Positions 1 to 45,006 of a stretch of 45,006 nucleotides of DNA are shown here, piece by piece. Numbering within the stretch: the stretch's first letter is position 1; each line of letters begins with the position of its first letter. The position numbers and the translations under genes are program-made. The notes beneath the pieces are model-generated. The model made no database searches and was not told the DNA's origin. It worked only from the letters and a program-made list of their open reading frames with translations. The stretch comes from Acidimicrobiales bacterium. GTDB taxonomy: Bacteria > Actinomycetota > Acidimicrobiia > Acidimicrobiales > AC-14. The stretch is from NCBI GenBank assembly GCA_025463925.1, contig JAODBK010000045.1:1-45006 (forward strand). Reading direction: 5' to 3'.

Positions 1-552
1 GTGCTCCTGAACGAGCTGCCCGAGGGTCCGCACCGCGGCGAAGTGGCGGCCCTCGCGGGTCACCGACTCGGGCGCGGTGCCGACCTCGTCGTGGGCCGCC
101 GCCAGCCAGTAGCGCACCATGCGCTGGCCGTGGAAGAACCGCAGCCCGCAGATCTGACCGATGAGCAGGGCCTCGTCCCGGGCGAACAGGTGGGCCACGT
201 CGGGCTGGTTGGCGAAGGCCAACAGCTTGGCCTGGTCGATGGACAGCTTCCCGTCGCGCAACGCCTCCGCGGTCTGGGGCATCCCCCGCAGCTTGCGGGC
301 CCGGCGCAGCTCGGCCCGGGTGGTCTGGGTCGCGAGCGAGCACTCCCGGGCCAGGCGGGCCGCGGCCGCCTTGGAGCCGTCGTCGGCCCAGATCTTGCGG
401 GCGTCCCAGGCCGCCAGCAGCCGGGCCCGGGCCGCCGCGAAGCGCGACTCCTGGCGCTGCAGGCCGATCACCGTCGCGTGCAGCTCGGCGTCGGACAGCG
501 CGTCGGGATCGAGCGCGAACAGCTCCTCGACTGCCGCTGCCAGAGATTCCAC
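1..552 (-). CDS. DUF222 (13E12-type) HNH-family protein, N-terminal part
   Basis: The visible 184 residues are the N-terminal DUF222 region of the actinobacterial 13E12 repeat family. Most members carry a C-terminal HNH nuclease domain, which would lie beyond the window edge here. The protein is mainly helical and rich in Ala, Arg and Leu, with the typical start MESLAAAVEELFAL and a central stretch LSIDQAKLLAFANQPDV. I chose the GTG at 552 because GGGGAGG lies just upstream of it. The gene is cut by the window boundary, so its length and nuclease motif cannot be judged. A LexA-like box lies 54 bp upstream, which fits the known SOS control of several mycobacterial 13E12 genes. Function is unproven; a mobile or DNA-damage-linked nuclease is the usual guess. 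Confidence 0.8.
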   Translation of the reverse strand, partial: MESLAAAVEELFALDPDALSDAELHATVIGLQRQESRFAAARARLLAAWDARKIWADDGSKAAAARLARECSLATQTTRAELRRARKLRGMPQTAEALRDGKLSIDQAKLLAFANQPDVAHLFARDEALLIGQICGLRFFHGQRMVRYWLAAAHDEVGTAPESVTREGRHFAAVRTLGQLVQEH

Positions 553-605
553 GCCGCACCTCCCCACGCAATCGAACCGACCGAAGGGGAAGTGCCAGCA
601 CCCTA

Positions 606-621
606 TCGAACGTGTGTTCGC
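606..621. promoter_or_regulatory. LexA-like SOS box
   Basis: TCGAACGTGTGTTCGC has inverted half-sites CGAAC and GTTCG separated by 4 nt. This matches the actinobacterial/Gram-positive LexA consensus (CGAAC-N4-GTTCG). It lies between the DUF222 gene (start 552, minus strand) and the hydrolase remnant, so it most likely controls the DUF222 gene. Confidence 0.7.
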
Positions 622-632
622 ATGTCAAGCAC

Positions 633-1010
633 TCACGGCGCGGATGCGAATTCGGCGACCAGGCCGGCGAGCTCGGCGGGCCGCTCGGCGTAGGTGACCT
701 GCCCGCACTCGAGCTCGACGAGACGGGCATCGGCCAGCGCGCCGGCGCGACGTCGAGCGCCTCGATCGGCCGGCCAGGTCGTCGGCGTGCAGCTCGACGG
801 TGTGGTCGGCGCCGCCGCCGGCGCTGCAGGTGTGGCCTCGGCGGTCGTACGTGACACACCGGTGACGGTCGCCGAGCCGGGGCGGCCTGGTCGGCCCAGA
901 CGCGGGCGTCGCCGCACATCCCGTGGACGAACACCAGCGGCGGACCCTCACCCGACTGCTCGGCGTACAGCGTGGTGCCGTCGGCGACCAGTTGCCACGG
1001 CGGCCACTGG
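633..1010 (-). pseudogene. alpha/beta hydrolase remnant (frameshifted, internally deleted)
   Basis: Three frames of the minus strand together spell a decayed alpha/beta hydrolase. The first piece has an oxyanion-hole segment VFVHGMCGDARVWADQ. After a frameshift follow RCVTYDRRGH and HADDLAG, typical of the strand-4 region. After another shift comes the family's C-terminal end, VELECGQVTYAERPAELA, with a stop at 633. The central part that should carry the nucleophile elbow (GxSxG) and the lid is absent. No convincing start codon is seen upstream. The remnant abuts the 3' end of the next minus-strand gene. I infer an old inactivation with deletion of the catalytic centre. Confidence 0.75.
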
Positions 1011-1823
1011 TCACGCCGCCGCTTGCTCGATCCGGATGCCGAGCTCGATCAGCGCGCGACGGACGTTGCCGGCAACTGCTGGCGGGCACACCCGTTCCAC
1101 GTCGGCGAGCAACACCGGCAGGGGGCGGAACTCGCCGAACAGCCACCGACTCAACAGGCCGAGGCCCATCCACTCCACGTGCTCGGCAGGGACGAGGTCG
1201 TTCCACCATCCCTTGGTCGTCACGAGCTCGCGGACCGTCGACCAGTTGCAGACCTTTGCCATGGCGTTGCCGGCGGCGACGAGGTCGGTGCCGGCCAGCA
1301 GCGTCACCGCCGGGTGCAGTCGGCTCGCCTGCTCCCATGACTCGACGCGGCTCCCGACGATGGTGTCGAGCCACATGACCGCGAACAACTCCGCCGTCGT
1401 CTGTTGCGGCGGATCGGTGGCGAGCCCGAAGACGCGCCGCATGCAGTCGGCGACGATCCCTTCTGTGGGTGGTTCGTCGATGACGCGTCCGTCGGCGAAC
1501 GTCGCCATCCCGTACGTCGAGCCGTCGTACGTCATCAGCACGGTCGTGCGGCACCGGACCCGCCGCGACTGATCAGCGGGGTCGTCCACCGCGTACGACG
1601 TGCCGTGGCCGATGAGGCCGATCGCGACCCAGTCGTCCTCCGCCACCAGGCCGAGCAGCGAGTTGGTCGGGTGACCGTCGACGTCCTTCCAGCCCAGCTC
1701 GAAGCCGTCGGGCGTCGAGTCGTTGACGACGATGCGGACGAGCAGGGCTGCCTGGTCGTCGCCGCGGTCGCGGGTCGATGCGTCGAGCAGGGTGACGATC
1801 CGCTCGAGATGGTCGGGTTCCAT
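1011..1823 (-). CDS. hypothetical protein, 270 aa
   Basis: I do not recognise this family. The protein is soluble and has no signal peptide or membrane segment. It is acidic in the N-terminal half and has a Trp-rich C-terminal part (for example KGWWNDLVPAEHVEWMG). Amino-acid composition and codon positions look like a real gene. The ATG at 1823 is preceded by GGAGG at good spacing, which fixes the start. It lies downstream of, and in the same direction as, the DUF1931 and alkyltransferase genes, with an 81-bp gap, and may belong to their transcription unit. No catalytic motif can be pointed out, so no function is proposed. Confidence 0.7.
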   Translation of the reverse strand: MEPDHLERIVTLLDASTRDRGDDQAALLVRIVVNDSTPDGFELGWKDVDGHPTNSLLGLVAEDDWVAIGLIGHGTSYAVDDPADQSRRVRCRTTVLMTYDGSTYGMATFADGRVIDEPPTEGIVADCMRRVFGLATDPPQQTTAELFAVMWLDTIVGSRVESWEQASRLHPAVTLLAGTDLVAAGNAMAKVCNWSTVRELVTTKGWWNDLVPAEHVEWMGLGLLSRWLFGEFRPLPVLLADVERVCPPAVAGNVRRALIELGIRIEQAAA

Positions 1824-1904
1824 GGTTCCTCCAGGCGCGTGTGGTCAAGCGATGGAGGAAGCGGAACGCCCAGCGTCGCGCGGCCCGGACCGGCCGCGCA
1901 AGGG

Positions 1905-2354
1905 TCAGAGGAGGAGGCGGAAGGTGCGGAAGGCCCGCTCCCAATGCGCGGTCGACGGGTTCTTCACCGTGGGATCGATGATCGTGAACAGGTGGGCCAG
2001 CGCGACGCTCAGCCCACCGGCGACGGCGGGCAGGCCGGCCTGCGTCTCGTCGCTCAGCGCGAGGTCGAGCTGCGGCCAGGTGGCCAGCTGCTCGAGGATC
2101 GGCTCGAGCTCCACGTCCTCGTCGATCTTCTCGAACTCGTGGATGCGCTCCTGCAGGCCCTTGGTGATCGGCAGGTCCCACGGCTCGATGACGTCGCGGA
2201 TGTTCGCCTTGGCCGTGGCCTCGGCGACGACCAGCAGGTCGTGGATCTTGCCGCCGATGAAGTCGCGATACCGCTTCAGGTCGTCCTTGTCGACATCGAG
2301 TCCGCCCTCGATCCGGAAGAATCGCTCGAAGTTCGGAATGGCGGAGACGGGCAT
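1905..2354 (-). CDS. DUF1931 histone-fold family protein
   Basis: This 149-aa protein matches the DUF1931 family, whose solved members fold as one chain carrying two histone folds (a pseudodimer). The N-terminal half shows a helix-loop-helix-helix pattern with DVDKDDLKRYRDFIGGKI, then a long Ala-rich helix, then RDVIEPWDLPIT, which resembles the R-V-x-P-D-L-P end of archaeal histone folds. The second half is a more diverged repeat of the same layout. Length is that of the family. The start is 9 bp after the alkyltransferase gene, so the two are probably co-transcribed. Whether this member binds DNA is not known. Its position in a DNA-repair cluster makes a DNA-associated role plausible but unproven. 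Confidence 0.8.
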   Translation of the reverse strand: MPVSAIPNFERFFRIEGGLDVDKDDLKRYRDFIGGKIHDLLVVAEATAKANIRDVIEPWDLPITKGLQERIHEFEKIDEDVELEPILEQLATWPQLDLALSDETQAGLPAVAGGLSVALAHLFTIIDPTVKNPSTAHWERAFRTFRLLL

Positions 2355-2363
2355 GCCCGCGGG

Positions 2364-2879
2364 TTACCCGGTCGGCCGACCGCTGCAACGGTTGGTGCGC
2401 TCGTGGTCGAGGAGCCAGCGCTTCATGTCGAGGCCGCCGCCGTAGCCACCCAAGCTGCCGTCGGTGCGGAGCACGCGGTGGCACGGCACCACGAGGAAGA
2501 CCGGGTTCGATCCGCACGCGGTCCCGATGGCGCGCACGGCACGCGGCGATCCGACCTGGCGCGCGAGGTCCGCGTAGCTCGTCGTCGACCCGGGCTCGAT
2601 GTCGCGCATCGCCTGCCATGCCGCGTTCTGGAACCGCGTCCCGCGGTACGCCACGTCGATGCCGTCGAGCGCGTCGACGTCACCGGCGAAGTAGCGGTCG
2701 AGCGCGGTACTGACCGCGGTACTGATCGCGGCGTCGTCGCCCGACGACGCGGACGCCGCCCCCGTGGGGCCGCGCCATGTCCGGGCCGGCTGCAACGCGA
2801 GGAGCTGGCCGTCCTCGACGGCGAACCGGAGCCGGCCGATGGGCGAGTGGTCGTGGTCGCTGATGTGGATCATGGTCAC
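2364..2879 (-). CDS. ogt: methylated-DNA--protein-cysteine S-methyltransferase
   Basis: This suicide repair protein transfers the alkyl group from O6-alkylguanine in DNA to its own cysteine. The C-terminal catalytic domain is intact: the FQNAAWQAMRDIEPGSTTSYADLA segment leads into the winged helix, followed by the invariant VVPCHRV motif with acceptor Cys133 and the downstream GYGGG turn. The N-terminal domain is short and diverged, as in many Ogt-type proteins. Start is GTG at 2879, or ATG two codons later. It is transcribed divergently from an Ada-AlkA fusion across a 116-bp region with a long inverted repeat, so both may respond to alkylation damage. The last residues (about 161-171) look unrelated to the family and may be a recent extension. 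Confidence 0.93.
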   Translation of the reverse strand: MTMIHISDHDHSPIGRLRFAVEDGQLLALQPARTWRGPTGAASASSGDDAAISTAVSTALDRYFAGDVDALDGIDVAYRGTRFQNAAWQAMRDIEPGSTTSYADLARQVGSPRAVRAIGTACGSNPVFLVVPCHRVLRTDGSLGGYGGGLDMKRWLLDHERTNRCSGRPTG

Positions 2880-2913
2880 ATTCCACGACGAGTCAGACGC
2901 CCAGTCTGGCCGG

Positions 2914-2954
2914 ATCCGGACACGACGGGTCCGTCCGGGAACCCGTGTCCGGAT
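2914..2954. promoter_or_regulatory. inverted repeat between ogt and the Ada-AlkA gene
   Basis: Arms ATCCGGACACG (2914-2924) and CGTGTCCGGAT (2944-2954) are exact reverse complements separated by 19 nt. An inner GGT/ACC can extend the stem. It sits between two divergent alkylation-repair genes and ends 42 bp before the Ada-AlkA start. It could be a shared operator or a bidirectional hairpin; the sequence does not decide. Confidence 0.5.
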
Positions 2955-2995
2955 ATGACTAGTGCAGGGCGCGGGTCAGGGCGTAGAACCAACGC

Positions 2996-4396
2996 ATGGC
3001 CCCGTTCCAAGGCGTCGTCACCACCGGGATCTACTGCCGCGTCGGCTGCCCGGCCACACCGAAGGACGAGAACGTCCGACCGTTCCGGTTCCCGGCGGCG
3101 GCCGAGGCCGGCGGCTTCCGGCCGTGCCTCCGCTGCCGGCCCGACACCGTCGCGGCACCTTCGTCGTGGGTCGCGCCGTCGGAGCTGGTCTGCCGCGGCC
3201 TGAGGCTGATCGCCGACGGCGCGCTCGACGGGACGACCGAACCGGACCTCGCGGTAAGGCTGGGCGTCAGCGAACGCCACCTCCGCCGGCTGTTCGAGGA
3301 GCACGTCGGCGCGACACCCGACGGCGTCGCCCGCTCGCGACGGGCGCACTTCGCGCGGCGACTGCTGATCGAGACCGATCTGCCGGCGGCCGAGATCGCG
3401 TTCGCGTCCGGGTTCGGGAGCGTCCGGCAGTTCAACCGCGCCGTGCAAGAGGTCTTCCGCTTCACACCGACCCAGCTGCGCGCCCGCCGGCGGCGCGGCG
3501 ACCGGCTCGCGGCGCCGGCGGGTGTCGATCTCCGACTGCCGTACAAGGCGCCCCTCGATTGGGACGCGATGACGGCGTTCCTCGCGGCCCGTGCCATCCC
3601 CGGCGTCGAAGCGGTCGACGCCGACTCCTACCGGCGCACGATCGTGGCCGACGGCGCCGCCGGTGCCATCGAGTTGCGGCGCGTGCCGAATGCCAGTCAC
3701 CTCCTGCTCCGCGTCCACCTGCCGTCGGTCGCGGGCCTGATCCACGTCGTCGACCAGGCCCGGCGTATCTTCGACCTCGACGCCGACCCGGCGCTGATCG
3801 GCCGGCGCCTGCGCCGCGACGCCGCGCTGCGCCCGTTCGTGCAGGCGCGGCCGGGCCTCCGCGTGCCCGGCGCGTGGGACCCGTTCGAGCTGAGCGTGCG
3901 CGCCATCCTCGGCCAGCAGGTGTCGGTCAAGGGGGCGACGACACTGGCGGGTCGACTGGTCGAGCAGCTCGGCGACGCAGTTGCCGACGTCGAGCAGCTC
4001 GGCCTCGGCCGGCTGTTTCCCGATGCCGCGACCGTCGCCGATGCCGACCTCGGTGGCGTCGGCCTCACTCGCGAGCGGGTGACTTCGATCAAGGCCTTCG
4101 CGGCCGCGGTTGCCGACGGCAAGGTCGTCCTCGACGGATCGCACGGGCTCGAGCGCGTCGTCGACAGCCTCTGCCTGTTGCGCGGCATCGGCGCGTGGAC
4201 CGCGCACTTCATCGCGATGCGGGCGTGCGGCGAGCGCGACGCGTTCCCGGCCGCCGACCTCGGCCTGCGCAAGGCGTTCGGTGGCGACATCGTGATGTCG
4301 CCGGTGGGACTGGAGCAGCGCAGCCAGTCCTGGCGACCGTGGCGCGCATATGCCGCGATGCATCTGTGGGCGGCCGGGCCCGAACGCGGCGCGTAA
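2996..4396 (+). CDS. Ada-type regulator fused to AlkA-type DNA-3-methyladenine glycosylase
   Basis: The 466-aa protein joins three modules. Residues about 1-50 are the Ada zinc domain with four Cys ligands (C14, C18, C44, C47) in the order YCRVGC and CLRC; in Ada the first of these accepts methyl from phosphotriesters. Residues about 60-165 are an AraC-type helix-turn-helix. Residues about 180-460 are AlkA N-terminal plus HhH-GPD glycosylase, with LGQQVSVKGA, the hairpin LLRGIGAWTA and the catalytic Asp421 in FPAADLGLRKAF. It probably senses methyl damage, activates transcription and excises alkylated bases. An in-frame stop at 2984 means the zinc domain begins about 20 residues later than usual, so the domain may be slightly truncated at its N-terminus although all four Cys are kept. 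Confidence 0.92.
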   Translation: MAPFQGVVTTGIYCRVGCPATPKDENVRPFRFPAAAEAGGFRPCLRCRPDTVAAPSSWVAPSELVCRGLRLIADGALDGTTEPDLAVRLGVSERHLRRLFEEHVGATPDGVARSRRAHFARRLLIETDLPAAEIAFASGFGSVRQFNRAVQEVFRFTPTQLRARRRRGDRLAAPAGVDLRLPYKAPLDWDAMTAFLAARAIPGVEAVDADSYRRTIVADGAAGAIELRRVPNASHLLLRVHLPSVAGLIHVVDQARRIFDLDADPALIGRRLRRDAALRPFVQARPGLRVPGAWDPFELSVRAILGQQVSVKGATTLAGRLVEQLGDAVADVEQLGLGRLFPDAATVADADLGGVGLTRERVTSIKAFAAAVADGKVVLDGSHGLERVVDSLCLLRGIGAWTAHFIAMRACGERDAFPAADLGLRKAFGGDIVMSPVGLEQRSQSWRPWRAYAAMHLWAAGPERGA

Positions 4397-4509
4397 GACG
4401 CCGATCAGAGCGCGGCTCGCGAGGTTGTTGGTGGCCGGCAATGCGCGCCGACTGAGCGTGATCGGTAGAAGTCCTCGTTCCTGTCCCACCCTGGCTCCAC
4501 AATGGCCCG

Positions 4510-5538
4510 ATGACAGACGTCCTCACCGCGGCCGAGCGAGGTCGGCACCTGGAGCAGCGCATCGCGAGCTACTTCGGCTCGCACGGCTACGAAACCCGCA
4601 CCAACGCGATCCTCGAGGGGCGCTCCGGCGGTCGTCATGAGATCGACGTGCTGGCCGAGAAGTCCGACCCACTGACGACGATCAAAGTCGCGGTCGAGTG
4701 CAAGGCGTGGAACGTGCCGATCGAGAAGGACGTCGTCTCCAAGCTGAGCTACGTCCTGAGAGATCTCGGCCTCAACAAGGGGATCATCGTCAGCCTGCAC
4801 GGATGTCGCAGTGGCGCCGAGATCGCCGCGCGCGAGCTCGGCATCGATCTGTGGGGACCGGCGGAGCTCGATCGCCACTTGGGCAGTGCCGGCCTCGCAC
4901 ATCTCCAGACGGGCCCGGACGTTCGCGTCGCGCTCGGCTATCCGTTCGTGTCGAAGATGGAGGCCGCCGAGGCGCTCGTTCGGCAGCAGACCAAAGGGCG
5001 GCTCGGCCTTCGCGTGCTCGACGAAATCGTCTGGCTGTCACCGGCGTGGCTGCCGGCGTACGTCGTCGAGCTCGGTGTCACCCAGTCCACCATCAGACGG
5101 CGCCGGGAGCACTTGACGACCGCGACGGTGAAGAACATCTACGACGCCATTGGCGGCGAGTATCTCGGCAAGGCACCCGCGACGCTCCCGATCGAGGTGG
5201 ATCTGGGAACGATCAGCATTCGCCCGGCGCTGCGAGACACCCAGCTGGCGAACACCCTTCGCAAAGCCGCGGAGCGTTACGTCTCGGTGTCGCAGGAGAC
5301 GGCGAAGCAACGTCACCGCGCGTCCCTCAGCGCAATGGGGATCCCCACGCCGTGCCAGGCAGTTGACGTCGGGCGATCGAACGTCGTCCACGTTCCGGTC
5401 TACCTCGCCGTCCTCCGGCGGCAAGGCGCCGACCGAGTCGTTGCGGTGAACGCCGTGACGGGGGAGATGAGCGAGCGCCTGTCAGCGATGCTCACGACGA
5501 AGATCGGCCATCTGCGTCAGGCCTTGGTCACCGTCTGA
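4510..5538 (+). CDS. Mrr-like PD-(D/E)xK restriction endonuclease family protein
   Basis: The N-terminal 110 residues carry a PD-(D/E)xK nuclease core of the Mrr/RecB-like type. EID with Asp46 is followed by VAVECKAW with Glu63 and Lys65, then a helix and the strand KGIIVSLHG. This is the arrangement of Mrr_cat domains. The remaining 230 residues contain a possible DNA-binding region (LGVTQSTIRRRREHL) and an unassigned C-terminal domain. Mrr-type enzymes cut modified or foreign DNA. No methyltransferase is nearby, so a stand-alone, modification-dependent nuclease is plausible but not shown. The gene stands alone between the Ada-AlkA gene (113 bp gap) and the ArsR promoter. Confidence 0.75.
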   Translation: MTDVLTAAERGRHLEQRIASYFGSHGYETRTNAILEGRSGGRHEIDVLAEKSDPLTTIKVAVECKAWNVPIEKDVVSKLSYVLRDLGLNKGIIVSLHGCRSGAEIAARELGIDLWGPAELDRHLGSAGLAHLQTGPDVRVALGYPFVSKMEAAEALVRQQTKGRLGLRVLDEIVWLSPAWLPAYVVELGVTQSTIRRRREHLTTATVKNIYDAIGGEYLGKAPATLPIEVDLGTISIRPALRDTQLANTLRKAAERYVSVSQETAKQRHRASLSAMGIPTPCQAVDVGRSNVVHVPVYLAVLRRQGADRVVAVNAVTGEMSERLSAMLTTKIGHLRQALVTV

Positions 5539-5567
5539 AGCGTCGTCGCTCGCCCGCGAAGTTTCAG

Positions 5568-5597
5568 TTGACACTTACGTAAGCAAACACTTACACT
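5568..5597 (+). promoter_or_regulatory. promoter with palindromic operator for the ArsR-SRPBCC operon
   Basis: TTGACA (5568-5573) and TACACT (5592-5597) are separated by 18 nt. The spacer begins with the perfect palindrome CTTACGTAAG (5574-5583), and CACTTAC recurs nearby. The GTG start at 5605 is 8 nt after the -10 box, so the mRNA is probably leaderless. The palindrome is a likely autoregulatory ArsR site. Confidence 0.7.
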
Positions 5598-5604
5598 TGG
5601 CGGT

Positions 5605-5934
5605 GTGGACGCAGCGCTCAAGGCACTCGCCGAACCGCGCCGGCGGGAGATCCTCCGGTTGGTGTGGTCACGCGAGCTGCCGGCCACCGACATCGCGGAC
5701 CACTTCGCCGAGGTCACCCGTTCTGCGATCTCGCAGCACCTCAGCGTGCTCAAGGAGGCGGCACTCGTGAGCGAGCGACGCGACGGCACTCGCCGGCTGT
5801 ACCGGGCGAACGCCGACACGATGAATGAACTCCGCACCTTCCTCGACGACTACTGGACGTCCGGCCTCGAGCGTCTGCGTGACGTCGCCGAGGCCGACGA
5901 AGCCCGCAAACGACAGAAGAAAGGCAGACACTGA
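5605..5934 (+). CDS. ArsR-family winged-helix regulator
   Basis: A 109-aa helix-turn-helix repressor of the ArsR/SmtB superfamily. The N-terminal ALAEPRRREILRLV and the recognition helix region SAISQHLSVLKEAALV are characteristic, followed by the wing RRDGTRRLYR. No Cys/His metal site is visible, which fits the metal-independent subgroup that travels with SRPBCC (AHSA1-like) proteins. The GTG at 5605 is chosen because the promoter's -10 box ends at 5597, leaving no room for a leader. It overlaps the next gene by 1 nt (TGATG). It probably represses its own operon through the palindrome at 5574-5583. The ligand is unknown. Confidence 0.9.
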   Translation: MDAALKALAEPRRREILRLVWSRELPATDIADHFAEVTRSAISQHLSVLKEAALVSERRDGTRRLYRANADTMNELRTFLDDYWTSGLERLRDVAEADEARKRQKKGRH

Positions 5935-6374
5935 TGGCCGAGCTCGTACGCGAGATCATGATCGATGCCACACCCGAGACCATCTGGCCGTTCCTCACCG
6001 AGCCCGGCAAGCATGTCGAGTGGGACGGCACGGTGGCCGAGATCGACCCGCGGCCCGGTGGCATCTACCGCGTGCTGGTCGCCGGCCAGCACCAGTCGGC
6101 CGGCGAATACGTCGAGGTGGTGCCCATGGAGAAGGTCGTCTTCACCTTCGGCTGGGACCAGCCCGACCACCCGATCCCGCCCGGCTCGACCACCGTCGAG
6201 ATCAGCCTGCACCCCGAGGGCGACAAGACGCTCGTCCGCCTGGTGCACCGCGGCCTGCCCGATGACGCGGTCGGCGATCACGGCATGGGTTGGGCCCACT
6301 ACCTCGAGCGCCTGGCGATGGCGGCCACCGGTCGCGACCCCGGGCCCGACACGATGCCGGCGGACGCGTCGTAG
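5934..6374 (+). CDS. SRPBCC (AHSA1/START-like) domain protein
   Basis: A 146-aa single-domain protein with the helix-grip fold seen in AHSA1-like proteins. The N-terminal strand EIMIDATPETIWPFLTEP, the GG turn followed by strands (PGGIYRVLVAGQ), GEYVEVVPMEKVVFTFGW, and the long C-terminal helix after GMGWAHYLERLAMAA all fit. Such proteins bind small hydrophobic ligands in a cavity. In many Actinobacteria they are encoded directly behind an ArsR regulator, as here, and the pair probably forms a ligand-responsive unit. The ligand and reaction cannot be read from the sequence. The 163 bp after this gene contain no gene; the only candidate signal is AATACT just upstream of the next start. Confidence 0.88.
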   Translation: MAELVREIMIDATPETIWPFLTEPGKHVEWDGTVAEIDPRPGGIYRVLVAGQHQSAGEYVEVVPMEKVVFTFGWDQPDHPIPPGSTTVEISLHPEGDKTLVRLVHRGLPDDAVGDHGMGWAHYLERLAMAATGRDPGPDTMPADAS

Positions 6375-6537
6375 TCACTCGGCCCGGAGGACGGCTGCCG
6401 GAGCAGCGCGCGGGTCGCCGTCCACACGAGCCGCATGACACCACTCTGGTCGCGCTGCGCCTCGCCTGAAAGGGAGCCTCCCGGAATGTCCGTGGTGGTG
6501 CCAACACCCCGAACCGGCCGTCCGCAATACTGCCCGG

Positions 6538-8292
6538 ATGCGCAACGGCGGGTGGCGGCCCCGGCTGGGGTTGATGACGGCCGTGGTGGCCATGAGCGGC
6601 GTGGCGAGCAGCGGGATCGGTGCCCGGGTGGCCAGTGCCACGCCTGACTTCGCGTTCACCCGGCTCGCCGGTGGCAGTCGCTACGACACTGCCGCCGCCA
6701 TCGCGACCACGTCGTTCACCACCGCCGACACGGTGGTGGTCGCGACCGGCCAGAACTTCCCGGACGCGCTGGCGGCCGCGTATCTGGCCGGCGCCGACAC
6801 CGGCCCGATCCTGCTGACCGGCCAGCACGTCCCGGTGCCCGCGGCGACGCTCGACGCGATCAGCGCATTGAAGACGAAGCACGTCGTCCTCGCCGGCGGC
6901 ACCACCGCCATCGGCCAGGACGTGCAGAGCGCGCTCGGCAACGTGACGTCGACGAGCGCGTCGGGTGGGTCGCTCGACGTGACGCGCGCCTCCGGCGCCA
7001 ATCGCTACGACACCATGGCCGCGATCGCGCAGACACCACCGTCGAGCCACGTGGGATCCGTCGGCGGCAAGCGGACCGCCATCGTCGCCAGCGGCGAGAA
7101 CTTCCCGGACGCGCTCGCAGCCGGCCCGCTGTCGTGGGCCCGAGGCCTGCCGATCGTCCTCACCACATCCGCCGCCTTGTCGCCGCAGGCGGCGCAGGTG
7201 CTCGGCGCGCTCGGCGTCGAGCAGGTGTTGATCGAAGGTGGCGCCGGCGCGGTCTCGACCGCGACGGAGGCGGCGATCCACGCCCACGGCGTCACGACGC
7301 TGGCGCGATTCGCAGGTGTGGACCGCTCCGACACCGCCCGGCTCACCGCCGAGTACGCCACCGCGAACCTCGGCTTCTCCACCAGTCACGTGGACCTCGC
7401 CACCGGCGACCAGGCCCAAGGTGGTGCCGACGCGCTCGCCGGCGGACCGCACGGCGGCGCCGACACGTCCCCCGTCCTGGTGACGAACTCGGCGTCCGAC
7501 GCCGGCCAGGCGGCGGCGTACGCCGCGGCCCACCGCAGCACGCTGGCGACGGGCGACGCCCTCGGCGGATCGGCGGCGCTGCCCGATACGACCCTCGCGG
7601 TCGTCACCGACGCCGCCCGAGGCGCGATGGCGGGGTACGACATCTCGTTCCCGCAGTGCGCCAGCGGCACCTATCCGACCAGCCCGGCGTTCGGGATCGT
7701 CGGCGTCAACGGCGGCAAGCCGTTCACCGCGAACCCGTGTCTCGGGAGTGAGTACCAGTGGGCCCTCGCGGCGCCGAAGCCGCCGCAGTTCTACGTCAAC
7801 ACCGCGGCCCCCGGCCCGGCGAGCGCGCAGTGGAACCAGACCGATCCCAAGCCGGGCTGCGACAACACCGCCGACAACCTCAACTGCGCGTACGACTACG
7901 GGTACCACGCGGCGCTCGACGCGTTCACCAGCGCCGACACCGCGACCACCGGCGGCGCCGCCAACCACACGTGGTGGCTCGACGTCGAGACCGCCAACTC
8001 GTGGTCGTCGACGTCGAAGGTGGCCAACGCCGCCGCGGTGCACGGGTTCGTCGACTTCCTCAGCAGCCAGCCGGGCGTGACCGTCGGCATCTACTCCACG
8101 GGCTACCAGTGGGGCGTGATCACCGGATCGCCAACGGGGTTCGAGACGCTGCCGAACTGGGTGCCCGGCGCCGGCGACCAGGCACAGGCGGCGAGCTTCT
8201 GCGCCTCGACGCCGACGCACTCGTTCACCGGCGGACCGGTCGTCATGACGCAGTACCCGTTGAACGGCTTCGACGGCGACTATCTCTGCTGA
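6538..8292 (+). CDS. secreted protein with cell-wall-binding CWB2 repeats and a C-terminal GH25-like domain
   Basis: The N-terminus (about residues 1-34) is a signal peptide ending near RVASATP. Residues about 40-330 hold three CWB2-type repeats (putative cell wall binding repeat 2), recognisable from RLAGGSRYDTAAAIA, RASGANRYDTMAAIA and RFAGVDRSDTARLTA, each followed by VVVATGQNFPDALAAA-like or diverged strands. The third repeat is the most degenerate. Residues about 360-584 form a separate domain beginning AGYDISFPQC, with acidic residues in WWLDVETANSW and ending FDGDYLC. This pattern resembles TIM-barrel GH25/DUF1906-like domains. The protein is likely exported and wall-attached; a peptidoglycan-directed enzymatic role is a guess. 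AATACT lies 6 nt before the ATG, so the mRNA may be leaderless. Confidence 0.82.
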   Translation: MRNGGWRPRLGLMTAVVAMSGVASSGIGARVASATPDFAFTRLAGGSRYDTAAAIATTSFTTADTVVVATGQNFPDALAAAYLAGADTGPILLTGQHVPVPAATLDAISALKTKHVVLAGGTTAIGQDVQSALGNVTSTSASGGSLDVTRASGANRYDTMAAIAQTPPSSHVGSVGGKRTAIVASGENFPDALAAGPLSWARGLPIVLTTSAALSPQAAQVLGALGVEQVLIEGGAGAVSTATEAAIHAHGVTTLARFAGVDRSDTARLTAEYATANLGFSTSHVDLATGDQAQGGADALAGGPHGGADTSPVLVTNSASDAGQAAAYAAAHRSTLATGDALGGSAALPDTTLAVVTDAARGAMAGYDISFPQCASGTYPTSPAFGIVGVNGGKPFTANPCLGSEYQWALAAPKPPQFYVNTAAPGPASAQWNQTDPKPGCDNTADNLNCAYDYGYHAALDAFTSADTATTGGAANHTWWLDVETANSWSSTSKVANAAAVHGFVDFLSSQPGVTVGIYSTGYQWGVITGSPTGFETLPNWVPGAGDQAQAASFCASTPTHSFTGGPVVMTQYPLNGFDGDYLC

Positions 8293-8341
8293 GATGCCGG
8301 CCGACGTTGCGGGCGCCTGAGGAATTGCCGAGACTCTGGCC

Positions 8342-10210
8342 GTGCGGCGCGCCGGGGTTGCGGTGGCAGCGATCCTGGCGGCGGCCGGCGTCGTCATCGT
8401 CGGCGTGCACGTCCTGCGCCGAACGTCGTCGCTGCCGACGTCGGAGGCTCGGACCTTCCTCGGCACCTGGTCGCGGTTCGACGGGGGCGCCGCCGGCCGG
8501 CTGACCACCGATCCCACCGCGGCCGCGGCGGCGGTCACCGGGATGCGCGACGGGCTGCGCGTCGACACAGCGAGCTTCAACGCCGGACGCGCCCGGCGGG
8601 TGAGCGGCGGCGCCGAGGTCGCGTACACCGCCGACCTCGACGTCGGCGGTCTCGGCCCATGGAAGTACTCGGGCGTGCTGAAGTTCGTGCGTCAGCACAA
8701 CCGGTGGGTCGTGGCCTGGTCCCCGGCGACGTTGCAACCGGCGCTGGGCGCCGACCAGCATCTGGCACGCCGCCGCACGTGGCCGGCCCGCGCTCAGGTG
8801 TTGGCGGCTGACGGCGCGCCGCTGACCAGCTCCGTCGACGTGATCGCCGTCGGCATCGAACCGGACCGCGTCAAGGACCGCGCCCAGACGCTGGCCGCGT
8901 TGCAGCAGCAGCTCGCGGTCGACGTCGCCAAGCTGTCGGCGGCGCTCGACCGGCCGGGCTTGAAGCCCAACGCGTTCGTGCCGGTGACGACGCTGGCCGC
9001 CGACCGCTACCAACAGGTCCGGCCGACGCTGGCGCCGGTGCCGGGCGTCGTCTTCCAGCGGCACGCGTCGCGCGTCGCCGTGACGCCGGAGCTCGGGGCC
9101 CACGTCGTAGGTCGCGTCGGCGACGTGACGGCCGAGCGGCTGAAGGCGCTCGGTCCGCCGTACCAGGCCGGCGACATCGTCGGGCTGTCGGGACTCGAGT
9201 CGGCGTTCGAGCGCCAGCTGGCCGGCCGGCCGTCGGGCGAGGTCGACGCCGTCGACGGTCAGGGGCGCACCGCGCGCGTCCTCATTGCGTTCACCGGCGC
9301 CGACCCGCAGCCGCTCAAGACCACGCTGCTCCTCGGCGCGCAACGGTCGGCGGAGGCCGCGCTGGCCGGCGTCGCCAAGCCGGCTGCCATCGTGGCGGTG
9401 GATGCCGCGACCGGCGCGGTGCGGGCGGTCGTCAGCACCCCGGTCGATCAGGCGTTCAACCGGGCGCTGGCCGGCCGGTACCCACCGGGCTCGACGTTCA
9501 AAGTCGTGACATCGGCCGCGTTGCTGGGACGCGGCCTCACCGTCGACGCGCCGGCCACCTGTCCACCGAAGCGCACGGTCGGTGGATTGACATTCAGCAA
9601 CTTCGAAGGCGAGGCGCCGGGGTCGATCCCGTTCCATGAGGCGTTCGCGATCTCCTGCAACACCGCGTTCGTCGGCCTGGCCTCGTCGCTCCCGTCTTCC
9701 GCGCTCACCGCCGCCGCGCAGTCGTTCGGGTTCGGCGAGCGGTACTCCCTCCCGCTGCCGGACGCCGGCGGGCAGTTCCCGACGCCGGCCGACGATGCCG
9801 AGCGGGCCGCGGCCGCGATCGGGCAGGGTCGGGTGCTGGCCAGCCCGCTGCACATGGCGACCGTCGCCGCCGCGGTCGCGTCCGGCGCGTGGCGGCCGCC
9901 CACCCTGGTCGACGACGGGACGTCGTCGGTGGCCATGCCGCCGCTGGCGTCACCAGTCGTCGACGCGCTCCGCCAGCTCATGCTCGAGGTGGTCCGCAGC
10001 GGCACCGGCACGCCCGCGGCGGTGCCGGGCCAAGCGGTCGCCGGCAAGACCGGCACCGCCGAGTTCGGCGGTGGCACGCCACCGGCGACGCACGCCTGGT
10101 TCATCGGCTTCCGCGGATCGCTGGCGTTCTCGGTGCTGGTCGAGGGCGGCGGCGTGGGTGGCCGGGTGGCAGCGCCGATCGCGGCCCGCTTCCTCTCCGG
10201 CATCCGGTGA
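8342..10210 (+). CDS. class B penicillin-binding protein (PBP2a-like, with NTF2-like domain)
   Basis: A membrane-anchored DD-transpeptidase that cross-links peptidoglycan. An N-terminal TM helix (about residues 5-25) is followed by an NTF2-like MecA_N-type domain (about 30-140), a dimerisation domain (about 150-320), and the transpeptidase domain. The active-site motifs are intact: PGSTFK with the acyl-accepting Ser384 and Lys387, SCN at 438-440, and KTG at 569-571. Length (622 aa) is normal for the PBP2a/PbpA group. The GTG at 8342 is used because the hydrophobic anchor follows directly. It overlaps the next gene by 4 nt (GTGA), and the operon continues with a YbhN-type membrane protein and a lipoprotein. 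Confidence 0.92.
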   Translation: MRRAGVAVAAILAAAGVVIVGVHVLRRTSSLPTSEARTFLGTWSRFDGGAAGRLTTDPTAAAAAVTGMRDGLRVDTASFNAGRARRVSGGAEVAYTADLDVGGLGPWKYSGVLKFVRQHNRWVVAWSPATLQPALGADQHLARRRTWPARAQVLAADGAPLTSSVDVIAVGIEPDRVKDRAQTLAALQQQLAVDVAKLSAALDRPGLKPNAFVPVTTLAADRYQQVRPTLAPVPGVVFQRHASRVAVTPELGAHVVGRVGDVTAERLKALGPPYQAGDIVGLSGLESAFERQLAGRPSGEVDAVDGQGRTARVLIAFTGADPQPLKTTLLLGAQRSAEAALAGVAKPAAIVAVDAATGAVRAVVSTPVDQAFNRALAGRYPPGSTFKVVTSAALLGRGLTVDAPATCPPKRTVGGLTFSNFEGEAPGSIPFHEAFAISCNTAFVGLASSLPSSALTAAAQSFGFGERYSLPLPDAGGQFPTPADDAERAAAAIGQGRVLASPLHMATVAAAVASGAWRPPTLVDDGTSSVAMPPLASPVVDALRQLMLEVVRSGTGTPAAVPGQAVAGKTGTAEFGGGTPPATHAWFIGFRGSLAFSVLVEGGGVGGRVAAPIAARFLSGIR

Positions 10211-11226
10211 CCAGGCGCGGGCGGCGCCGGGCCTGGCGAATCACGCGGGTCGTCGTCAGCGTCGGCGCGGTCGCATTGGCCGCAGTCGTCATCGCCGGCC
10301 GAAGGGACGAGATTGCCGGTGCCACCAGTGCCTTCGATCACCTCCACGTGCTGTGGGTCGTCGCCGCGGTCGTGTCCGAAGCCCTTGCCATCGTGTCGTT
10401 CGCGGCGGTCCAGCGGGTGCTGCTCGCCGCCGGCGGAACGCCCGTCCGGATGGGCCCGCTCACCGCGATCACGCTCGCCGGAAATGCGCTGCAGAACTCG
10501 CTGCCCGGTGGCGCGGCGGTGGCGAGCGTCTATGCCTTTCGTCAGTTCCGGACCCGCGGCGCCGACGACGTGCTGGCGGGGTGGATCCTCGTCGCGGTCT
10601 CGCTGCTGTCGGGCGTGACGATCGCGCTTATCGCCGCAGTCGGCGTCGCGTTGTCGGCCGGCCAGGCCAGTGCCAACGACCTCATCGGTGTCGTGGTCGC
10701 GACGTTGGTCATCGCCGTCGTGAGCGCGATTGCGGTCCGGCGCGGCGCGGTACCGGCGATCGCGGGGTGGGCGATCCGAGCGGGCAAGCGGGTCACCGGT
10801 CGGCCCAAGGGTGACGCGCAGGACGTCATCGACGGCGCCGTCGATCGCCTCCGCACCGTCACACCGACGAGACACGACTGGGCCATTGCCGGCGGCATGG
10901 CGATGGGGAACTGGATCTGGGACTGTGGCGCGCTCGCGTTCGCGTTCTTGGCCGTCGGTTCGGCGGTGCCGTGGCGCGGCCTGCTGCTCGCATACGGCGC
11001 CGGCATGCTCGCGGCCAACCTGCCGATCACCCCCGGCGGGCTCGGCGTCGTCGAAGGCAGCCTCACCATCGCACTCGTCGCGTACGGCGGCGCACAAGCA
11101 CCGACCGTCGCCGCGGTGCTTCTCTACCGGATCGTCAGCTTCTGGGCGCTGCTTCCGATCGGTTGGACCGCGGTCGGCGGTCTGGCCTGGCGGAACCGCC
11201 GGCTCACCACCGGGGCAGTCGCGTGA
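10207..11226 (+). CDS. YbhN / lysylphosphatidylglycerol synthase TM-region family membrane protein
   Basis: A polytopic membrane protein of 339 aa with about eight hydrophobic segments, matching the UPF0104/LPG_synthase_TM family. Family landmarks are LPGGAAVASVYAFRQFRTRG in the first half and PITPGGLGVVEGSL near the C-terminus. Relatives flip or transfer lipid-linked substrates, and the fold is shared with the flippase half of MprF, but no synthase domain is attached here. The GTG at 10207 overlaps the PBP stop codon and is the coupled start; upstream in-frame starts would lie inside the PBP gene. Being in one operon with a transpeptidase suggests an envelope-lipid role. Substrate unknown. 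Confidence 0.85.
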   Translation: MTRRGRRRAWRITRVVVSVGAVALAAVVIAGRRDEIAGATSAFDHLHVLWVVAAVVSEALAIVSFAAVQRVLLAAGGTPVRMGPLTAITLAGNALQNSLPGGAAVASVYAFRQFRTRGADDVLAGWILVAVSLLSGVTIALIAAVGVALSAGQASANDLIGVVVATLVIAVVSAIAVRRGAVPAIAGWAIRAGKRVTGRPKGDAQDVIDGAVDRLRTVTPTRHDWAIAGGMAMGNWIWDCGALAFAFLAVGSAVPWRGLLLAYGAGMLAANLPITPGGLGVVEGSLTIALVAYGGAQAPTVAAVLLYRIVSFWALLPIGWTAVGGLAWRNRRLTTGAVA

Positions 11227-11588
11227 GCACCCGACGATCGAGCCGCGTCGTCGCGATCGTCGGCGGGTTGGCGGTCATGTCGCTCGCCGGTTGCGCCGGC
11301 GGCCGCAACACCCTCAACACGCGGTCGAGCGCGTGCTTCCGAGCGATCGCCGTCGCCGAGCAGGCGGTCGGCCGGCACGGCCGGTTGCTCGGCGTGCGGG
11401 AGACCAGTTCGGCCTTCGTGCGCACGCGGTACCCGGGCGACATGCCGACCGGCGCCCGGGTCTGCCTGGTGGGCTTCCAGGAGCGCGACCGGCCCGGTGC
11501 GATCGTCGTGGTGGTCGACGTTCGCGACCGACACGTCGTCGGCGTCCACCCCTCGGATCATCCGCCGGTGCGGTTCCGTCATCTCTGA
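11223..11588 (+). CDS. small putative lipoprotein
   Basis: A 121-aa protein that starts at a GTG overlapping the preceding stop by 4 nt. The N-terminus STRRSSRVVAIVGGLAVMS-LAGC has a basic n-region, a hydrophobic stretch and a lipobox LAGC, so lipidation at that Cys is expected. The mature part is about 95 residues with strands such as ARVCLVGFQERDRPGAIVVVVD and no recognised domain. It is co-translated with the PBP and YbhN-type genes and may be an accessory to that envelope module. Function unknown. Confidence 0.75.
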   Translation: MSTRRSSRVVAIVGGLAVMSLAGCAGGRNTLNTRSSACFRAIAVAEQAVGRHGRLLGVRETSSAFVRTRYPGDMPTGARVCLVGFQERDRPGAIVVVVDVRDRHVVGVHPSDHPPVRFRHL

Positions 11589-11643
11589 TGGGACCGTTCC
11601 CCCGCTCAGCAGACTCACAGGCCGCTGACGCAGGCTGGCAGTC

Positions 11644-12624
11644 GTGATTCGCCGGCCCACGCTCACCTCGTCCGGGACGGGCCGGGTCGACCTGGCCTCC
11701 GGGCCGGGTTGGTATCCCGATCCCTGGCTCGACGGCTACTTCCGCTACTGGGACGGCATCGGCTGGACGGTGCACACCCATCCGTACGGCCCGCCGGCCG
11801 AGCCGCCGCCGATCGCGGACTTGTACGACGACGCGCCGGCGCAATCGCGGCTCGACTTCGTGCGGCGGCACCCGTTGGTGACGGCGTCGGTGGCGTCGTT
11901 CCTGATCGGGCTGCTCATCGCCGCGGTCGTCGTCAACCAGCGCGACACGACGCGCCGCGCCAGCTCGACCCCGCCGCCGGCCACCATCGCGCCGAACCCG
12001 GCGCCGAGGACTCCCACGTTGCCGGTCGACCCGAACGCCGCCGCGCTCGCCGGCCTGGTCGTGCGGCAAGCCGACGTACCGGCCGGCGTGCGCGTGCAGC
12101 TCATCCCGGCGGGCAACACCGTCGACCAGCCGACCCTCGATCTCTGCAACGGGACGTTCCCGAGCGAGTCGTTGCGGACGGCGCGGCTCCAGGTCGCGGC
12201 GGTCGACGATCAAGGCAACATGGCGTTGAGCACCGAGGCCGTCCTCTACCGGAGCACCGCGGCCACCGCGCAGGCGTTCGCCGAGCTCGCCAAGGTCGCC
12301 GCCGGCTGCCCGACCTCGCCGGTCATCAGCCCGGTGGGCGAGCCGACGGTCACCACCCGCTTCCGCGCCAGGCCCGACGGCGCGTGGCCGCCGGTCGCGG
12401 GCGTCGACCGGCTGGCCTACGACATCGACTCGACCGATGACGCCGGCCAGACGCAGCACTCGGTGGCGGTGTACCTCCGGCGAGGCCGGGCGCTCATGGG
12501 TCTCTACTTCGATCAGCCCGACGGCACCCAGGTCGCGGTCAACGGCCAGACGTCGATCGCCTCGATCGTCAATGTGTTCGCGGCGCGGCTGGCGCAACTG
12601 CCGGCGACGGTCGTCAATCCCTGA
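11644..12624 (+). CDS. DUF2510 membrane protein with extracellular domain
   Basis: Residues about 18-50 form a DUF2510 domain with the typical pattern GPGWYPDPWLDGYFRYWDG followed by W-T. A charged linker leads to one TM helix (about 79-98, VTASVASFLIGLLIAAVVV), then a Pro/Thr-rich spacer and an extracellular domain of about 190 residues with two Cys (LCNGTF and AGCPTS) that could form a disulphide. This arrangement (short cytoplasmic DUF2510, one TM, sensor-like outer domain) is common in Actinobacteria and resembles PknH-type sensor domains in layout. The GTG at 11644 is the first plausible start. Role unknown. Confidence 0.8.
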   Translation: MIRRPTLTSSGTGRVDLASGPGWYPDPWLDGYFRYWDGIGWTVHTHPYGPPAEPPPIADLYDDAPAQSRLDFVRRHPLVTASVASFLIGLLIAAVVVNQRDTTRRASSTPPPATIAPNPAPRTPTLPVDPNAAALAGLVVRQADVPAGVRVQLIPAGNTVDQPTLDLCNGTFPSESLRTARLQVAAVDDQGNMALSTEAVLYRSTAATAQAFAELAKVAAGCPTSPVISPVGEPTVTTRFRARPDGAWPPVAGVDRLAYDIDSTDDAGQTQHSVAVYLRRGRALMGLYFDQPDGTQVAVNGQTSIASIVNVFAARLAQLPATVVNP

Positions 12625-12640
12625 GCCACCGACCCGGCCT

Positions 12641-13819
12641 TCAGCGGGCGGCGACCTCGATGAAGTCGCGCGTCTCGGCCTCGAGATACAGGTTCGGTGA
12701 CGACCGCATGTCGGGCACGAGCTTGGTGCCGACGACGTCGTCCGGTCGGGCGTGGTCGGGCGCGTCGTACGTGAAGAAGCGCGTCCACTCGGAGTTGATG
12801 TCGAGCTCCATCGCCCGCACCGCGCCGGCCGCGACGAGCACGCGCGCCAGTGTCTCGACGCTCAGCCCGTTGCCGGCGGCGTACACCAGCGCGCCGTTGG
12901 AGGTGACGCCGACGCCCGACCGCCACACCAGCGTCCGGTTGCCGAGGGTCATGCCCCAACGGCCGTGCGCGTTCTGGTCGAGCCCGGCGACCGGCACTCG
13001 ATGGTCGGCGATGAGCGAGAGGTTCTGGCGCACGGAGACGACGGCCGGGCCCATGCGGGCGTCGCGGCCCCACTGGCCGACGGTCGGGCGGCCCGCGCGG
13101 TCGATGACGAGGCTGGCCGCGCCGTCGACGAGCGGGCGCACCATGCGGCCTTCGGCGAAGTAGCCACCGCGTGAGCCGTTCAGCTTGAAGCCGGAGTTGA
13201 AGGCCGCGAGGAGCGCGTGCCGCTGCCCCAGTGGGATCGGCGCCTCGTTGGTCCACGCGCCGCCGGGGAGTTGCGTTCCCGCGAAGAGCACGGCGCGCGT
13301 GAGTGACGTGTCGATCCACGCCACGCCGGTCGCCAGCCCGCCGTGGACGGGGTCGGGTCGCAGCGCGGTCTCGTAGATGGCCGGGACCCCGCCGACCAGC
13401 CGGCCGGCGGGTCGCCAGACCCCTTCATCGGGGAGGGCCGGACTCGCGAGTGGGGTCATGTCCGCCGGGCGCGGCAGGTGCGGCGGCGCGGCCACGGCAC
13501 GCGGCGCGGCGTCGACCGCCGTCCGCGGGTGCAGCAGGACCGGCGCCGGTGCGCCGCCGGTTCGCGGTTGGTGATGTGCGTACCACCAGTGCTCGACGCG
13601 ATTGACGAGGCTGCCGGCGCCGTGATCGCGCAGCCACTCGACGGACCTCGCGCCGATGCTGTCCGTGGTGGACGCGGTGAGGACATGGGCGTACGACCAG
13701 GCCGGAACCGCGAGGATCACGACCGCCGCCACGGCGACCGACCGCCGCAGCCGGTGCCGTCGCCGGGGGCGTCCGGCATCGTCGCCGGTGTCGACGGAAT
13801 CCGCTCGCAATGTGTCCAA
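12641..13819 (-). CDS. phosphodiester glycosidase (NAGPA-like) family protein, membrane-anchored
   Basis: The N-terminal 45 residues are basic and then hydrophobic (SVAVAAVVILAVPAWSYAHV), indicating a membrane anchor or uncleaved signal. From about residue 135 the protein matches the NAGPA / phosphodiester glycosidase family (PF09992): AFNSGFKLNG, GGYFAEGRM, SLVIDRAGRPTVGQW and the closing AMELDINSEWTRFFTY are characteristic. Relatives cleave GlcNAc-phosphodiester bonds or act on wall polymers. The TTG at 13819 is used because no ATG or GTG is suitably placed; a second TTG follows three codons later. The gene converges with the DUF2510 gene (16 bp gap). Substrate not predictable. Confidence 0.85.
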   Translation of the reverse strand: MDTLRADSVDTGDDAGRPRRRHRLRRSVAVAAVVILAVPAWSYAHVLTASTTDSIGARSVEWLRDHGAGSLVNRVEHWWYAHHQPRTGGAPAPVLLHPRTAVDAAPRAVAAPPHLPRPADMTPLASPALPDEGVWRPAGRLVGGVPAIYETALRPDPVHGGLATGVAWIDTSLTRAVLFAGTQLPGGAWTNEAPIPLGQRHALLAAFNSGFKLNGSRGGYFAEGRMVRPLVDGAASLVIDRAGRPTVGQWGRDARMGPAVVSVRQNLSLIADHRVPVAGLDQNAHGRWGMTLGNRTLVWRSGVGVTSNGALVYAAGNGLSVETLARVLVAAGAVRAMELDINSEWTRFFTYDAPDHARPDDVVGTKLVPDMRSSPNLYLEAETRDFIEVAAR

Positions 13820-13966
13820 TGGCTTCGCCCGATCGCTGCCCGCCGCCGACGGTAGGGCACCCGACCGGCCCGTTGTCGTCGCGGCCGGCCCACCCTGCTA
13901 GCACCCCCGGGCGCATGACGGGTGACCCCCTCGTCAGCCGCCGAGGTCGGCCGTAGCGTGAGCGCC

Positions 13967-16339
13967 ATGGTGGGAGGAGGCAGCGCGGCCGCGTCCGTCT
14001 GGGCGCGCGCCGATCTCCGACGCCGTTGGCAATCGCTGGTGCTGCTCGGGGTCCTGGCCGGCGCGACGGCCGGTTTCGCGATGGCGTCGCTCGCCGGCGC
14101 CCGGCGCACCGAGACCGCGCTGCCCAGACTGAGGGCGCGGACCGACGCCCCCTCCGCCATCGTGTTCGCCAGCCAGTCCGGCGTGTTCAACCCGGACTTC
14201 GGGCGACTCCGGGCCCGGCCGGAGGTCGCGGACCTCGCCGTCTGGGACCTCGTGTTCGGGAATCTCAACGGCCAGCCCGGCGGCGTGCTCTTCGCGTCCG
14301 ACGACGGCCGGTGGGGCCGTGACGTCAACCGCCCGGTGCTCGTCGCCGGCCGCATGTGGGACCCGAATGCGCCGGGTGAGGTCGTCGTCGACGAGATCCA
14401 GGCAAAGCAGGGAGCACCGATCGGATCGACCTTCCGGCTGGACCTGATCGGACCGGACATCCAGGACCTGGTGACCAACAACGTCAACGGGCCGTCGGTC
14501 ACGTTGAAGGTCGTCGGCATCGTCCGTGACGTGCGCCAGTTCCTGTTCGCCACCACTGGGCAGGCGTTCCTGGGCCCGGGCTTCGTGTCGCGCTATCGCG
14601 GTCATGCCGCGATCCATCCGAACGCCGACGTCGTGCTCCGCACGACAGGTGCTTCATCGGTCGCGGCACTGCGTCGTGACGTCAACGACATCATTGGTCC
14701 AGGGACGCCGGTGCTCGACCTGCACGCCGTCGAGCGACGCGTCAACACCACCATCGCGGTGGAGCACGCGGCGTTGCTGCTGCTCGCCGCCGCGATTGCG
14801 GTCGCGGGGGGCCTGCTCGTGACGCAGGCATTGGTGCGATCGGCGGCGATCGTCGGGGACGATGCACTGGTGCTGCGCTCGATCGGGCTGACGCGGGGCG
14901 ATGTCGCGGCCGCCGCCGGTCTGAGCCACGCGGTGAGCGCGGGAGCCGCCGCGGCATCGGCGTTCGCGACCGCGTGGCTGGCGTCGCGATGGTTCCCGGT
15001 CGGCCTCGGTCGCCGCCTCGACCCGAATGTCGGCGCGCACGTCGACTGGACCGTCATCGGCCCGGGTGTCGTCCTCACCGTGGCGCTGATCCTGGCCGGC
15101 ACGTGTCTGGTGGCTTGGCGAGCCGGGCGCCTCAGCCGCGGGAACGCGCGTTGGCCGCAACGTTCGCTGGCCGGCCGCATCCGCCGGCGGACGCCGTTGG
15201 CGGTGGGGCTGGGCGCCACGATGGCGTTCGAACGCGGCCGCGGCCGGACGGCGACGCCGGTCGGGCCGGCCCTCGTCGCCGCGGTCGTCGGAGTGCTCGG
15301 CGTCATCGGCGCGCTCACGATCAGCAATGGTCTGCGCGACGCGCTGGCTCATCCGGAGCGCGCCGGGGTGACGTGGGATCTCACGATCGTGCCGCCCTCG
15401 ACGGCCGCGACCGATACCGGGGTGCGCCCCGAGTTCGTCGCCGCCGTCCGCAACGGCATGCATGGTGCGGTCGTCGCGATCGATCGCCAGCTCGTGCCGA
15501 TCGGCGGAGTCGGGGTGCCGACGTTCGCCATCCGACAGGTCGACCGCGTCCGGCAGGCGGCCATCGGTTTCCAACTGGTCGAGGGACGGGCCCCGCTCAT
15601 CGATGGCGAGGTCGTCCTCGGCCCGGCGACCGCGCGCAGTCTGCACGCCCGCGTCGGCGACACCGTCAAGATCGGCGATCAGCAGCTCCCGGCGCGCGTC
15701 GTCGGTGAGGGCCTCTTCCCGTCGGATGTGCACGCCGAGTTCGACGAAGGCGCCTGGCTCACCGCGGCCCGCCTCGACGCGGTCGTGCCGCCGGACGCCC
15801 ACGGCCGCTTCCTTGCCGTCCGAGCAATCTCGCGCAAGGACGTGCCGGCGACTGCTGCCGGGTTGCGGCGCGCGCTCCCATCCGACACCGACGTCAGTCC
15901 GGCGGAGGTGCCCGTCGAGCTCGGCAACCTGCGCAACGTCCGCAGGTTGCCGGTGCTGCTGGCCGGCTTCCTCGCGCTGCTGGCGATCGCGGCCGTGAGC
16001 CATGTGCTCGTCACGTCGTCGCGCCGTCGCCGCCACGACTTCGCCATCATGCGCGCCCTGGGCCTCGAACGCCGCGGGGCCCGACTGGCGGTCAGCTCCC
16101 AGGGCAGCGCCATCGGCATCGTCGGCCTGGTGTTCGGAGTGCCGATCGGCGTCGCCGCCGGGCGGGCCATCTGGCGACTCGTGACCCAACGTGTGCCCCT
16201 GGCGGACGTCGCGCCCTTCGCGCTCGCCGCAGTCGTGCTCATCGTGCCGATCACCGCGGTGGTCGTGAACGCCCTCGCAGTGTGGCCCGGCCGCCGCGTG
16301 GTTCGGCTCCCACCCGCCGAAGCGCTCCGCACCGAATAG
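13967..16339 (+). CDS. FtsX/MacB-type ABC transporter permease
   Basis: A 790-aa permease with the duplicated FtsX layout. One TM helix (SLVLLGVLAGATAGFAMASL) and a large extracellular MacB-like domain with NGPSVTLKVVGIVRD come first. A first block of three TM helices (about residues 260-390) follows, then a second periplasmic domain, and a last three-helix block after about 660 ending WPGRRVVRLPPAEALRTE, the usual FtsX C-terminal signature. Such permeases pair with a LolD/MacB-type ATPase for mechanotransmission or lipoprotein/peptide export. No ATPase gene lies in this window. The ATG at 13967 is preferred; GTG at 13958 and 13922 are in frame. It converges on a second permease of the same type. 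Confidence 0.85.
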   Translation: MVGGGSAAASVWARADLRRRWQSLVLLGVLAGATAGFAMASLAGARRTETALPRLRARTDAPSAIVFASQSGVFNPDFGRLRARPEVADLAVWDLVFGNLNGQPGGVLFASDDGRWGRDVNRPVLVAGRMWDPNAPGEVVVDEIQAKQGAPIGSTFRLDLIGPDIQDLVTNNVNGPSVTLKVVGIVRDVRQFLFATTGQAFLGPGFVSRYRGHAAIHPNADVVLRTTGASSVAALRRDVNDIIGPGTPVLDLHAVERRVNTTIAVEHAALLLLAAAIAVAGGLLVTQALVRSAAIVGDDALVLRSIGLTRGDVAAAAGLSHAVSAGAAAASAFATAWLASRWFPVGLGRRLDPNVGAHVDWTVIGPGVVLTVALILAGTCLVAWRAGRLSRGNARWPQRSLAGRIRRRTPLAVGLGATMAFERGRGRTATPVGPALVAAVVGVLGVIGALTISNGLRDALAHPERAGVTWDLTIVPPSTAATDTGVRPEFVAAVRNGMHGAVVAIDRQLVPIGGVGVPTFAIRQVDRVRQAAIGFQLVEGRAPLIDGEVVLGPATARSLHARVGDTVKIGDQQLPARVVGEGLFPSDVHAEFDEGAWLTAARLDAVVPPDAHGRFLAVRAISRKDVPATAAGLRRALPSDTDVSPAEVPVELGNLRNVRRLPVLLAGFLALLAIAAVSHVLVTSSRRRRHDFAIMRALGLERRGARLAVSSQGSAIGIVGLVFGVPIGVAAGRAIWRLVTQRVPLADVAPFALAAVVLIVPITAVVVNALAVWPGRRVVRLPPAEALRTE

Positions 16340-16362
16340 CCGGCCGCGGCCCAACGTCGCCG

Positions 16363-16605
16363 CTACTTCGGTCGCGACCTGCCCTTCGATGCCCGCTTGG
16401 CCCGCGCCGCGACCAGCGGGCGGACGCGATCGGTCGGAGCACCGCCGGCGTCGATCAGTTCGATCGGCGCGGCCGGCGTGACGACGACCTGTCGCACGTC
16501 GATCTCGGCCTGGTCGTCGAGTGCCTTGCCCATCTCGCTCAGCCAGGCCGACGCCGCCGCTCCGTGGGCTCGGTCGGCCGCGTTCCGTTGGCGCCGCCCG
16601 ATCAT
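16363..16605 (-). CDS. small hypothetical protein, 80 aa
   Basis: A short gene between two permeases. The ATG at 16605 is preceded by CAGGAG at ideal distance, which is the main reason to accept it. The product begins MIGRRQRNAADRAHG, has a plausible amphipathic stretch (SAWLSEMGKALDDQAEIDV), and ends in a very basic tail (RAKRASKGRSRPK). No domain is recognised. It is transcribed in the same direction as the minus-strand permease, 164 bp downstream of it. It could be a small nucleic-acid-binding or membrane-associated partner, but nothing in the sequence shows this. Confidence 0.55.
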   Translation of the reverse strand: MIGRRQRNAADRAHGAAASAWLSEMGKALDDQAEIDVRQVVVTPAAPIELIDAGGAPTDRVRPLVAARAKRASKGRSRPK

Positions 16606-16769
16606 CGGGCTCCTGTTGGTACATCCCGAGGCATATGAGTTCCACGATGGGCGCCGCGGCGGTCGAAAGTCACGCAACGGAGGCCCAACCTTCGGCCGGC
16701 TCGATGCCCACCGGATCGGCCGCAATCCATCCATTTCGGCGCGAATCGGACCAGCCGACGCCCGCTGAT

Positions 16770-19079
16770 TCACTCCGAATGCAGCACCGCCGCCGGTTGG
16801 GTGCGGGCCGCAACCCGTCCCGCGATCGCGGCGATGACCATGGCCAGCGCCACCGCGCCAATGGGGACGACCGCGAGCGGCAGCAGCCGGGTGACCGGCT
16901 CGCCCACGAAGCCGGTGTCACGTGCGAACACGACCCAGACCCGCCGCCCGACGGCGACGCCGACCGGGATGCCGATCGCGAGCGACAGCGAGCTGAGGGT
17001 CAGGGCTTGCCAGATGACGACCGCGCGGACGTCGCGCGTCACGAATCCCATCGTCTTGAGGACGGCCAGGTCCCGTCGCCGGCGATGGACGGAGGAGACG
17101 AGGACGTGCGCGATCGTCGCCAGGCCGAGGCCCGCCAGCAGCCCGGCCAGGATCAGTGGCAGGGAACGCACGCGGCCGAAGTCCACCAGCGTGCTCGGCT
17201 TGGTCGGAACCCGGATGTGCTGCGCGCCGCCGACCAACGACGCGACGTCGCGCTGTATCCGCGCGCCATCGGCGCCGCCGGCCCAGCGGATGAACGCGAC
17301 GTCGGGCCTGACCGCAGGGTCGAACCTGCGCAAGCCGGCCCCGCTCACGAGCACGCCCTCGCCGAGGGTCGACACGTCGGATTCCACCGGCAGGACGGCG
17401 ACGCCGGTGACGCGCATGCGGCGCGCCACCTCCTGGCCTTGGACGGCGATCGACACGACGGACCCGACCTTGGCGTGCGCGGCGCGGAGTGTCTTTCGGG
17501 CCAGCGCGACCTCGTCGTCGCGCTCCGGCCGGCGACCCTCCAACAGCACCGGCTGGATGGGGCCGAGCTCCATCGAGACGAGCTCCGCCGAGACACTGCC
17601 GACCGAGACCTGCGCGGCGAGGTTGCCGTACCCGACCGCGGTCACGCCCGGCACCGCCTCGAGCTTGGCGGTGGCGTCAGGTCCGGCATCGCCCACCTCG
17701 GCGACCGCGTCCCAGCCCCATCCGTAGAGGCGGGGGGTGGCGAGGAGGTGGGCCAGACTCGCCGCGACCGTCAACGACATCACGAGAGCGACGACACCAA
17801 GGGTCGTGCCGGCGACGGCGGATCTGACCGGCACCGCGTCAGCACCGCGGCCGGGCTCGAGGGCGAAGCGCAGGCCGACGCTCGCCGCCGCGCCGGGCAC
17901 CGCCTCGGCGATGCTGGCGGCGCGCGATGCCCGCACCGGGCCGCGCCCCCTGCGGACGATGGCGGGAACGGTGCTCTGCAGCAGGACCACGACGAGCGTG
18001 GCTGCGAAACCGCCGAAGAGGAAGATGGCGGGCGCCGACAGGCCCGGCGAGGTCTCGGCCAACCGTGGCCGTCCGAACGGGATGAATCCCGACGAGCCGA
18101 CCGCGAGCGCCCCGGCGATCACCGCCGAGACCAGGCCGATGAACAGGCCCCGCAGCGCCGCGAGTGCCGTCCGCTGGGATCTCGACATCCCGAGCGCGGA
18201 CAGGGTCTGATGGTCGGCGGACTCCTGCCGCGCCAGCCGGGCCAGCGTCTGGGTGAAGACCAGCAACGTCACCAACCCAAGGAACGCCGCGAGGATCCAC
18301 AGCGCGGCGGCTTGCACGTGGAACGAGCGTTGGACCTGGATCCAGTCGTTGCGACTCTCGACGAACAGCACGGGCTTGCCGCCGGTGAGCTGGCTCATGT
18401 GGCGCCGGAACGCGACCAGATCCGCGCTCTTGTGCTTCAGCACGAACATGTAGATGTCGGTGTTCGACGTGCGGTCCTTGTACGCGTCGATGAACGACGA
18501 CGTGACGGAGATCCCCGAGCTCGCGACGGACGCGAAGTCGCCCAACGACGCAGTGATGCCGACGATCTTCAGCTTGGCGGTTGGGCCCGGTGGTGGGTCG
18601 CCGGATCCGGTGTATCCGGGACCGGCGAGGTGCATGTCGACGGTGTCACCGACGTGCACGTGCCGCTTCTCGCGGGCGACGAAGGTCGCCGTCGCCTCGT
18701 CGGGCACGCGGGGATCGGGCAGCCGCCCGTCGAGCAGGCGACCGGCCTGGGTCGCCAACGCCTGGTCGGCGAATCCGGCGAGGTCGAAGTCGTCCAAGTT
18801 GATGAACAGCGGCACCCGGAAGGAGCGGCTCACCTCGGGGAACGCCGCGATCGCGTCGAACTTCAGCAGCTCACCGTTCGCGGAGTAGGCGGGCACGATG
18901 AAGACGTCCGGCGTCAACTTGTTGTGGATGGAGCGCGCCACCACGGTGTCGGTTCGCCGCGCACCCGCGGCCGCGCCGACCACCGAGCCGTAGAACAAGC
19001 CGGCGAGGATCGCGACCCCGACCCACGCGCGCCAGCGGCCGCGAAGCTCGGCCGCGAACCGGAAGCGTACGGATCGCAT
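16770..19079 (-). CDS. FtsX/MacB-type ABC transporter permease
   Basis: A 769-aa permease with the same two-block FtsX plan as the plus-strand permease. TM1 is near residue 15-35 (WVGVAILAGLFYGSVVGAA), then an extracellular domain, a three-TM block around 270-400 with LARQESADHQTLSALGMSRSQRTA at the cytoplasmic coupling loop, a second outer domain, and the last block with HRRRRDLAVLKTMGF and the C-terminal RTQPAAVLHSE. Start ATG at 19079 has GGAAAGG upstream. The two permeases are convergent and only distantly alike, so they may form a heterodimer or be independent. No ATPase is present locally. Confidence 0.85.
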   Translation of the reverse strand: MRSVRFRFAAELRGRWRAWVGVAILAGLFYGSVVGAAAGARRTDTVVARSIHNKLTPDVFIVPAYSANGELLKFDAIAAFPEVSRSFRVPLFINLDDFDLAGFADQALATQAGRLLDGRLPDPRVPDEATATFVAREKRHVHVGDTVDMHLAGPGYTGSGDPPPGPTAKLKIVGITASLGDFASVASSGISVTSSFIDAYKDRTSNTDIYMFVLKHKSADLVAFRRHMSQLTGGKPVLFVESRNDWIQVQRSFHVQAAALWILAAFLGLVTLLVFTQTLARLARQESADHQTLSALGMSRSQRTALAALRGLFIGLVSAVIAGALAVGSSGFIPFGRPRLAETSPGLSAPAIFLFGGFAATLVVVLLQSTVPAIVRRGRGPVRASRAASIAEAVPGAAASVGLRFALEPGRGADAVPVRSAVAGTTLGVVALVMSLTVAASLAHLLATPRLYGWGWDAVAEVGDAGPDATAKLEAVPGVTAVGYGNLAAQVSVGSVSAELVSMELGPIQPVLLEGRRPERDDEVALARKTLRAAHAKVGSVVSIAVQGQEVARRMRVTGVAVLPVESDVSTLGEGVLVSGAGLRRFDPAVRPDVAFIRWAGGADGARIQRDVASLVGGAQHIRVPTKPSTLVDFGRVRSLPLILAGLLAGLGLATIAHVLVSSVHRRRRDLAVLKTMGFVTRDVRAVVIWQALTLSSLSLAIGIPVGVAVGRRVWVVFARDTGFVGEPVTRLLPLAVVPIGAVALAMVIAAIAGRVAARTQPAAVLHSE

Positions 19080-19173
19080 CGCCTTTCCAGTAGGCCGCCG
19101 CGCCGCCCGAGGGTCAAGGGTGGGGGCCACCCGGATCCCCTGGTGGCAGCACCACGCCCCGCAGGGCCTCCGT

Positions 19174-19674
19174 TCAGCCCGGCGATCCGCCGGGCGCAGG
19201 CGTCGGGACTTCGAGCAGCGGCATGTCGGCCGGCGGCCCCCACACGATCGATATCCGCGAGAACGCCGAGGCCAGGGCGACGGTGAGGGTCAGCTCGGCG
19301 ACCTGCGCCGGTGTGAGCTCGTCGAGCAGCTCGGTCTGTTGGGCCGCGGCCGGCGGGCCCGGGTCATTGAGGATCTGGTCGGTGAGCGCCACGGCGAGCC
19401 GGTAGCGCGAGGGCAGGTCACTCGACAGGTAGTCGTCGTCGACCTGCTCGATCAGCGCCTCGGTGAGCCCCTGCTGCTTCGCACCTGCGAAGCGGAGGTT
19501 CATTCAAAGCTTGCAGTCGACCAGCCGGGCGTTGCGGATCCGGCCGACCTCCTTGGTGGGCTGGTCGAGCTCGCCTTCCGACCACAACGTGCCGTAGAGC
19601 CGGTTGAACGCGGCGTACATCTCCGGCTGGTGATCGAGGAACGACGCGCCACCCTCGGGCCGCCGGATCCTCAT
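19174..19674 (-). CDS. AhpD/CMD-family protein with in-frame UGA (candidate CxxU selenoprotein)
   Basis: A carboxymuconolactone decarboxylase/AhpD-fold protein of 166 residues, if the UGA at 19504-19506 is read through. It starts at the ATG at 19674, which overlaps the upstream gene's stop (ATGA). Up to residue 56 it reads ...GRIRNARLVDCKL. Then comes UGA, and the frame continues MNLRFAGAKQQGLTEALI to a normal stop at 19174. In relatives this place is a redox CxxC, so the codon replaces the second Cys (C54-K-L-U57). A 7-bp hairpin with loop AGGU follows 10 nt after the UGA. The conserved sequence on both sides argues against random decay. The alternative is a nonsense mutation in a recent pseudogene. 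AhpD-like proteins with Sec in this motif are known; no sel genes are visible here. Confidence 0.65.
19476..19493 (-). promoter_or_regulatory. SECIS-like hairpin after UGA
   Basis: The mRNA sequence GCUUCGCAGGUGCGAAGC forms a perfect 7-bp stem with a 4-nt loop AGGU. The loop starts 18 nt after the UGA. Bacterial SECIS elements lie just 3' of UGA and need a G within the first two loop bases; here the second is G. The loop and closing pairs resemble the E. coli fdhF element (GC-AGGUCU-GC). The Ala and Gly codons forming the loop (GCA, GGT) are not the usual choices of this genome. Confidence 0.55.
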
Positions 19675-20033
19675 CGGCCGAGCACCACGTGGGTGCGGGC
19701 CACCGCATCGAACACCGCGACCGCGAACGTGAGCGTGGTGAGCTGACCGTCGGTGAAGTGGGCGTGCAGCATGGCGTCGTCGGCGTCGGTGAAGCCGCGC
19801 CCGTCGAGCACGAACTGCTCGGCGAACGCCAGTGCCACCTGCTGATCGGGGGAGAGGGCATCGGCGAGCGGCATCGGCCGTCCGGCGATCAGCGATTCGA
19901 TGCGTCGATGCACGACGTCGAGGATGGTGCGGTCGACGTCGGCGGCGTGGATCACGTCGACCAGATCGGTGAGCCGATCACGGGCGACGGGGATCAGGTC
20001 GAGGGGATGGTCGACACCCAGCCAGCTGCTCAT
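19671..20033 (-). CDS. CMD/AhpD-like protein lacking cysteines
   Basis: A 120-aa protein with the all-helical CMD/AhpD pattern: VDRTILDVVHRRIESL where the CxxC-bearing helix would be, then LSPDQQVALAFAEQFV, AMLHAHFTDGQLTTLTFAVAVFDAVARTHVVLG, which matches the final helices of the family. It has no Cys at all, so it cannot be a CxxC peroxidase itself. It overlaps the UGA-containing CMD gene by 4 nt (ATGA), so the two products are made together and could assemble, since this family forms ring-like oligomers. The ATG at 20033 is the likely start. Possible roles are a structural partner or a ligand-binding paralogue. The 115 bp upstream contain no gene. Confidence 0.75.
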   Translation of the reverse strand: MSSWLGVDHPLDLIPVARDRLTDLVDVIHAADVDRTILDVVHRRIESLIAGRPMPLADALSPDQQVALAFAEQFVLDGRGFTDADDAMLHAHFTDGQLTTLTFAVAVFDAVARTHVVLGR

Positions 20034-20148
20034 CGCGATGCAGTCTCGCGGGAAACCGGAGCGACATCATCGTCAAGTGACTAGCCGGCGCATGGCCCGG
20101 TCGGAATGTGCCTTCCCGCTCACCACCGCTCGTGGTCTGATACTCCCT

Positions 20149-21705
20149 ATGAGTCGTCGAGACCGGCGGCAGTGGCGGCTGCGGACGCGCATTGGAACCG
20201 GATTGCTGACCGCGACGCTTGCCGGGACGGTGATCGTGGCCAATGTCGCCGCGGCCCCGCCGGCGACGGCCGGTCTCCTCGGCAGCCTGCTGTGCCCGGT
20301 CGTGAACACGCTGACCGGCGTCCTGGGCGCGGGGTGGGACGACGGCGCCAACACGCCGCCCACGACGATGGCGCAGGTCGAGCAGGCGATCGGCGCCAGT
20401 TCGCTCCAGGCCCAGGGCATCACCGGATCCGGCATCGGCATCGCCATCGTCGACTCGGGTGTCGTGCCGGTCGCGGGCCTGACCGGCGCCGGCAAGGTCG
20501 TGAACGGACCCGACCTGTCGTTCGAATCGCAGTACGCCGACGGCCAATACCTCGACACCTACGGCCACGGCACCCACATGGCAGGGATCGCCGCGGGCAA
20601 CGACGGCGCCGGTGGCTCGTTCAAGGGCGTTGCCCCCGGCGCCAGGATCGTGTCGCTGAAGGTGGCCAGTCACGATGGCGCCGCCGACGTCTCCCAGGTC
20701 CTGGCCGCCATCGACTGGGTCGTCCAGCATCGCAACGACCCGGGCATGAACATCCGCGTCCTGAACCTCTCGTACGGGACTGCGGGCCTGCAGAGTCCCC
20801 AGCTCGACCCGATCGCGTTCGCGGTCGAGAACGCCTGGCGTCATGGCATCGTCACGGTCGTGGCCGGCGGCAACGACGGGACGACGCGCGGTTCACTCAC
20901 CGATCCGGCGATGGACCCCTATGTGCTGGCGACGGGCGCGGCCAACCTCAACGGTTCCTCGCTGCTCGCCTGCGCCTCGGTGGCCCCGTTCTCGAGCCGC
21001 AGCTCCTCCCGCTCGGTCGACGTGATCGCGCCGGGCGTGTCCATCCAGAGCCTGCGCGATCCGGGCTCGGCGATCGACCAGGCCCACCCGGGCGCCGTGG
21101 TCGACACCCGGTTCTTCCGTGGATCCGGCACCTCGCAAGCGGCGGCCGTGCTGTCGGGCGCGGTTGCGCTGCTGTTGCAGGCCCGGCCGACGCTCACCCC
21201 GGACCAGGTCAAGGCGCTCTTGAAGACGACCGCAGCGCCGCTCGCGCTCCTCGACCAGCGCGCTGAAGGTTCCGGGATGATCAACGTCCTCGCCGCGGCG
21301 AACGGGCGGGTGCCGTTCGGCGCCACGCAGACGTGGCCGACGGCGACCGGTACCGGTTCGATCGAGCAGGCGCGGGGCGGGAGTCACGTCGCGCTGAACG
21401 GCGTCGAGCTGACCGGCGAGCAGGACATCATGGGCCAGCCTTGGAACGGCGCGACCTGGGCGCAGGACTCGGCGGCCGCGGTGGCGTGGACCGGCGGCAC
21501 GTGGAACGGCACCGACTGGACCGGCGCCTGCCTCTGCGCCACGAGCTGGTCCGGCGCGTCGTGGACCGGCCAGTCGTGGACCGGCCAGTCGTGGACCGGC
21601 CAGTCCTGGACCGGCAAGTCATGGACCGGGCAGAGCTGGACCGGGCAGAGCTGGACCGGCCAGTCGTGGACCGGCAAGTCGTGGACCAGCGCCGCCGGAC
21701 GTTGA
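20149..21705 (+). CDS. secreted S8 subtilisin-like serine protease with C-terminal SWTG repeats
   Basis: A 518-aa exported protease. The signal peptide (about residues 1-42) is Arg-rich and then hydrophobic, ending ANVAAAPPATAG. The catalytic triad is complete: Asp102 in AIVDSGVV, His140 in YGHGTHMAG, Ser329 in GSGTSQAAA, with the oxyanion Asn in VVAGGNDG. No I9-type propeptide is evident. After the catalytic domain (to about residue 395) comes a Trp/Gly/Thr-rich tail that ends in eight exact-length pentapeptides SWTGQ or SWTGK. Similar WTG tails occur on some actinobacterial subtilases; their role (wall binding or sorting) is unknown. The ATG at 20149 gives the proper signal peptide. Confidence 0.92.
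   Translation: MSRRDRRQWRLRTRIGTGLLTATLAGTVIVANVAAAPPATAGLLGSLLCPVVNTLTGVLGAGWDDGANTPPTTMAQVEQAIGASSLQAQGITGSGIGIAIVDSGVVPVAGLTGAGKVVNGPDLSFESQYADGQYLDTYGHGTHMAGIAAGNDGAGGSFKGVAPGARIVSLKVASHDGAADVSQVLAAIDWVVQHRNDPGMNIRVLNLSYGTAGLQSPQLDPIAFAVENAWRHGIVTVVAGGNDGTTRGSLTDPAMDPYVLATGAANLNGSSLLACASVAPFSSRSSSRSVDVIAPGVSIQSLRDPGSAIDQAHPGAVVDTRFFRGSGTSQAAAVLSGAVALLLQARPTLTPDQVKALLKTTAAPLALLDQRAEGSGMINVLAAANGRVPFGATQTWPTATGTGSIEQARGGSHVALNGVELTGEQDIMGQPWNGATWAQDSAAAVAWTGGTWNGTDWTGACLCATSWSGASWTGQSWTGQSWTGQSWTGKSWTGQSWTGQSWTGQSWTGKSWTSAAGR
21559..21690 (+). repeat. 15-bp tandem repeat encoding SWTGQ/K
   Basis: Eight 15-bp units of the type TCGTGGACCGGCCAG (21559-21678) plus a partial ninth encode SWTGQ three times and SWTGK once, and this QQQK block occurs twice. 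Silent changes (TCC, TCA, AGC, GGG) separate the units, so selection on protein sequence, not only recent slippage, seems to keep them. Confidence 0.9.
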
Positions 21706-21716
21706 GCCCTCGACCG

Positions 21717-24164
21717 GTGAACACGCCGTCGCGCTCGGCGTCGACCTCGGCGCGCGTCATGGCGCTGGCTGTCAGCGCCGCCGCGGCATCGTTCGTCATC
21801 ACCATCACGTCGCTGGCCGGCCTCAGGCCGTTGGTGCACTTGCCCGGCATCGGGTTGGTCACGATGGCGGCCGCGTTCGCGCTCGCCGAAGCGCTGCCCG
21901 TCCACTTCGAGCACCGCCGCGAGGCGGTGTCGATCACGCTCAGCACCGTCCCGCTCGTCGTCGGCCTGTTCGCCATGAGCCCGGTCGTGTTGATCGGCGC
22001 GCGCCTTGCCGGGTCGGCGATCACGCTCGTCCTGCACCGGCGCCAACGCCCGCTCAAGCTGAGCGTGAATCTCGCGTCGTTCTGGATGCAGACGGCGGTC
22101 AGCGTCGTCGTGTTCCGCGCATTGCAGTTGCATGGCGTCGGGCCGCGCAACTGGCCCGGCGCGTTCGCCGCGGTCCTGATCGGCGACATTGCCCAGAGCA
22201 TCGTGCTGACGTCGGCGATCAGCCTCTACCAGCGGCGGTGGGAGGCGAGCCTGGTCACCTCGGCGCTCGTCAGCATCGTCGCCACTGGCGTCGAGACGAG
22301 CCTCGGCATCGTCGCCCTGAGTCTCTGGACGAGCCAGCCGGCGGCCTTGCTGCCGCTCGGCGTCGTCACCGCCTTGGTGCTGCTGTCGTATCAGACCCAC
22401 CGGTCGCTCGGTGAGCGGCACCGCGAGTTGGGCCACCTGTACGACTTCACCAGCGTCATGGGCGACGCGTTGCTCGACGGCCGCGTGATCGAAGCACTGC
22501 TGGAACGGGCCCGCGACCTCATGCACGCCGAGCGGGCGTGGATCGACCACGGTCAGGACGGCCTGCACGCCGCCGCGTGTGCCGCGGGCGCGCCGCTCCG
22601 CATCACGGCCGGCGACTCGGAGCTCGGCCATCTCGTGCTCGCGGCCGGCGCGCGCGAGATCCTCGCGGCGCCGCTGTTCGGCGGTTCGGGCCCGGTCGGG
22701 ACACTTGTCGTCGCCGACCGGAGCGGTTCCGTCCGCGGGTTCGACAAGGACGACCTTCGCCTGTTCGCAACCATCGCGAACCACGCCGGCGTCTCGATGG
22801 AGAACGATCTGCTGGTGGAACGGCTCCGGGTGAAGGCGGCCGAGAGCGAGCATCAGTCGCTCCACGACTCGCTCACCGGCCTCCCGAATCGCGTGCTCTT
22901 CGCCCGGCGCCTCGAAGATGCGGTGGCGAGCGATACCGCGGCTGCTGTCCTTCTCCTCGATCTCGACCGGTTCAAGGAGGTCAACGACACGCTCGGACAC
23001 CACAACGGCGACCTCCTCCTCCAGCAGGTCGGCGACCGGCTGCGAGGCACGCTGCGCCGCGGCGACGTCATCGCCCGCCTCGGCGGCGACGAGTTCGCGG
23101 TGCTGCTCCCGGACATCCAAGGCGAGCACGCCGCCCTTCATGCCGCGCTGGGCATCGTCGATCTGCTCGAGCAGCCATTCCTGATCGGCGACATGTCGGT
23201 CGACGTGGGCGCCAGCATCGGCATCGCTGTCTCGCCGCGCGACGGCGTGGACGCGGTCACGCTCGTCCAGCGGGCGGACGTCGCGATGTACACCGCGAAG
23301 GCGGACCAGACGGGCGTCGAGATGTACCGGCCGGAGCGCGACGGGTACAGCCCCGAGCGGCTGACGCTGGTGAGCGAGCTGAGGCAGGCGGTGCAGGAGG
23401 ATCAGCTCGAGGTCTTCTACCAGCCGCAGGTCGATCTGCGCGACGGCACGATGTTCGGCGCCGAAGCGTTGGTGCGCTGGTTCCATCCGACGCGCGGCAT
23501 CATCCACCCGGACGAGTTCATCTCGGTCGCCGAGCACACCGGCCTCATCCGCCCACTGACGCTTTTCGTGCTCGACGAAGCCCTTGCCGCATTGCGCCAG
23601 TGGCGCCACGCCGGGCATCCGCTCCGGATCTCGGTGAACCTGTCGGCGCGCAGCCTGTTGCAACCCGAGCTCGTCGACGACGTCGCCGCCCTTCTCAAGC
23701 GGCATGGTGTGCCGGCCGGCGGGTTGTGCCTCGAGGTGACCGAGAGCTCCATCATGTGCGATCCCCGACGGACGACGGCCACGCTCGAGGGCCTGCGGGC
23801 GCTGGGCGTCACCATCGCGGTGGACGATTTCGGCACCGGGCACTCATCGCTGGCCTACATCAAGCGGCTGCCGGTCGGCGAGATCAAGATCGACAAGTCG
23901 TTCGTGTTGTCCATGCTGAGCGACCACAGCGACGAGATGATCGTCGGCACGATCCTGCACCTCGGCCAGAACCTCGGCATCTCGGTCGTCGCCGAAGGCG
24001 TCGAGGACGAGGCCAGCCGTGACCGGCTCCAAGAGATGGGATGCCCGGCCGCGCAGGGCTATCTCTTTGGTCGGCCGATGCCGGGGTCGGTCATGTTGGA
24101 GACGCTCGAGCGATCGGCGGACTTCGCGGCTGACGCGCTGCCACAGATGATCGTCGTCCCGTAG
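21717..24164 (+). CDS. membrane-bound GGDEF-EAL protein (c-di-GMP cyclase/phosphodiesterase)
   Basis: An 815-aa signalling protein. The first about 230 residues contain roughly seven TM helices of a MASE-like sensor. Residues about 245-370 look like a GAF-type domain (RARDLMHAERAWID ... FATIANHAGVSMEN). The GGDEF domain has an intact 456-GGDEF-460 in ARLGGDEFAVLLPD. The EAL domain has E583-A-L, NLSARS, LEVTESS, DDFGTGHSSL, IKIDKSFV and EGVED, all the metal and catalytic positions. Both synthesis and hydrolysis of c-di-GMP look possible. Start could be GTG at 21717 or TTG at 21702, which overlaps the subtilase stop. It follows the protease by 11 bp and may be co-transcribed with it. Confidence 0.93.
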   Translation: MNTPSRSASTSARVMALAVSAAAASFVITITSLAGLRPLVHLPGIGLVTMAAAFALAEALPVHFEHRREAVSITLSTVPLVVGLFAMSPVVLIGARLAGSAITLVLHRRQRPLKLSVNLASFWMQTAVSVVVFRALQLHGVGPRNWPGAFAAVLIGDIAQSIVLTSAISLYQRRWEASLVTSALVSIVATGVETSLGIVALSLWTSQPAALLPLGVVTALVLLSYQTHRSLGERHRELGHLYDFTSVMGDALLDGRVIEALLERARDLMHAERAWIDHGQDGLHAAACAAGAPLRITAGDSELGHLVLAAGAREILAAPLFGGSGPVGTLVVADRSGSVRGFDKDDLRLFATIANHAGVSMENDLLVERLRVKAAESEHQSLHDSLTGLPNRVLFARRLEDAVASDTAAAVLLLDLDRFKEVNDTLGHHNGDLLLQQVGDRLRGTLRRGDVIARLGGDEFAVLLPDIQGEHAALHAALGIVDLLEQPFLIGDMSVDVGASIGIAVSPRDGVDAVTLVQRADVAMYTAKADQTGVEMYRPERDGYSPERLTLVSELRQAVQEDQLEVFYQPQVDLRDGTMFGAEALVRWFHPTRGIIHPDEFISVAEHTGLIRPLTLFVLDEALAALRQWRHAGHPLRISVNLSARSLLQPELVDDVAALLKRHGVPAGGLCLEVTESSIMCDPRRTTATLEGLRALGVTIAVDDFGTGHSSLAYIKRLPVGEIKIDKSFVLSMLSDHSDEMIVGTILHLGQNLGISVVAEGVEDEASRDRLQEMGCPAAQGYLFGRPMPGSVMLETLERSADFAADALPQMIVVP

Positions 24165-24168
24165 GCGC

Positions 24169-25230
24169 TCAGCGGAACGTCGCGTCCTGGTGCTGCCCGG
24201 GCTCCGGCGGTGGTGACGTGCGCATGGCGGGGTGCTCCCGAAGCTTGATCGGGTAGCCGATCGCCGGGTCGAGCCACGGGTCGGCGGTGGCGACACCCCG
24301 AGCGCGGAACTGGTCGAGCTTCAGCATCTCGGCCCGATCGAGCACCGGGGCGCACGGAGCACCGGCGGCGAGGAACGCGTCGACCAGCTCGTCGCGCTTG
24401 CGGAGCGCGACGGCGTCGGCGATCGACGACTGCAGTTCGGCGGTCCTCGCCATGCGGTCGACGAACCCGAGCGCCGCGACGTCGTCGGCCAGGCCGAGGG
24501 TCGCGCACACGGCGCGCCAGAAATGGTCTTCGGTCAGCACCGACAGCGTGAGGTGACCACCGTCGGCCGTCTCGAACGTGCCGTAGCCCGGCACGCCGCG
24601 AGCATCGGGATCGGTGCCCTCCGATCGCGGTGACGCCGCGCCGGTCCACGTCGCCAGCACGTCGGTCATCGCGACGTCGACGTACTCGCCTTCGCCGGTG
24701 CGGAGCTTGCGCACCAGAGCGGCGCACACACCGAGGGCCGCGGCCATGCCGCCGGAGAGATCGGCCACCGGCACCGCCGGCTCGCGCGGCGCGCCGCCCT
24801 CGGGCGACAGCGCGCCGGCCCAGGCCAGATAGCAGAGGTCGTGGCCCGGCGCGTCGACCAGCGGCCCGTCCTGGCCGAGTCCCGACAGGGAGCAGTAGAT
24901 GACCGACGGGTTGACGGCCCGCACATCGGTGTCGGCCACGCCCAACCGGGCGGCGACGCCCGGCCGCCAGCCCTCGATCACCACGTCGGCGTCGGCCGCC
25001 AACGCCAGGGCGTGACCACGACCGTCGGCCGACTTGAGGTCGAGCACGACGCTGCGTTTGTTGGCGTTCAGCGAGGCGAACAGCTCGGGAAAGGTCCGCA
25101 TGGGGTCGCCACCGGGCGGCTCGACCTTGATGACGTCGGCGCCGATCTCGGCCAGCAGCTGGGTGGCGTACGGCCCCGGCCGCCAGATCGTGAGGTCGAG
25201 GACACGGATCCCGTCGAGCAGCCCTGGCAT
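24169..25230 (-). CDS. CaiB/BaiF family III CoA-transferase
   Basis: A 353-aa class III CoA-transferase, which moves CoA from one carboxylic acid to another through an Asp-bound intermediate. Family motifs: LLDGIRVLDLT at the start, GADVIKVEPPGGDP, SVVLDLKSADGRG, then GHDLCYLAWAGAL with the expected catalytic Asp, and GVPGYGTFETADGGHLTLSV. Length is a little short of the usual 380-400. The ATG at 25230 gives the standard N-terminus. It converges on the GGDEF-EAL gene with only 4 bp between stops. The substrate (fatty acyl, methylacyl-CoA racemase-like or other) cannot be told. Confidence 0.9.
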   Translation of the reverse strand: MPGLLDGIRVLDLTIWRPGPYATQLLAEIGADVIKVEPPGGDPMRTFPELFASLNANKRSVVLDLKSADGRGHALALAADADVVIEGWRPGVAARLGVADTDVRAVNPSVIYCSLSGLGQDGPLVDAPGHDLCYLAWAGALSPEGGAPREPAVPVADLSGGMAAALGVCAALVRKLRTGEGEYVDVAMTDVLATWTGAASPRSEGTDPDARGVPGYGTFETADGGHLTLSVLTEDHFWRAVCATLGLADDVAALGFVDRMARTAELQSSIADAVALRKRDELVDAFLAAGAPCAPVLDRAEMLKLDQFRARGVATADPWLDPAIGYPIKLREHPAMRTSPPPEPGQHQDATFR

Positions 25231-25292
25231 GGGCGCCAGTCTGGCCGCAGATGGATTGTGATGGCCACGCTCGGTGCGGGTACGGCGTGGGC

Positions 25293-25586
25293 ATGCCCGT
25301 CTGCAACCACATCAGCCTGATCCAGGACGTGACGCCGTCGTCGTCGGGGTGCGAGGACTGCCTCAGGAGTGGCCGGCGCGACTGGGTGCACCTGCGACTC
25401 TGCACGACGTGCGGCCATGTCGGCTGCTGCGACAACTCGCCCGGACGCCACGCCACCCAGCACTTCCATGCAACCGGCCATCCAGTCATCCGGTCGTACG
25501 AGCCCGGTGAGGACTGGTTCTGGTGCTACGTCGACGAGGTGATGTTCGAGCTCGCCGGGGCGCCGCCCGGGCCCAAGCATCCCTAG
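25293..25586 (+). CDS. UBP-type zinc finger protein
   Basis: A 97-aa protein that is little more than a ZnF-UBP domain: CNHISL, CEDCLRSG, RLCTTCGHVGCCDNSPGRHATQHF, HPVIRSYEPGEDWFWCYVDEVMFEL. The Cys/His spacing is that of the ubiquitin-C-terminus-binding zinc fingers of eukaryotic deubiquitinases; bacterial stand-alone versions are common in Actinobacteria, often beside transporters or hydrolases, and their ligand is unknown. The ATG at 25293 is chosen because the finger begins four residues later. Confidence 0.88.
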   Translation: MPVCNHISLIQDVTPSSSGCEDCLRSGRRDWVHLRLCTTCGHVGCCDNSPGRHATQHFHATGHPVIRSYEPGEDWFWCYVDEVMFELAGAPPGPKHP

Positions 25587-25621
25587 AGGCGACCGCGGCG
25601 CGCCCTCGGTACCCTCGTCGC

Positions 25622-25897
25622 GTGGCGTCGGTGCGGTACGTCGAAGGGCAGATCTGGCGGGTCGAGCACTTCCGGGTCGCGTTCCTCCACCCCGACGGGC
25701 GTAACGTTCGCAGCGACATGGAGGACCTGCCGAGCTACCCGTTCGCCAAGGCCTTGGCCGACGACCGCACGGTGTCGGACTGGATCGCGCTCCGCTTCCA
25801 CCAGCAGTACCGCGGCTTCGACGTCGCCGTGCTCGATGTCGACGGCGCCCGCGCCCACGGCAACACCCTGCTCAGCACCATCCGCGCCAGCAACTGA
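25622..25897 (+). CDS. hypothetical protein, 91 aa
   Basis: A small soluble protein starting at GTG 25622. It opens with strands (VRYVEGQIWRVEHFRVAFLHPDG), has an aromatic-rich centre (DWIALRFHQQYRGFDVAVLDVDG) and a short hydrophilic end. Composition suggests a genuine compact alpha/beta protein, but I do not recognise a family. It lies 35 bp after the zinc-finger gene in the same direction and may be co-transcribed with it. Confidence 0.6.
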   Translation: MASVRYVEGQIWRVEHFRVAFLHPDGRNVRSDMEDLPSYPFAKALADDRTVSDWIALRFHQQYRGFDVAVLDVDGARAHGNTLLSTIRASN

Positions 25898-25909
25898 CGC
25901 GCCGAGGAC

Positions 25910-25978
25910 GTTCGACGAACTGCAGCACGCCCAGGCGAGTGGATGGACGTGGCCGGAATAGTTCGACGATCGTCGAAC
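25910..25978. promoter_or_regulatory. operator-like palindromes upstream of the MFS-ArsR operon
   Basis: GTTCGACGATCGTCGAAC at 25961-25978 is a perfect 18-bp palindrome ending 13 bp before the MFS start. A related half-length site GTTCGACGAAC occurs at 25910-25920. The two share GTTCGACGA. They are the likely binding sites of the ArsR regulator encoded as second gene of this operon. Confidence 0.65.
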
Positions 25979-25991
25979 GTTGGGGACGGCA

Positions 25992-27515
25992 ATGACTCCC
26001 GAACAATTGACGGCGCGGGACTACGAACGTCGCTGGTGGACGCTGGGCGTGCTGTGCCTCAGCCTGGTGATGATCGTCGTTGCCAACGCCTCGCTCAACG
26101 TCGCGCTCCCGACCCTCGTCAAGGATCTCCACGCCAGCGCCAGCTCGCTGCAATGGATCGTCGACGCCTACAGCCTGGTGTTCGCCGGGCTGCTCCTCAC
26201 CGCTGGGTCGCTGGGCGACCGGTACGGCCGGCGGCTCGCCCTCAACGGCGGGCTCCTGATCTTCGGCGGGGCGTCCGGCCTCGCGGTGTTCGCCAGCTCG
26301 TCGGGCCAGCTGATCGCGGCCCGTGCCGTGATGGGGATCGGCGCCGCGCTCGTGATGCCGGCGACGCTTTCGGTGCTGGCCCACGTCTTCCCGCCCGAGG
26401 AGCGGAAGCGGGCCATCGCGATCTGGGCCGGGTTCGCCGGCGTCGGCGCGGCCCTCGGCGGTGTCATCAGCGGTTGGCTGCTCCAGCACTTCTGGTGGGG
26501 GTCCATCTTCCTGACCAATGTCGGTGTCGTGGTGGTCGCGTTGATCGCCGGCGCGGTGCTCGTGCCGCCGGCCAGGGACGACCATGAGCCGGCGCTCGAC
26601 CTCGTTGGCGCGCTGCTGTCGATCGCCGGTCTCGGCGCGCTGATCTACGCCATCATCGAAGCGCCGACCCGCGGCTGGCTCTCGGCCAGCACGGTGCTGT
26701 CCTTCTGGGTCGCGGTCGCGATCCTGCTCGCCTTCGCGGCGTGGGAGCTCCACACCGCCGAGCCGATGCTCGATCTCCGCTTCTTCCGCAACCCGCAGTT
26801 CGCCGCCGCGACGAGCACCATCACGCTGATCTTCTTCGTGATGTTCGGCATGATCTTCACGCTGACGCAGTACCTGCAGCTCGTGCTCGGGTACCGGCCG
26901 CTGGAGGCCGGCGTGCGGATGCTGCCCTGGGCGATCGTGTACATGATCTCGGCGCCGCGGTCGTCCCGGCTGGTCGAGCGGTTCGGCCAGCGGGTCGTCG
27001 TCTCGTCGGGAATGGCGGTCGTGGCCGCCGGGCTGGCGTTGCTCGCGCTGAGCGGCCTGCACGCCAACTATCCGTTGCTCGCGCTCTCGCTGGTCGTGAC
27101 GGCGGCCGGCATGGGCATGGTCACCGCGCCGTCGACCGGCGCCATCATCGTCTCGTTGCCGCTCAACAAGGCCGGCGTCGGGTCCGCGGTCAACGACACC
27201 ACTCGCGAGCTCGGTGGCGCCCTCGGCGTGGCGGTGATGGGAAGCGTCGTGGCGTCGCTCTACCGGGGCGACCTGCCGGCTTCGGCGCACGCCGCCACCG
27301 CGTCGTTGGGCGCCGGGTTGCAGGCGGCGTCGGCGTTGCCCGGCCCGGCCGGAACCGACTTGGCCCACGCGGCGCGAGCGGCGTACGTCCACGCGTTCGA
27401 CATCACGATGCTGGTCGCGGTCGGCGTCGCTCTCATGGCATCGGCCCTGGTGTCGTTCGTGCTGCGGCCGCAGGTCGAGCACGTCGATGAGGTGCTGGCC
27501 CTGGAAGCGGCGTGA
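25992..27515 (+). CDS. MFS drug exporter, DHA2 (14-TMS) type
   Basis: A 507-aa proton-driven exporter of the EmrB/QacA group. About 14 hydrophobic helices can be counted. Motif A is present as GSLGDRYGRRLALN between TM2 and TM3. The motif-C region GIGAALVMPATLSVLAHVFPPEERKRAIAIW is followed by the family's usual TM5 (GVGAALGGVISGWLL). The N-terminal TM1 ends NVALPTLVKDL, where DHA2 members usually have NVALP. ATG at 25992 follows a perfect palindrome. Its stop overlaps the ArsR start, so exporter and regulator are co-expressed. The substrate is probably a toxic organic compound; not identifiable. Confidence 0.92.
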   Translation: MTPEQLTARDYERRWWTLGVLCLSLVMIVVANASLNVALPTLVKDLHASASSLQWIVDAYSLVFAGLLLTAGSLGDRYGRRLALNGGLLIFGGASGLAVFASSSGQLIAARAVMGIGAALVMPATLSVLAHVFPPEERKRAIAIWAGFAGVGAALGGVISGWLLQHFWWGSIFLTNVGVVVVALIAGAVLVPPARDDHEPALDLVGALLSIAGLGALIYAIIEAPTRGWLSASTVLSFWVAVAILLAFAAWELHTAEPMLDLRFFRNPQFAAATSTITLIFFVMFGMIFTLTQYLQLVLGYRPLEAGVRMLPWAIVYMISAPRSSRLVERFGQRVVVSSGMAVVAAGLALLALSGLHANYPLLALSLVVTAAGMGMVTAPSTGAIIVSLPLNKAGVGSAVNDTTRELGGALGVAVMGSVVASLYRGDLPASAHAATASLGAGLQAASALPGPAGTDLAHAARAAYVHAFDITMLVAVGVALMASALVSFVLRPQVEHVDEVLALEAA

Positions 27516-27838
27516 TGTCCACGGACCACGCGACGGAGCTGCACCACCCAGTCCGCGACGAGCTGCAGTTGGGTGAGGTGCTCCACGCGTTGTCCGATCC
27601 TGTCCGCCTCCAGATCGTGCAGGTGCTCGACCGCGCCGATGGCGAAGTGGCATGCGGCCAGTTCCCGCTGCCGGTCGGCAAGTCGACCGCGAGTCACCAT
27701 TTCAAGGTGTTGCGCGAGGCCGGCGTGGTGCACGAACGCCACGAGGGGACGCGTCGGCTCCACGCCCTTCGAATCGACGACCTCGACGCCCGCTTCCCCG
27801 GCCTGCTCGCCACGGTGCTGCGCGCCGCGGCGCGCTAG
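27515..27838 (+). CDS. ArsR-family regulator of the MFS exporter
   Basis: A 107-aa winged-helix repressor: VLHALSDPVRLQIVQVLDRA, then VACGQFPLPVGKSTASHHFKVLREAGVVHERHEGTRRLHAL. The recognition helix STASHHFKVLREAGV is standard. One Cys (in VACGQ) is at the position of the ArsR CVC-like site, but the second Cys is missing, so metal sensing is unlikely. Start is ATG at 27515, overlapping the exporter stop by 1 nt; GTG at 27512 is also possible. It probably binds the palindromes upstream of the exporter and is relieved by an exporter substrate. Confidence 0.88.
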   Translation: MSTDHATELHHPVRDELQLGEVLHALSDPVRLQIVQVLDRADGEVACGQFPLPVGKSTASHHFKVLREAGVVHERHEGTRRLHALRIDDLDARFPGLLATVLRAAAR

Positions 27839-27839
27839 G

Positions 27840-28469
27840 TCATCCGACGCGCGACGTCAGCGTGCCCACACCGTCGCCGGTGAGATCGGCAACGGGGACC
27901 TTGCGACCGGAGAGCGCCATCACCAACGACAGCATCGGCCCGGCCACCTCGGGGCCGTCGCCGGTGGACCAGTCGGTGTCCGTCGCCCGAAGCTTCAACC
28001 CGGCGATGCGCTTCTTCGACCCCATGACGAGGTTGGAGCGCTTGTAGAAGTCGGCCACGCGGATCAGCGCCTCGGCCGGGTAGTCGTGGGCGATCCCGAG
28101 CGGCCGTCGGATGTCCTCCGAGTGGACGATGGTCTCGCCCAACCAGGTGTCGGCCGGCCCCGGCGGGCTCTTCGTCGACTGCACCTGGGCCTTGAAACCG
28201 GCCAGCGTGTCGGTCGGCGCGCCCGCGGTCTCGACCACCAGGTCCTTGGCCTGCATGCGCTCCAGGCTGAACCCCGAGCCGATCAGCTTCGGGAAGAACG
28301 CGCCGGCGCCGATCTTGGCCGTCGCGGTCATGTGGCCGAGCACGTCGCGCACGGTCCAGTCCTCGCAGAGCGACCGGGTGCGCCACTGATCGTCGGTCAG
28401 CCCTTCGAGGTCGCCGGCCAGCGCTTCGCGCTCGGTGTGGATCGTCGGCCACGGATCGGACTTCGCCAT
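27840..28469 (-). CDS. DinB-like maleylpyruvate isomerase family (TIGR03083-type) protein
   Basis: A 209-aa four-helix-bundle protein. The family start HTEREALAGDLEGLTDDQW, then SLCEDWTVRDVLGHMTAT with the conserved W-x-V-x-D-x-L-x-H pattern giving a metal-ligand His, and LGETIVHSEDIRRPLG with the second His and Asp. Many actinobacterial members are mycothiol-dependent enzymes, though the reaction of this one is unknown. ATG at 28469 has GGGGGAAG upstream. It is 10 bp behind the AlkZ-like gene and likely co-transcribed with it. Confidence 0.82.
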   Translation of the reverse strand: MAKSDPWPTIHTEREALAGDLEGLTDDQWRTRSLCEDWTVRDVLGHMTATAKIGAGAFFPKLIGSGFSLERMQAKDLVVETAGAPTDTLAGFKAQVQSTKSPPGPADTWLGETIVHSEDIRRPLGIAHDYPAEALIRVADFYKRSNLVMGSKKRIAGLKLRATDTDWSTGDGPEVAGPMLSLVMALSGRKVPVADLTGDGVGTLTSRVG

Positions 28470-28479
28470 CACTTCCCCC

Positions 28480-29532
28480 TCAGTTGTGGAACGCCGCCAG
28501 CCGATCGGCTTCGGCGGTGACTTCCCGTTTCGTCTTCGCGTCGAGCCTGCCAAACGGATCGAACGTGATCTTGCCCTTCTCGAAGTGCCACGTGCCGGCC
28601 ACTTGGCCGTCGACGAGAACCGTGTTGAGCGAGTGCGGCGTCTTGGTGCTGAAGATCTTGGTGCGATCCTCCTCCTTGATGACGAGTGCCCGGCGGGCGT
28701 GGGCCAGGAGGGTCGCGTCCCAGACGGGAAGGAACCGTACCGGTGCCGGCGTGTCGGGGTCGGGGAGGGGTGCCCGCGGCAGGTCGACGAGGGCGTCGCC
28801 GTTCTCCGCTTCGAAGGTCCTGGTTGCGATGCTCCCGAGCGCCTCGGTGACGGTCGTCGGCTTGAGGCCGGCCCAGTTCGCGATCTCGGCGACCGTGGCC
28901 GGCCCGTAGCCCTCCAGGTAGCGCTTCACGACATGGGCGGTCGCCTTCTCGGGCGTGAGATCGTCGGGCGGCGGACCGAGCCAGTCCCGGCCGGCGGCGA
29001 AGATGTCGGCCCGCCGGCGATCCCACGTCCCCGACGGCGGCACCCGCAGGAGGTCGAGCCAGAGGTTGACGCCGTTGGTGCGGTGGGCGTCGCCGGCGAT
29101 GGCGTCGATGTCCTTGCGGGTGATGGGGCTCTGCTCGTGCAGCCGGGCGCGGACGCGCTTGGCGATGAGCCCCATCTCGCTCGCGCTGACCTCGTTCCGC
29201 GTCGCCGCGAGCCACCACCGCCGGCGCTCGTCGGCGATGGCGACCGCGAACGGCCAGTAGTCGCCTTTCGAGACGACATGGATGGTGGCGCGCTGCAGGG
29301 TGCCCTGCGCGACCTTCTTCGTCTCGAGGGCGTTGGTGAGGTCGTCGCGCGCGAACCCGTCGACGCGCGACCACAACCCGAGGTACATCGCCGGCGCGTA
29401 CTGCGCCTGCAGCCCGCCGACGCGCTCGAGCGCCTTCGGCACCGTGACGCGGGCTCTCTCGAGCAACAGTTGCCGAGCCAGCAGTGCCCGGTTGAGGTGC
29501 CGTTGCGTCAATCTGCCGGGTGCCGCGGCCAC
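28480..29532 (-). CDS. winged-helix AlkZ/YcaQ-family DNA glycosylase-like protein
   Basis: A 350-aa protein of the HTH_42 (winged helix DNA-binding, PF06224) family, which includes the interstrand-crosslink glycosylases AlkZ and YcaQ. Landmarks: LTQRHLNRALLARQLLL, then VGGLQAQYAPAMYLGLWSR with a Q-A-Q triplet matching the QxQ catalytic motif of AlkZ-type members, and three winged-helix units along the chain (for example YLEGYGPATVAEIANWAGL). The C-terminal WHFEKGKITFDPFGRL segment is typical. It may unhook bulky alkylated bases, but most family members are untested. Start is GTG at 29532. Confidence 0.82.
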   Translation of the reverse strand: MAAAPGRLTQRHLNRALLARQLLLERARVTVPKALERVGGLQAQYAPAMYLGLWSRVDGFARDDLTNALETKKVAQGTLQRATIHVVSKGDYWPFAVAIADERRRWWLAATRNEVSASEMGLIAKRVRARLHEQSPITRKDIDAIAGDAHRTNGVNLWLDLLRVPPSGTWDRRRADIFAAGRDWLGPPPDDLTPEKATAHVVKRYLEGYGPATVAEIANWAGLKPTTVTEALGSIATRTFEAENGDALVDLPRAPLPDPDTPAPVRFLPVWDATLLAHARRALVIKEEDRTKIFSTKTPHSLNTVLVDGQVAGTWHFEKGKITFDPFGRLDAKTKREVTAEADRLAAFHN

Positions 29533-29560
29533 TGCCCGAACGTAGTTGAGTGCGCCCCGG

Positions 29561-30283
29561 TCAGCCGGCGGCCGCGAGGCGGCGGTCGTACTCGTCGGCC
29601 AGAGCCAGCAGGGCCTTGGCGCCGTCGCCGCGGTAGGACGATCCGTGCATCAGCGCGAGGGTGCCCGGCTCGAGCTCGGCGAGTCGGCGGATCGTCGGGC
29701 CGGTGTTCGGCGTGAGACAGGTCGCGCCGAAGATGTCCTCGGCCTGCGCGGCTGCGTCGACCACGTCGCCGGTGGTGACCGCCGGGCCGTCGCCGACCGC
29801 GGTGAAGAGGTCACCACAGAGCAGCGTGTTGGTCGTCTCCTCGTACAGCACGCGGGCCTCCCACGCGTGGGGCACGTGCGGGGTGTCGATGTGGCGGACG
29901 CGCTTGCCACCGAGGTCGATCACCTCGCCGTCGCCGAGGGGTCGGGGCGGCCGGTCGGCCATGTCGTTGATCGACACCATGCAGCCGAGGCCACCGTGCG
30001 CGATCTGCGCGTTCGGCGCCGCCGCCAGGAAGAGGTTCATGGCGCCGCACTCGTCGGATTCGACGTGGCCGAAGGTGATCCAGCGGAGGCGCTCGATCGG
30101 CATGACCGTTCCGATGGCCCCCGACACCAGCGGGAACATGCCGCGAGGGCCGGTGTGGAAGAGCAACGGCTCGTCGGCGTCGACGAGGAACTGGTTGAAC
30201 GTGAAGCCGGTCGGGCCGATGTCGGGGACGAAGGTGGACAGGCGGAAGATGCGATCGGCGATCTCGTCGACGCGGGTTTCCAT
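29561..30283 (-). CDS. metallo-beta-lactamase-fold protein of the flavodiiron/ODP type
   Basis: A 240-aa MBL-fold hydrolase or oxygen-binding diiron protein. The metal motif reads GHVESDECG, which matches the H-x-E-x-D pattern of flavodiiron and ODP proteins instead of the HxHxDH of classic hydrolases. Other ligands follow: DTPHVPHAWE, LLCGDLF with the bridging Asp, and ALMHGSSYRGD with the final His. There is no flavodoxin domain. The ATG at 30283 has AAGGAGG upstream. It is the third gene of a TetR-controlled operon, 12 bp after the DinB-like gene. A role in oxygen or redox sensing is plausible from the motif; not shown. Confidence 0.85.
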   Translation of the reverse strand: METRVDEIADRIFRLSTFVPDIGPTGFTFNQFLVDADEPLLFHTGPRGMFPLVSGAIGTVMPIERLRWITFGHVESDECGAMNLFLAAAPNAQIAHGGLGCMVSINDMADRPPRPLGDGEVIDLGGKRVRHIDTPHVPHAWEARVLYEETTNTLLCGDLFTAVGDGPAVTTGDVVDAAAQAEDIFGATCLTPNTGPTIRRLAELEPGTLALMHGSSYRGDGAKALLALADEYDRRLAAAG

Positions 30284-30295
30284 GGTGGTGCCTCC

Positions 30296-31021
30296 TTAGA
30301 GCGGGAGCGGGTGGCTGAGGACACCGGTGCCGGGGAGGCGACCGGACAGGACGCGGATGAAGTCGATGGCGTCGATGTCGACGCGCTCGCCGTCGACGCC
30401 CTGCGTGAATTTGCCGCCGGCCGGGCCCTCGAGCACGAGCTCGAACGGCTCGCCGTGGATCGACGCCCACTCGCCGACGATGTCGGCGACGAGGCGGCCG
30501 TCGTGGTCGGCGGTGAGGTGCATGTCACGGCCGGTCGCCTTGCAGATGTCGATGCGGTGGGCCCACACGTCGCGCGTGAAGCCGACGTCGAGCAGGTATT
30601 TCAACGACGTCCAGCCGATCGGCGGCCCGAACGGGATCGGCAGGTACCGCATCGGCGGCGGCGTTCGCCACCGACCCTTCACCGCGCGGGGGCCGACGGT
30701 CGCCAGTTGGCTCGCGACCTCCTCGTTGGTGAGATGGTCCCGCTCGCGGATCTGCAGCTCGTTCATGCCGTCGACCCAGTGGTGCGAGTCGATCTCCTTG
30801 TTGAGCGGGACGCCGCGGCGCAGCTGGTGGACGAACTGCGGGAACGAGGCCTGGGCATCGCCCGACCCGAGGACGTGGAGCGCGACGCGACGCACGTCCC
30901 ACGCGGTGCAGTCGGTCGGCCGCGTCCACTCGTCGGGTGACAGCGAGGTCATGAGGTCCGCGAAACGGGCGAACTCCTCTTCGGCGAGGACCCGTGCTTC
31001 GGGCCGCGTGATGCGGTTCAT
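30296..31021 (-). CDS. DinB-like maleylpyruvate isomerase family (TIGR03083-type) protein
   Basis: A 241-aa member of the same broad family as the protein at 27840-28469 but only distantly alike. N-terminal EEFARFADLMTSLSPDEWTR, then TAWDVRRVALHVLGS with the first His, and YLLDVGFTRDVWAHRIDI with the second His region (usual RD.W.HR). The C-terminal extension about residues 170-241 forms an SCP-like beta-sheet domain (GPAGGKFTQGVDGERVDIDA). The start ATG overlaps the TetR stop (ATGA), so it is translated together with its regulator. Enzymatic activity unknown; thiol-dependent chemistry is typical of the family. Confidence 0.85.
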   Translation of the reverse strand: MNRITRPEARVLAEEEFARFADLMTSLSPDEWTRPTDCTAWDVRRVALHVLGSGDAQASFPQFVHQLRRGVPLNKEIDSHHWVDGMNELQIRERDHLTNEEVASQLATVGPRAVKGRWRTPPPMRYLPIPFGPPIGWTSLKYLLDVGFTRDVWAHRIDICKATGRDMHLTADHDGRLVADIVGEWASIHGEPFELVLEGPAGGKFTQGVDGERVDIDAIDFIRVLSGRLPGTGVLSHPLPL

Positions 31022-31602
31022 CGGCGCCTTCTCCTTCGCTTGATGTCGTCGAGGTACATGTCGATGAGCCGATCGAGGTGCCGGGTCCAGCGGTGGCCAC
31101 CAGGGTCGTTGCTCTGCTGCGCGTCGACGAGACCGCCGACCATCGCGATGAGGCAGTCGATGTCGTCCTGGTCGACCACGCCGGCGGCGTTCATCACCGA
31201 CACGCTGCGCGCCATGAACTGCTGGGCGGCGGCGTACGACTCCTCGGAGGGCTCGAAGCCCGGGATGATGCGCTGGAAGAGGAGCGCCTGCCGGGCCGGG
31301 TCCTCGGTGGCGAAGTCAACGAAGGCGCGCATGTAGACCTTGAGCGCGTTGCGCGGGTCGCTCGGCAGTCGCAACGCGTCGACGTGCGCGAGGAGCTGGC
31401 GGTTGCCGTCGGCGAACATCGCGTCGAACAACGCCAGCTTGGAGTCGAAGTAGGCGTAGAGGGACGGCTGGCGCATGCCGACCTCGCGGGCCAGCGCGTG
31501 CAGCGTCACCCCACCAATGCCGTGGCTTCGGGCCAGCTCCCACGCGACGGCGACGATCGACGCCACCTTCGCCTCACGTCGGTCGGCCACGCTTCCTATC
31601 AT
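31018..31602 (-). CDS. TetR-family regulator
   Basis: A 194-aa repressor. The N-terminal HTH is clear: VASIVAVAWELARSHGIGGVTLHALAREVGMRQPSLYAYFDSKLALFDAMF. The C-terminal ligand domain is all-helical, resembling TetR_C_33-like WHG domains, and the protein ends in an Arg run. The ATG at 31602 lies 8 nt after a -10 box and inside the proximal operator, which suits a leaderless mRNA. A GTG at 31590 with AGGA upstream is an alternative start and would remove four residues. It leads an operon with a DinB-like enzyme and an MBL-fold protein and almost certainly represses itself. Confidence 0.9.
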   Translation of the reverse strand: MIGSVADRREAKVASIVAVAWELARSHGIGGVTLHALAREVGMRQPSLYAYFDSKLALFDAMFADGNRQLLAHVDALRLPSDPRNALKVYMRAFVDFATEDPARQALLFQRIIPGFEPSEESYAAAQQFMARSVSVMNAAGVVDQDDIDCLIAMVGGLVDAQQSNDPGGHRWTRHLDRLIDMYLDDIKRRRRRR

Positions 31603-31638
31603 TGATAGGCAGTGTACCTATCAATGATAGAAAGTCAA
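31596..31638 (-). promoter_or_regulatory. autoregulated promoter of the TetR operon with two operators
   Basis: CTATCATTGATAG (31596-31608) and its exact reverse complement CTATCAATGATAG (31618-31630) are both near-perfect palindromes, with centres 22 bp apart (two helical turns). Read on the minus strand, TTGACT (31638-31633), 16 nt and TACACT (31616-31611) form the promoter. The -10 box lies between the operators, and the first overlaps the start codon. Confidence 0.75.
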
Positions 31639-31705
31639 GCGTGAGTGTGGTCGCGCGGTACGGCACGACCCGCATCGCGAAGGTCGGACACGGACCGCCA
31701 GCTGG

Positions 31706-33001
31706 TCAGGCACCAGCAGTGCGCAGGTGCGCAGCGCGCGCTGGCGCCGGACGCTGCGGCCGTGCCGCGCGCGTGTCGCCGGTCGGGCTGGCGAGCTGAC
31801 GCTCGAGCGCGGTGAAGGCGTCGACGATCGCTTTCGCCTCGTAGGCGCGGTTGCGCCGTGCGACCGTGATCGGATGCACGACGCCCGCAGCCTCGAGCCG
31901 GCGCATCGCCTCGTTCGTCGCTTGGAAGCTCCGACCAATGAGCTCCGCTGCAGTCCCAACGGAGACGATCGGGGCACCGGGCAGCGCGCCGAGCAGGAGC
32001 TCGACAGCGGACTTCGCGCGAACGCGGCCGAGCGCGACGTGCCACTTCCTCTCGATGTCTGCCACTCTCGCCTCGAACGCGGTTGCATCGTCAACCGCTC
32101 GCCGGCAGGCGGCAGCGAACCGTGCGACCCATTCGTTCAGACCCTCGTGCGCGGCACTCGAGTCCGAGCGCCCGCGGTAGCGCGTTGCCGTAAGTCCTTC
32201 GATGTAGGACCTCGACCAGGTCGCGAGCACGAGCGAGATCGGCGGGAGCATGCGCGGCGCGAGCCCACGGCGCCGGAGGATGACATGTATCAACGCCCGG
32301 CCCGTTCGTCCGTTGCCGTCAACGAACGGATGGATCGTCTCGAACTGGGCGTGCGCGACGGCGGCCTGCACCACTGCCGGAAGCGCATCGTCGTCGACGA
32401 ACGCACAGAGGTCCGCGAGCAAGGTGTCGATGTGTTCGGGAGGGGGCGGCACGAACGCCGCGGAACACGGGTTGAAGCTGCTGCCGCCGATCCAGTTCTG
32501 GTCGTCTCGCACGCGGCCGGCATGATCGTCGAGGCGCGTGCCAGTCAGTAGCCGGCGATGAACCTCGAGAAGACCTTTGACGGTGATCGTTCGAGACGCG
32601 GCGAGACCCTCGACGGCCCAGCTCATCGCCTCGATGTTCCTCAGCACCTCCTCTGCGGTCACATCTCCCGAACCCGCATCCATCTCCCGCGCCGCCTCGG
32701 CCCGAAGCAGCCGACGTCCGCCAATGACGAGGCCCTCAATGTGGGACGACGCCACCGATTCGGCGCGCAGCAGGAGTCGGGCGAGCGCTTCGGTGTCCAC
32801 GAGCGCGGTCGCAGCGGAGTTGAGCCGCCGGATCGCAGCCTCCGCGTCAGCGACATCGGCTGCCACGTCGCCATCGATCCGAAAGCGACGATCGGCGAGG
32901 AGGTCTGGCACGTACGCTTCGTACTCGCATCCCCGTCGATCGCGGCGCGCCCGGCCACTGTCGAGCGACGACTGCCATCGGCGACGGACAACCTTGCTCA
33001 C
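31706..33001 (-). CDS. Fic-domain protein (AMP-transferase type) with C-terminal winged helix
   Basis: A 431-aa Fic protein. The catalytic loop is canonical, HPFVDGNGRTGR with His224, so NMP transfer to a target protein is expected. An N-terminal inhibitory helix of class II carries S85-S-H-I-E89-G (the [ST]xxxE[GN] motif), meaning activity is self-restrained. The N-terminal Fic_N-type region precedes it. Residues about 340-420 form a winged helix (SAVELLLGALPGAPIVSVGTAAELIGRSFQATNEAMRRLE) that may bind the operator. GTG at 33001 is fixed by AGGAGGGG upstream. Three repeats of a TTGTTCAAGG-type site lie in its promoter, suggesting autoregulation. It lies just outside the tRNA-associated island. 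Confidence 0.9.
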   Translation of the reverse strand: MSKVVRRRWQSSLDSGRARRDRRGCEYEAYVPDLLADRRFRIDGDVAADVADAEAAIRRLNSAATALVDTEALARLLLRAESVASSHIEGLVIGGRRLLRAEAAREMDAGSGDVTAEEVLRNIEAMSWAVEGLAASRTITVKGLLEVHRRLLTGTRLDDHAGRVRDDQNWIGGSSFNPCSAAFVPPPPEHIDTLLADLCAFVDDDALPAVVQAAVAHAQFETIHPFVDGNGRTGRALIHVILRRRGLAPRMLPPISLVLATWSRSYIEGLTATRYRGRSDSSAAHEGLNEWVARFAAACRRAVDDATAFEARVADIERKWHVALGRVRAKSAVELLLGALPGAPIVSVGTAAELIGRSFQATNEAMRRLEAAGVVHPITVARRNRAYEAKAIVDAFTALERQLASPTGDTRAARPQRPAPARAAHLRTAGA

Positions 33002-33008
33002 GTCCCCT

Positions 33009-33058
33009 CCTTGTTCAAGGTTGGAGTATAACCTTGAACAAGGTTCTACCTTGTTCAA
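33009..33058 (-). promoter_or_regulatory. promoter and repeated operator of the Fic gene
   Basis: CCTTGTTCAAGGTT (33009-33022) and AACCTTGAACAAGG (33030-33043) form a 14-bp inverted repeat with 7 nt between. CCTTGTTCAA recurs at 33049-33058. On the minus strand TATACT (33031-33026) lies exactly between the main arms. The proximal arm runs into the Shine-Dalgarno sequence, so binding could block both transcription and the ribosome site. Confidence 0.75.
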
Positions 33059-33106
33059 TCTTCCGGCCACCGGCACGGCCCGCCGAATCGACTCGACGGA
33101 GGTTTG

Positions 33107-33148
33107 CGCCCCCGGGAGGAGTCGAACCTCCGACGCACGGTTTAGGAA
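33107..33148 (-). other. 3' fragment of tRNA-Arg(CCU), putative attachment site
   Basis: Read on the minus strand, TTCCTAAACCGTGCGTC, then GGAGGTTCGACTCCTCC (T arm with GTTCGA loop), then CGGGGGC (3' acceptor strand) reproduce the 3' part of a tRNA-Arg with anticodon CCT. The sequence 5' of the anticodon loop does not form the D arm or the 5' acceptor strand. Junction within the anticodon loop is a classic tyrosine-integrase crossover point, so this is best read as an att scar left by an integrative element lying to its right. Confidence 0.75.
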
Positions 33149-33412
33149 TCATTCTCAGTATGTGATGTTGCGCTCACCTGGCGCAAAGAACCACGTCGCG
33201 CGCAGGAGTTCGCACAGTGAGTTCTGTTGCAAACAAGGATTTTCGTTGCCGAGACGGGCAGCTTGATGGGCAGGTTTTGCCTTCGAACGACAACGTGGTG
33301 CAACGGCATGGTGTCGTGACCAACGGTCCCGAAACCGTACGTCGCTGCGACGTCGCGTAGGCGCTAGCGCGCGGCGCGCGCCATTTCGAGTTCCCGGCCG
33401 GCGAAGACGCGA

Positions 33413-33441
33413 AGTTGCCCATCCGAGGCGGACGGGCAACT
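33413..33441 (+). promoter_or_regulatory. hairpin upstream of the AbiEi-like gene
   Basis: AGTTGCCC (33413-33420) pairs with GGGCAACT (33434-33441), and the inner TCCG pairs with CGGA across one A/C mismatch, leaving an AGG loop. It ends about 40 bp before the AbiEi-like start. A short CCTTT follows, not a U tract. It may be an operator, as AbiEi proteins bind inverted repeats upstream of their own genes, or a weak terminator. Confidence 0.45.
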
Positions 33442-33479
33442 CCTTTGCCACATCTATGGATTTCTTCCATGGTCGTGAC

Positions 33480-34022
33480 ATGCCCGGACGCTGGTACACG
33501 AAGATGTTCGAGGTTGCCGCGGGTCAGAACGGCTACATCACGACCGACGACGCTCGGGATGTAGGCGGCTCAGCTCAGGTGCTGGTCGACATGCACCGAC
33601 ACGGCCAAGTCGACCGTGTCGACCGCGGGCTGTATCGGTTTCGGGCTCTGCCGGTGGGTCCTCTGGACGAGCTGATGCAGGCAACGCTGTGGCCGCGTCG
33701 GCTCGGCGTCATCTCTCATGACTCCGCACTCGACTTGTGGGATCTATGCGACGTGAACCCCGCGAGGATTCACGTATCCGTGCCCAAGACCGCTCGCATT
33801 CGACGTACCGCACTTCCGCCGTACGAGGTGCACGTACGAGATCTCGACCCAGCGAACATCACGCGATTCGAAGGCATCGCCGTCGTGACGCCGCTGCGCG
33901 CCATCCTCGATGGAACCGAGCGGCATCTCGACGGCCGACTGATCGACCAAGCGGTCGACGCGGCGCGGCGGCGCGGTCTCGTCATCGGCGAGGAGATCGA
34001 CACCATCGACGAGGCCCGCTGA
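33480..34022 (+). CDS. AbiEi-like type IV antitoxin domain protein
   Basis: A 180-aa protein with the N-terminal winged helix of the AbiEi family: MFEVAAGQNGYITTDDARDVG, then LVDMHRHGQVDRVDRGLYRF. The rest follows the family plan with WPRRLGVISHDSALDLWDL, HVSVPKTARIRRT, RDLDPANITRFEGIAVVTPLRAILDG. Such antitoxins repress their operon and neutralise AbiEii nucleotidyltransferases. No cognate toxin follows on the same strand; the nucleotidyltransferase at 34072-34836 is convergent and has its own partner, so this looks like an orphan. Start at ATG 33480 matches the usual family N-terminus; ATG 33456 is in frame. Confidence 0.8.
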   Translation: MPGRWYTKMFEVAAGQNGYITTDDARDVGGSAQVLVDMHRHGQVDRVDRGLYRFRALPVGPLDELMQATLWPRRLGVISHDSALDLWDLCDVNPARIHVSVPKTARIRRTALPPYEVHVRDLDPANITRFEGIAVVTPLRAILDGTERHLDGRLIDQAVDAARRRGLVIGEEIDTIDEAR

Positions 34023-34071
34023 GCCGCCGGCAAGGATCGACGCACTCCAAAAACGCAACGGCCTTGATCGG

Positions 34072-34836
34072 TCAGTCCAACGCGTCGACGAGCGCGCGCC
34101 CGACCAACCGCAGCTCCTCGGTCGTCACCGCGGCCATCGCATCGTCGCCCGCTCGTAGCCACCCGCGCGTTCTCGCGGCGGCGGTGACGAGGACTCGCTC
34201 GGCCGCGTCGCGGACGAGGTAGCGAAGGGTGCCGGATGCCGCAGCGAACGCTCCGCGAACCGAACCGTCGACGTCGAGGTCGACGAGGATCCGGTAGATG
34301 TCCCACGCGTCGCCAGCGCGCTTGTGCTGACCGCTGGTGTTGCTCCGATCTTCGATCGCATGCAGCTTCATCGCGATCAGCGCGGCAGGTGTTGAGAACG
34401 GTGCTGTCGCGCTCACGTCGAGATCGGCGCCCGCAACAACGGTGATCGGCGTCGCGGTTTCAAGCGCCCACACGTGCGACGCGACGAACAGCGCGTCCTT
34501 GGTCGGGATGCCCTCGAGATCGGGCTCGTCGAGTGGACCGACGCCGAGAATCTCGACCTTCGTACCAGCGACAAAGACTCGATGGTCGGCGCTCGGGTCG
34601 CGGACAGCGTCGGGCAGTGCAAGCAGCGCTTCGACTGCATCCGGCGGCATCGTCTCGTCGACGACGGTGTCGACGTCCGCGGTCGCGCGATGCGCCTGGC
34701 CGAGTCGCGCCGCAACTGCGACGCCACCGACAACTGCGTACCTAACGACGCCAGCGTCGGCGAGCGCTGCGACTGCGCGCACGAGGGGCACCATGGCGTC
34801 GCCCGGCAGGACGACGAGGTCACTTCCAGACGGCAT
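34072..34836 (-). CDS. AbiEii-like nucleotidyltransferase toxin candidate
   Basis: A 254-aa protein with a DNA polymerase beta-type nucleotidyltransferase core: VRYAVVGGVAVAARLGQ, then RATADVDTVVD, giving the GG and D-x-D metal motifs of AbiEii/MNT-like enzymes. Later blocks (KDALFVASHVWALE, PAALIAMKLHAIEDR, KRAGDAWDIYRIL) match the typical K-x-A-R-D-x-x-D/Y region of the AbiEii family. It overlaps its upstream neighbour by 17 nt and is translated after it, the usual antitoxin-then-toxin order. AbiEii toxins add nucleotides to tRNA or other targets; the target here is unknown. Confidence 0.78.
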   Translation of the reverse strand: MPSGSDLVVLPGDAMVPLVRAVAALADAGVVRYAVVGGVAVAARLGQAHRATADVDTVVDETMPPDAVEALLALPDAVRDPSADHRVFVAGTKVEILGVGPLDEPDLEGIPTKDALFVASHVWALETATPITVVAGADLDVSATAPFSTPAALIAMKLHAIEDRSNTSGQHKRAGDAWDIYRILVDLDVDGSVRGAFAAASGTLRYLVRDAAERVLVTAAARTRGWLRAGDDAMAAVTTEELRLVGRALVDALD

Positions 34837-35836
34837 CGTCGATGCTCCAGTCGCTGAGGATCTCGCGACCCCGTGCGCGGTCTTGGGCGAGATCGAGGGC
34901 AACCGCGAGCACCGGCGCGGCCAACCATCCGTCGAGCACCGGGGCGTCGTCGTCGGCAGGTCCGGCGACCACCTCGGAGACCGGTGCCACCGCGATCGCA
35001 GCTGCTCCGGTTCCGGGCTCAGCTCTGCCGTGGCGACGCACCGCAACGGACACCTCAACGGGACCGGCCACGTAGAGCTCAATCGGGCCTCCCGCAGTGC
35101 TGACAACTGGAGCTCCGTACGCCGCGGCGGCCGCTGTGCCCGTCCGTCGCCACCGCGGCGCTCGGGGATCCGGACTGGTGTGGTTCGCCGGATCAGGTGC
35201 GGAGATGAGCCACGTCCGTTCGACGGGCCACGCATCGGCCAGTTCCCAGAACAGCTCAGGGAACACGCCGGCGCCGTCGTCGTCGACGAGACCGGCATCG
35301 GCGAGACGCCGCACCGATGTCGAGATCGTCGATGGCGCGAGCCGGAGCTGTGGCGCGCTGCGCGTCGGAGACAAGCTCTCTCCGGGGTGCTCGCACAGCC
35401 AGTACGCGATCGTGATGCCGCTGCGTCCGGCGATCGGGGGATCGGTGTGCGCCGTTGTCCCGGCGTTGATCCCCTCGACCTCCAGATCGACGCGCACGCC
35501 AGGACCGCGCAAATGAAGCTGGCCCCGCCGGTCGAGCCACGACCATCCGGCATCGCTGAGCACCGCCTTCGCCTCGGCGGTCACGCGATCAGCAACGAGG
35601 AGATTCACGCCACCCGCCCGCGCCTGCTGTCGTTCAACCAACTCACGGGCTCGCTGTCCGGTGCAGTACGACACCGCCACGACCGTGATGCTGAGCGGCC
35701 GTCCGTCGACGCGAGCCTTCACGTGATCGTGATCAGTCGCCTCGTCGACCTCGATATCCGCAGCTTGAAGGGCAGCAACCGCCGCATCGACGGCTTGAGC
35801 CTCGAGGGCTTCGGGTGTGGCTCGCGTCCTGGTCAT
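34820..35836 (-). CDS. winged-helix protein, likely antitoxin/regulator partner of the nucleotidyltransferase
   Basis: A 338-aa protein. The first 130 residues resemble a nuclease-fold or effector region without clear catalytic residues (HDHVKARVDGRPLSITVVAV). A winged helix sits at about residues 145-190 (AYWLCEHPGESLSPTRSAPQLRLAPSTISTSVRRLADAGLV). The C-terminal third contains strands such as GPIELYVAGPVEVSVAVRR. It precedes and overlaps the AbiEii-like gene, and a 32-bp near-palindrome covers its promoter and start codon, so an autorepressing antitoxin of AbiEi-like role is the best guess. The ATG at 35836 lies 10 nt past the -10 box, indicating an almost leaderless mRNA. Confidence 0.65.
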   Translation of the reverse strand: MTRTRATPEALEAQAVDAAVAALQAADIEVDEATDHDHVKARVDGRPLSITVVAVSYCTGQRARELVERQQARAGGVNLLVADRVTAEAKAVLSDAGWSWLDRRGQLHLRGPGVRVDLEVEGINAGTTAHTDPPIAGRSGITIAYWLCEHPGESLSPTRSAPQLRLAPSTISTSVRRLADAGLVDDDGAGVFPELFWELADAWPVERTWLISAPDPANHTSPDPRAPRWRRTGTAAAAAYGAPVVSTAGGPIELYVAGPVEVSVAVRRHGRAEPGTGAAAIAVAPVSEVVAGPADDDAPVLDGWLAAPVLAVALDLAQDRARGREILSDWSIDDAVWK

Positions 35837-35866
35837 TCGGTGTTCGAGTATACCCGAATATCGAAT
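35835..35866 (-). promoter_or_regulatory. near-palindromic operator and promoter of the nucleotidyltransferase pair
   Basis: A 32-bp imperfect palindrome (26 of 32 positions symmetric) centred on GTATAC, with outer ATTCG/CGAAT and inner TTCG/CGAA arms. On the minus strand it contains the -10 box TATACT, and its end overlaps the start codon at 35836. A protein bound here would block transcription; the winged-helix gene product is the obvious candidate. Confidence 0.6.
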
Positions 35867-35958
35867 CAGGTGGTCGTGGGCCTGGTATCCGGTACGGGTT
35901 CAGTGCAGCACCGAAATGCAGGGGCGGCGTAGAGCCGCGGCTGGGACCCTGGACGGGT

Positions 35959-36558
35959 ATGACGAGGTTCTTCACAGCCGATCTCCATCTCGGCCATCGC
36001 AACATCATCGACTACAGCGGTCGGCCCTTCCGCGATGTCGACGAGATGAACGTTGCCCTCATCGAGCGCTGGAATGAGACGGTCGACGACGCAGACGAGG
36101 TCATCGTGCTCGGCGATTTCGCCATGGGCCGAATCGACGAAACGCTGCCGCTCGTCGGCGTGCTGCACGGTCGCAAGGTGCTTCTGACGGGAAATCACGA
36201 TCGCTGCTGGTTCGGTCACCGCAAGGGCGTCGAAACGAGCACCGCTCGTTACCTCGACGCCGGGTTCGATGAGATCTGGCAAGACAGGGTCGAGCTCGAT
36301 CTGGCTGGCAGGCGCGTGACCGCTTGCCACTTCCCGTACCGGGGCGACAGCCACGACCACGATCGGTATGTCGCTCATCGCCCCGTGGACAAAGGCGCGT
36401 GGCTGCTCCACGGCCACGTGCACGAACGCTGGCAGGTGCGCGATCGGATGATCAACGTCGGTGTCGACGTGTGGGCCTACCGGCCTGTGTCCGAGCGCGA
36501 TCTCAGCGATCTCGTAACTGCGCGCGCTGGTCATCCCTGTGCTCCGGTTGAGCGATGA
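35959..36558 (+). CDS. calcineurin-like metallophosphoesterase
   Basis: A 199-aa single-domain phosphoesterase. The dimetal motifs are complete and in order: TADLHLGHRNII (DxH), VLGDFAMG (GDxx), LLTGNHD (GNHD), ACHFPYRG and LLHGHVHERW (GHxH). Length and the start FFTADLHLGH match the small phage/plasmid-associated subgroup, whose substrates are mostly unknown (phosphodiesters, possibly RNA or cyclic nucleotides). ATG at 35959 gives the canonical N-terminus. It lies inside the island between the nucleotidyltransferase pair and the SMC operon, 110 bp before the latter. Whether it functions with either is not shown. Confidence 0.88.
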   Translation: MTRFFTADLHLGHRNIIDYSGRPFRDVDEMNVALIERWNETVDDADEVIVLGDFAMGRIDETLPLVGVLHGRKVLLTGNHDRCWFGHRKGVETSTARYLDAGFDEIWQDRVELDLAGRRVTACHFPYRGDSHDHDRYVAHRPVDKGAWLLHGHVHERWQVRDRMINVGVDVWAYRPVSERDLSDLVTARAGHPCAPVER

Positions 36559-36668
36559 ACTCGCTCGCTGACCCGGCACGCGCGCTAGATCGCTGAACAC
36601 GGGAGCCACCGCTTGGTGACGCACCCGGAGTTAGCAAGTCCCTCGGGACACCGTCACACCCCCTGCGT

Positions 36669-37955
36669 ATGGTCATGGCAGTGCAGGATGACCAGCTCGA
36701 CTTCGTCGGGAAGCGACAGCGGAGGAGCGGAGCCGCTCGTCGCCTCGGCGCCATGGCCGCTCCTGTCGCGTCCCACGGCGGGGCCGTCGTCGACGACCCG
36801 TCGTTGTTGCGGTATGCCGGCGCGGTCATCGGTGCGTTCGGCCAGGGCGACATCGACCAAGGGCTCACCCGCGCGCAGATCATCGAGCGCGCGCTGCGCA
36901 TCGCCGACCTCGACCGAGTGGAGCTCGACGGTCGCATCGACACCTTCGTCGAGCTCGCGATGCTCCTGCCCTACCGGGACAAAGCGCACCAACAGCGCTA
37001 CGTCGTCAGCACCGACGCCGTGGCCGGCAGCCTGTTCTTCCGCAAGGGACTGACCGACGGCGGCATCGAGGAGCTGTTGCAGCTGCTCGGTGCCACAGCT
37101 GACGCCATCGAAGACGGGCGGCACGATGCGGGCAAGGTCGCTGACGCCCTCGTCGAACAGCGCGGCTACGTCGAGTTGTGGACCGCTGCCGTCAACCGTC
37201 TCACCGACACCGCCACGCTCTCCGAACTGGTTGCCGAGCGCGCGCAGCACGACGGCGACCGGATGCTCGCGCACGTGGAGCGCGTGGTCGACGTCGTCAC
37301 GAAGCACCACCCGAACCTGCGCATCGCAGCGACGGCGCTGCTCACCGCGGCGCAGTCATACCTGCTCGCGACCCAGCGGCTACTCGAGCGCATTGTCGAC
37401 GAGGGCGCGTCGACCCGAGACTTCTCGCTGCTCGATCCGGCTGACTACGCACGACTGGCGACAACCGGAACGGTCGAAGCGCTCGCCGCAGTCTTCGAAA
37501 GCGTCGTGTGGGATCCACCTCGACCGCAGGTGTCGCCCGCCGATGTGGTGGCCGCTCTGCGCGCGTACCGCCCCAACCGCCGCCAACCACGGCGACCGCC
37601 GGTCGACTCGTTCGCACGGGAGCCGACTGCCGACCCGCTCGAGGGCCTCGACGAGCGTCTCGACCTCATCAGGCGGCAGCGCCGGCACGCCGCCGAGCTG
37701 TTGCTGCAGGGCGAAGCCTCGATTGAGCTGTCAGCGCACCTCCGGGCGACGCCGTGGCCGGCCGCGCTCAGGGTGGTCGTCGAGCTCGCCAGTCTCGACG
37801 TCGACGAGCACGCGGCCTACCGGCTGCATCTGGCCGACAGCCTCATCATCGACACCGATGCGCACACCACCTGGACGTCCGACGCGCGCCTCACGGTGGA
37901 GAGGCCCCCCATCACCCAGCCAGCCGCGGACGCCGAGGAACGCGCGCCCCGATGA
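36669..37955 (+). CDS. kleisin-like subunit of a Wadjet/MksF-like system (JetA-like)
   Basis: A 428-aa, mostly helical protein, first gene of the five-gene SMC operon. The N-terminal part (about residues 40-120) looks like a winged helix (QGLTRAQIIERALRIADL ... RYVVSTDAVAGSLFF). Long amphipathic helices follow (about 125-260), then a Pro/Arg-rich linker (QVSPADVVAALRAYRPNRRQP) and a C-terminal helical/winged-helix region. This is the plan of MukF/JetA kleisins. By position and length it corresponds to JetA, but I cannot see close similarity to the standard family. Start is ATG 36669 or 36675. Its stop overlaps the next start (ATGA). Confidence 0.6.
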   Translation: MVMAVQDDQLDFVGKRQRRSGAARRLGAMAAPVASHGGAVVDDPSLLRYAGAVIGAFGQGDIDQGLTRAQIIERALRIADLDRVELDGRIDTFVELAMLLPYRDKAHQQRYVVSTDAVAGSLFFRKGLTDGGIEELLQLLGATADAIEDGRHDAGKVADALVEQRGYVELWTAAVNRLTDTATLSELVAERAQHDGDRMLAHVERVVDVVTKHHPNLRIAATALLTAAQSYLLATQRLLERIVDEGASTRDFSLLDPADYARLATTGTVEALAAVFESVVWDPPRPQVSPADVVAALRAYRPNRRQPRRPPVDSFAREPTADPLEGLDERLDLIRRQRRHAAELLLQGEASIELSAHLRATPWPAALRVVVELASLDVDEHAAYRLHLADSLIIDTDAHTTWTSDARLTVERPPITQPAADAEERAPR

Positions 37956-38452
37956 GTGCGATCGACCTCGCCCGCTTGCGCGCGATCGCGGCTACCGCGG
38001 TCGCCGATCCGGCGTCCCTCGAGCGACCCGCAGCCAACGTCGGGCGCGCCCTCCAGCGCGCCGGCCACGAGGTCGTGCTCGCCCGCCACCCCGAAGCTCC
38101 CTCCGCGACCGATCTCGAACTGGTGCCGACCACACTTTCCGATTCGGCGCTCGTCGCGCTCGGGCTCTGCGTCGGCCTGGCCTGGGATGACCGCGATGCC
38201 CATCCGTACCCGGGCCGCACGTTCACGATCGATGACGTAGCGGCAGCTGCGCGCGCCATGCGCATCAACGTCGCCGCCAGCCGTCACATCATCGGTGCGC
38301 TCCGCCACATCTTTACGCAGGCCCGACTCGTCGACATCGACGAGAACGTCCTCCGACTCGGCCCCGTCATCGCTGGGTGGTCCGACGCTGATCTCGAAGC
38401 GTTCCGGCGCAACCTTGATGCGCTTCCCGAATCGGCTCAGGAGCCGGCGTGA
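37952..38452 (+). CDS. small winged-helix (KITE-like) subunit of the SMC operon, first of two
   Basis: A 166-aa protein coupled by 4-nt overlaps on both sides. It has an N-terminal helical part (LARLRAIAATAVADPASL) and a winged-helix-like segment near the C-terminus (FTIDDVAAAARAMRINVAASRHIIGALRHIF followed by the wing ARLVDIDENVLRLGP). Small double-winged-helix proteins (MukE, JetB, ScpB; the KITE group) bind the kleisin in SMC complexes, and its place between kleisin-like and SMC genes suggests that role. Similarity to any named family is too weak to assert, and a different function is possible. Confidence 0.5.
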   Translation: MSAIDLARLRAIAATAVADPASLERPAANVGRALQRAGHEVVLARHPEAPSATDLELVPTTLSDSALVALGLCVGLAWDDRDAHPYPGRTFTIDDVAAAARAMRINVAASRHIIGALRHIFTQARLVDIDENVLRLGPVIAGWSDADLEAFRRNLDALPESAQEPA

Positions 38453-39072
38453 CTACCTCCCTCGCCACCCTGTCCTCGCGTGACCGCGACGCAGTCCTGA
38501 ACGCCGCCGTCGCCGTGGAGGAGTCGGTGGAACCCGTTCCCCAAGCGCAGCTCGCCGCACTTGCCGACCCGGCTCTTCGCGAGCTCGTCGGGCAGTCACT
38601 GCTCGGAGCCGGGCGCGCGCTCATCCGCGTCGGTGAGGACGCGTGGATCTCCGGCTACGACGACACCGTCGCCGACCGGCTCGCGCACGAGGGGACTGGA
38701 GTCCTGGCGCCGATTGACGCCGCCGTTCTGACGCTCGTCCTGCTTCACGCCGTCGCCATTCCCGCGGCCCGCGGCACCACCGACACGACGGACTGGTCGA
38801 GCGACGACCTCCCCGCGCCTGACGTCGCTGCGCTTACCGCAAACCGCGATCGGCGCCTCAACGAACGCGCCGTCCGTGCCTCGCTGCGCCGCCTTCGCGA
38901 CGCCGGCGTCTTGCGGACCGGGCTTCGGTCCAAGCTCCTACCGGGCCCGCAGTTCCGCCGACTCACCGAGGATCGCCGCCGCATGATCTGGGAGAACATG
39001 GTCGTAGCCACCGCACCCGGCTCGAACCTTGCCCGAGCTATCCACCGTCGCCGAGGAGCAGCACCCACATGA
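38449..39072 (+). CDS. small winged-helix (KITE-like, JetB/MukE-like) subunit, second of two
   Basis: A 207-aa protein starting at a GTG that overlaps the previous stop. The central part (PIDAAVLTLVLLHAVAIPAARG) and the C-terminal winged helix (LNERAVRASLRRLRDAGVLRTG, then LLPGPQFRRLTEDRRRMIWENMV) resemble the MukE/JetB layout, where a second winged helix ends in a helix that contacts the kleisin. It is the better JetB candidate of the two small genes. Its stop overlaps the SMC start (ATGA). Standard Wadjet operons have only one gene in this position. Confidence 0.55.
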   Translation: MTTSLATLSSRDRDAVLNAAVAVEESVEPVPQAQLAALADPALRELVGQSLLGAGRALIRVGEDAWISGYDDTVADRLAHEGTGVLAPIDAAVLTLVLLHAVAIPAARGTTDTTDWSSDDLPAPDVAALTANRDRRLNERAVRASLRRLRDAGVLRTGLRSKLLPGPQFRRLTEDRRRMIWENMVVATAPGSNLARAIHRRRGAAPT

Positions 39073-42000
39073 ACGACTCCACCCTGTTCGGCGCGCCCGT
39101 CGGCGGCATCGTCGGCCGCCGCCAGCTGATCGCCGTGCAGACCATCGAACTCGGGCGCCTCACCCATCACCCGGTGCCGCTCGTGCCGTCGGCGCTCGTC
39201 GCCGTGTCGGGTACCGGCCCCGAGCGCGATTCGAACGGGAGCGGCAAGACGACCTTCTTGGCGTCGGTGTCCTTGCTTCTCGGCGATCCTGAATGGAGGG
39301 TGGCGACCACCGGCGGCGCCGATGCCCTTGGCTTGCTCTTCGACCCCGACCTGTCCGGCGACGCTGCCGGGCTCTATGACCCAGCCCGCGTCGGCTACGT
39401 CGCCGGCGTGTTCGCGCACATGACCGCGGACGGCAGTTACGACGAGCTGACCGTCTGGGTGCGGATCTCTTCTGACGACTCACCGCGGCTTGCCGCGCGC
39501 TGGGCTCCCGGCGTCCACCTCGTCGCTGAGCGCGACGAAGCAGCCGCCATGTGGAACAGCCTCGGCCGCGAGCGCCAGATCGGCCCGACCGCGTTTGTCG
39601 AGCAGCTCTACGGCGGCACCGGCCGCTGCCTCGCGTACGTCACCAGCCGCGGCAACCGCGACACCGACACATCTCTGATGCAGCTCCAAGCGCGGCTCAG
39701 CCCAGCTCGGATCGGCAGCGAACTCATCGTCCTACTCGGCCTCGAGCACCTCATCGACGGCGAGCGCGATCTGCGCGCCAAGCTCGCCGACGCGCAACAG
39801 CGCCTCGCCGTGCGCATCGACGATCACGAGCGCCGCGAACGAGAGTGGGCCGCCACACTCACTGAGATCGACGCACGCGACAGCGCACGCGCTGCCATCA
39901 CCGACGGAAAGCGGCTCTGGCGACTCCGCCTCGCGCGCAAGCTCCTCGATGCCCTGTCCGAGCAACAACAGGCGGAGGCGCAGCTCACCGAGCTGTCGTC
40001 GCGGCAACAGATCGCAGAGAGCGCAGTCCGCGATCTCGAGGCTCGTCTGGCTGACTTGCCCGACGCCGCAGCGCTGGCTGAGGTCGTCGAGTCGGCGCGG
40101 CGCGCGCACGAGGACGCCGATGCGCGACACACGACAGCAAACGAAGATGTCGTGCGCCGCCGGCTCGAGCTCGAGCAGCTCGCACAACAGATCAGCGCGC
40201 TCACAACCAAGGCGCTCGCCGCACCGCCTGGGATCAGCCCGGAGGAATGCGACGGACGCGTCGCCGACACAACCTCATCGCTCGACCGAGCCGTACGGAC
40301 GCTGGGTGCCGTCGAGGTCGACCTGCAGCGGGCGAACGCAACGCTTGCCGCCATCACAGAGCACGGCGACTCCGACCCCAGAGCGCGCGCGGCGCTCGAC
40401 GCAGCCCAGACCGATGCGACCTCGCTCATCGACGGCATCGTCCTCGAAGACACCGCACGACAGCTCTGGGAGCCGCTGCTCGCCCCATGGCGAGGCGCCT
40501 TCGTCATCCCCTCCCACCATCGCGACCGGGCCATCGCAGCGGCACCGCCCGGCACCGTCCTCGTCATCGTCGAGCCCGACATGATCGAGCAACCACCCGA
40601 TGGCGTCACCGAAGCGCCGGCCGGGACCGCCCGGTTCCTGGAGACTCTGCTCGGCCGGTCGGACGCTCCCTACGTCGACGTCGCCGCTGGCGTCGTCGTG
40701 ACCGGTGGGTTCGAACACGAGCTGTGCGGCCGAGATGCCGCCATCGCCCGAGCACATGCCGAGGTGGAACGAGTCGAGCGCGCGCACGCCGATGAATTCG
40801 ACAACCACGAACGCGCCCGTCTCGCCCATGAGCTGGCGATCGACGTCGCTGAGCGCGTGCATGTTGCCGAAGAACTTGCGACCGTCCGCTTGGAAGAGTC
40901 CGAACGATCCCAAGCGATGGCAGGGTTCTCCCACGCCCTTGCCGACGCCGACGGCGTCCGCACCGCGGCGATCACGGCGCTGCTCGAAGCACGCGTGCAG
41001 CACGAGACCGCCACCCAGGGTCGCGACCGTCTCAACCTCGATCTCGAAGCCTCCCAAGAAGAGGTCGCGCGTGTCGTTCGCGACCTGCAGGTCACCCACG
41101 CAGCGATCGAACGACTCGACATCAACGGATGGCGCCGTGCGTGGGCCGACACCGACGAGGCGGCTGCCGCAGCTCTTGACGGTGACGATCGACCGGAGGA
41201 CTCACTGCGTAGGCGAGCCACCGAGCAGCTCGGCGTCGCACTGGAGCGTGTCGGCATCGATTCGACCACGGGCGACCGCGCGCCCACTCCGGCGATCGAG
41301 AGCGTCATCCGCGCGCGGCGCGGACTCGACGACGACGTGGCTCCGACCAACGAGGTTCGCCGGTTCGACACGGTCGCCCAACCACTCGTCGACTGGCTCG
41401 ACGACCAATCCGATCACGACACGACCTTTCGCGAGGACGTGGCGGCCGAACGGCAGCGGTGGGAGGAACTCATCGGAGCCGCCCGTCACGAGTGCGAAAC
41501 CCAAGGCGATCTCCTCGATCGGCATCGAGACATGGTCGAGCAGCAGATCGAGGCCACCCTCGGTCACGTCAGCGCGCGCTACGGCGAGCTCGATGCCACC
41601 GCGGGTGGGTACGGCGCGAAGCTCCACTGGCGATCGATCCGGCCCGTGCACCCGACGGATCTCTGGGTCTGGGAGGTGACACCCGAGTGGCGACGAGGGC
41701 ATGGCGCCAAGTGGTTGGCCTACACGCGGCAGGCCAACTCAGCGATGCAGAAACAGCACCGCACTCACCTTGTCCTTGCCGCACTGCTCGCCGCACAGGA
41801 CCCCGCCGGCCGCGTCCTCATCGTTGACGAGGCTGGCAACGACTTCGGTCGTGAGCACCTGCGGCAAGTGCTGTCCGCCTTCGCCCACGTCGCCGACGCG
41901 CATGGGGTCACCGTGATCGCCGCCTGCCAGGACAAGGTCCTCGAGGAGGTCGCGGCGCTCGGAGCCGCCCGTCTCCTCCTGTGGTTCGAACGACTGTCGG

Positions 42001-42104
42001 ACGCGTCGGCGTTGTGCCGCCCGACTCGAGTCTGGGGATTCGACGCCGACGGCCGACGGGTTGAGCTCACCCGATCGGCAGTGGAGGCCGGGCGGCAGCT
42101 GTGA
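39069..42104 (+). CDS. SMC/MukB-like ATPase (JetC-like)
   Basis: A 1011-aa SMC-type protein. Walker A is near the N-terminus, RDSNGSGKTT with Lys60. Two long coiled-coil regions (about residues 230-440 and 565-850) flank a globular hinge-like domain (about 450-555, QLWEPLLAPWRGAFVIPSHH ... FLETLLGRSDAPYVDVAAGV). Walker B is RVLIVDEAGNDFG with Asp920-Glu921. The usual LSGGQ-type signature is not recognisable; RRGHGAKWLAYTRQAN occupies its place. The switch His is replaced by Gln954 in VIAACQDK. Size is close to JetC/MksB. It should form a loop-extruding dimer with the kleisin and small subunits. Coupled to both neighbours by 4-nt overlaps. Confidence 0.8.
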   Translation: MNDSTLFGAPVGGIVGRRQLIAVQTIELGRLTHHPVPLVPSALVAVSGTGPERDSNGSGKTTFLASVSLLLGDPEWRVATTGGADALGLLFDPDLSGDAAGLYDPARVGYVAGVFAHMTADGSYDELTVWVRISSDDSPRLAARWAPGVHLVAERDEAAAMWNSLGRERQIGPTAFVEQLYGGTGRCLAYVTSRGNRDTDTSLMQLQARLSPARIGSELIVLLGLEHLIDGERDLRAKLADAQQRLAVRIDDHERREREWAATLTEIDARDSARAAITDGKRLWRLRLARKLLDALSEQQQAEAQLTELSSRQQIAESAVRDLEARLADLPDAAALAEVVESARRAHEDADARHTTANEDVVRRRLELEQLAQQISALTTKALAAPPGISPEECDGRVADTTSSLDRAVRTLGAVEVDLQRANATLAAITEHGDSDPRARAALDAAQTDATSLIDGIVLEDTARQLWEPLLAPWRGAFVIPSHHRDRAIAAAPPGTVLVIVEPDMIEQPPDGVTEAPAGTARFLETLLGRSDAPYVDVAAGVVVTGGFEHELCGRDAAIARAHAEVERVERAHADEFDNHERARLAHELAIDVAERVHVAEELATVRLEESERSQAMAGFSHALADADGVRTAAITALLEARVQHETATQGRDRLNLDLEASQEEVARVVRDLQVTHAAIERLDINGWRRAWADTDEAAAAALDGDDRPEDSLRRRATEQLGVALERVGIDSTTGDRAPTPAIESVIRARRGLDDDVAPTNEVRRFDTVAQPLVDWLDDQSDHDTTFREDVAAERQRWEELIGAARHECETQGDLLDRHRDMVEQQIEATLGHVSARYGELDATAGGYGAKLHWRSIRPVHPTDLWVWEVTPEWRRGHGAKWLAYTRQANSAMQKQHRTHLVLAALLAAQDPAGRVLIVDEAGNDFGREHLRQVLSAFAHVADAHGVTVIAACQDKVLEEVAALGAARLLLWFERLSDASALCRPTRVWGFDADGRRVELTRSAVEAGRQL

Positions 42105-43336
42105 GGCACTGGGACCCTGCCGGCCCTCCCGCGTCTGTCGGCGGAGTGCCTCTCGGCTGTCGAGCTGTGCCGTTGGTTGACGTCGTCGAGCGAGACGGCG
42201 AGCTCGTCGAAGTACGTGATCGTCGACGGCGACGGAAGACGAACGAGGTCGTTCTCATTGCTGACCCAGCGCACCCGCTGGGATCAGTTGCCGAGGAGGC
42301 CCGCACGTTCGCAGTCGGCGCCGGTCGGCGGCGTTGGACCACCGTCGTCGGTCGATACGGCGATCAGGCTTTCGACCTTGCGCTCTCGCTCGTGCGCGGG
42401 GGCGTCGTGCACCTGGCGTGCCAGGTCGACGAGCGCGGCAACCTCGGCGACCCTCGCTGGTGGCAACCGACCGACAACGCTGCAATCGCAGAATCAGGAG
42501 CGCGCGCCCAGACGGCACATACAACCCAGCAGCGCGATGCCGAGCGAGAGTCGCTCGCGGCCGAGCTGGCTTCGGACTATCGCGAGATCGCCGACGCGTT
42601 GAAGGCCGCGAAGTCGCCCGTGGCGATCGCCGTGATCACGGCTGCCGCAACCGACCTTCTCGCGGGCATCGACCACGCTGGCCCGCGCGCGTTCGCGCAG
42701 GCGCACTTCGACGGCACCAAGGCGCACGATGTGCGGGCCGTCCTCACCGCCGCCGGCGTCCCCGGAGCCGTGCTCGAACAGCTCGGGCTTCGACGCGGCG
42801 ACCGAATCGGTCTGGGCGGCCCCATCTCCGTATCGACGCTCACGGGTCGCGTCGACTTCGGCCCGATGCGAGGCCCGGTGATCATTCGGCTCGATCAACC
42901 CGGACTCGAGGTCTCCACGGATGCGCAGACGGTCGTCGTGATCGAGAACCTTCAGCCTGCCGAGATCGTCTGCGCGCGCTACTCGACCCTGCCCGTCATC
43001 TACACCGCCGGCCAGTTCGGCGACGACGCCGCGAGCCTTCTCAGCCGACTCGCCGCCAGCGGCAAGCGGATCGTCGGGATTGTCGATGCCGATCTGGGTG
43101 GCGTTCGCATTGCTCGCCGCATTGTGGAGGCAGCGCCAGGAGCCGAGATCGTCGACGTTGGCAGCTGGCCGCATCCGGCGCGCGCGGCCTTCCCCGTCGA
43201 TGGGATTGCGGCTCGAGGCTTGCGCGTGCTGACGGAAGACCCGCTTGTCGGAGGTTTCGCATCGTCGGTGCTCGCCCGCGGCTACCCCGTTGAACAGGAG
43301 CTCGCAACCCTCGAGATCGTGAAGTCGATCGTGTAG
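42101..43336 (+). CDS. TOPRIM-domain nuclease-like protein (JetD/DUF2399-like)
   Basis: A 411-aa protein ending the SMC operon. The C-terminal 150 residues are a TOPRIM domain: VVVIENLQPAEIV with catalytic-type Glu282, then YTAGQFGDDAASLLSRLAA, then GIVDADLGGVRIARRI with Asp329 and Asp331. In Wadjet, JetD carries such a TOPRIM domain and cuts the plasmid trapped by the SMC complex. The text around the Asp pair resembles DUF2399-type members (TIGR02679 neighbourhood) more than classic DUF2220. The N-terminal 250 residues are unassigned and probably include an arm/DNA-binding region. Start GTG overlaps the SMC stop by 4 nt. Confidence 0.75.
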   Translation: MRHWDPAGPPASVGGVPLGCRAVPLVDVVERDGELVEVRDRRRRRKTNEVVLIADPAHPLGSVAEEARTFAVGAGRRRWTTVVGRYGDQAFDLALSLVRGGVVHLACQVDERGNLGDPRWWQPTDNAAIAESGARAQTAHTTQQRDAERESLAAELASDYREIADALKAAKSPVAIAVITAAATDLLAGIDHAGPRAFAQAHFDGTKAHDVRAVLTAAGVPGAVLEQLGLRRGDRIGLGGPISVSTLTGRVDFGPMRGPVIIRLDQPGLEVSTDAQTVVVIENLQPAEIVCARYSTLPVIYTAGQFGDDAASLLSRLAASGKRIVGIVDADLGGVRIARRIVEAAPGAEIVDVGSWPHPARAAFPVDGIAARGLRVLTEDPLVGGFASSVLARGYPVEQELATLEIVKSIV

Positions 43337-43337
43337 T

Positions 43338-43544
43338 TCATTGAGCCCTCGTCAGCGAGTACGCGTGGAGTTGACACGTTCGCATGCGACCGAGTGCGAC
43401 CTCGGCCTCACGGCGCTCGCCACGAATGGTCTTGGTGACGTACTGCTTCTTGCCGCTGACCGGGTCCTTGCCGACGAACGCGCGGACCTCCCCCCACTGC
43501 TTCCCGCGTTGGCGGACCCGGCCGCGCCGGCCGTCATCGCGCAT
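43338..43544 (-). pseudogene. tyrosine integrase N-terminal remnant
   Basis: The first about 50 residues match the N-terminal arm-binding domain of phage/ICE tyrosine integrases: RGRVRQRGKQWGEVRAFVG, DPVSGKKQYVTKTIRG, ERREAEVALGRM. Then homology stops and a short unrelated tail (RTCQLHAYSLTRAQ) leads to a stop. The core-binding and catalytic domains are gone, so the gene is dead. It faces the SMC operon and lies 1 bp from its end. It supports the view that this end of the island has suffered a deletion. The adjoining stretch 43545-43889 has no convincing gene. Confidence 0.75.
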
Positions 43545-43889
43545 CGGATGGGCAAGAGTGGCGATTTGGATGGGGAACGCGCCCGTTCGGAGCAGCTCAG
43601 CAACCCAAGAAGTCGCCTCTGACTGACCTGCTCACTTCTTGCGCACCCAGCCCTCCACAATGCGAACCTTTCAGCGCTGGTTCAAGGTGACCTGATCACG
43701 CTTCCGGCCGCTCACGCCAAGGTTCGTCGCGAGGGTTACCGCAAGATCGCCGCGGGCTGAAGGCTGGGGTACTCGCCAGTCCACCGACTATCAGCGTCGC
43801 CACGACCGGCCGATGCCCGTAGTCGCCGCCAGCACAACTCCATCAGGCCTGATGTAGCGCCGGCATGAAGTGCTCGGTACTCTTCCCCT

Positions 43890-43966
43890 ATCGCGACTGG
43901 CGTGCCGTGGGTGGGTTAACCACCAGGGAGCGGAAGGTTGCGACGCCGAACGCCTGGGCGTCGCGC
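43890..43966 (+). ncRNA. ZTP (pfl) riboswitch
   Basis: The leader of glyA has the conserved parts of the ZTP/ZMP-sensing pfl motif in order: CGCGACTGGCG near 43892, GGTTAACCACCAGGGAGCG at about 43914-43932, and CCGAACGCCTGGGCG at 43946-43960. The outer CGCGA and TCGCG can pair as P1. This class senses the purine intermediate ZMP/ZTP, which accumulates when 10-formyl-THF is short, and turns on one-carbon genes, often glyA. The Shine-Dalgarno GGAGG (43973-43977) follows the motif directly. Confidence 0.85.
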
Positions 43967-43981
43967 CGCCGTGGAGGCCCC

Positions 43982-45006
43982 ATGTCGGTTGCGGCAACCG
44001 ATCCTGAGATCGCGCAGCTCATTGATGACGAGCGCGAGCGTCAACGGCGCAAGATCCGGCTGATCCCGTCGGAGAACTATGTTTCGCACGCGGTCCTTGC
44101 GGCGACCGGCAGCGAGCTGACGAACAAGTACTCCGAGGGCTACGTCGGCAAGCGCTACTACGAAGGTCAGCAGGTCGTGGACCAAGTCGAGGCGCTGGCG
44201 ATCGAGCGGGCCAAGACACTCTTTGGAGTCGAGCACGCCAACGTCCAGCCGTACTCGGGATCGCCCGCGAACCTCGCCGTCTATGCGGCGTTCTGCCAGC
44301 CCGGCGACACGATCATGGGGATGGCGCTGCCGGACGGCGGGCACCTCACCCACGGCTGGGGCGTCTCCGTGACCGGCAAGTGGTTCCGTCCGGTGCGCTA
44401 CGGCGTACGCCGCGACACCGGTCGGGTCGACATGAATCAGGTACGCGACCTCGCCCGCCGCGAGCGACCCAAGATCATCATCTGTGGCGGCACCGCGATC
44501 CCGCGCACCATCGACTTCCCGGCGTTTGCCCAGATCGCCGACGAGGTCGGCGCAGTCCTCGTCGCAGACATCGCGCACATCGCCGGACTTGTCGCCGGCG
44601 GCGCGCACCCCTCTCCAGTCGGACATGCCCCTGTCATCACCACCACCACGCACAAGACCCTTCGCGGCCCACGCGGTGCGATGATCCTCAGCACCTCCAG
44701 ATACGCCGACGCTCTCGACAAGGCGGTCTTCCCAGGGCTCCAGGGCGGTCCTCACAACCACACCACGGCGGCGATCGCCGTCGCGCTGCACGAGGCGAGC
44801 CAGCCGTCGTTCCGCGACTATGCGCACGCCGTCGTCGTGAACGCGAAGGCACTCGCCGACGAGCTGAACGCGCACGGCTACGACCTCGTGTCCGGCGGCA
44901 CCGACAACCACCTCATCCTCATCGACCTGACGAACAAGGGCGTCGGCGGCAAACCGGTCGCCAAGGCACTCGACCGCGCCGGCATCGAGGTCAACTACAA
45001 CACCGT
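43982..45006 (+). CDS. glyA: serine hydroxymethyltransferase (3' end beyond window)
   Basis: PLP enzyme converting serine and THF to glycine and 5,10-methylene-THF. The visible 341 residues include [42 protein letters not shown], the PLP-binding [12 protein letters not shown] and the Schiff-base Lys in [14 protein letters not shown]. The family usually has about 420 residues, so some 80 lie outside the window. ATG at 43982 with GGAGG at the right distance. Expression is probably controlled by the ZTP riboswitch immediately upstream. It is most likely a chromosomal gene flanking the island. Confidence 0.95.

Follow-up and report, generated by a model that had tools for sequence, protein, structure and literature searches.

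Wadjet type I (JetABCD: DUF3375, DUF4194, JetC, JetD) is built as a four-gene operon of kleisin, KITE, SMC and TOPRIM proteins, and the TIGR02677-02680 cluster, which we take to be Wadjet type II, also has four genes. In Lamassu, the effectors that accompany the SMC-like sensor are varied. PMC10586767 describes JetABC as the Wadjet sensor and JetD as its TOPRIM effector, and presents LmuB, which is SMC-like, as the shared part of Lamassu systems. For MksBEFG of Corynebacterium glutamicum, an actinobacterial SMC core with a TOPRIM nuclease, PMC10123090 reports that DNA cleavage by MksG requires its TOPRIM acidic residues.

The locus described here lies in a 45,006-nucleotide stretch of DNA (the window) and follows the type I operon logic, but with two KITE-like genes where Wadjet has one. 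It consists of five plus-strand genes at 36669-43336, and by their ORF coordinates all four junctions are 4-nt overlaps (Table 1). The preliminary description had proposed a five-gene operon on these grounds, and relatives bear it out: L006, L007 and L016, with SMCs 79, 69 and 41% identical to that of the window, carry all five genes in identical order, indicating that the operon is not a chance arrangement. The small genes, which had been taken to belong with the SMC gene, are indeed conserved with it. Among 47 loci collected from actinobacteria, each with an SMC 900 aa or longer, p3 was present in all 47 and the kleisin and p2 in 46 each, a contig end explaining the missing kleisin and p2. 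Among the five proteins, the TOPRIM protein is the sole one to pass the cut-off of a known family (DUF2399); the remainder of the layout of SMC, kleisin, two winged-helix subunits and TOPRIM is unnamed by Pfam, NCBIfam and PADLOC models, in agreement with the preliminary description, in searches that covered the kleisin and p3 in 11 members each and p2 in the window's copy.

Table 1. Features of the five-gene locus, with positions in the window.
Feature	Position	Strand	Residues	Remarks
P0001, kleisin-like subunit	36669..37955	+		428 aa
P0002 (p2), putative KITE subunit A	37952..38452	+		166 aa
P0003 (p3), putative KITE subunit B	38449..39072	+		207 aa, GTG start
P0004, SMC ATPase	39069..42104	+		1011 aa
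Walker A of P0004, DSNGSGKT	39228..39251	+	54-61	Asp replaces usual first Gly
Walker B of P0004, VLIVDE	41814..41831	+	916-921	From an alignment of 11 SMCs
P0005, effector with N-terminal adaptor domain and TOPRIM domain	42101..43336	+		411 aa, GTG start
N-terminal adaptor domain of P0005		+	about 1-165	Common to related effectors
TOPRIM match of P0005	42914..43129	+	272-343	Pfam stretch; contains E282, D329, D331

P0005 matched DUF2399 (PF09664) at E 4.3e-7, above the cut-off, whereas its JetD_C match (E 0.018) failed the cut-off, so the earlier impression that this protein is closer to DUF2399 than to DUF2220 was correct. With a further match to PADLOC JetD2 (E 7.7e-7) and its acidic residues kept, P0005 has the TOPRIM component expected of Wadjet I-III; E282, D329 and D331 were invariant in both 4-row and 9-row effector alignments. 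Profile comparison with hhalign gave 97.0% between the window-type TOPRIM and the DUF2399 protein of the TIGR02677-02680 cluster, and 95.0% between the front-gene-type TOPRIM of relatives and JetD. A profile of the family TOPRIM effectors also found MksG in the PDB (E 0.008), and the likeness to MksBEFG was measured through this effector profile. The N-terminal part of P0005 is common to the JetD-type effectors and, more weakly, to the kinase-type effectors of related loci.

The SMC protein likewise agrees with Wadjet I-III, as hhalign aligned P0004 with type I JetC at 96.5% (E 9.5e-10), rising to 97.1% with 47 rows; the comparison covered type I JetC and the TIGR02680 SMC, which the family matched at 73.2%. 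Family SMCs are about 1000-1100 aa long, as against about 1350-1400 aa in TIGR02680. In PADLOC, the JetC matches were weak (P0004 to JetC3, E 0.39; L024 to JetC3 at 2.3e-4 and to JetC1 at 2.8e-4), as was the match of P0004 to LmuB (E 0.002). The Walker A motif has the DSN form in 44 of the 47 SMCs and GSN in the other 3, and a Walker B pattern search left 5 of the 47 without a match to the pattern used. An unusual ABC signature was dropped as an SMC trait because the same pattern finds type I JetC irregular as well. PDB searches with the sequences of P0004 and P0005 alone returned nothing useful, and a profile search with the SMC returned a few coiled-coil matches and one transporter ATPase.

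The remaining three proteins are connected to SMC complexes by predicted fold. The P0001 model (pLDDT 70.0) shows an N-terminal winged helix, a helical bundle and a C-terminal winged-helix-like end, and its top two Foldseek matches were to MukF, at E 0.013, and to a chain of JetABC, at E 0.11; unrelated chains score equally high (e.g., VanR, Z 10.0), and confidence in the model is middling. Based on this fold, P0001 looks like a kleisin. By sequence it falls outside the JetA families of Wadjet I-III (DUF3375, DUF2397, PADLOC JetA): no JetA match was found for P0001 in Pfam, NCBIfam or PADLOC at E <=1, or for 11 members in PADLOC. With hhalign, the kleisin reached at most 12.3% against DUF2397 and 2.2% against JetA, where DUF2397 against JetA itself, as a control, gave 6.7%; the DUF2397 value was 12.3% at first and went down to 3.3% with 46 rows. 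Profile searches of the PDB with the kleisin and p3 gave chance-like matches.

The two small proteins are one fused protein in L025, L026 and L149-L152, and the model of the L025 fusion shows a C-terminal winged helix in its p3 part. The p2 half aligned over 159 residues with one chain of an Nse1-Nse3-Nse4 complex (Z 9.4, rmsd 4.4), and the p3 half with one from the yeast Smc5/6 core (Z 7.9). The whole fusion matched ScpB (E 1.1e-3), MukE and Jet chains, including, over its full length, a 384-residue chain, presumably of JetB, in the Wadjet-II structure from N. vireti (E 2.9e-3, but rmsd 10.1). The preliminary description had remarked on an extra small gene and on two winged-helix proteins; the latter stands, and since some relatives have p2 and p3 fused and both halves match KITE folds, the extra gene is best read, at the level of predicted structure, as a second KITE subunit. 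We consider it very unlikely that p2 and p3 are instead DNA-binding regulators that merely happen to be located in the operon. Such a reading would account for the weak matches of some p3 proteins to HTH families (HTH_24 in 2/11 members, best E 0.0065) and for the match of the p3 half to TtgV, a single winged-helix regulator (Z 9.7 over 65 residues, level with the Smc5/6 chains), but it fits poorly with the near-universal retention of both genes, their natural fusions and the ScpB, MukE and Jet matches of the whole fusion. Two unlike KITE-like proteins, as predicted here, recall the Nse1-Nse3 pair of Smc5/6, from which the window family differs in that it is encoded by a bacterial operon containing a single SMC gene together with effector genes.

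In sequence, neither small protein belongs to the JetB families of Wadjet I-III (DUF4194, DUF2398, PADLOC JetB), despite the KITE-like fold. No JetB match was found for P0002 or P0003 in Pfam, NCBIfam or PADLOC, or for 11 p3 members in PADLOC, and hhalign gave at most 3.5% and 3.3% for p2 and p3 against the Wadjet I and II sets, in a test that returned 48.3% for the control pair DUF2398 and JetB. The four-gene, one-KITE layout of Wadjet I-III is absent from the window and its relatives, which have two small subunits, fused in some. Relative to type I, with which the SMC and the front-gene TOPRIM agree closely, the family has a kleisin, p2 and p3 that are undetectable by profile, an Asp in the P-loop of most SMCs, and an effector that may be a kinase or absent. 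Relative to type II, it has five genes rather than four, a shorter, more weakly matching SMC, and low profile values for the kleisin (3.3-12.3%) and for p2 and p3 (at most 3.3%). It is nonetheless conceivable, if unlikely, that the family branched off Wadjet type II and evolved fast, with the long JetB split into two genes and nothing mechanistically new. The DUF2399 TOPRIM, the match of the natural fusion to the N. vireti chain and the choice of DUF2397 as the kleisin's best profile partner all point that way. Against it, the SMC resembles type I JetC more closely than TIGR02680, the kleisin similarity fades as rows are added, and 5 of the 14 TOPRIM effectors in the family are of the JetD type, with 5 further effectors being kinases.

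These effectors were compared across a set of 47 loci. Of the 49 SMCs collected, two were dropped before building the tree: L085, 330 aa long at a contig end, and L103, a 550-aa deletion chimera. The decayed copies L015 and L017 and the fragment L086 were also left out; two broken copies, L083 with its SMC split over two frames and L101 with interruptions in both SMC and p3, are within the 47. Short or weak matches (L004, L005, L014/L018, L059, L070-L073, L094, L095, L125-L130) were excluded, as was L124 (G1423; 76 positions matched at E 8.8e-11), possibly a remnant; L028 (35 residues) matched none of the five profiles. Deep placements are unsure, since the tree program flagged the meeting of long branches; L027, within the JetD-type loci, and L097 and L101, beside effector-less loci, sit on starred branches.

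A DUF2399-type TOPRIM was found in 9 loci, a JetD-type TOPRIM in 5, a Ser/Thr kinase in 5, and no nearby effector in 28, indicating that coupling to a nuclease is not general in the family. Here, "no effector" means none detected by adaptor and TOPRIM profiles within the DNA stretch read at a locus, which has a short flank on one side in L077, L135, L141, L146 and L148; L133, where a Ser/Thr kinase gene lacking the adaptor lies about 145 bp 3' of the SMC, was scored in this way. The TOPRIM labels rest on Pfam models that overlap, DUF2399 matching 8 of 9 members at E <=0.01, and L081 was scored as DUF2399-type though PADLOC puts JetD1 (4e-8) above JetD2 (6e-5). In the kinase loci, the kinase lies behind a related N-terminal adaptor and is accompanied by a conserved partner gene (5/5); a nuclease-like identity for this partner found no support in Pfam, NCBIfam, PADLOC or PDB and was rejected. 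Effector class switches 8 times on the SMC tree, and in two kinase loci the kinases are 86% and the partners 97% identical, yet the SMCs just 44%, which argues for a module swap. In one genus code, with 9 real matches in 61 genomes, the 10 known copies include two effector classes and what is left of a third; TOPRIM, kinase and a relic of the second TOPRIM type thus occur within a single genus. Judged from these sequences, the effector is exchangeable on a shared core.

The genomic setting differs between loci with and without effectors. Flanking DNA is common to 91/91 pairs of effector-less operons in family code f184, but to 1/171 pairs of effector loci and 0/36 pairs of those in genus g416. 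The operon is present in 4/4 genomes of genus g502 and in 12/12 examined g577 genomes, these 12 being earlier search matches. Taken with the 28 loci that have a nuclease-free SMC-kleisin-KITE layout, such stable residence raises the alternative that the complex, like MukBEF or MksBEF, mainly organises the chromosome, with the nuclease or kinase an accessory that some loci have. The predicted fold of the kleisin is MukF-like. We find this alternative improbable: it may fit effector-less clades without applying to the window, effector loci are patchy and non-syntenic, and the window copy lies among toxin-antitoxin genes. The adjoining genes matched Fic (E 6e-21), AbiEi_4 (7e-8) and AbiEii (2.5e-5), as the preliminary description had anticipated. 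Its proposal of an undescribed subtype holds with respect to the unmatched layout and the conserved small genes, but the tRNA-associated island is not supported, as ARAGORN found 0 tRNAs in the whole window and Rfam none at E <=1 in 28000-45006.

Together, these data lead us to think it reasonably probable that the five genes encode one Wadjet-like machine, in which an SMC-kleisin-KITE sensor is joined by a docked TOPRIM cutter of small circular DNA, and nuclease defence of the Wadjet kind is the likeliest role of the window copy. Two P0004 SMCs, the P0001 kleisin and the unlike KITE pair P0002/P0003 would form an ATP-driven, DNA-loop-extruding sensor on which P0005 would dock through its adaptor domain, and the TOPRIM domain would cut the DNA after the motor had drawn in a small closed circle, for example a plasmid or a phage intermediate in circular form. 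The direct basis for this model is the conserved gene order, the SMC ATPase motifs, the TOPRIM acidic residues, the predicted folds and the exchange of effectors; from these we infer complex assembly, loop extrusion, adaptor docking, circular-DNA cleavage and a defence purpose, and the operon may act against plasmids or phages. The JetC-like SMC, the DUF2399/JetD-like TOPRIM, the kleisin and KITE folds, the scattering of effector loci and the Fic/AbiEi/AbiEii neighbours of the window copy all support the model, which is weakened by the lack of sequence similarity of the kleisin, p2 and p3 to the Wadjet sets, by the middling kleisin model and by the 28 loci that show no nearby effector. In relatives with a Ser/Thr kinase on the adaptor, this sensor probably signals rather than cuts, and in effector-less relatives the complex may serve the host chromosome.

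A broader possibility, which we advance tentatively, is that the family is a separate Actinomycetota SMC lineage that has an Nse1/Nse3-like KITE pair and serves as a general DNA-topology sensor, with DUF2399-TOPRIM, JetD-TOPRIM or Ser/Thr-kinase effectors plugged in through the adaptor and an effector-less form acting as a resident chromosome machine. The kinase and its dedicated partner would then provide signalling, perhaps abortive, immunity, and immunity would have evolved from, or into, the effector-less machine. The family may represent an undescribed type of machine, immune or chromosomal, in bacteria. Whereas the described Wadjet couples its SMC motor to one output, DNA cleavage, the core appears here with several outputs, resembling Lamassu in this respect but differing from it in the kleisin-like and KITE-like subunits that accompany the SMC. 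If true, this would place kinase signalling downstream of an SMC-kleisin complex, for which we found no description in the accessible parts of the open-access literature. The family would also make the passage of an SMC complex from chromosome upkeep to immunity testable, and exchanging natural adaptor-effectors on related cores would test how an SMC complex informs its effector.

Outside Actinomycetota, coverage consisted of a genome contig scan (10 loci), phages, plasmids and viral contigs. No relatives of the operon were found in 50,697 phage records, and one scan of viral contigs gave no confirmed match. A plasmid home was rejected, as the one match was an 11.85-Mb Nonomuraea record labelled as a plasmid that is presumably a chromosome. 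Among effector loci, 16 of 19 had an operon GC3 below that of the flanks, as did 15 of 28 effector-less loci, a difference that is suggestive at most.

The five-gene layout of the preliminary description, on the forward strand at 36669-43336 with four 4-nt overlaps, was confirmed at the level of ORFs. The last gene, encoding the TOPRIM effector P0005, matched DUF2399 in Pfam (E 4.3e-7) and JetD2 in PADLOC (E 7.7e-7), and its NCBIfam match to TIGR02679 fell under that model's cut-off; the other four genes had no convincing match in Pfam, NCBIfam, or PADLOC. The operon had been called Wadjet-like yet unmatched, and its sequence indeed lies outside all tested Wadjet families (type III via PADLOC models only). 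No description of the system was found in the literature searched, including the accessible portions of PMC10586767, PMC12647877, PMC10853773, PMC10482375, and PMC10123090, and so far as the literature could be searched it is undescribed. Wadjet is present in 42% of actinobacterial genomes (PMC10482375); the accessible part of that article does not contain the word Nocardiopsis.

The SMC gene is single copy in the 4.08-Mb draft genome, of which the window is one complete contig (C68). The two nearest relatives, in records Acidimicrobiia bacterium MGR_bin303 and Actinobacteria bacterium Centralia_MAG_137, belong to the same taxonomic order, which makes the host probably an acidimicrobiian. Loci L006, L007, and L016 keep all five genes with gene order unchanged. 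Besides the host's own copy, SMC searches returned two real relatives among 298 genomes at order level, one decayed copy among 395 at class level, and one intact and one decayed copy among 396 at phylum level; further searches gave one intact copy and one fragment (167 genomes), real relatives in 10 of 200 genomes, and long matches in 20 of 266. The gene was found in 4/4 genomes of genus g502 and, as real relatives, in 9/61 of genus g416. A scan of bacterial and archaeal genomes yielded 10 loci, all titled actinobacterial, one of only 35 residues. Decayed copies showed frame breaks (L015), an internal deletion (L017), or an interrupted SMC gene with an additional ORF within it (L101). The preliminary reading depended on the small genes being conserved with the SMC gene, and they are: where the SMC is at least 900 aa, p3 is present at 47/47 loci and both p2 and the kleisin at 46/47, the missing pair being explained by L148, which begins within p3 at a contig end. 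The p2 and p3 genes are core parts of the system.

In profile-profile comparisons (hhalign), the SMC matched type I JetC at 96.5% (E 9.5e-10) and the TIGR02680 set at 47.2%, rising to 97.1% and 73.2% with a 47-row profile; as a yardstick, TIGR02680 matched JetC at 98.9%. An Asp replaces the usual first Gly of the P-loop in 44 of 47 rows. The best partner of the kleisin was DUF2397 at 12.3%, dropping to 3.3% with more rows, and known kleisins barely detect one another (DUF2397 versus JetA, 6.7%). In its model (pLDDT 70.0, pTM 0.51), a winged helix at the N-terminus is followed by a long helical bundle, and the C-terminal end is winged-helix-like. Foldseek returned no match to this model with E below 0.001; the top two were MukF (E 0.013) and a 498-residue JetABC chain, presumably JetA (E 0.11). 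In VIA, MukF chains reached Z 9.2 and 9.0 and presumed JetA chains Z 8.0, 7.9, 7.7, and 6.7, with the regulator VanR in the top row (Z 10.0) and designed helical proteins scoring similarly.

The p2 and p3 profiles matched JetB and DUF2398 at 3.5% or less, versus 48.3% between JetB and DUF2398 themselves. At L025, L026, and L149-L152 the two genes form a single open frame, and the L025 fusion model (pLDDT 83.6, pTM 0.73) matched ScpB (E 1.1e-3), a Wadjet-II chain (2.9e-3), MukE, and E. coli Jet chains. The p2 half aligned with a chain of the Nse1-Nse3-Nse4 complex (Z 9.4, rmsd 4.4, 159 residues) and the p3 half with a Smc5/6 core chain (Z 7.9, rmsd 4.0, 161 residues), a score that single winged-helix regulators equal. 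We read p2 and p3 as two unlike, very divergent putative KITE subunits that would form a pair.

The effector of this core is exchangeable. A TOPRIM gene in first position, with a JetD-type catalytic half, occurs in Nocardia australiensis, Actinokineospora terrae, Streptosporangiaceae NEAU-GS5, and Acrocarpospora; JetD_C was matched by four of nine effectors scanned (L021, 1.3e-12; L025, 2.6e-14), and G943 (L075) has a JetD-type TOPRIM gene in convergent orientation to the operon (E 5e-15). Between rear and front TOPRIM proteins the match was 99.2% over nearly their full length; the rear group matched DUF2399 at 97.0%, the front group JetD at 95.0%. Genus g416 has a rear DUF2399-type effector at four loci (L081, L098-L100) and a Ser/Thr kinase effector at five (L082, L084, L097, L101, L102); its tenth copy, L103, is a deletion chimera that joins a JetD-type N-terminus to the C-terminal SMC half. 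The kinases matched Pkinase at E 2e-26 to 1e-30, carry the kinase lysine, HRDxKPxN, and DWG motifs in 5/5, and begin with an adaptor, an N-terminal domain that the TOPRIM effectors carry in related form. This link is firm for L097 and L101, which a profile built from TOPRIM effectors alone detects at 6e-13 and 1e-16 and which share 43% identity with TOPRIM effector L081 over their first 125 residues. It is weak for L084 and L102 (2e-3 and 3e-3); for L082 it comes from a profile including L082 itself and from 37% identity to L084 and L102. That the adaptor is common to these effectors suggests one docking site for different outputs. No description of an SMC-kleisin complex with a kinase effector was found in the literature searched, part of it accessible as excerpts. 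At L133, where the core operon is effector-less, an adaptor-less Ser/Thr kinase gene (Pkinase E 1.4e-42) follows it at a distance of ~145 bp.

A conserved ~340-aa gene that matches no known family adjoins all five adaptor-kinase genes. Its product, with invariant stretches KDWGGE.SDLY, W-L-F-K-G-P, and LVLQH, had no Pfam match in the four proteins scanned and is a candidate kinase substrate or final effector. For the window's own system, the accessible parts of work on Wadjet (PMC10586767) and MksG (PMC10123090) make it most likely, by analogy, that the complex would extrude DNA loops and that P0005 would cut a small DNA circle after this has been reeled in.

Positions of features around the operon and in related loci
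Feature	Location	Strand	Score
DUF3375 JetA match	G000 (host genome) C115 17773-19176	-	E 1.2e-86
Type I Wadjet, host genome	locus L055 4531-11249	-	
ZMP/ZTP riboswitch	window 43883-43966	+	Rfam E 1.9e-7, above gathering score
68-aa ORF directly after operon	window 43338-43544	-	
Phosphoesterase-like ORF (presumed)	window 35815-36558	+	
Kinase partner gene	L097 5502-6530	-	
Kinase partner gene	L101 12906-13934	+	
Kinase partner gene	L102 11972-12988	+	
Kinase partner gene	L082 2594-3766	-	
Kinase partner gene	L084 about 12197-13171	+	
Adaptor-less kinase gene	L133 10289-12049	+	

The SMC tree comprised 47 rows: 28 with no effector found nearby by adaptor and TOPRIM profiles, nine DUF2399, five JetD, and five kinase. 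The four states need eight changes on this tree, and its starred branches force 4, 4, 3, and 3 changes for single classes. Between L097 and L101 the SMCs are 44% identical, versus 86% for the kinases and 97% for the partner genes, and effector identity climbs from 40% (residues 1-60) through 55% (61-125) to 77% (126-200), which marks a breakpoint. The catalytic module has been transferred here, and the adaptor has remained with the core it belongs to. L027 speaks against a strict rule of this kind: its whole effector, adaptor included, is closer to L016 (49% and 50%, against 37% and 22% for L021), whereas its SMC is closer to L021 (55%) than to L016 (50%).

The 28 effector-less loci fall in family f184 (14), f182 (six), Nonomuraea, g502 (four), g495 (two), and Actinoallomurus. 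Flanking DNA was common to 91/91 locus pairs in f184 but to only 1/171 pairs of effector loci, and to 0/36 pairs in g416, though the SMCs of L099 and L100 are 97% identical; the test compared nucleotide sequence over 6 kb and could therefore miss distant pairs. This difference suggests two forms, one resident and vertically kept, the other mobile and effector-armed. Genus g577 has the system in 12/12 genomes, which are not an independent sample because they are the same g577 matches as in the 266-genome search. The Nonomuraea gerenzanensis record (NZ_LT559118.1, L029) is an 11.85-Mb 'plasmid I' in a plasmid collection, presumably a chromosome.

The host genome also has a type I Wadjet; in blastp, the ORFs after its DUF3375 gene matched the JetB, JetC, and JetD proteins of further type I loci, placing two SMC systems of different lineage within one cell. 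The toxin-antitoxin-like neighbours described earlier proved to be Fic, AbiEi_4 antitoxin, and AbiEii toxin genes adjoining the operon within window 31706-36558. The ORF at 35815-36558, which by motif we take to resemble a calcineurin-like phosphoesterase, had no Pfam match, and neither did the 68-aa ORF; the latter presumably resembles the N-terminal part of a phage-type integrase and is a possible remnant of a mobile element. The riboswitch comes right after the operon; it either lies just upstream of a serine hydroxymethyltransferase gene (SHMT E 1.4e-138) or overlaps its start.
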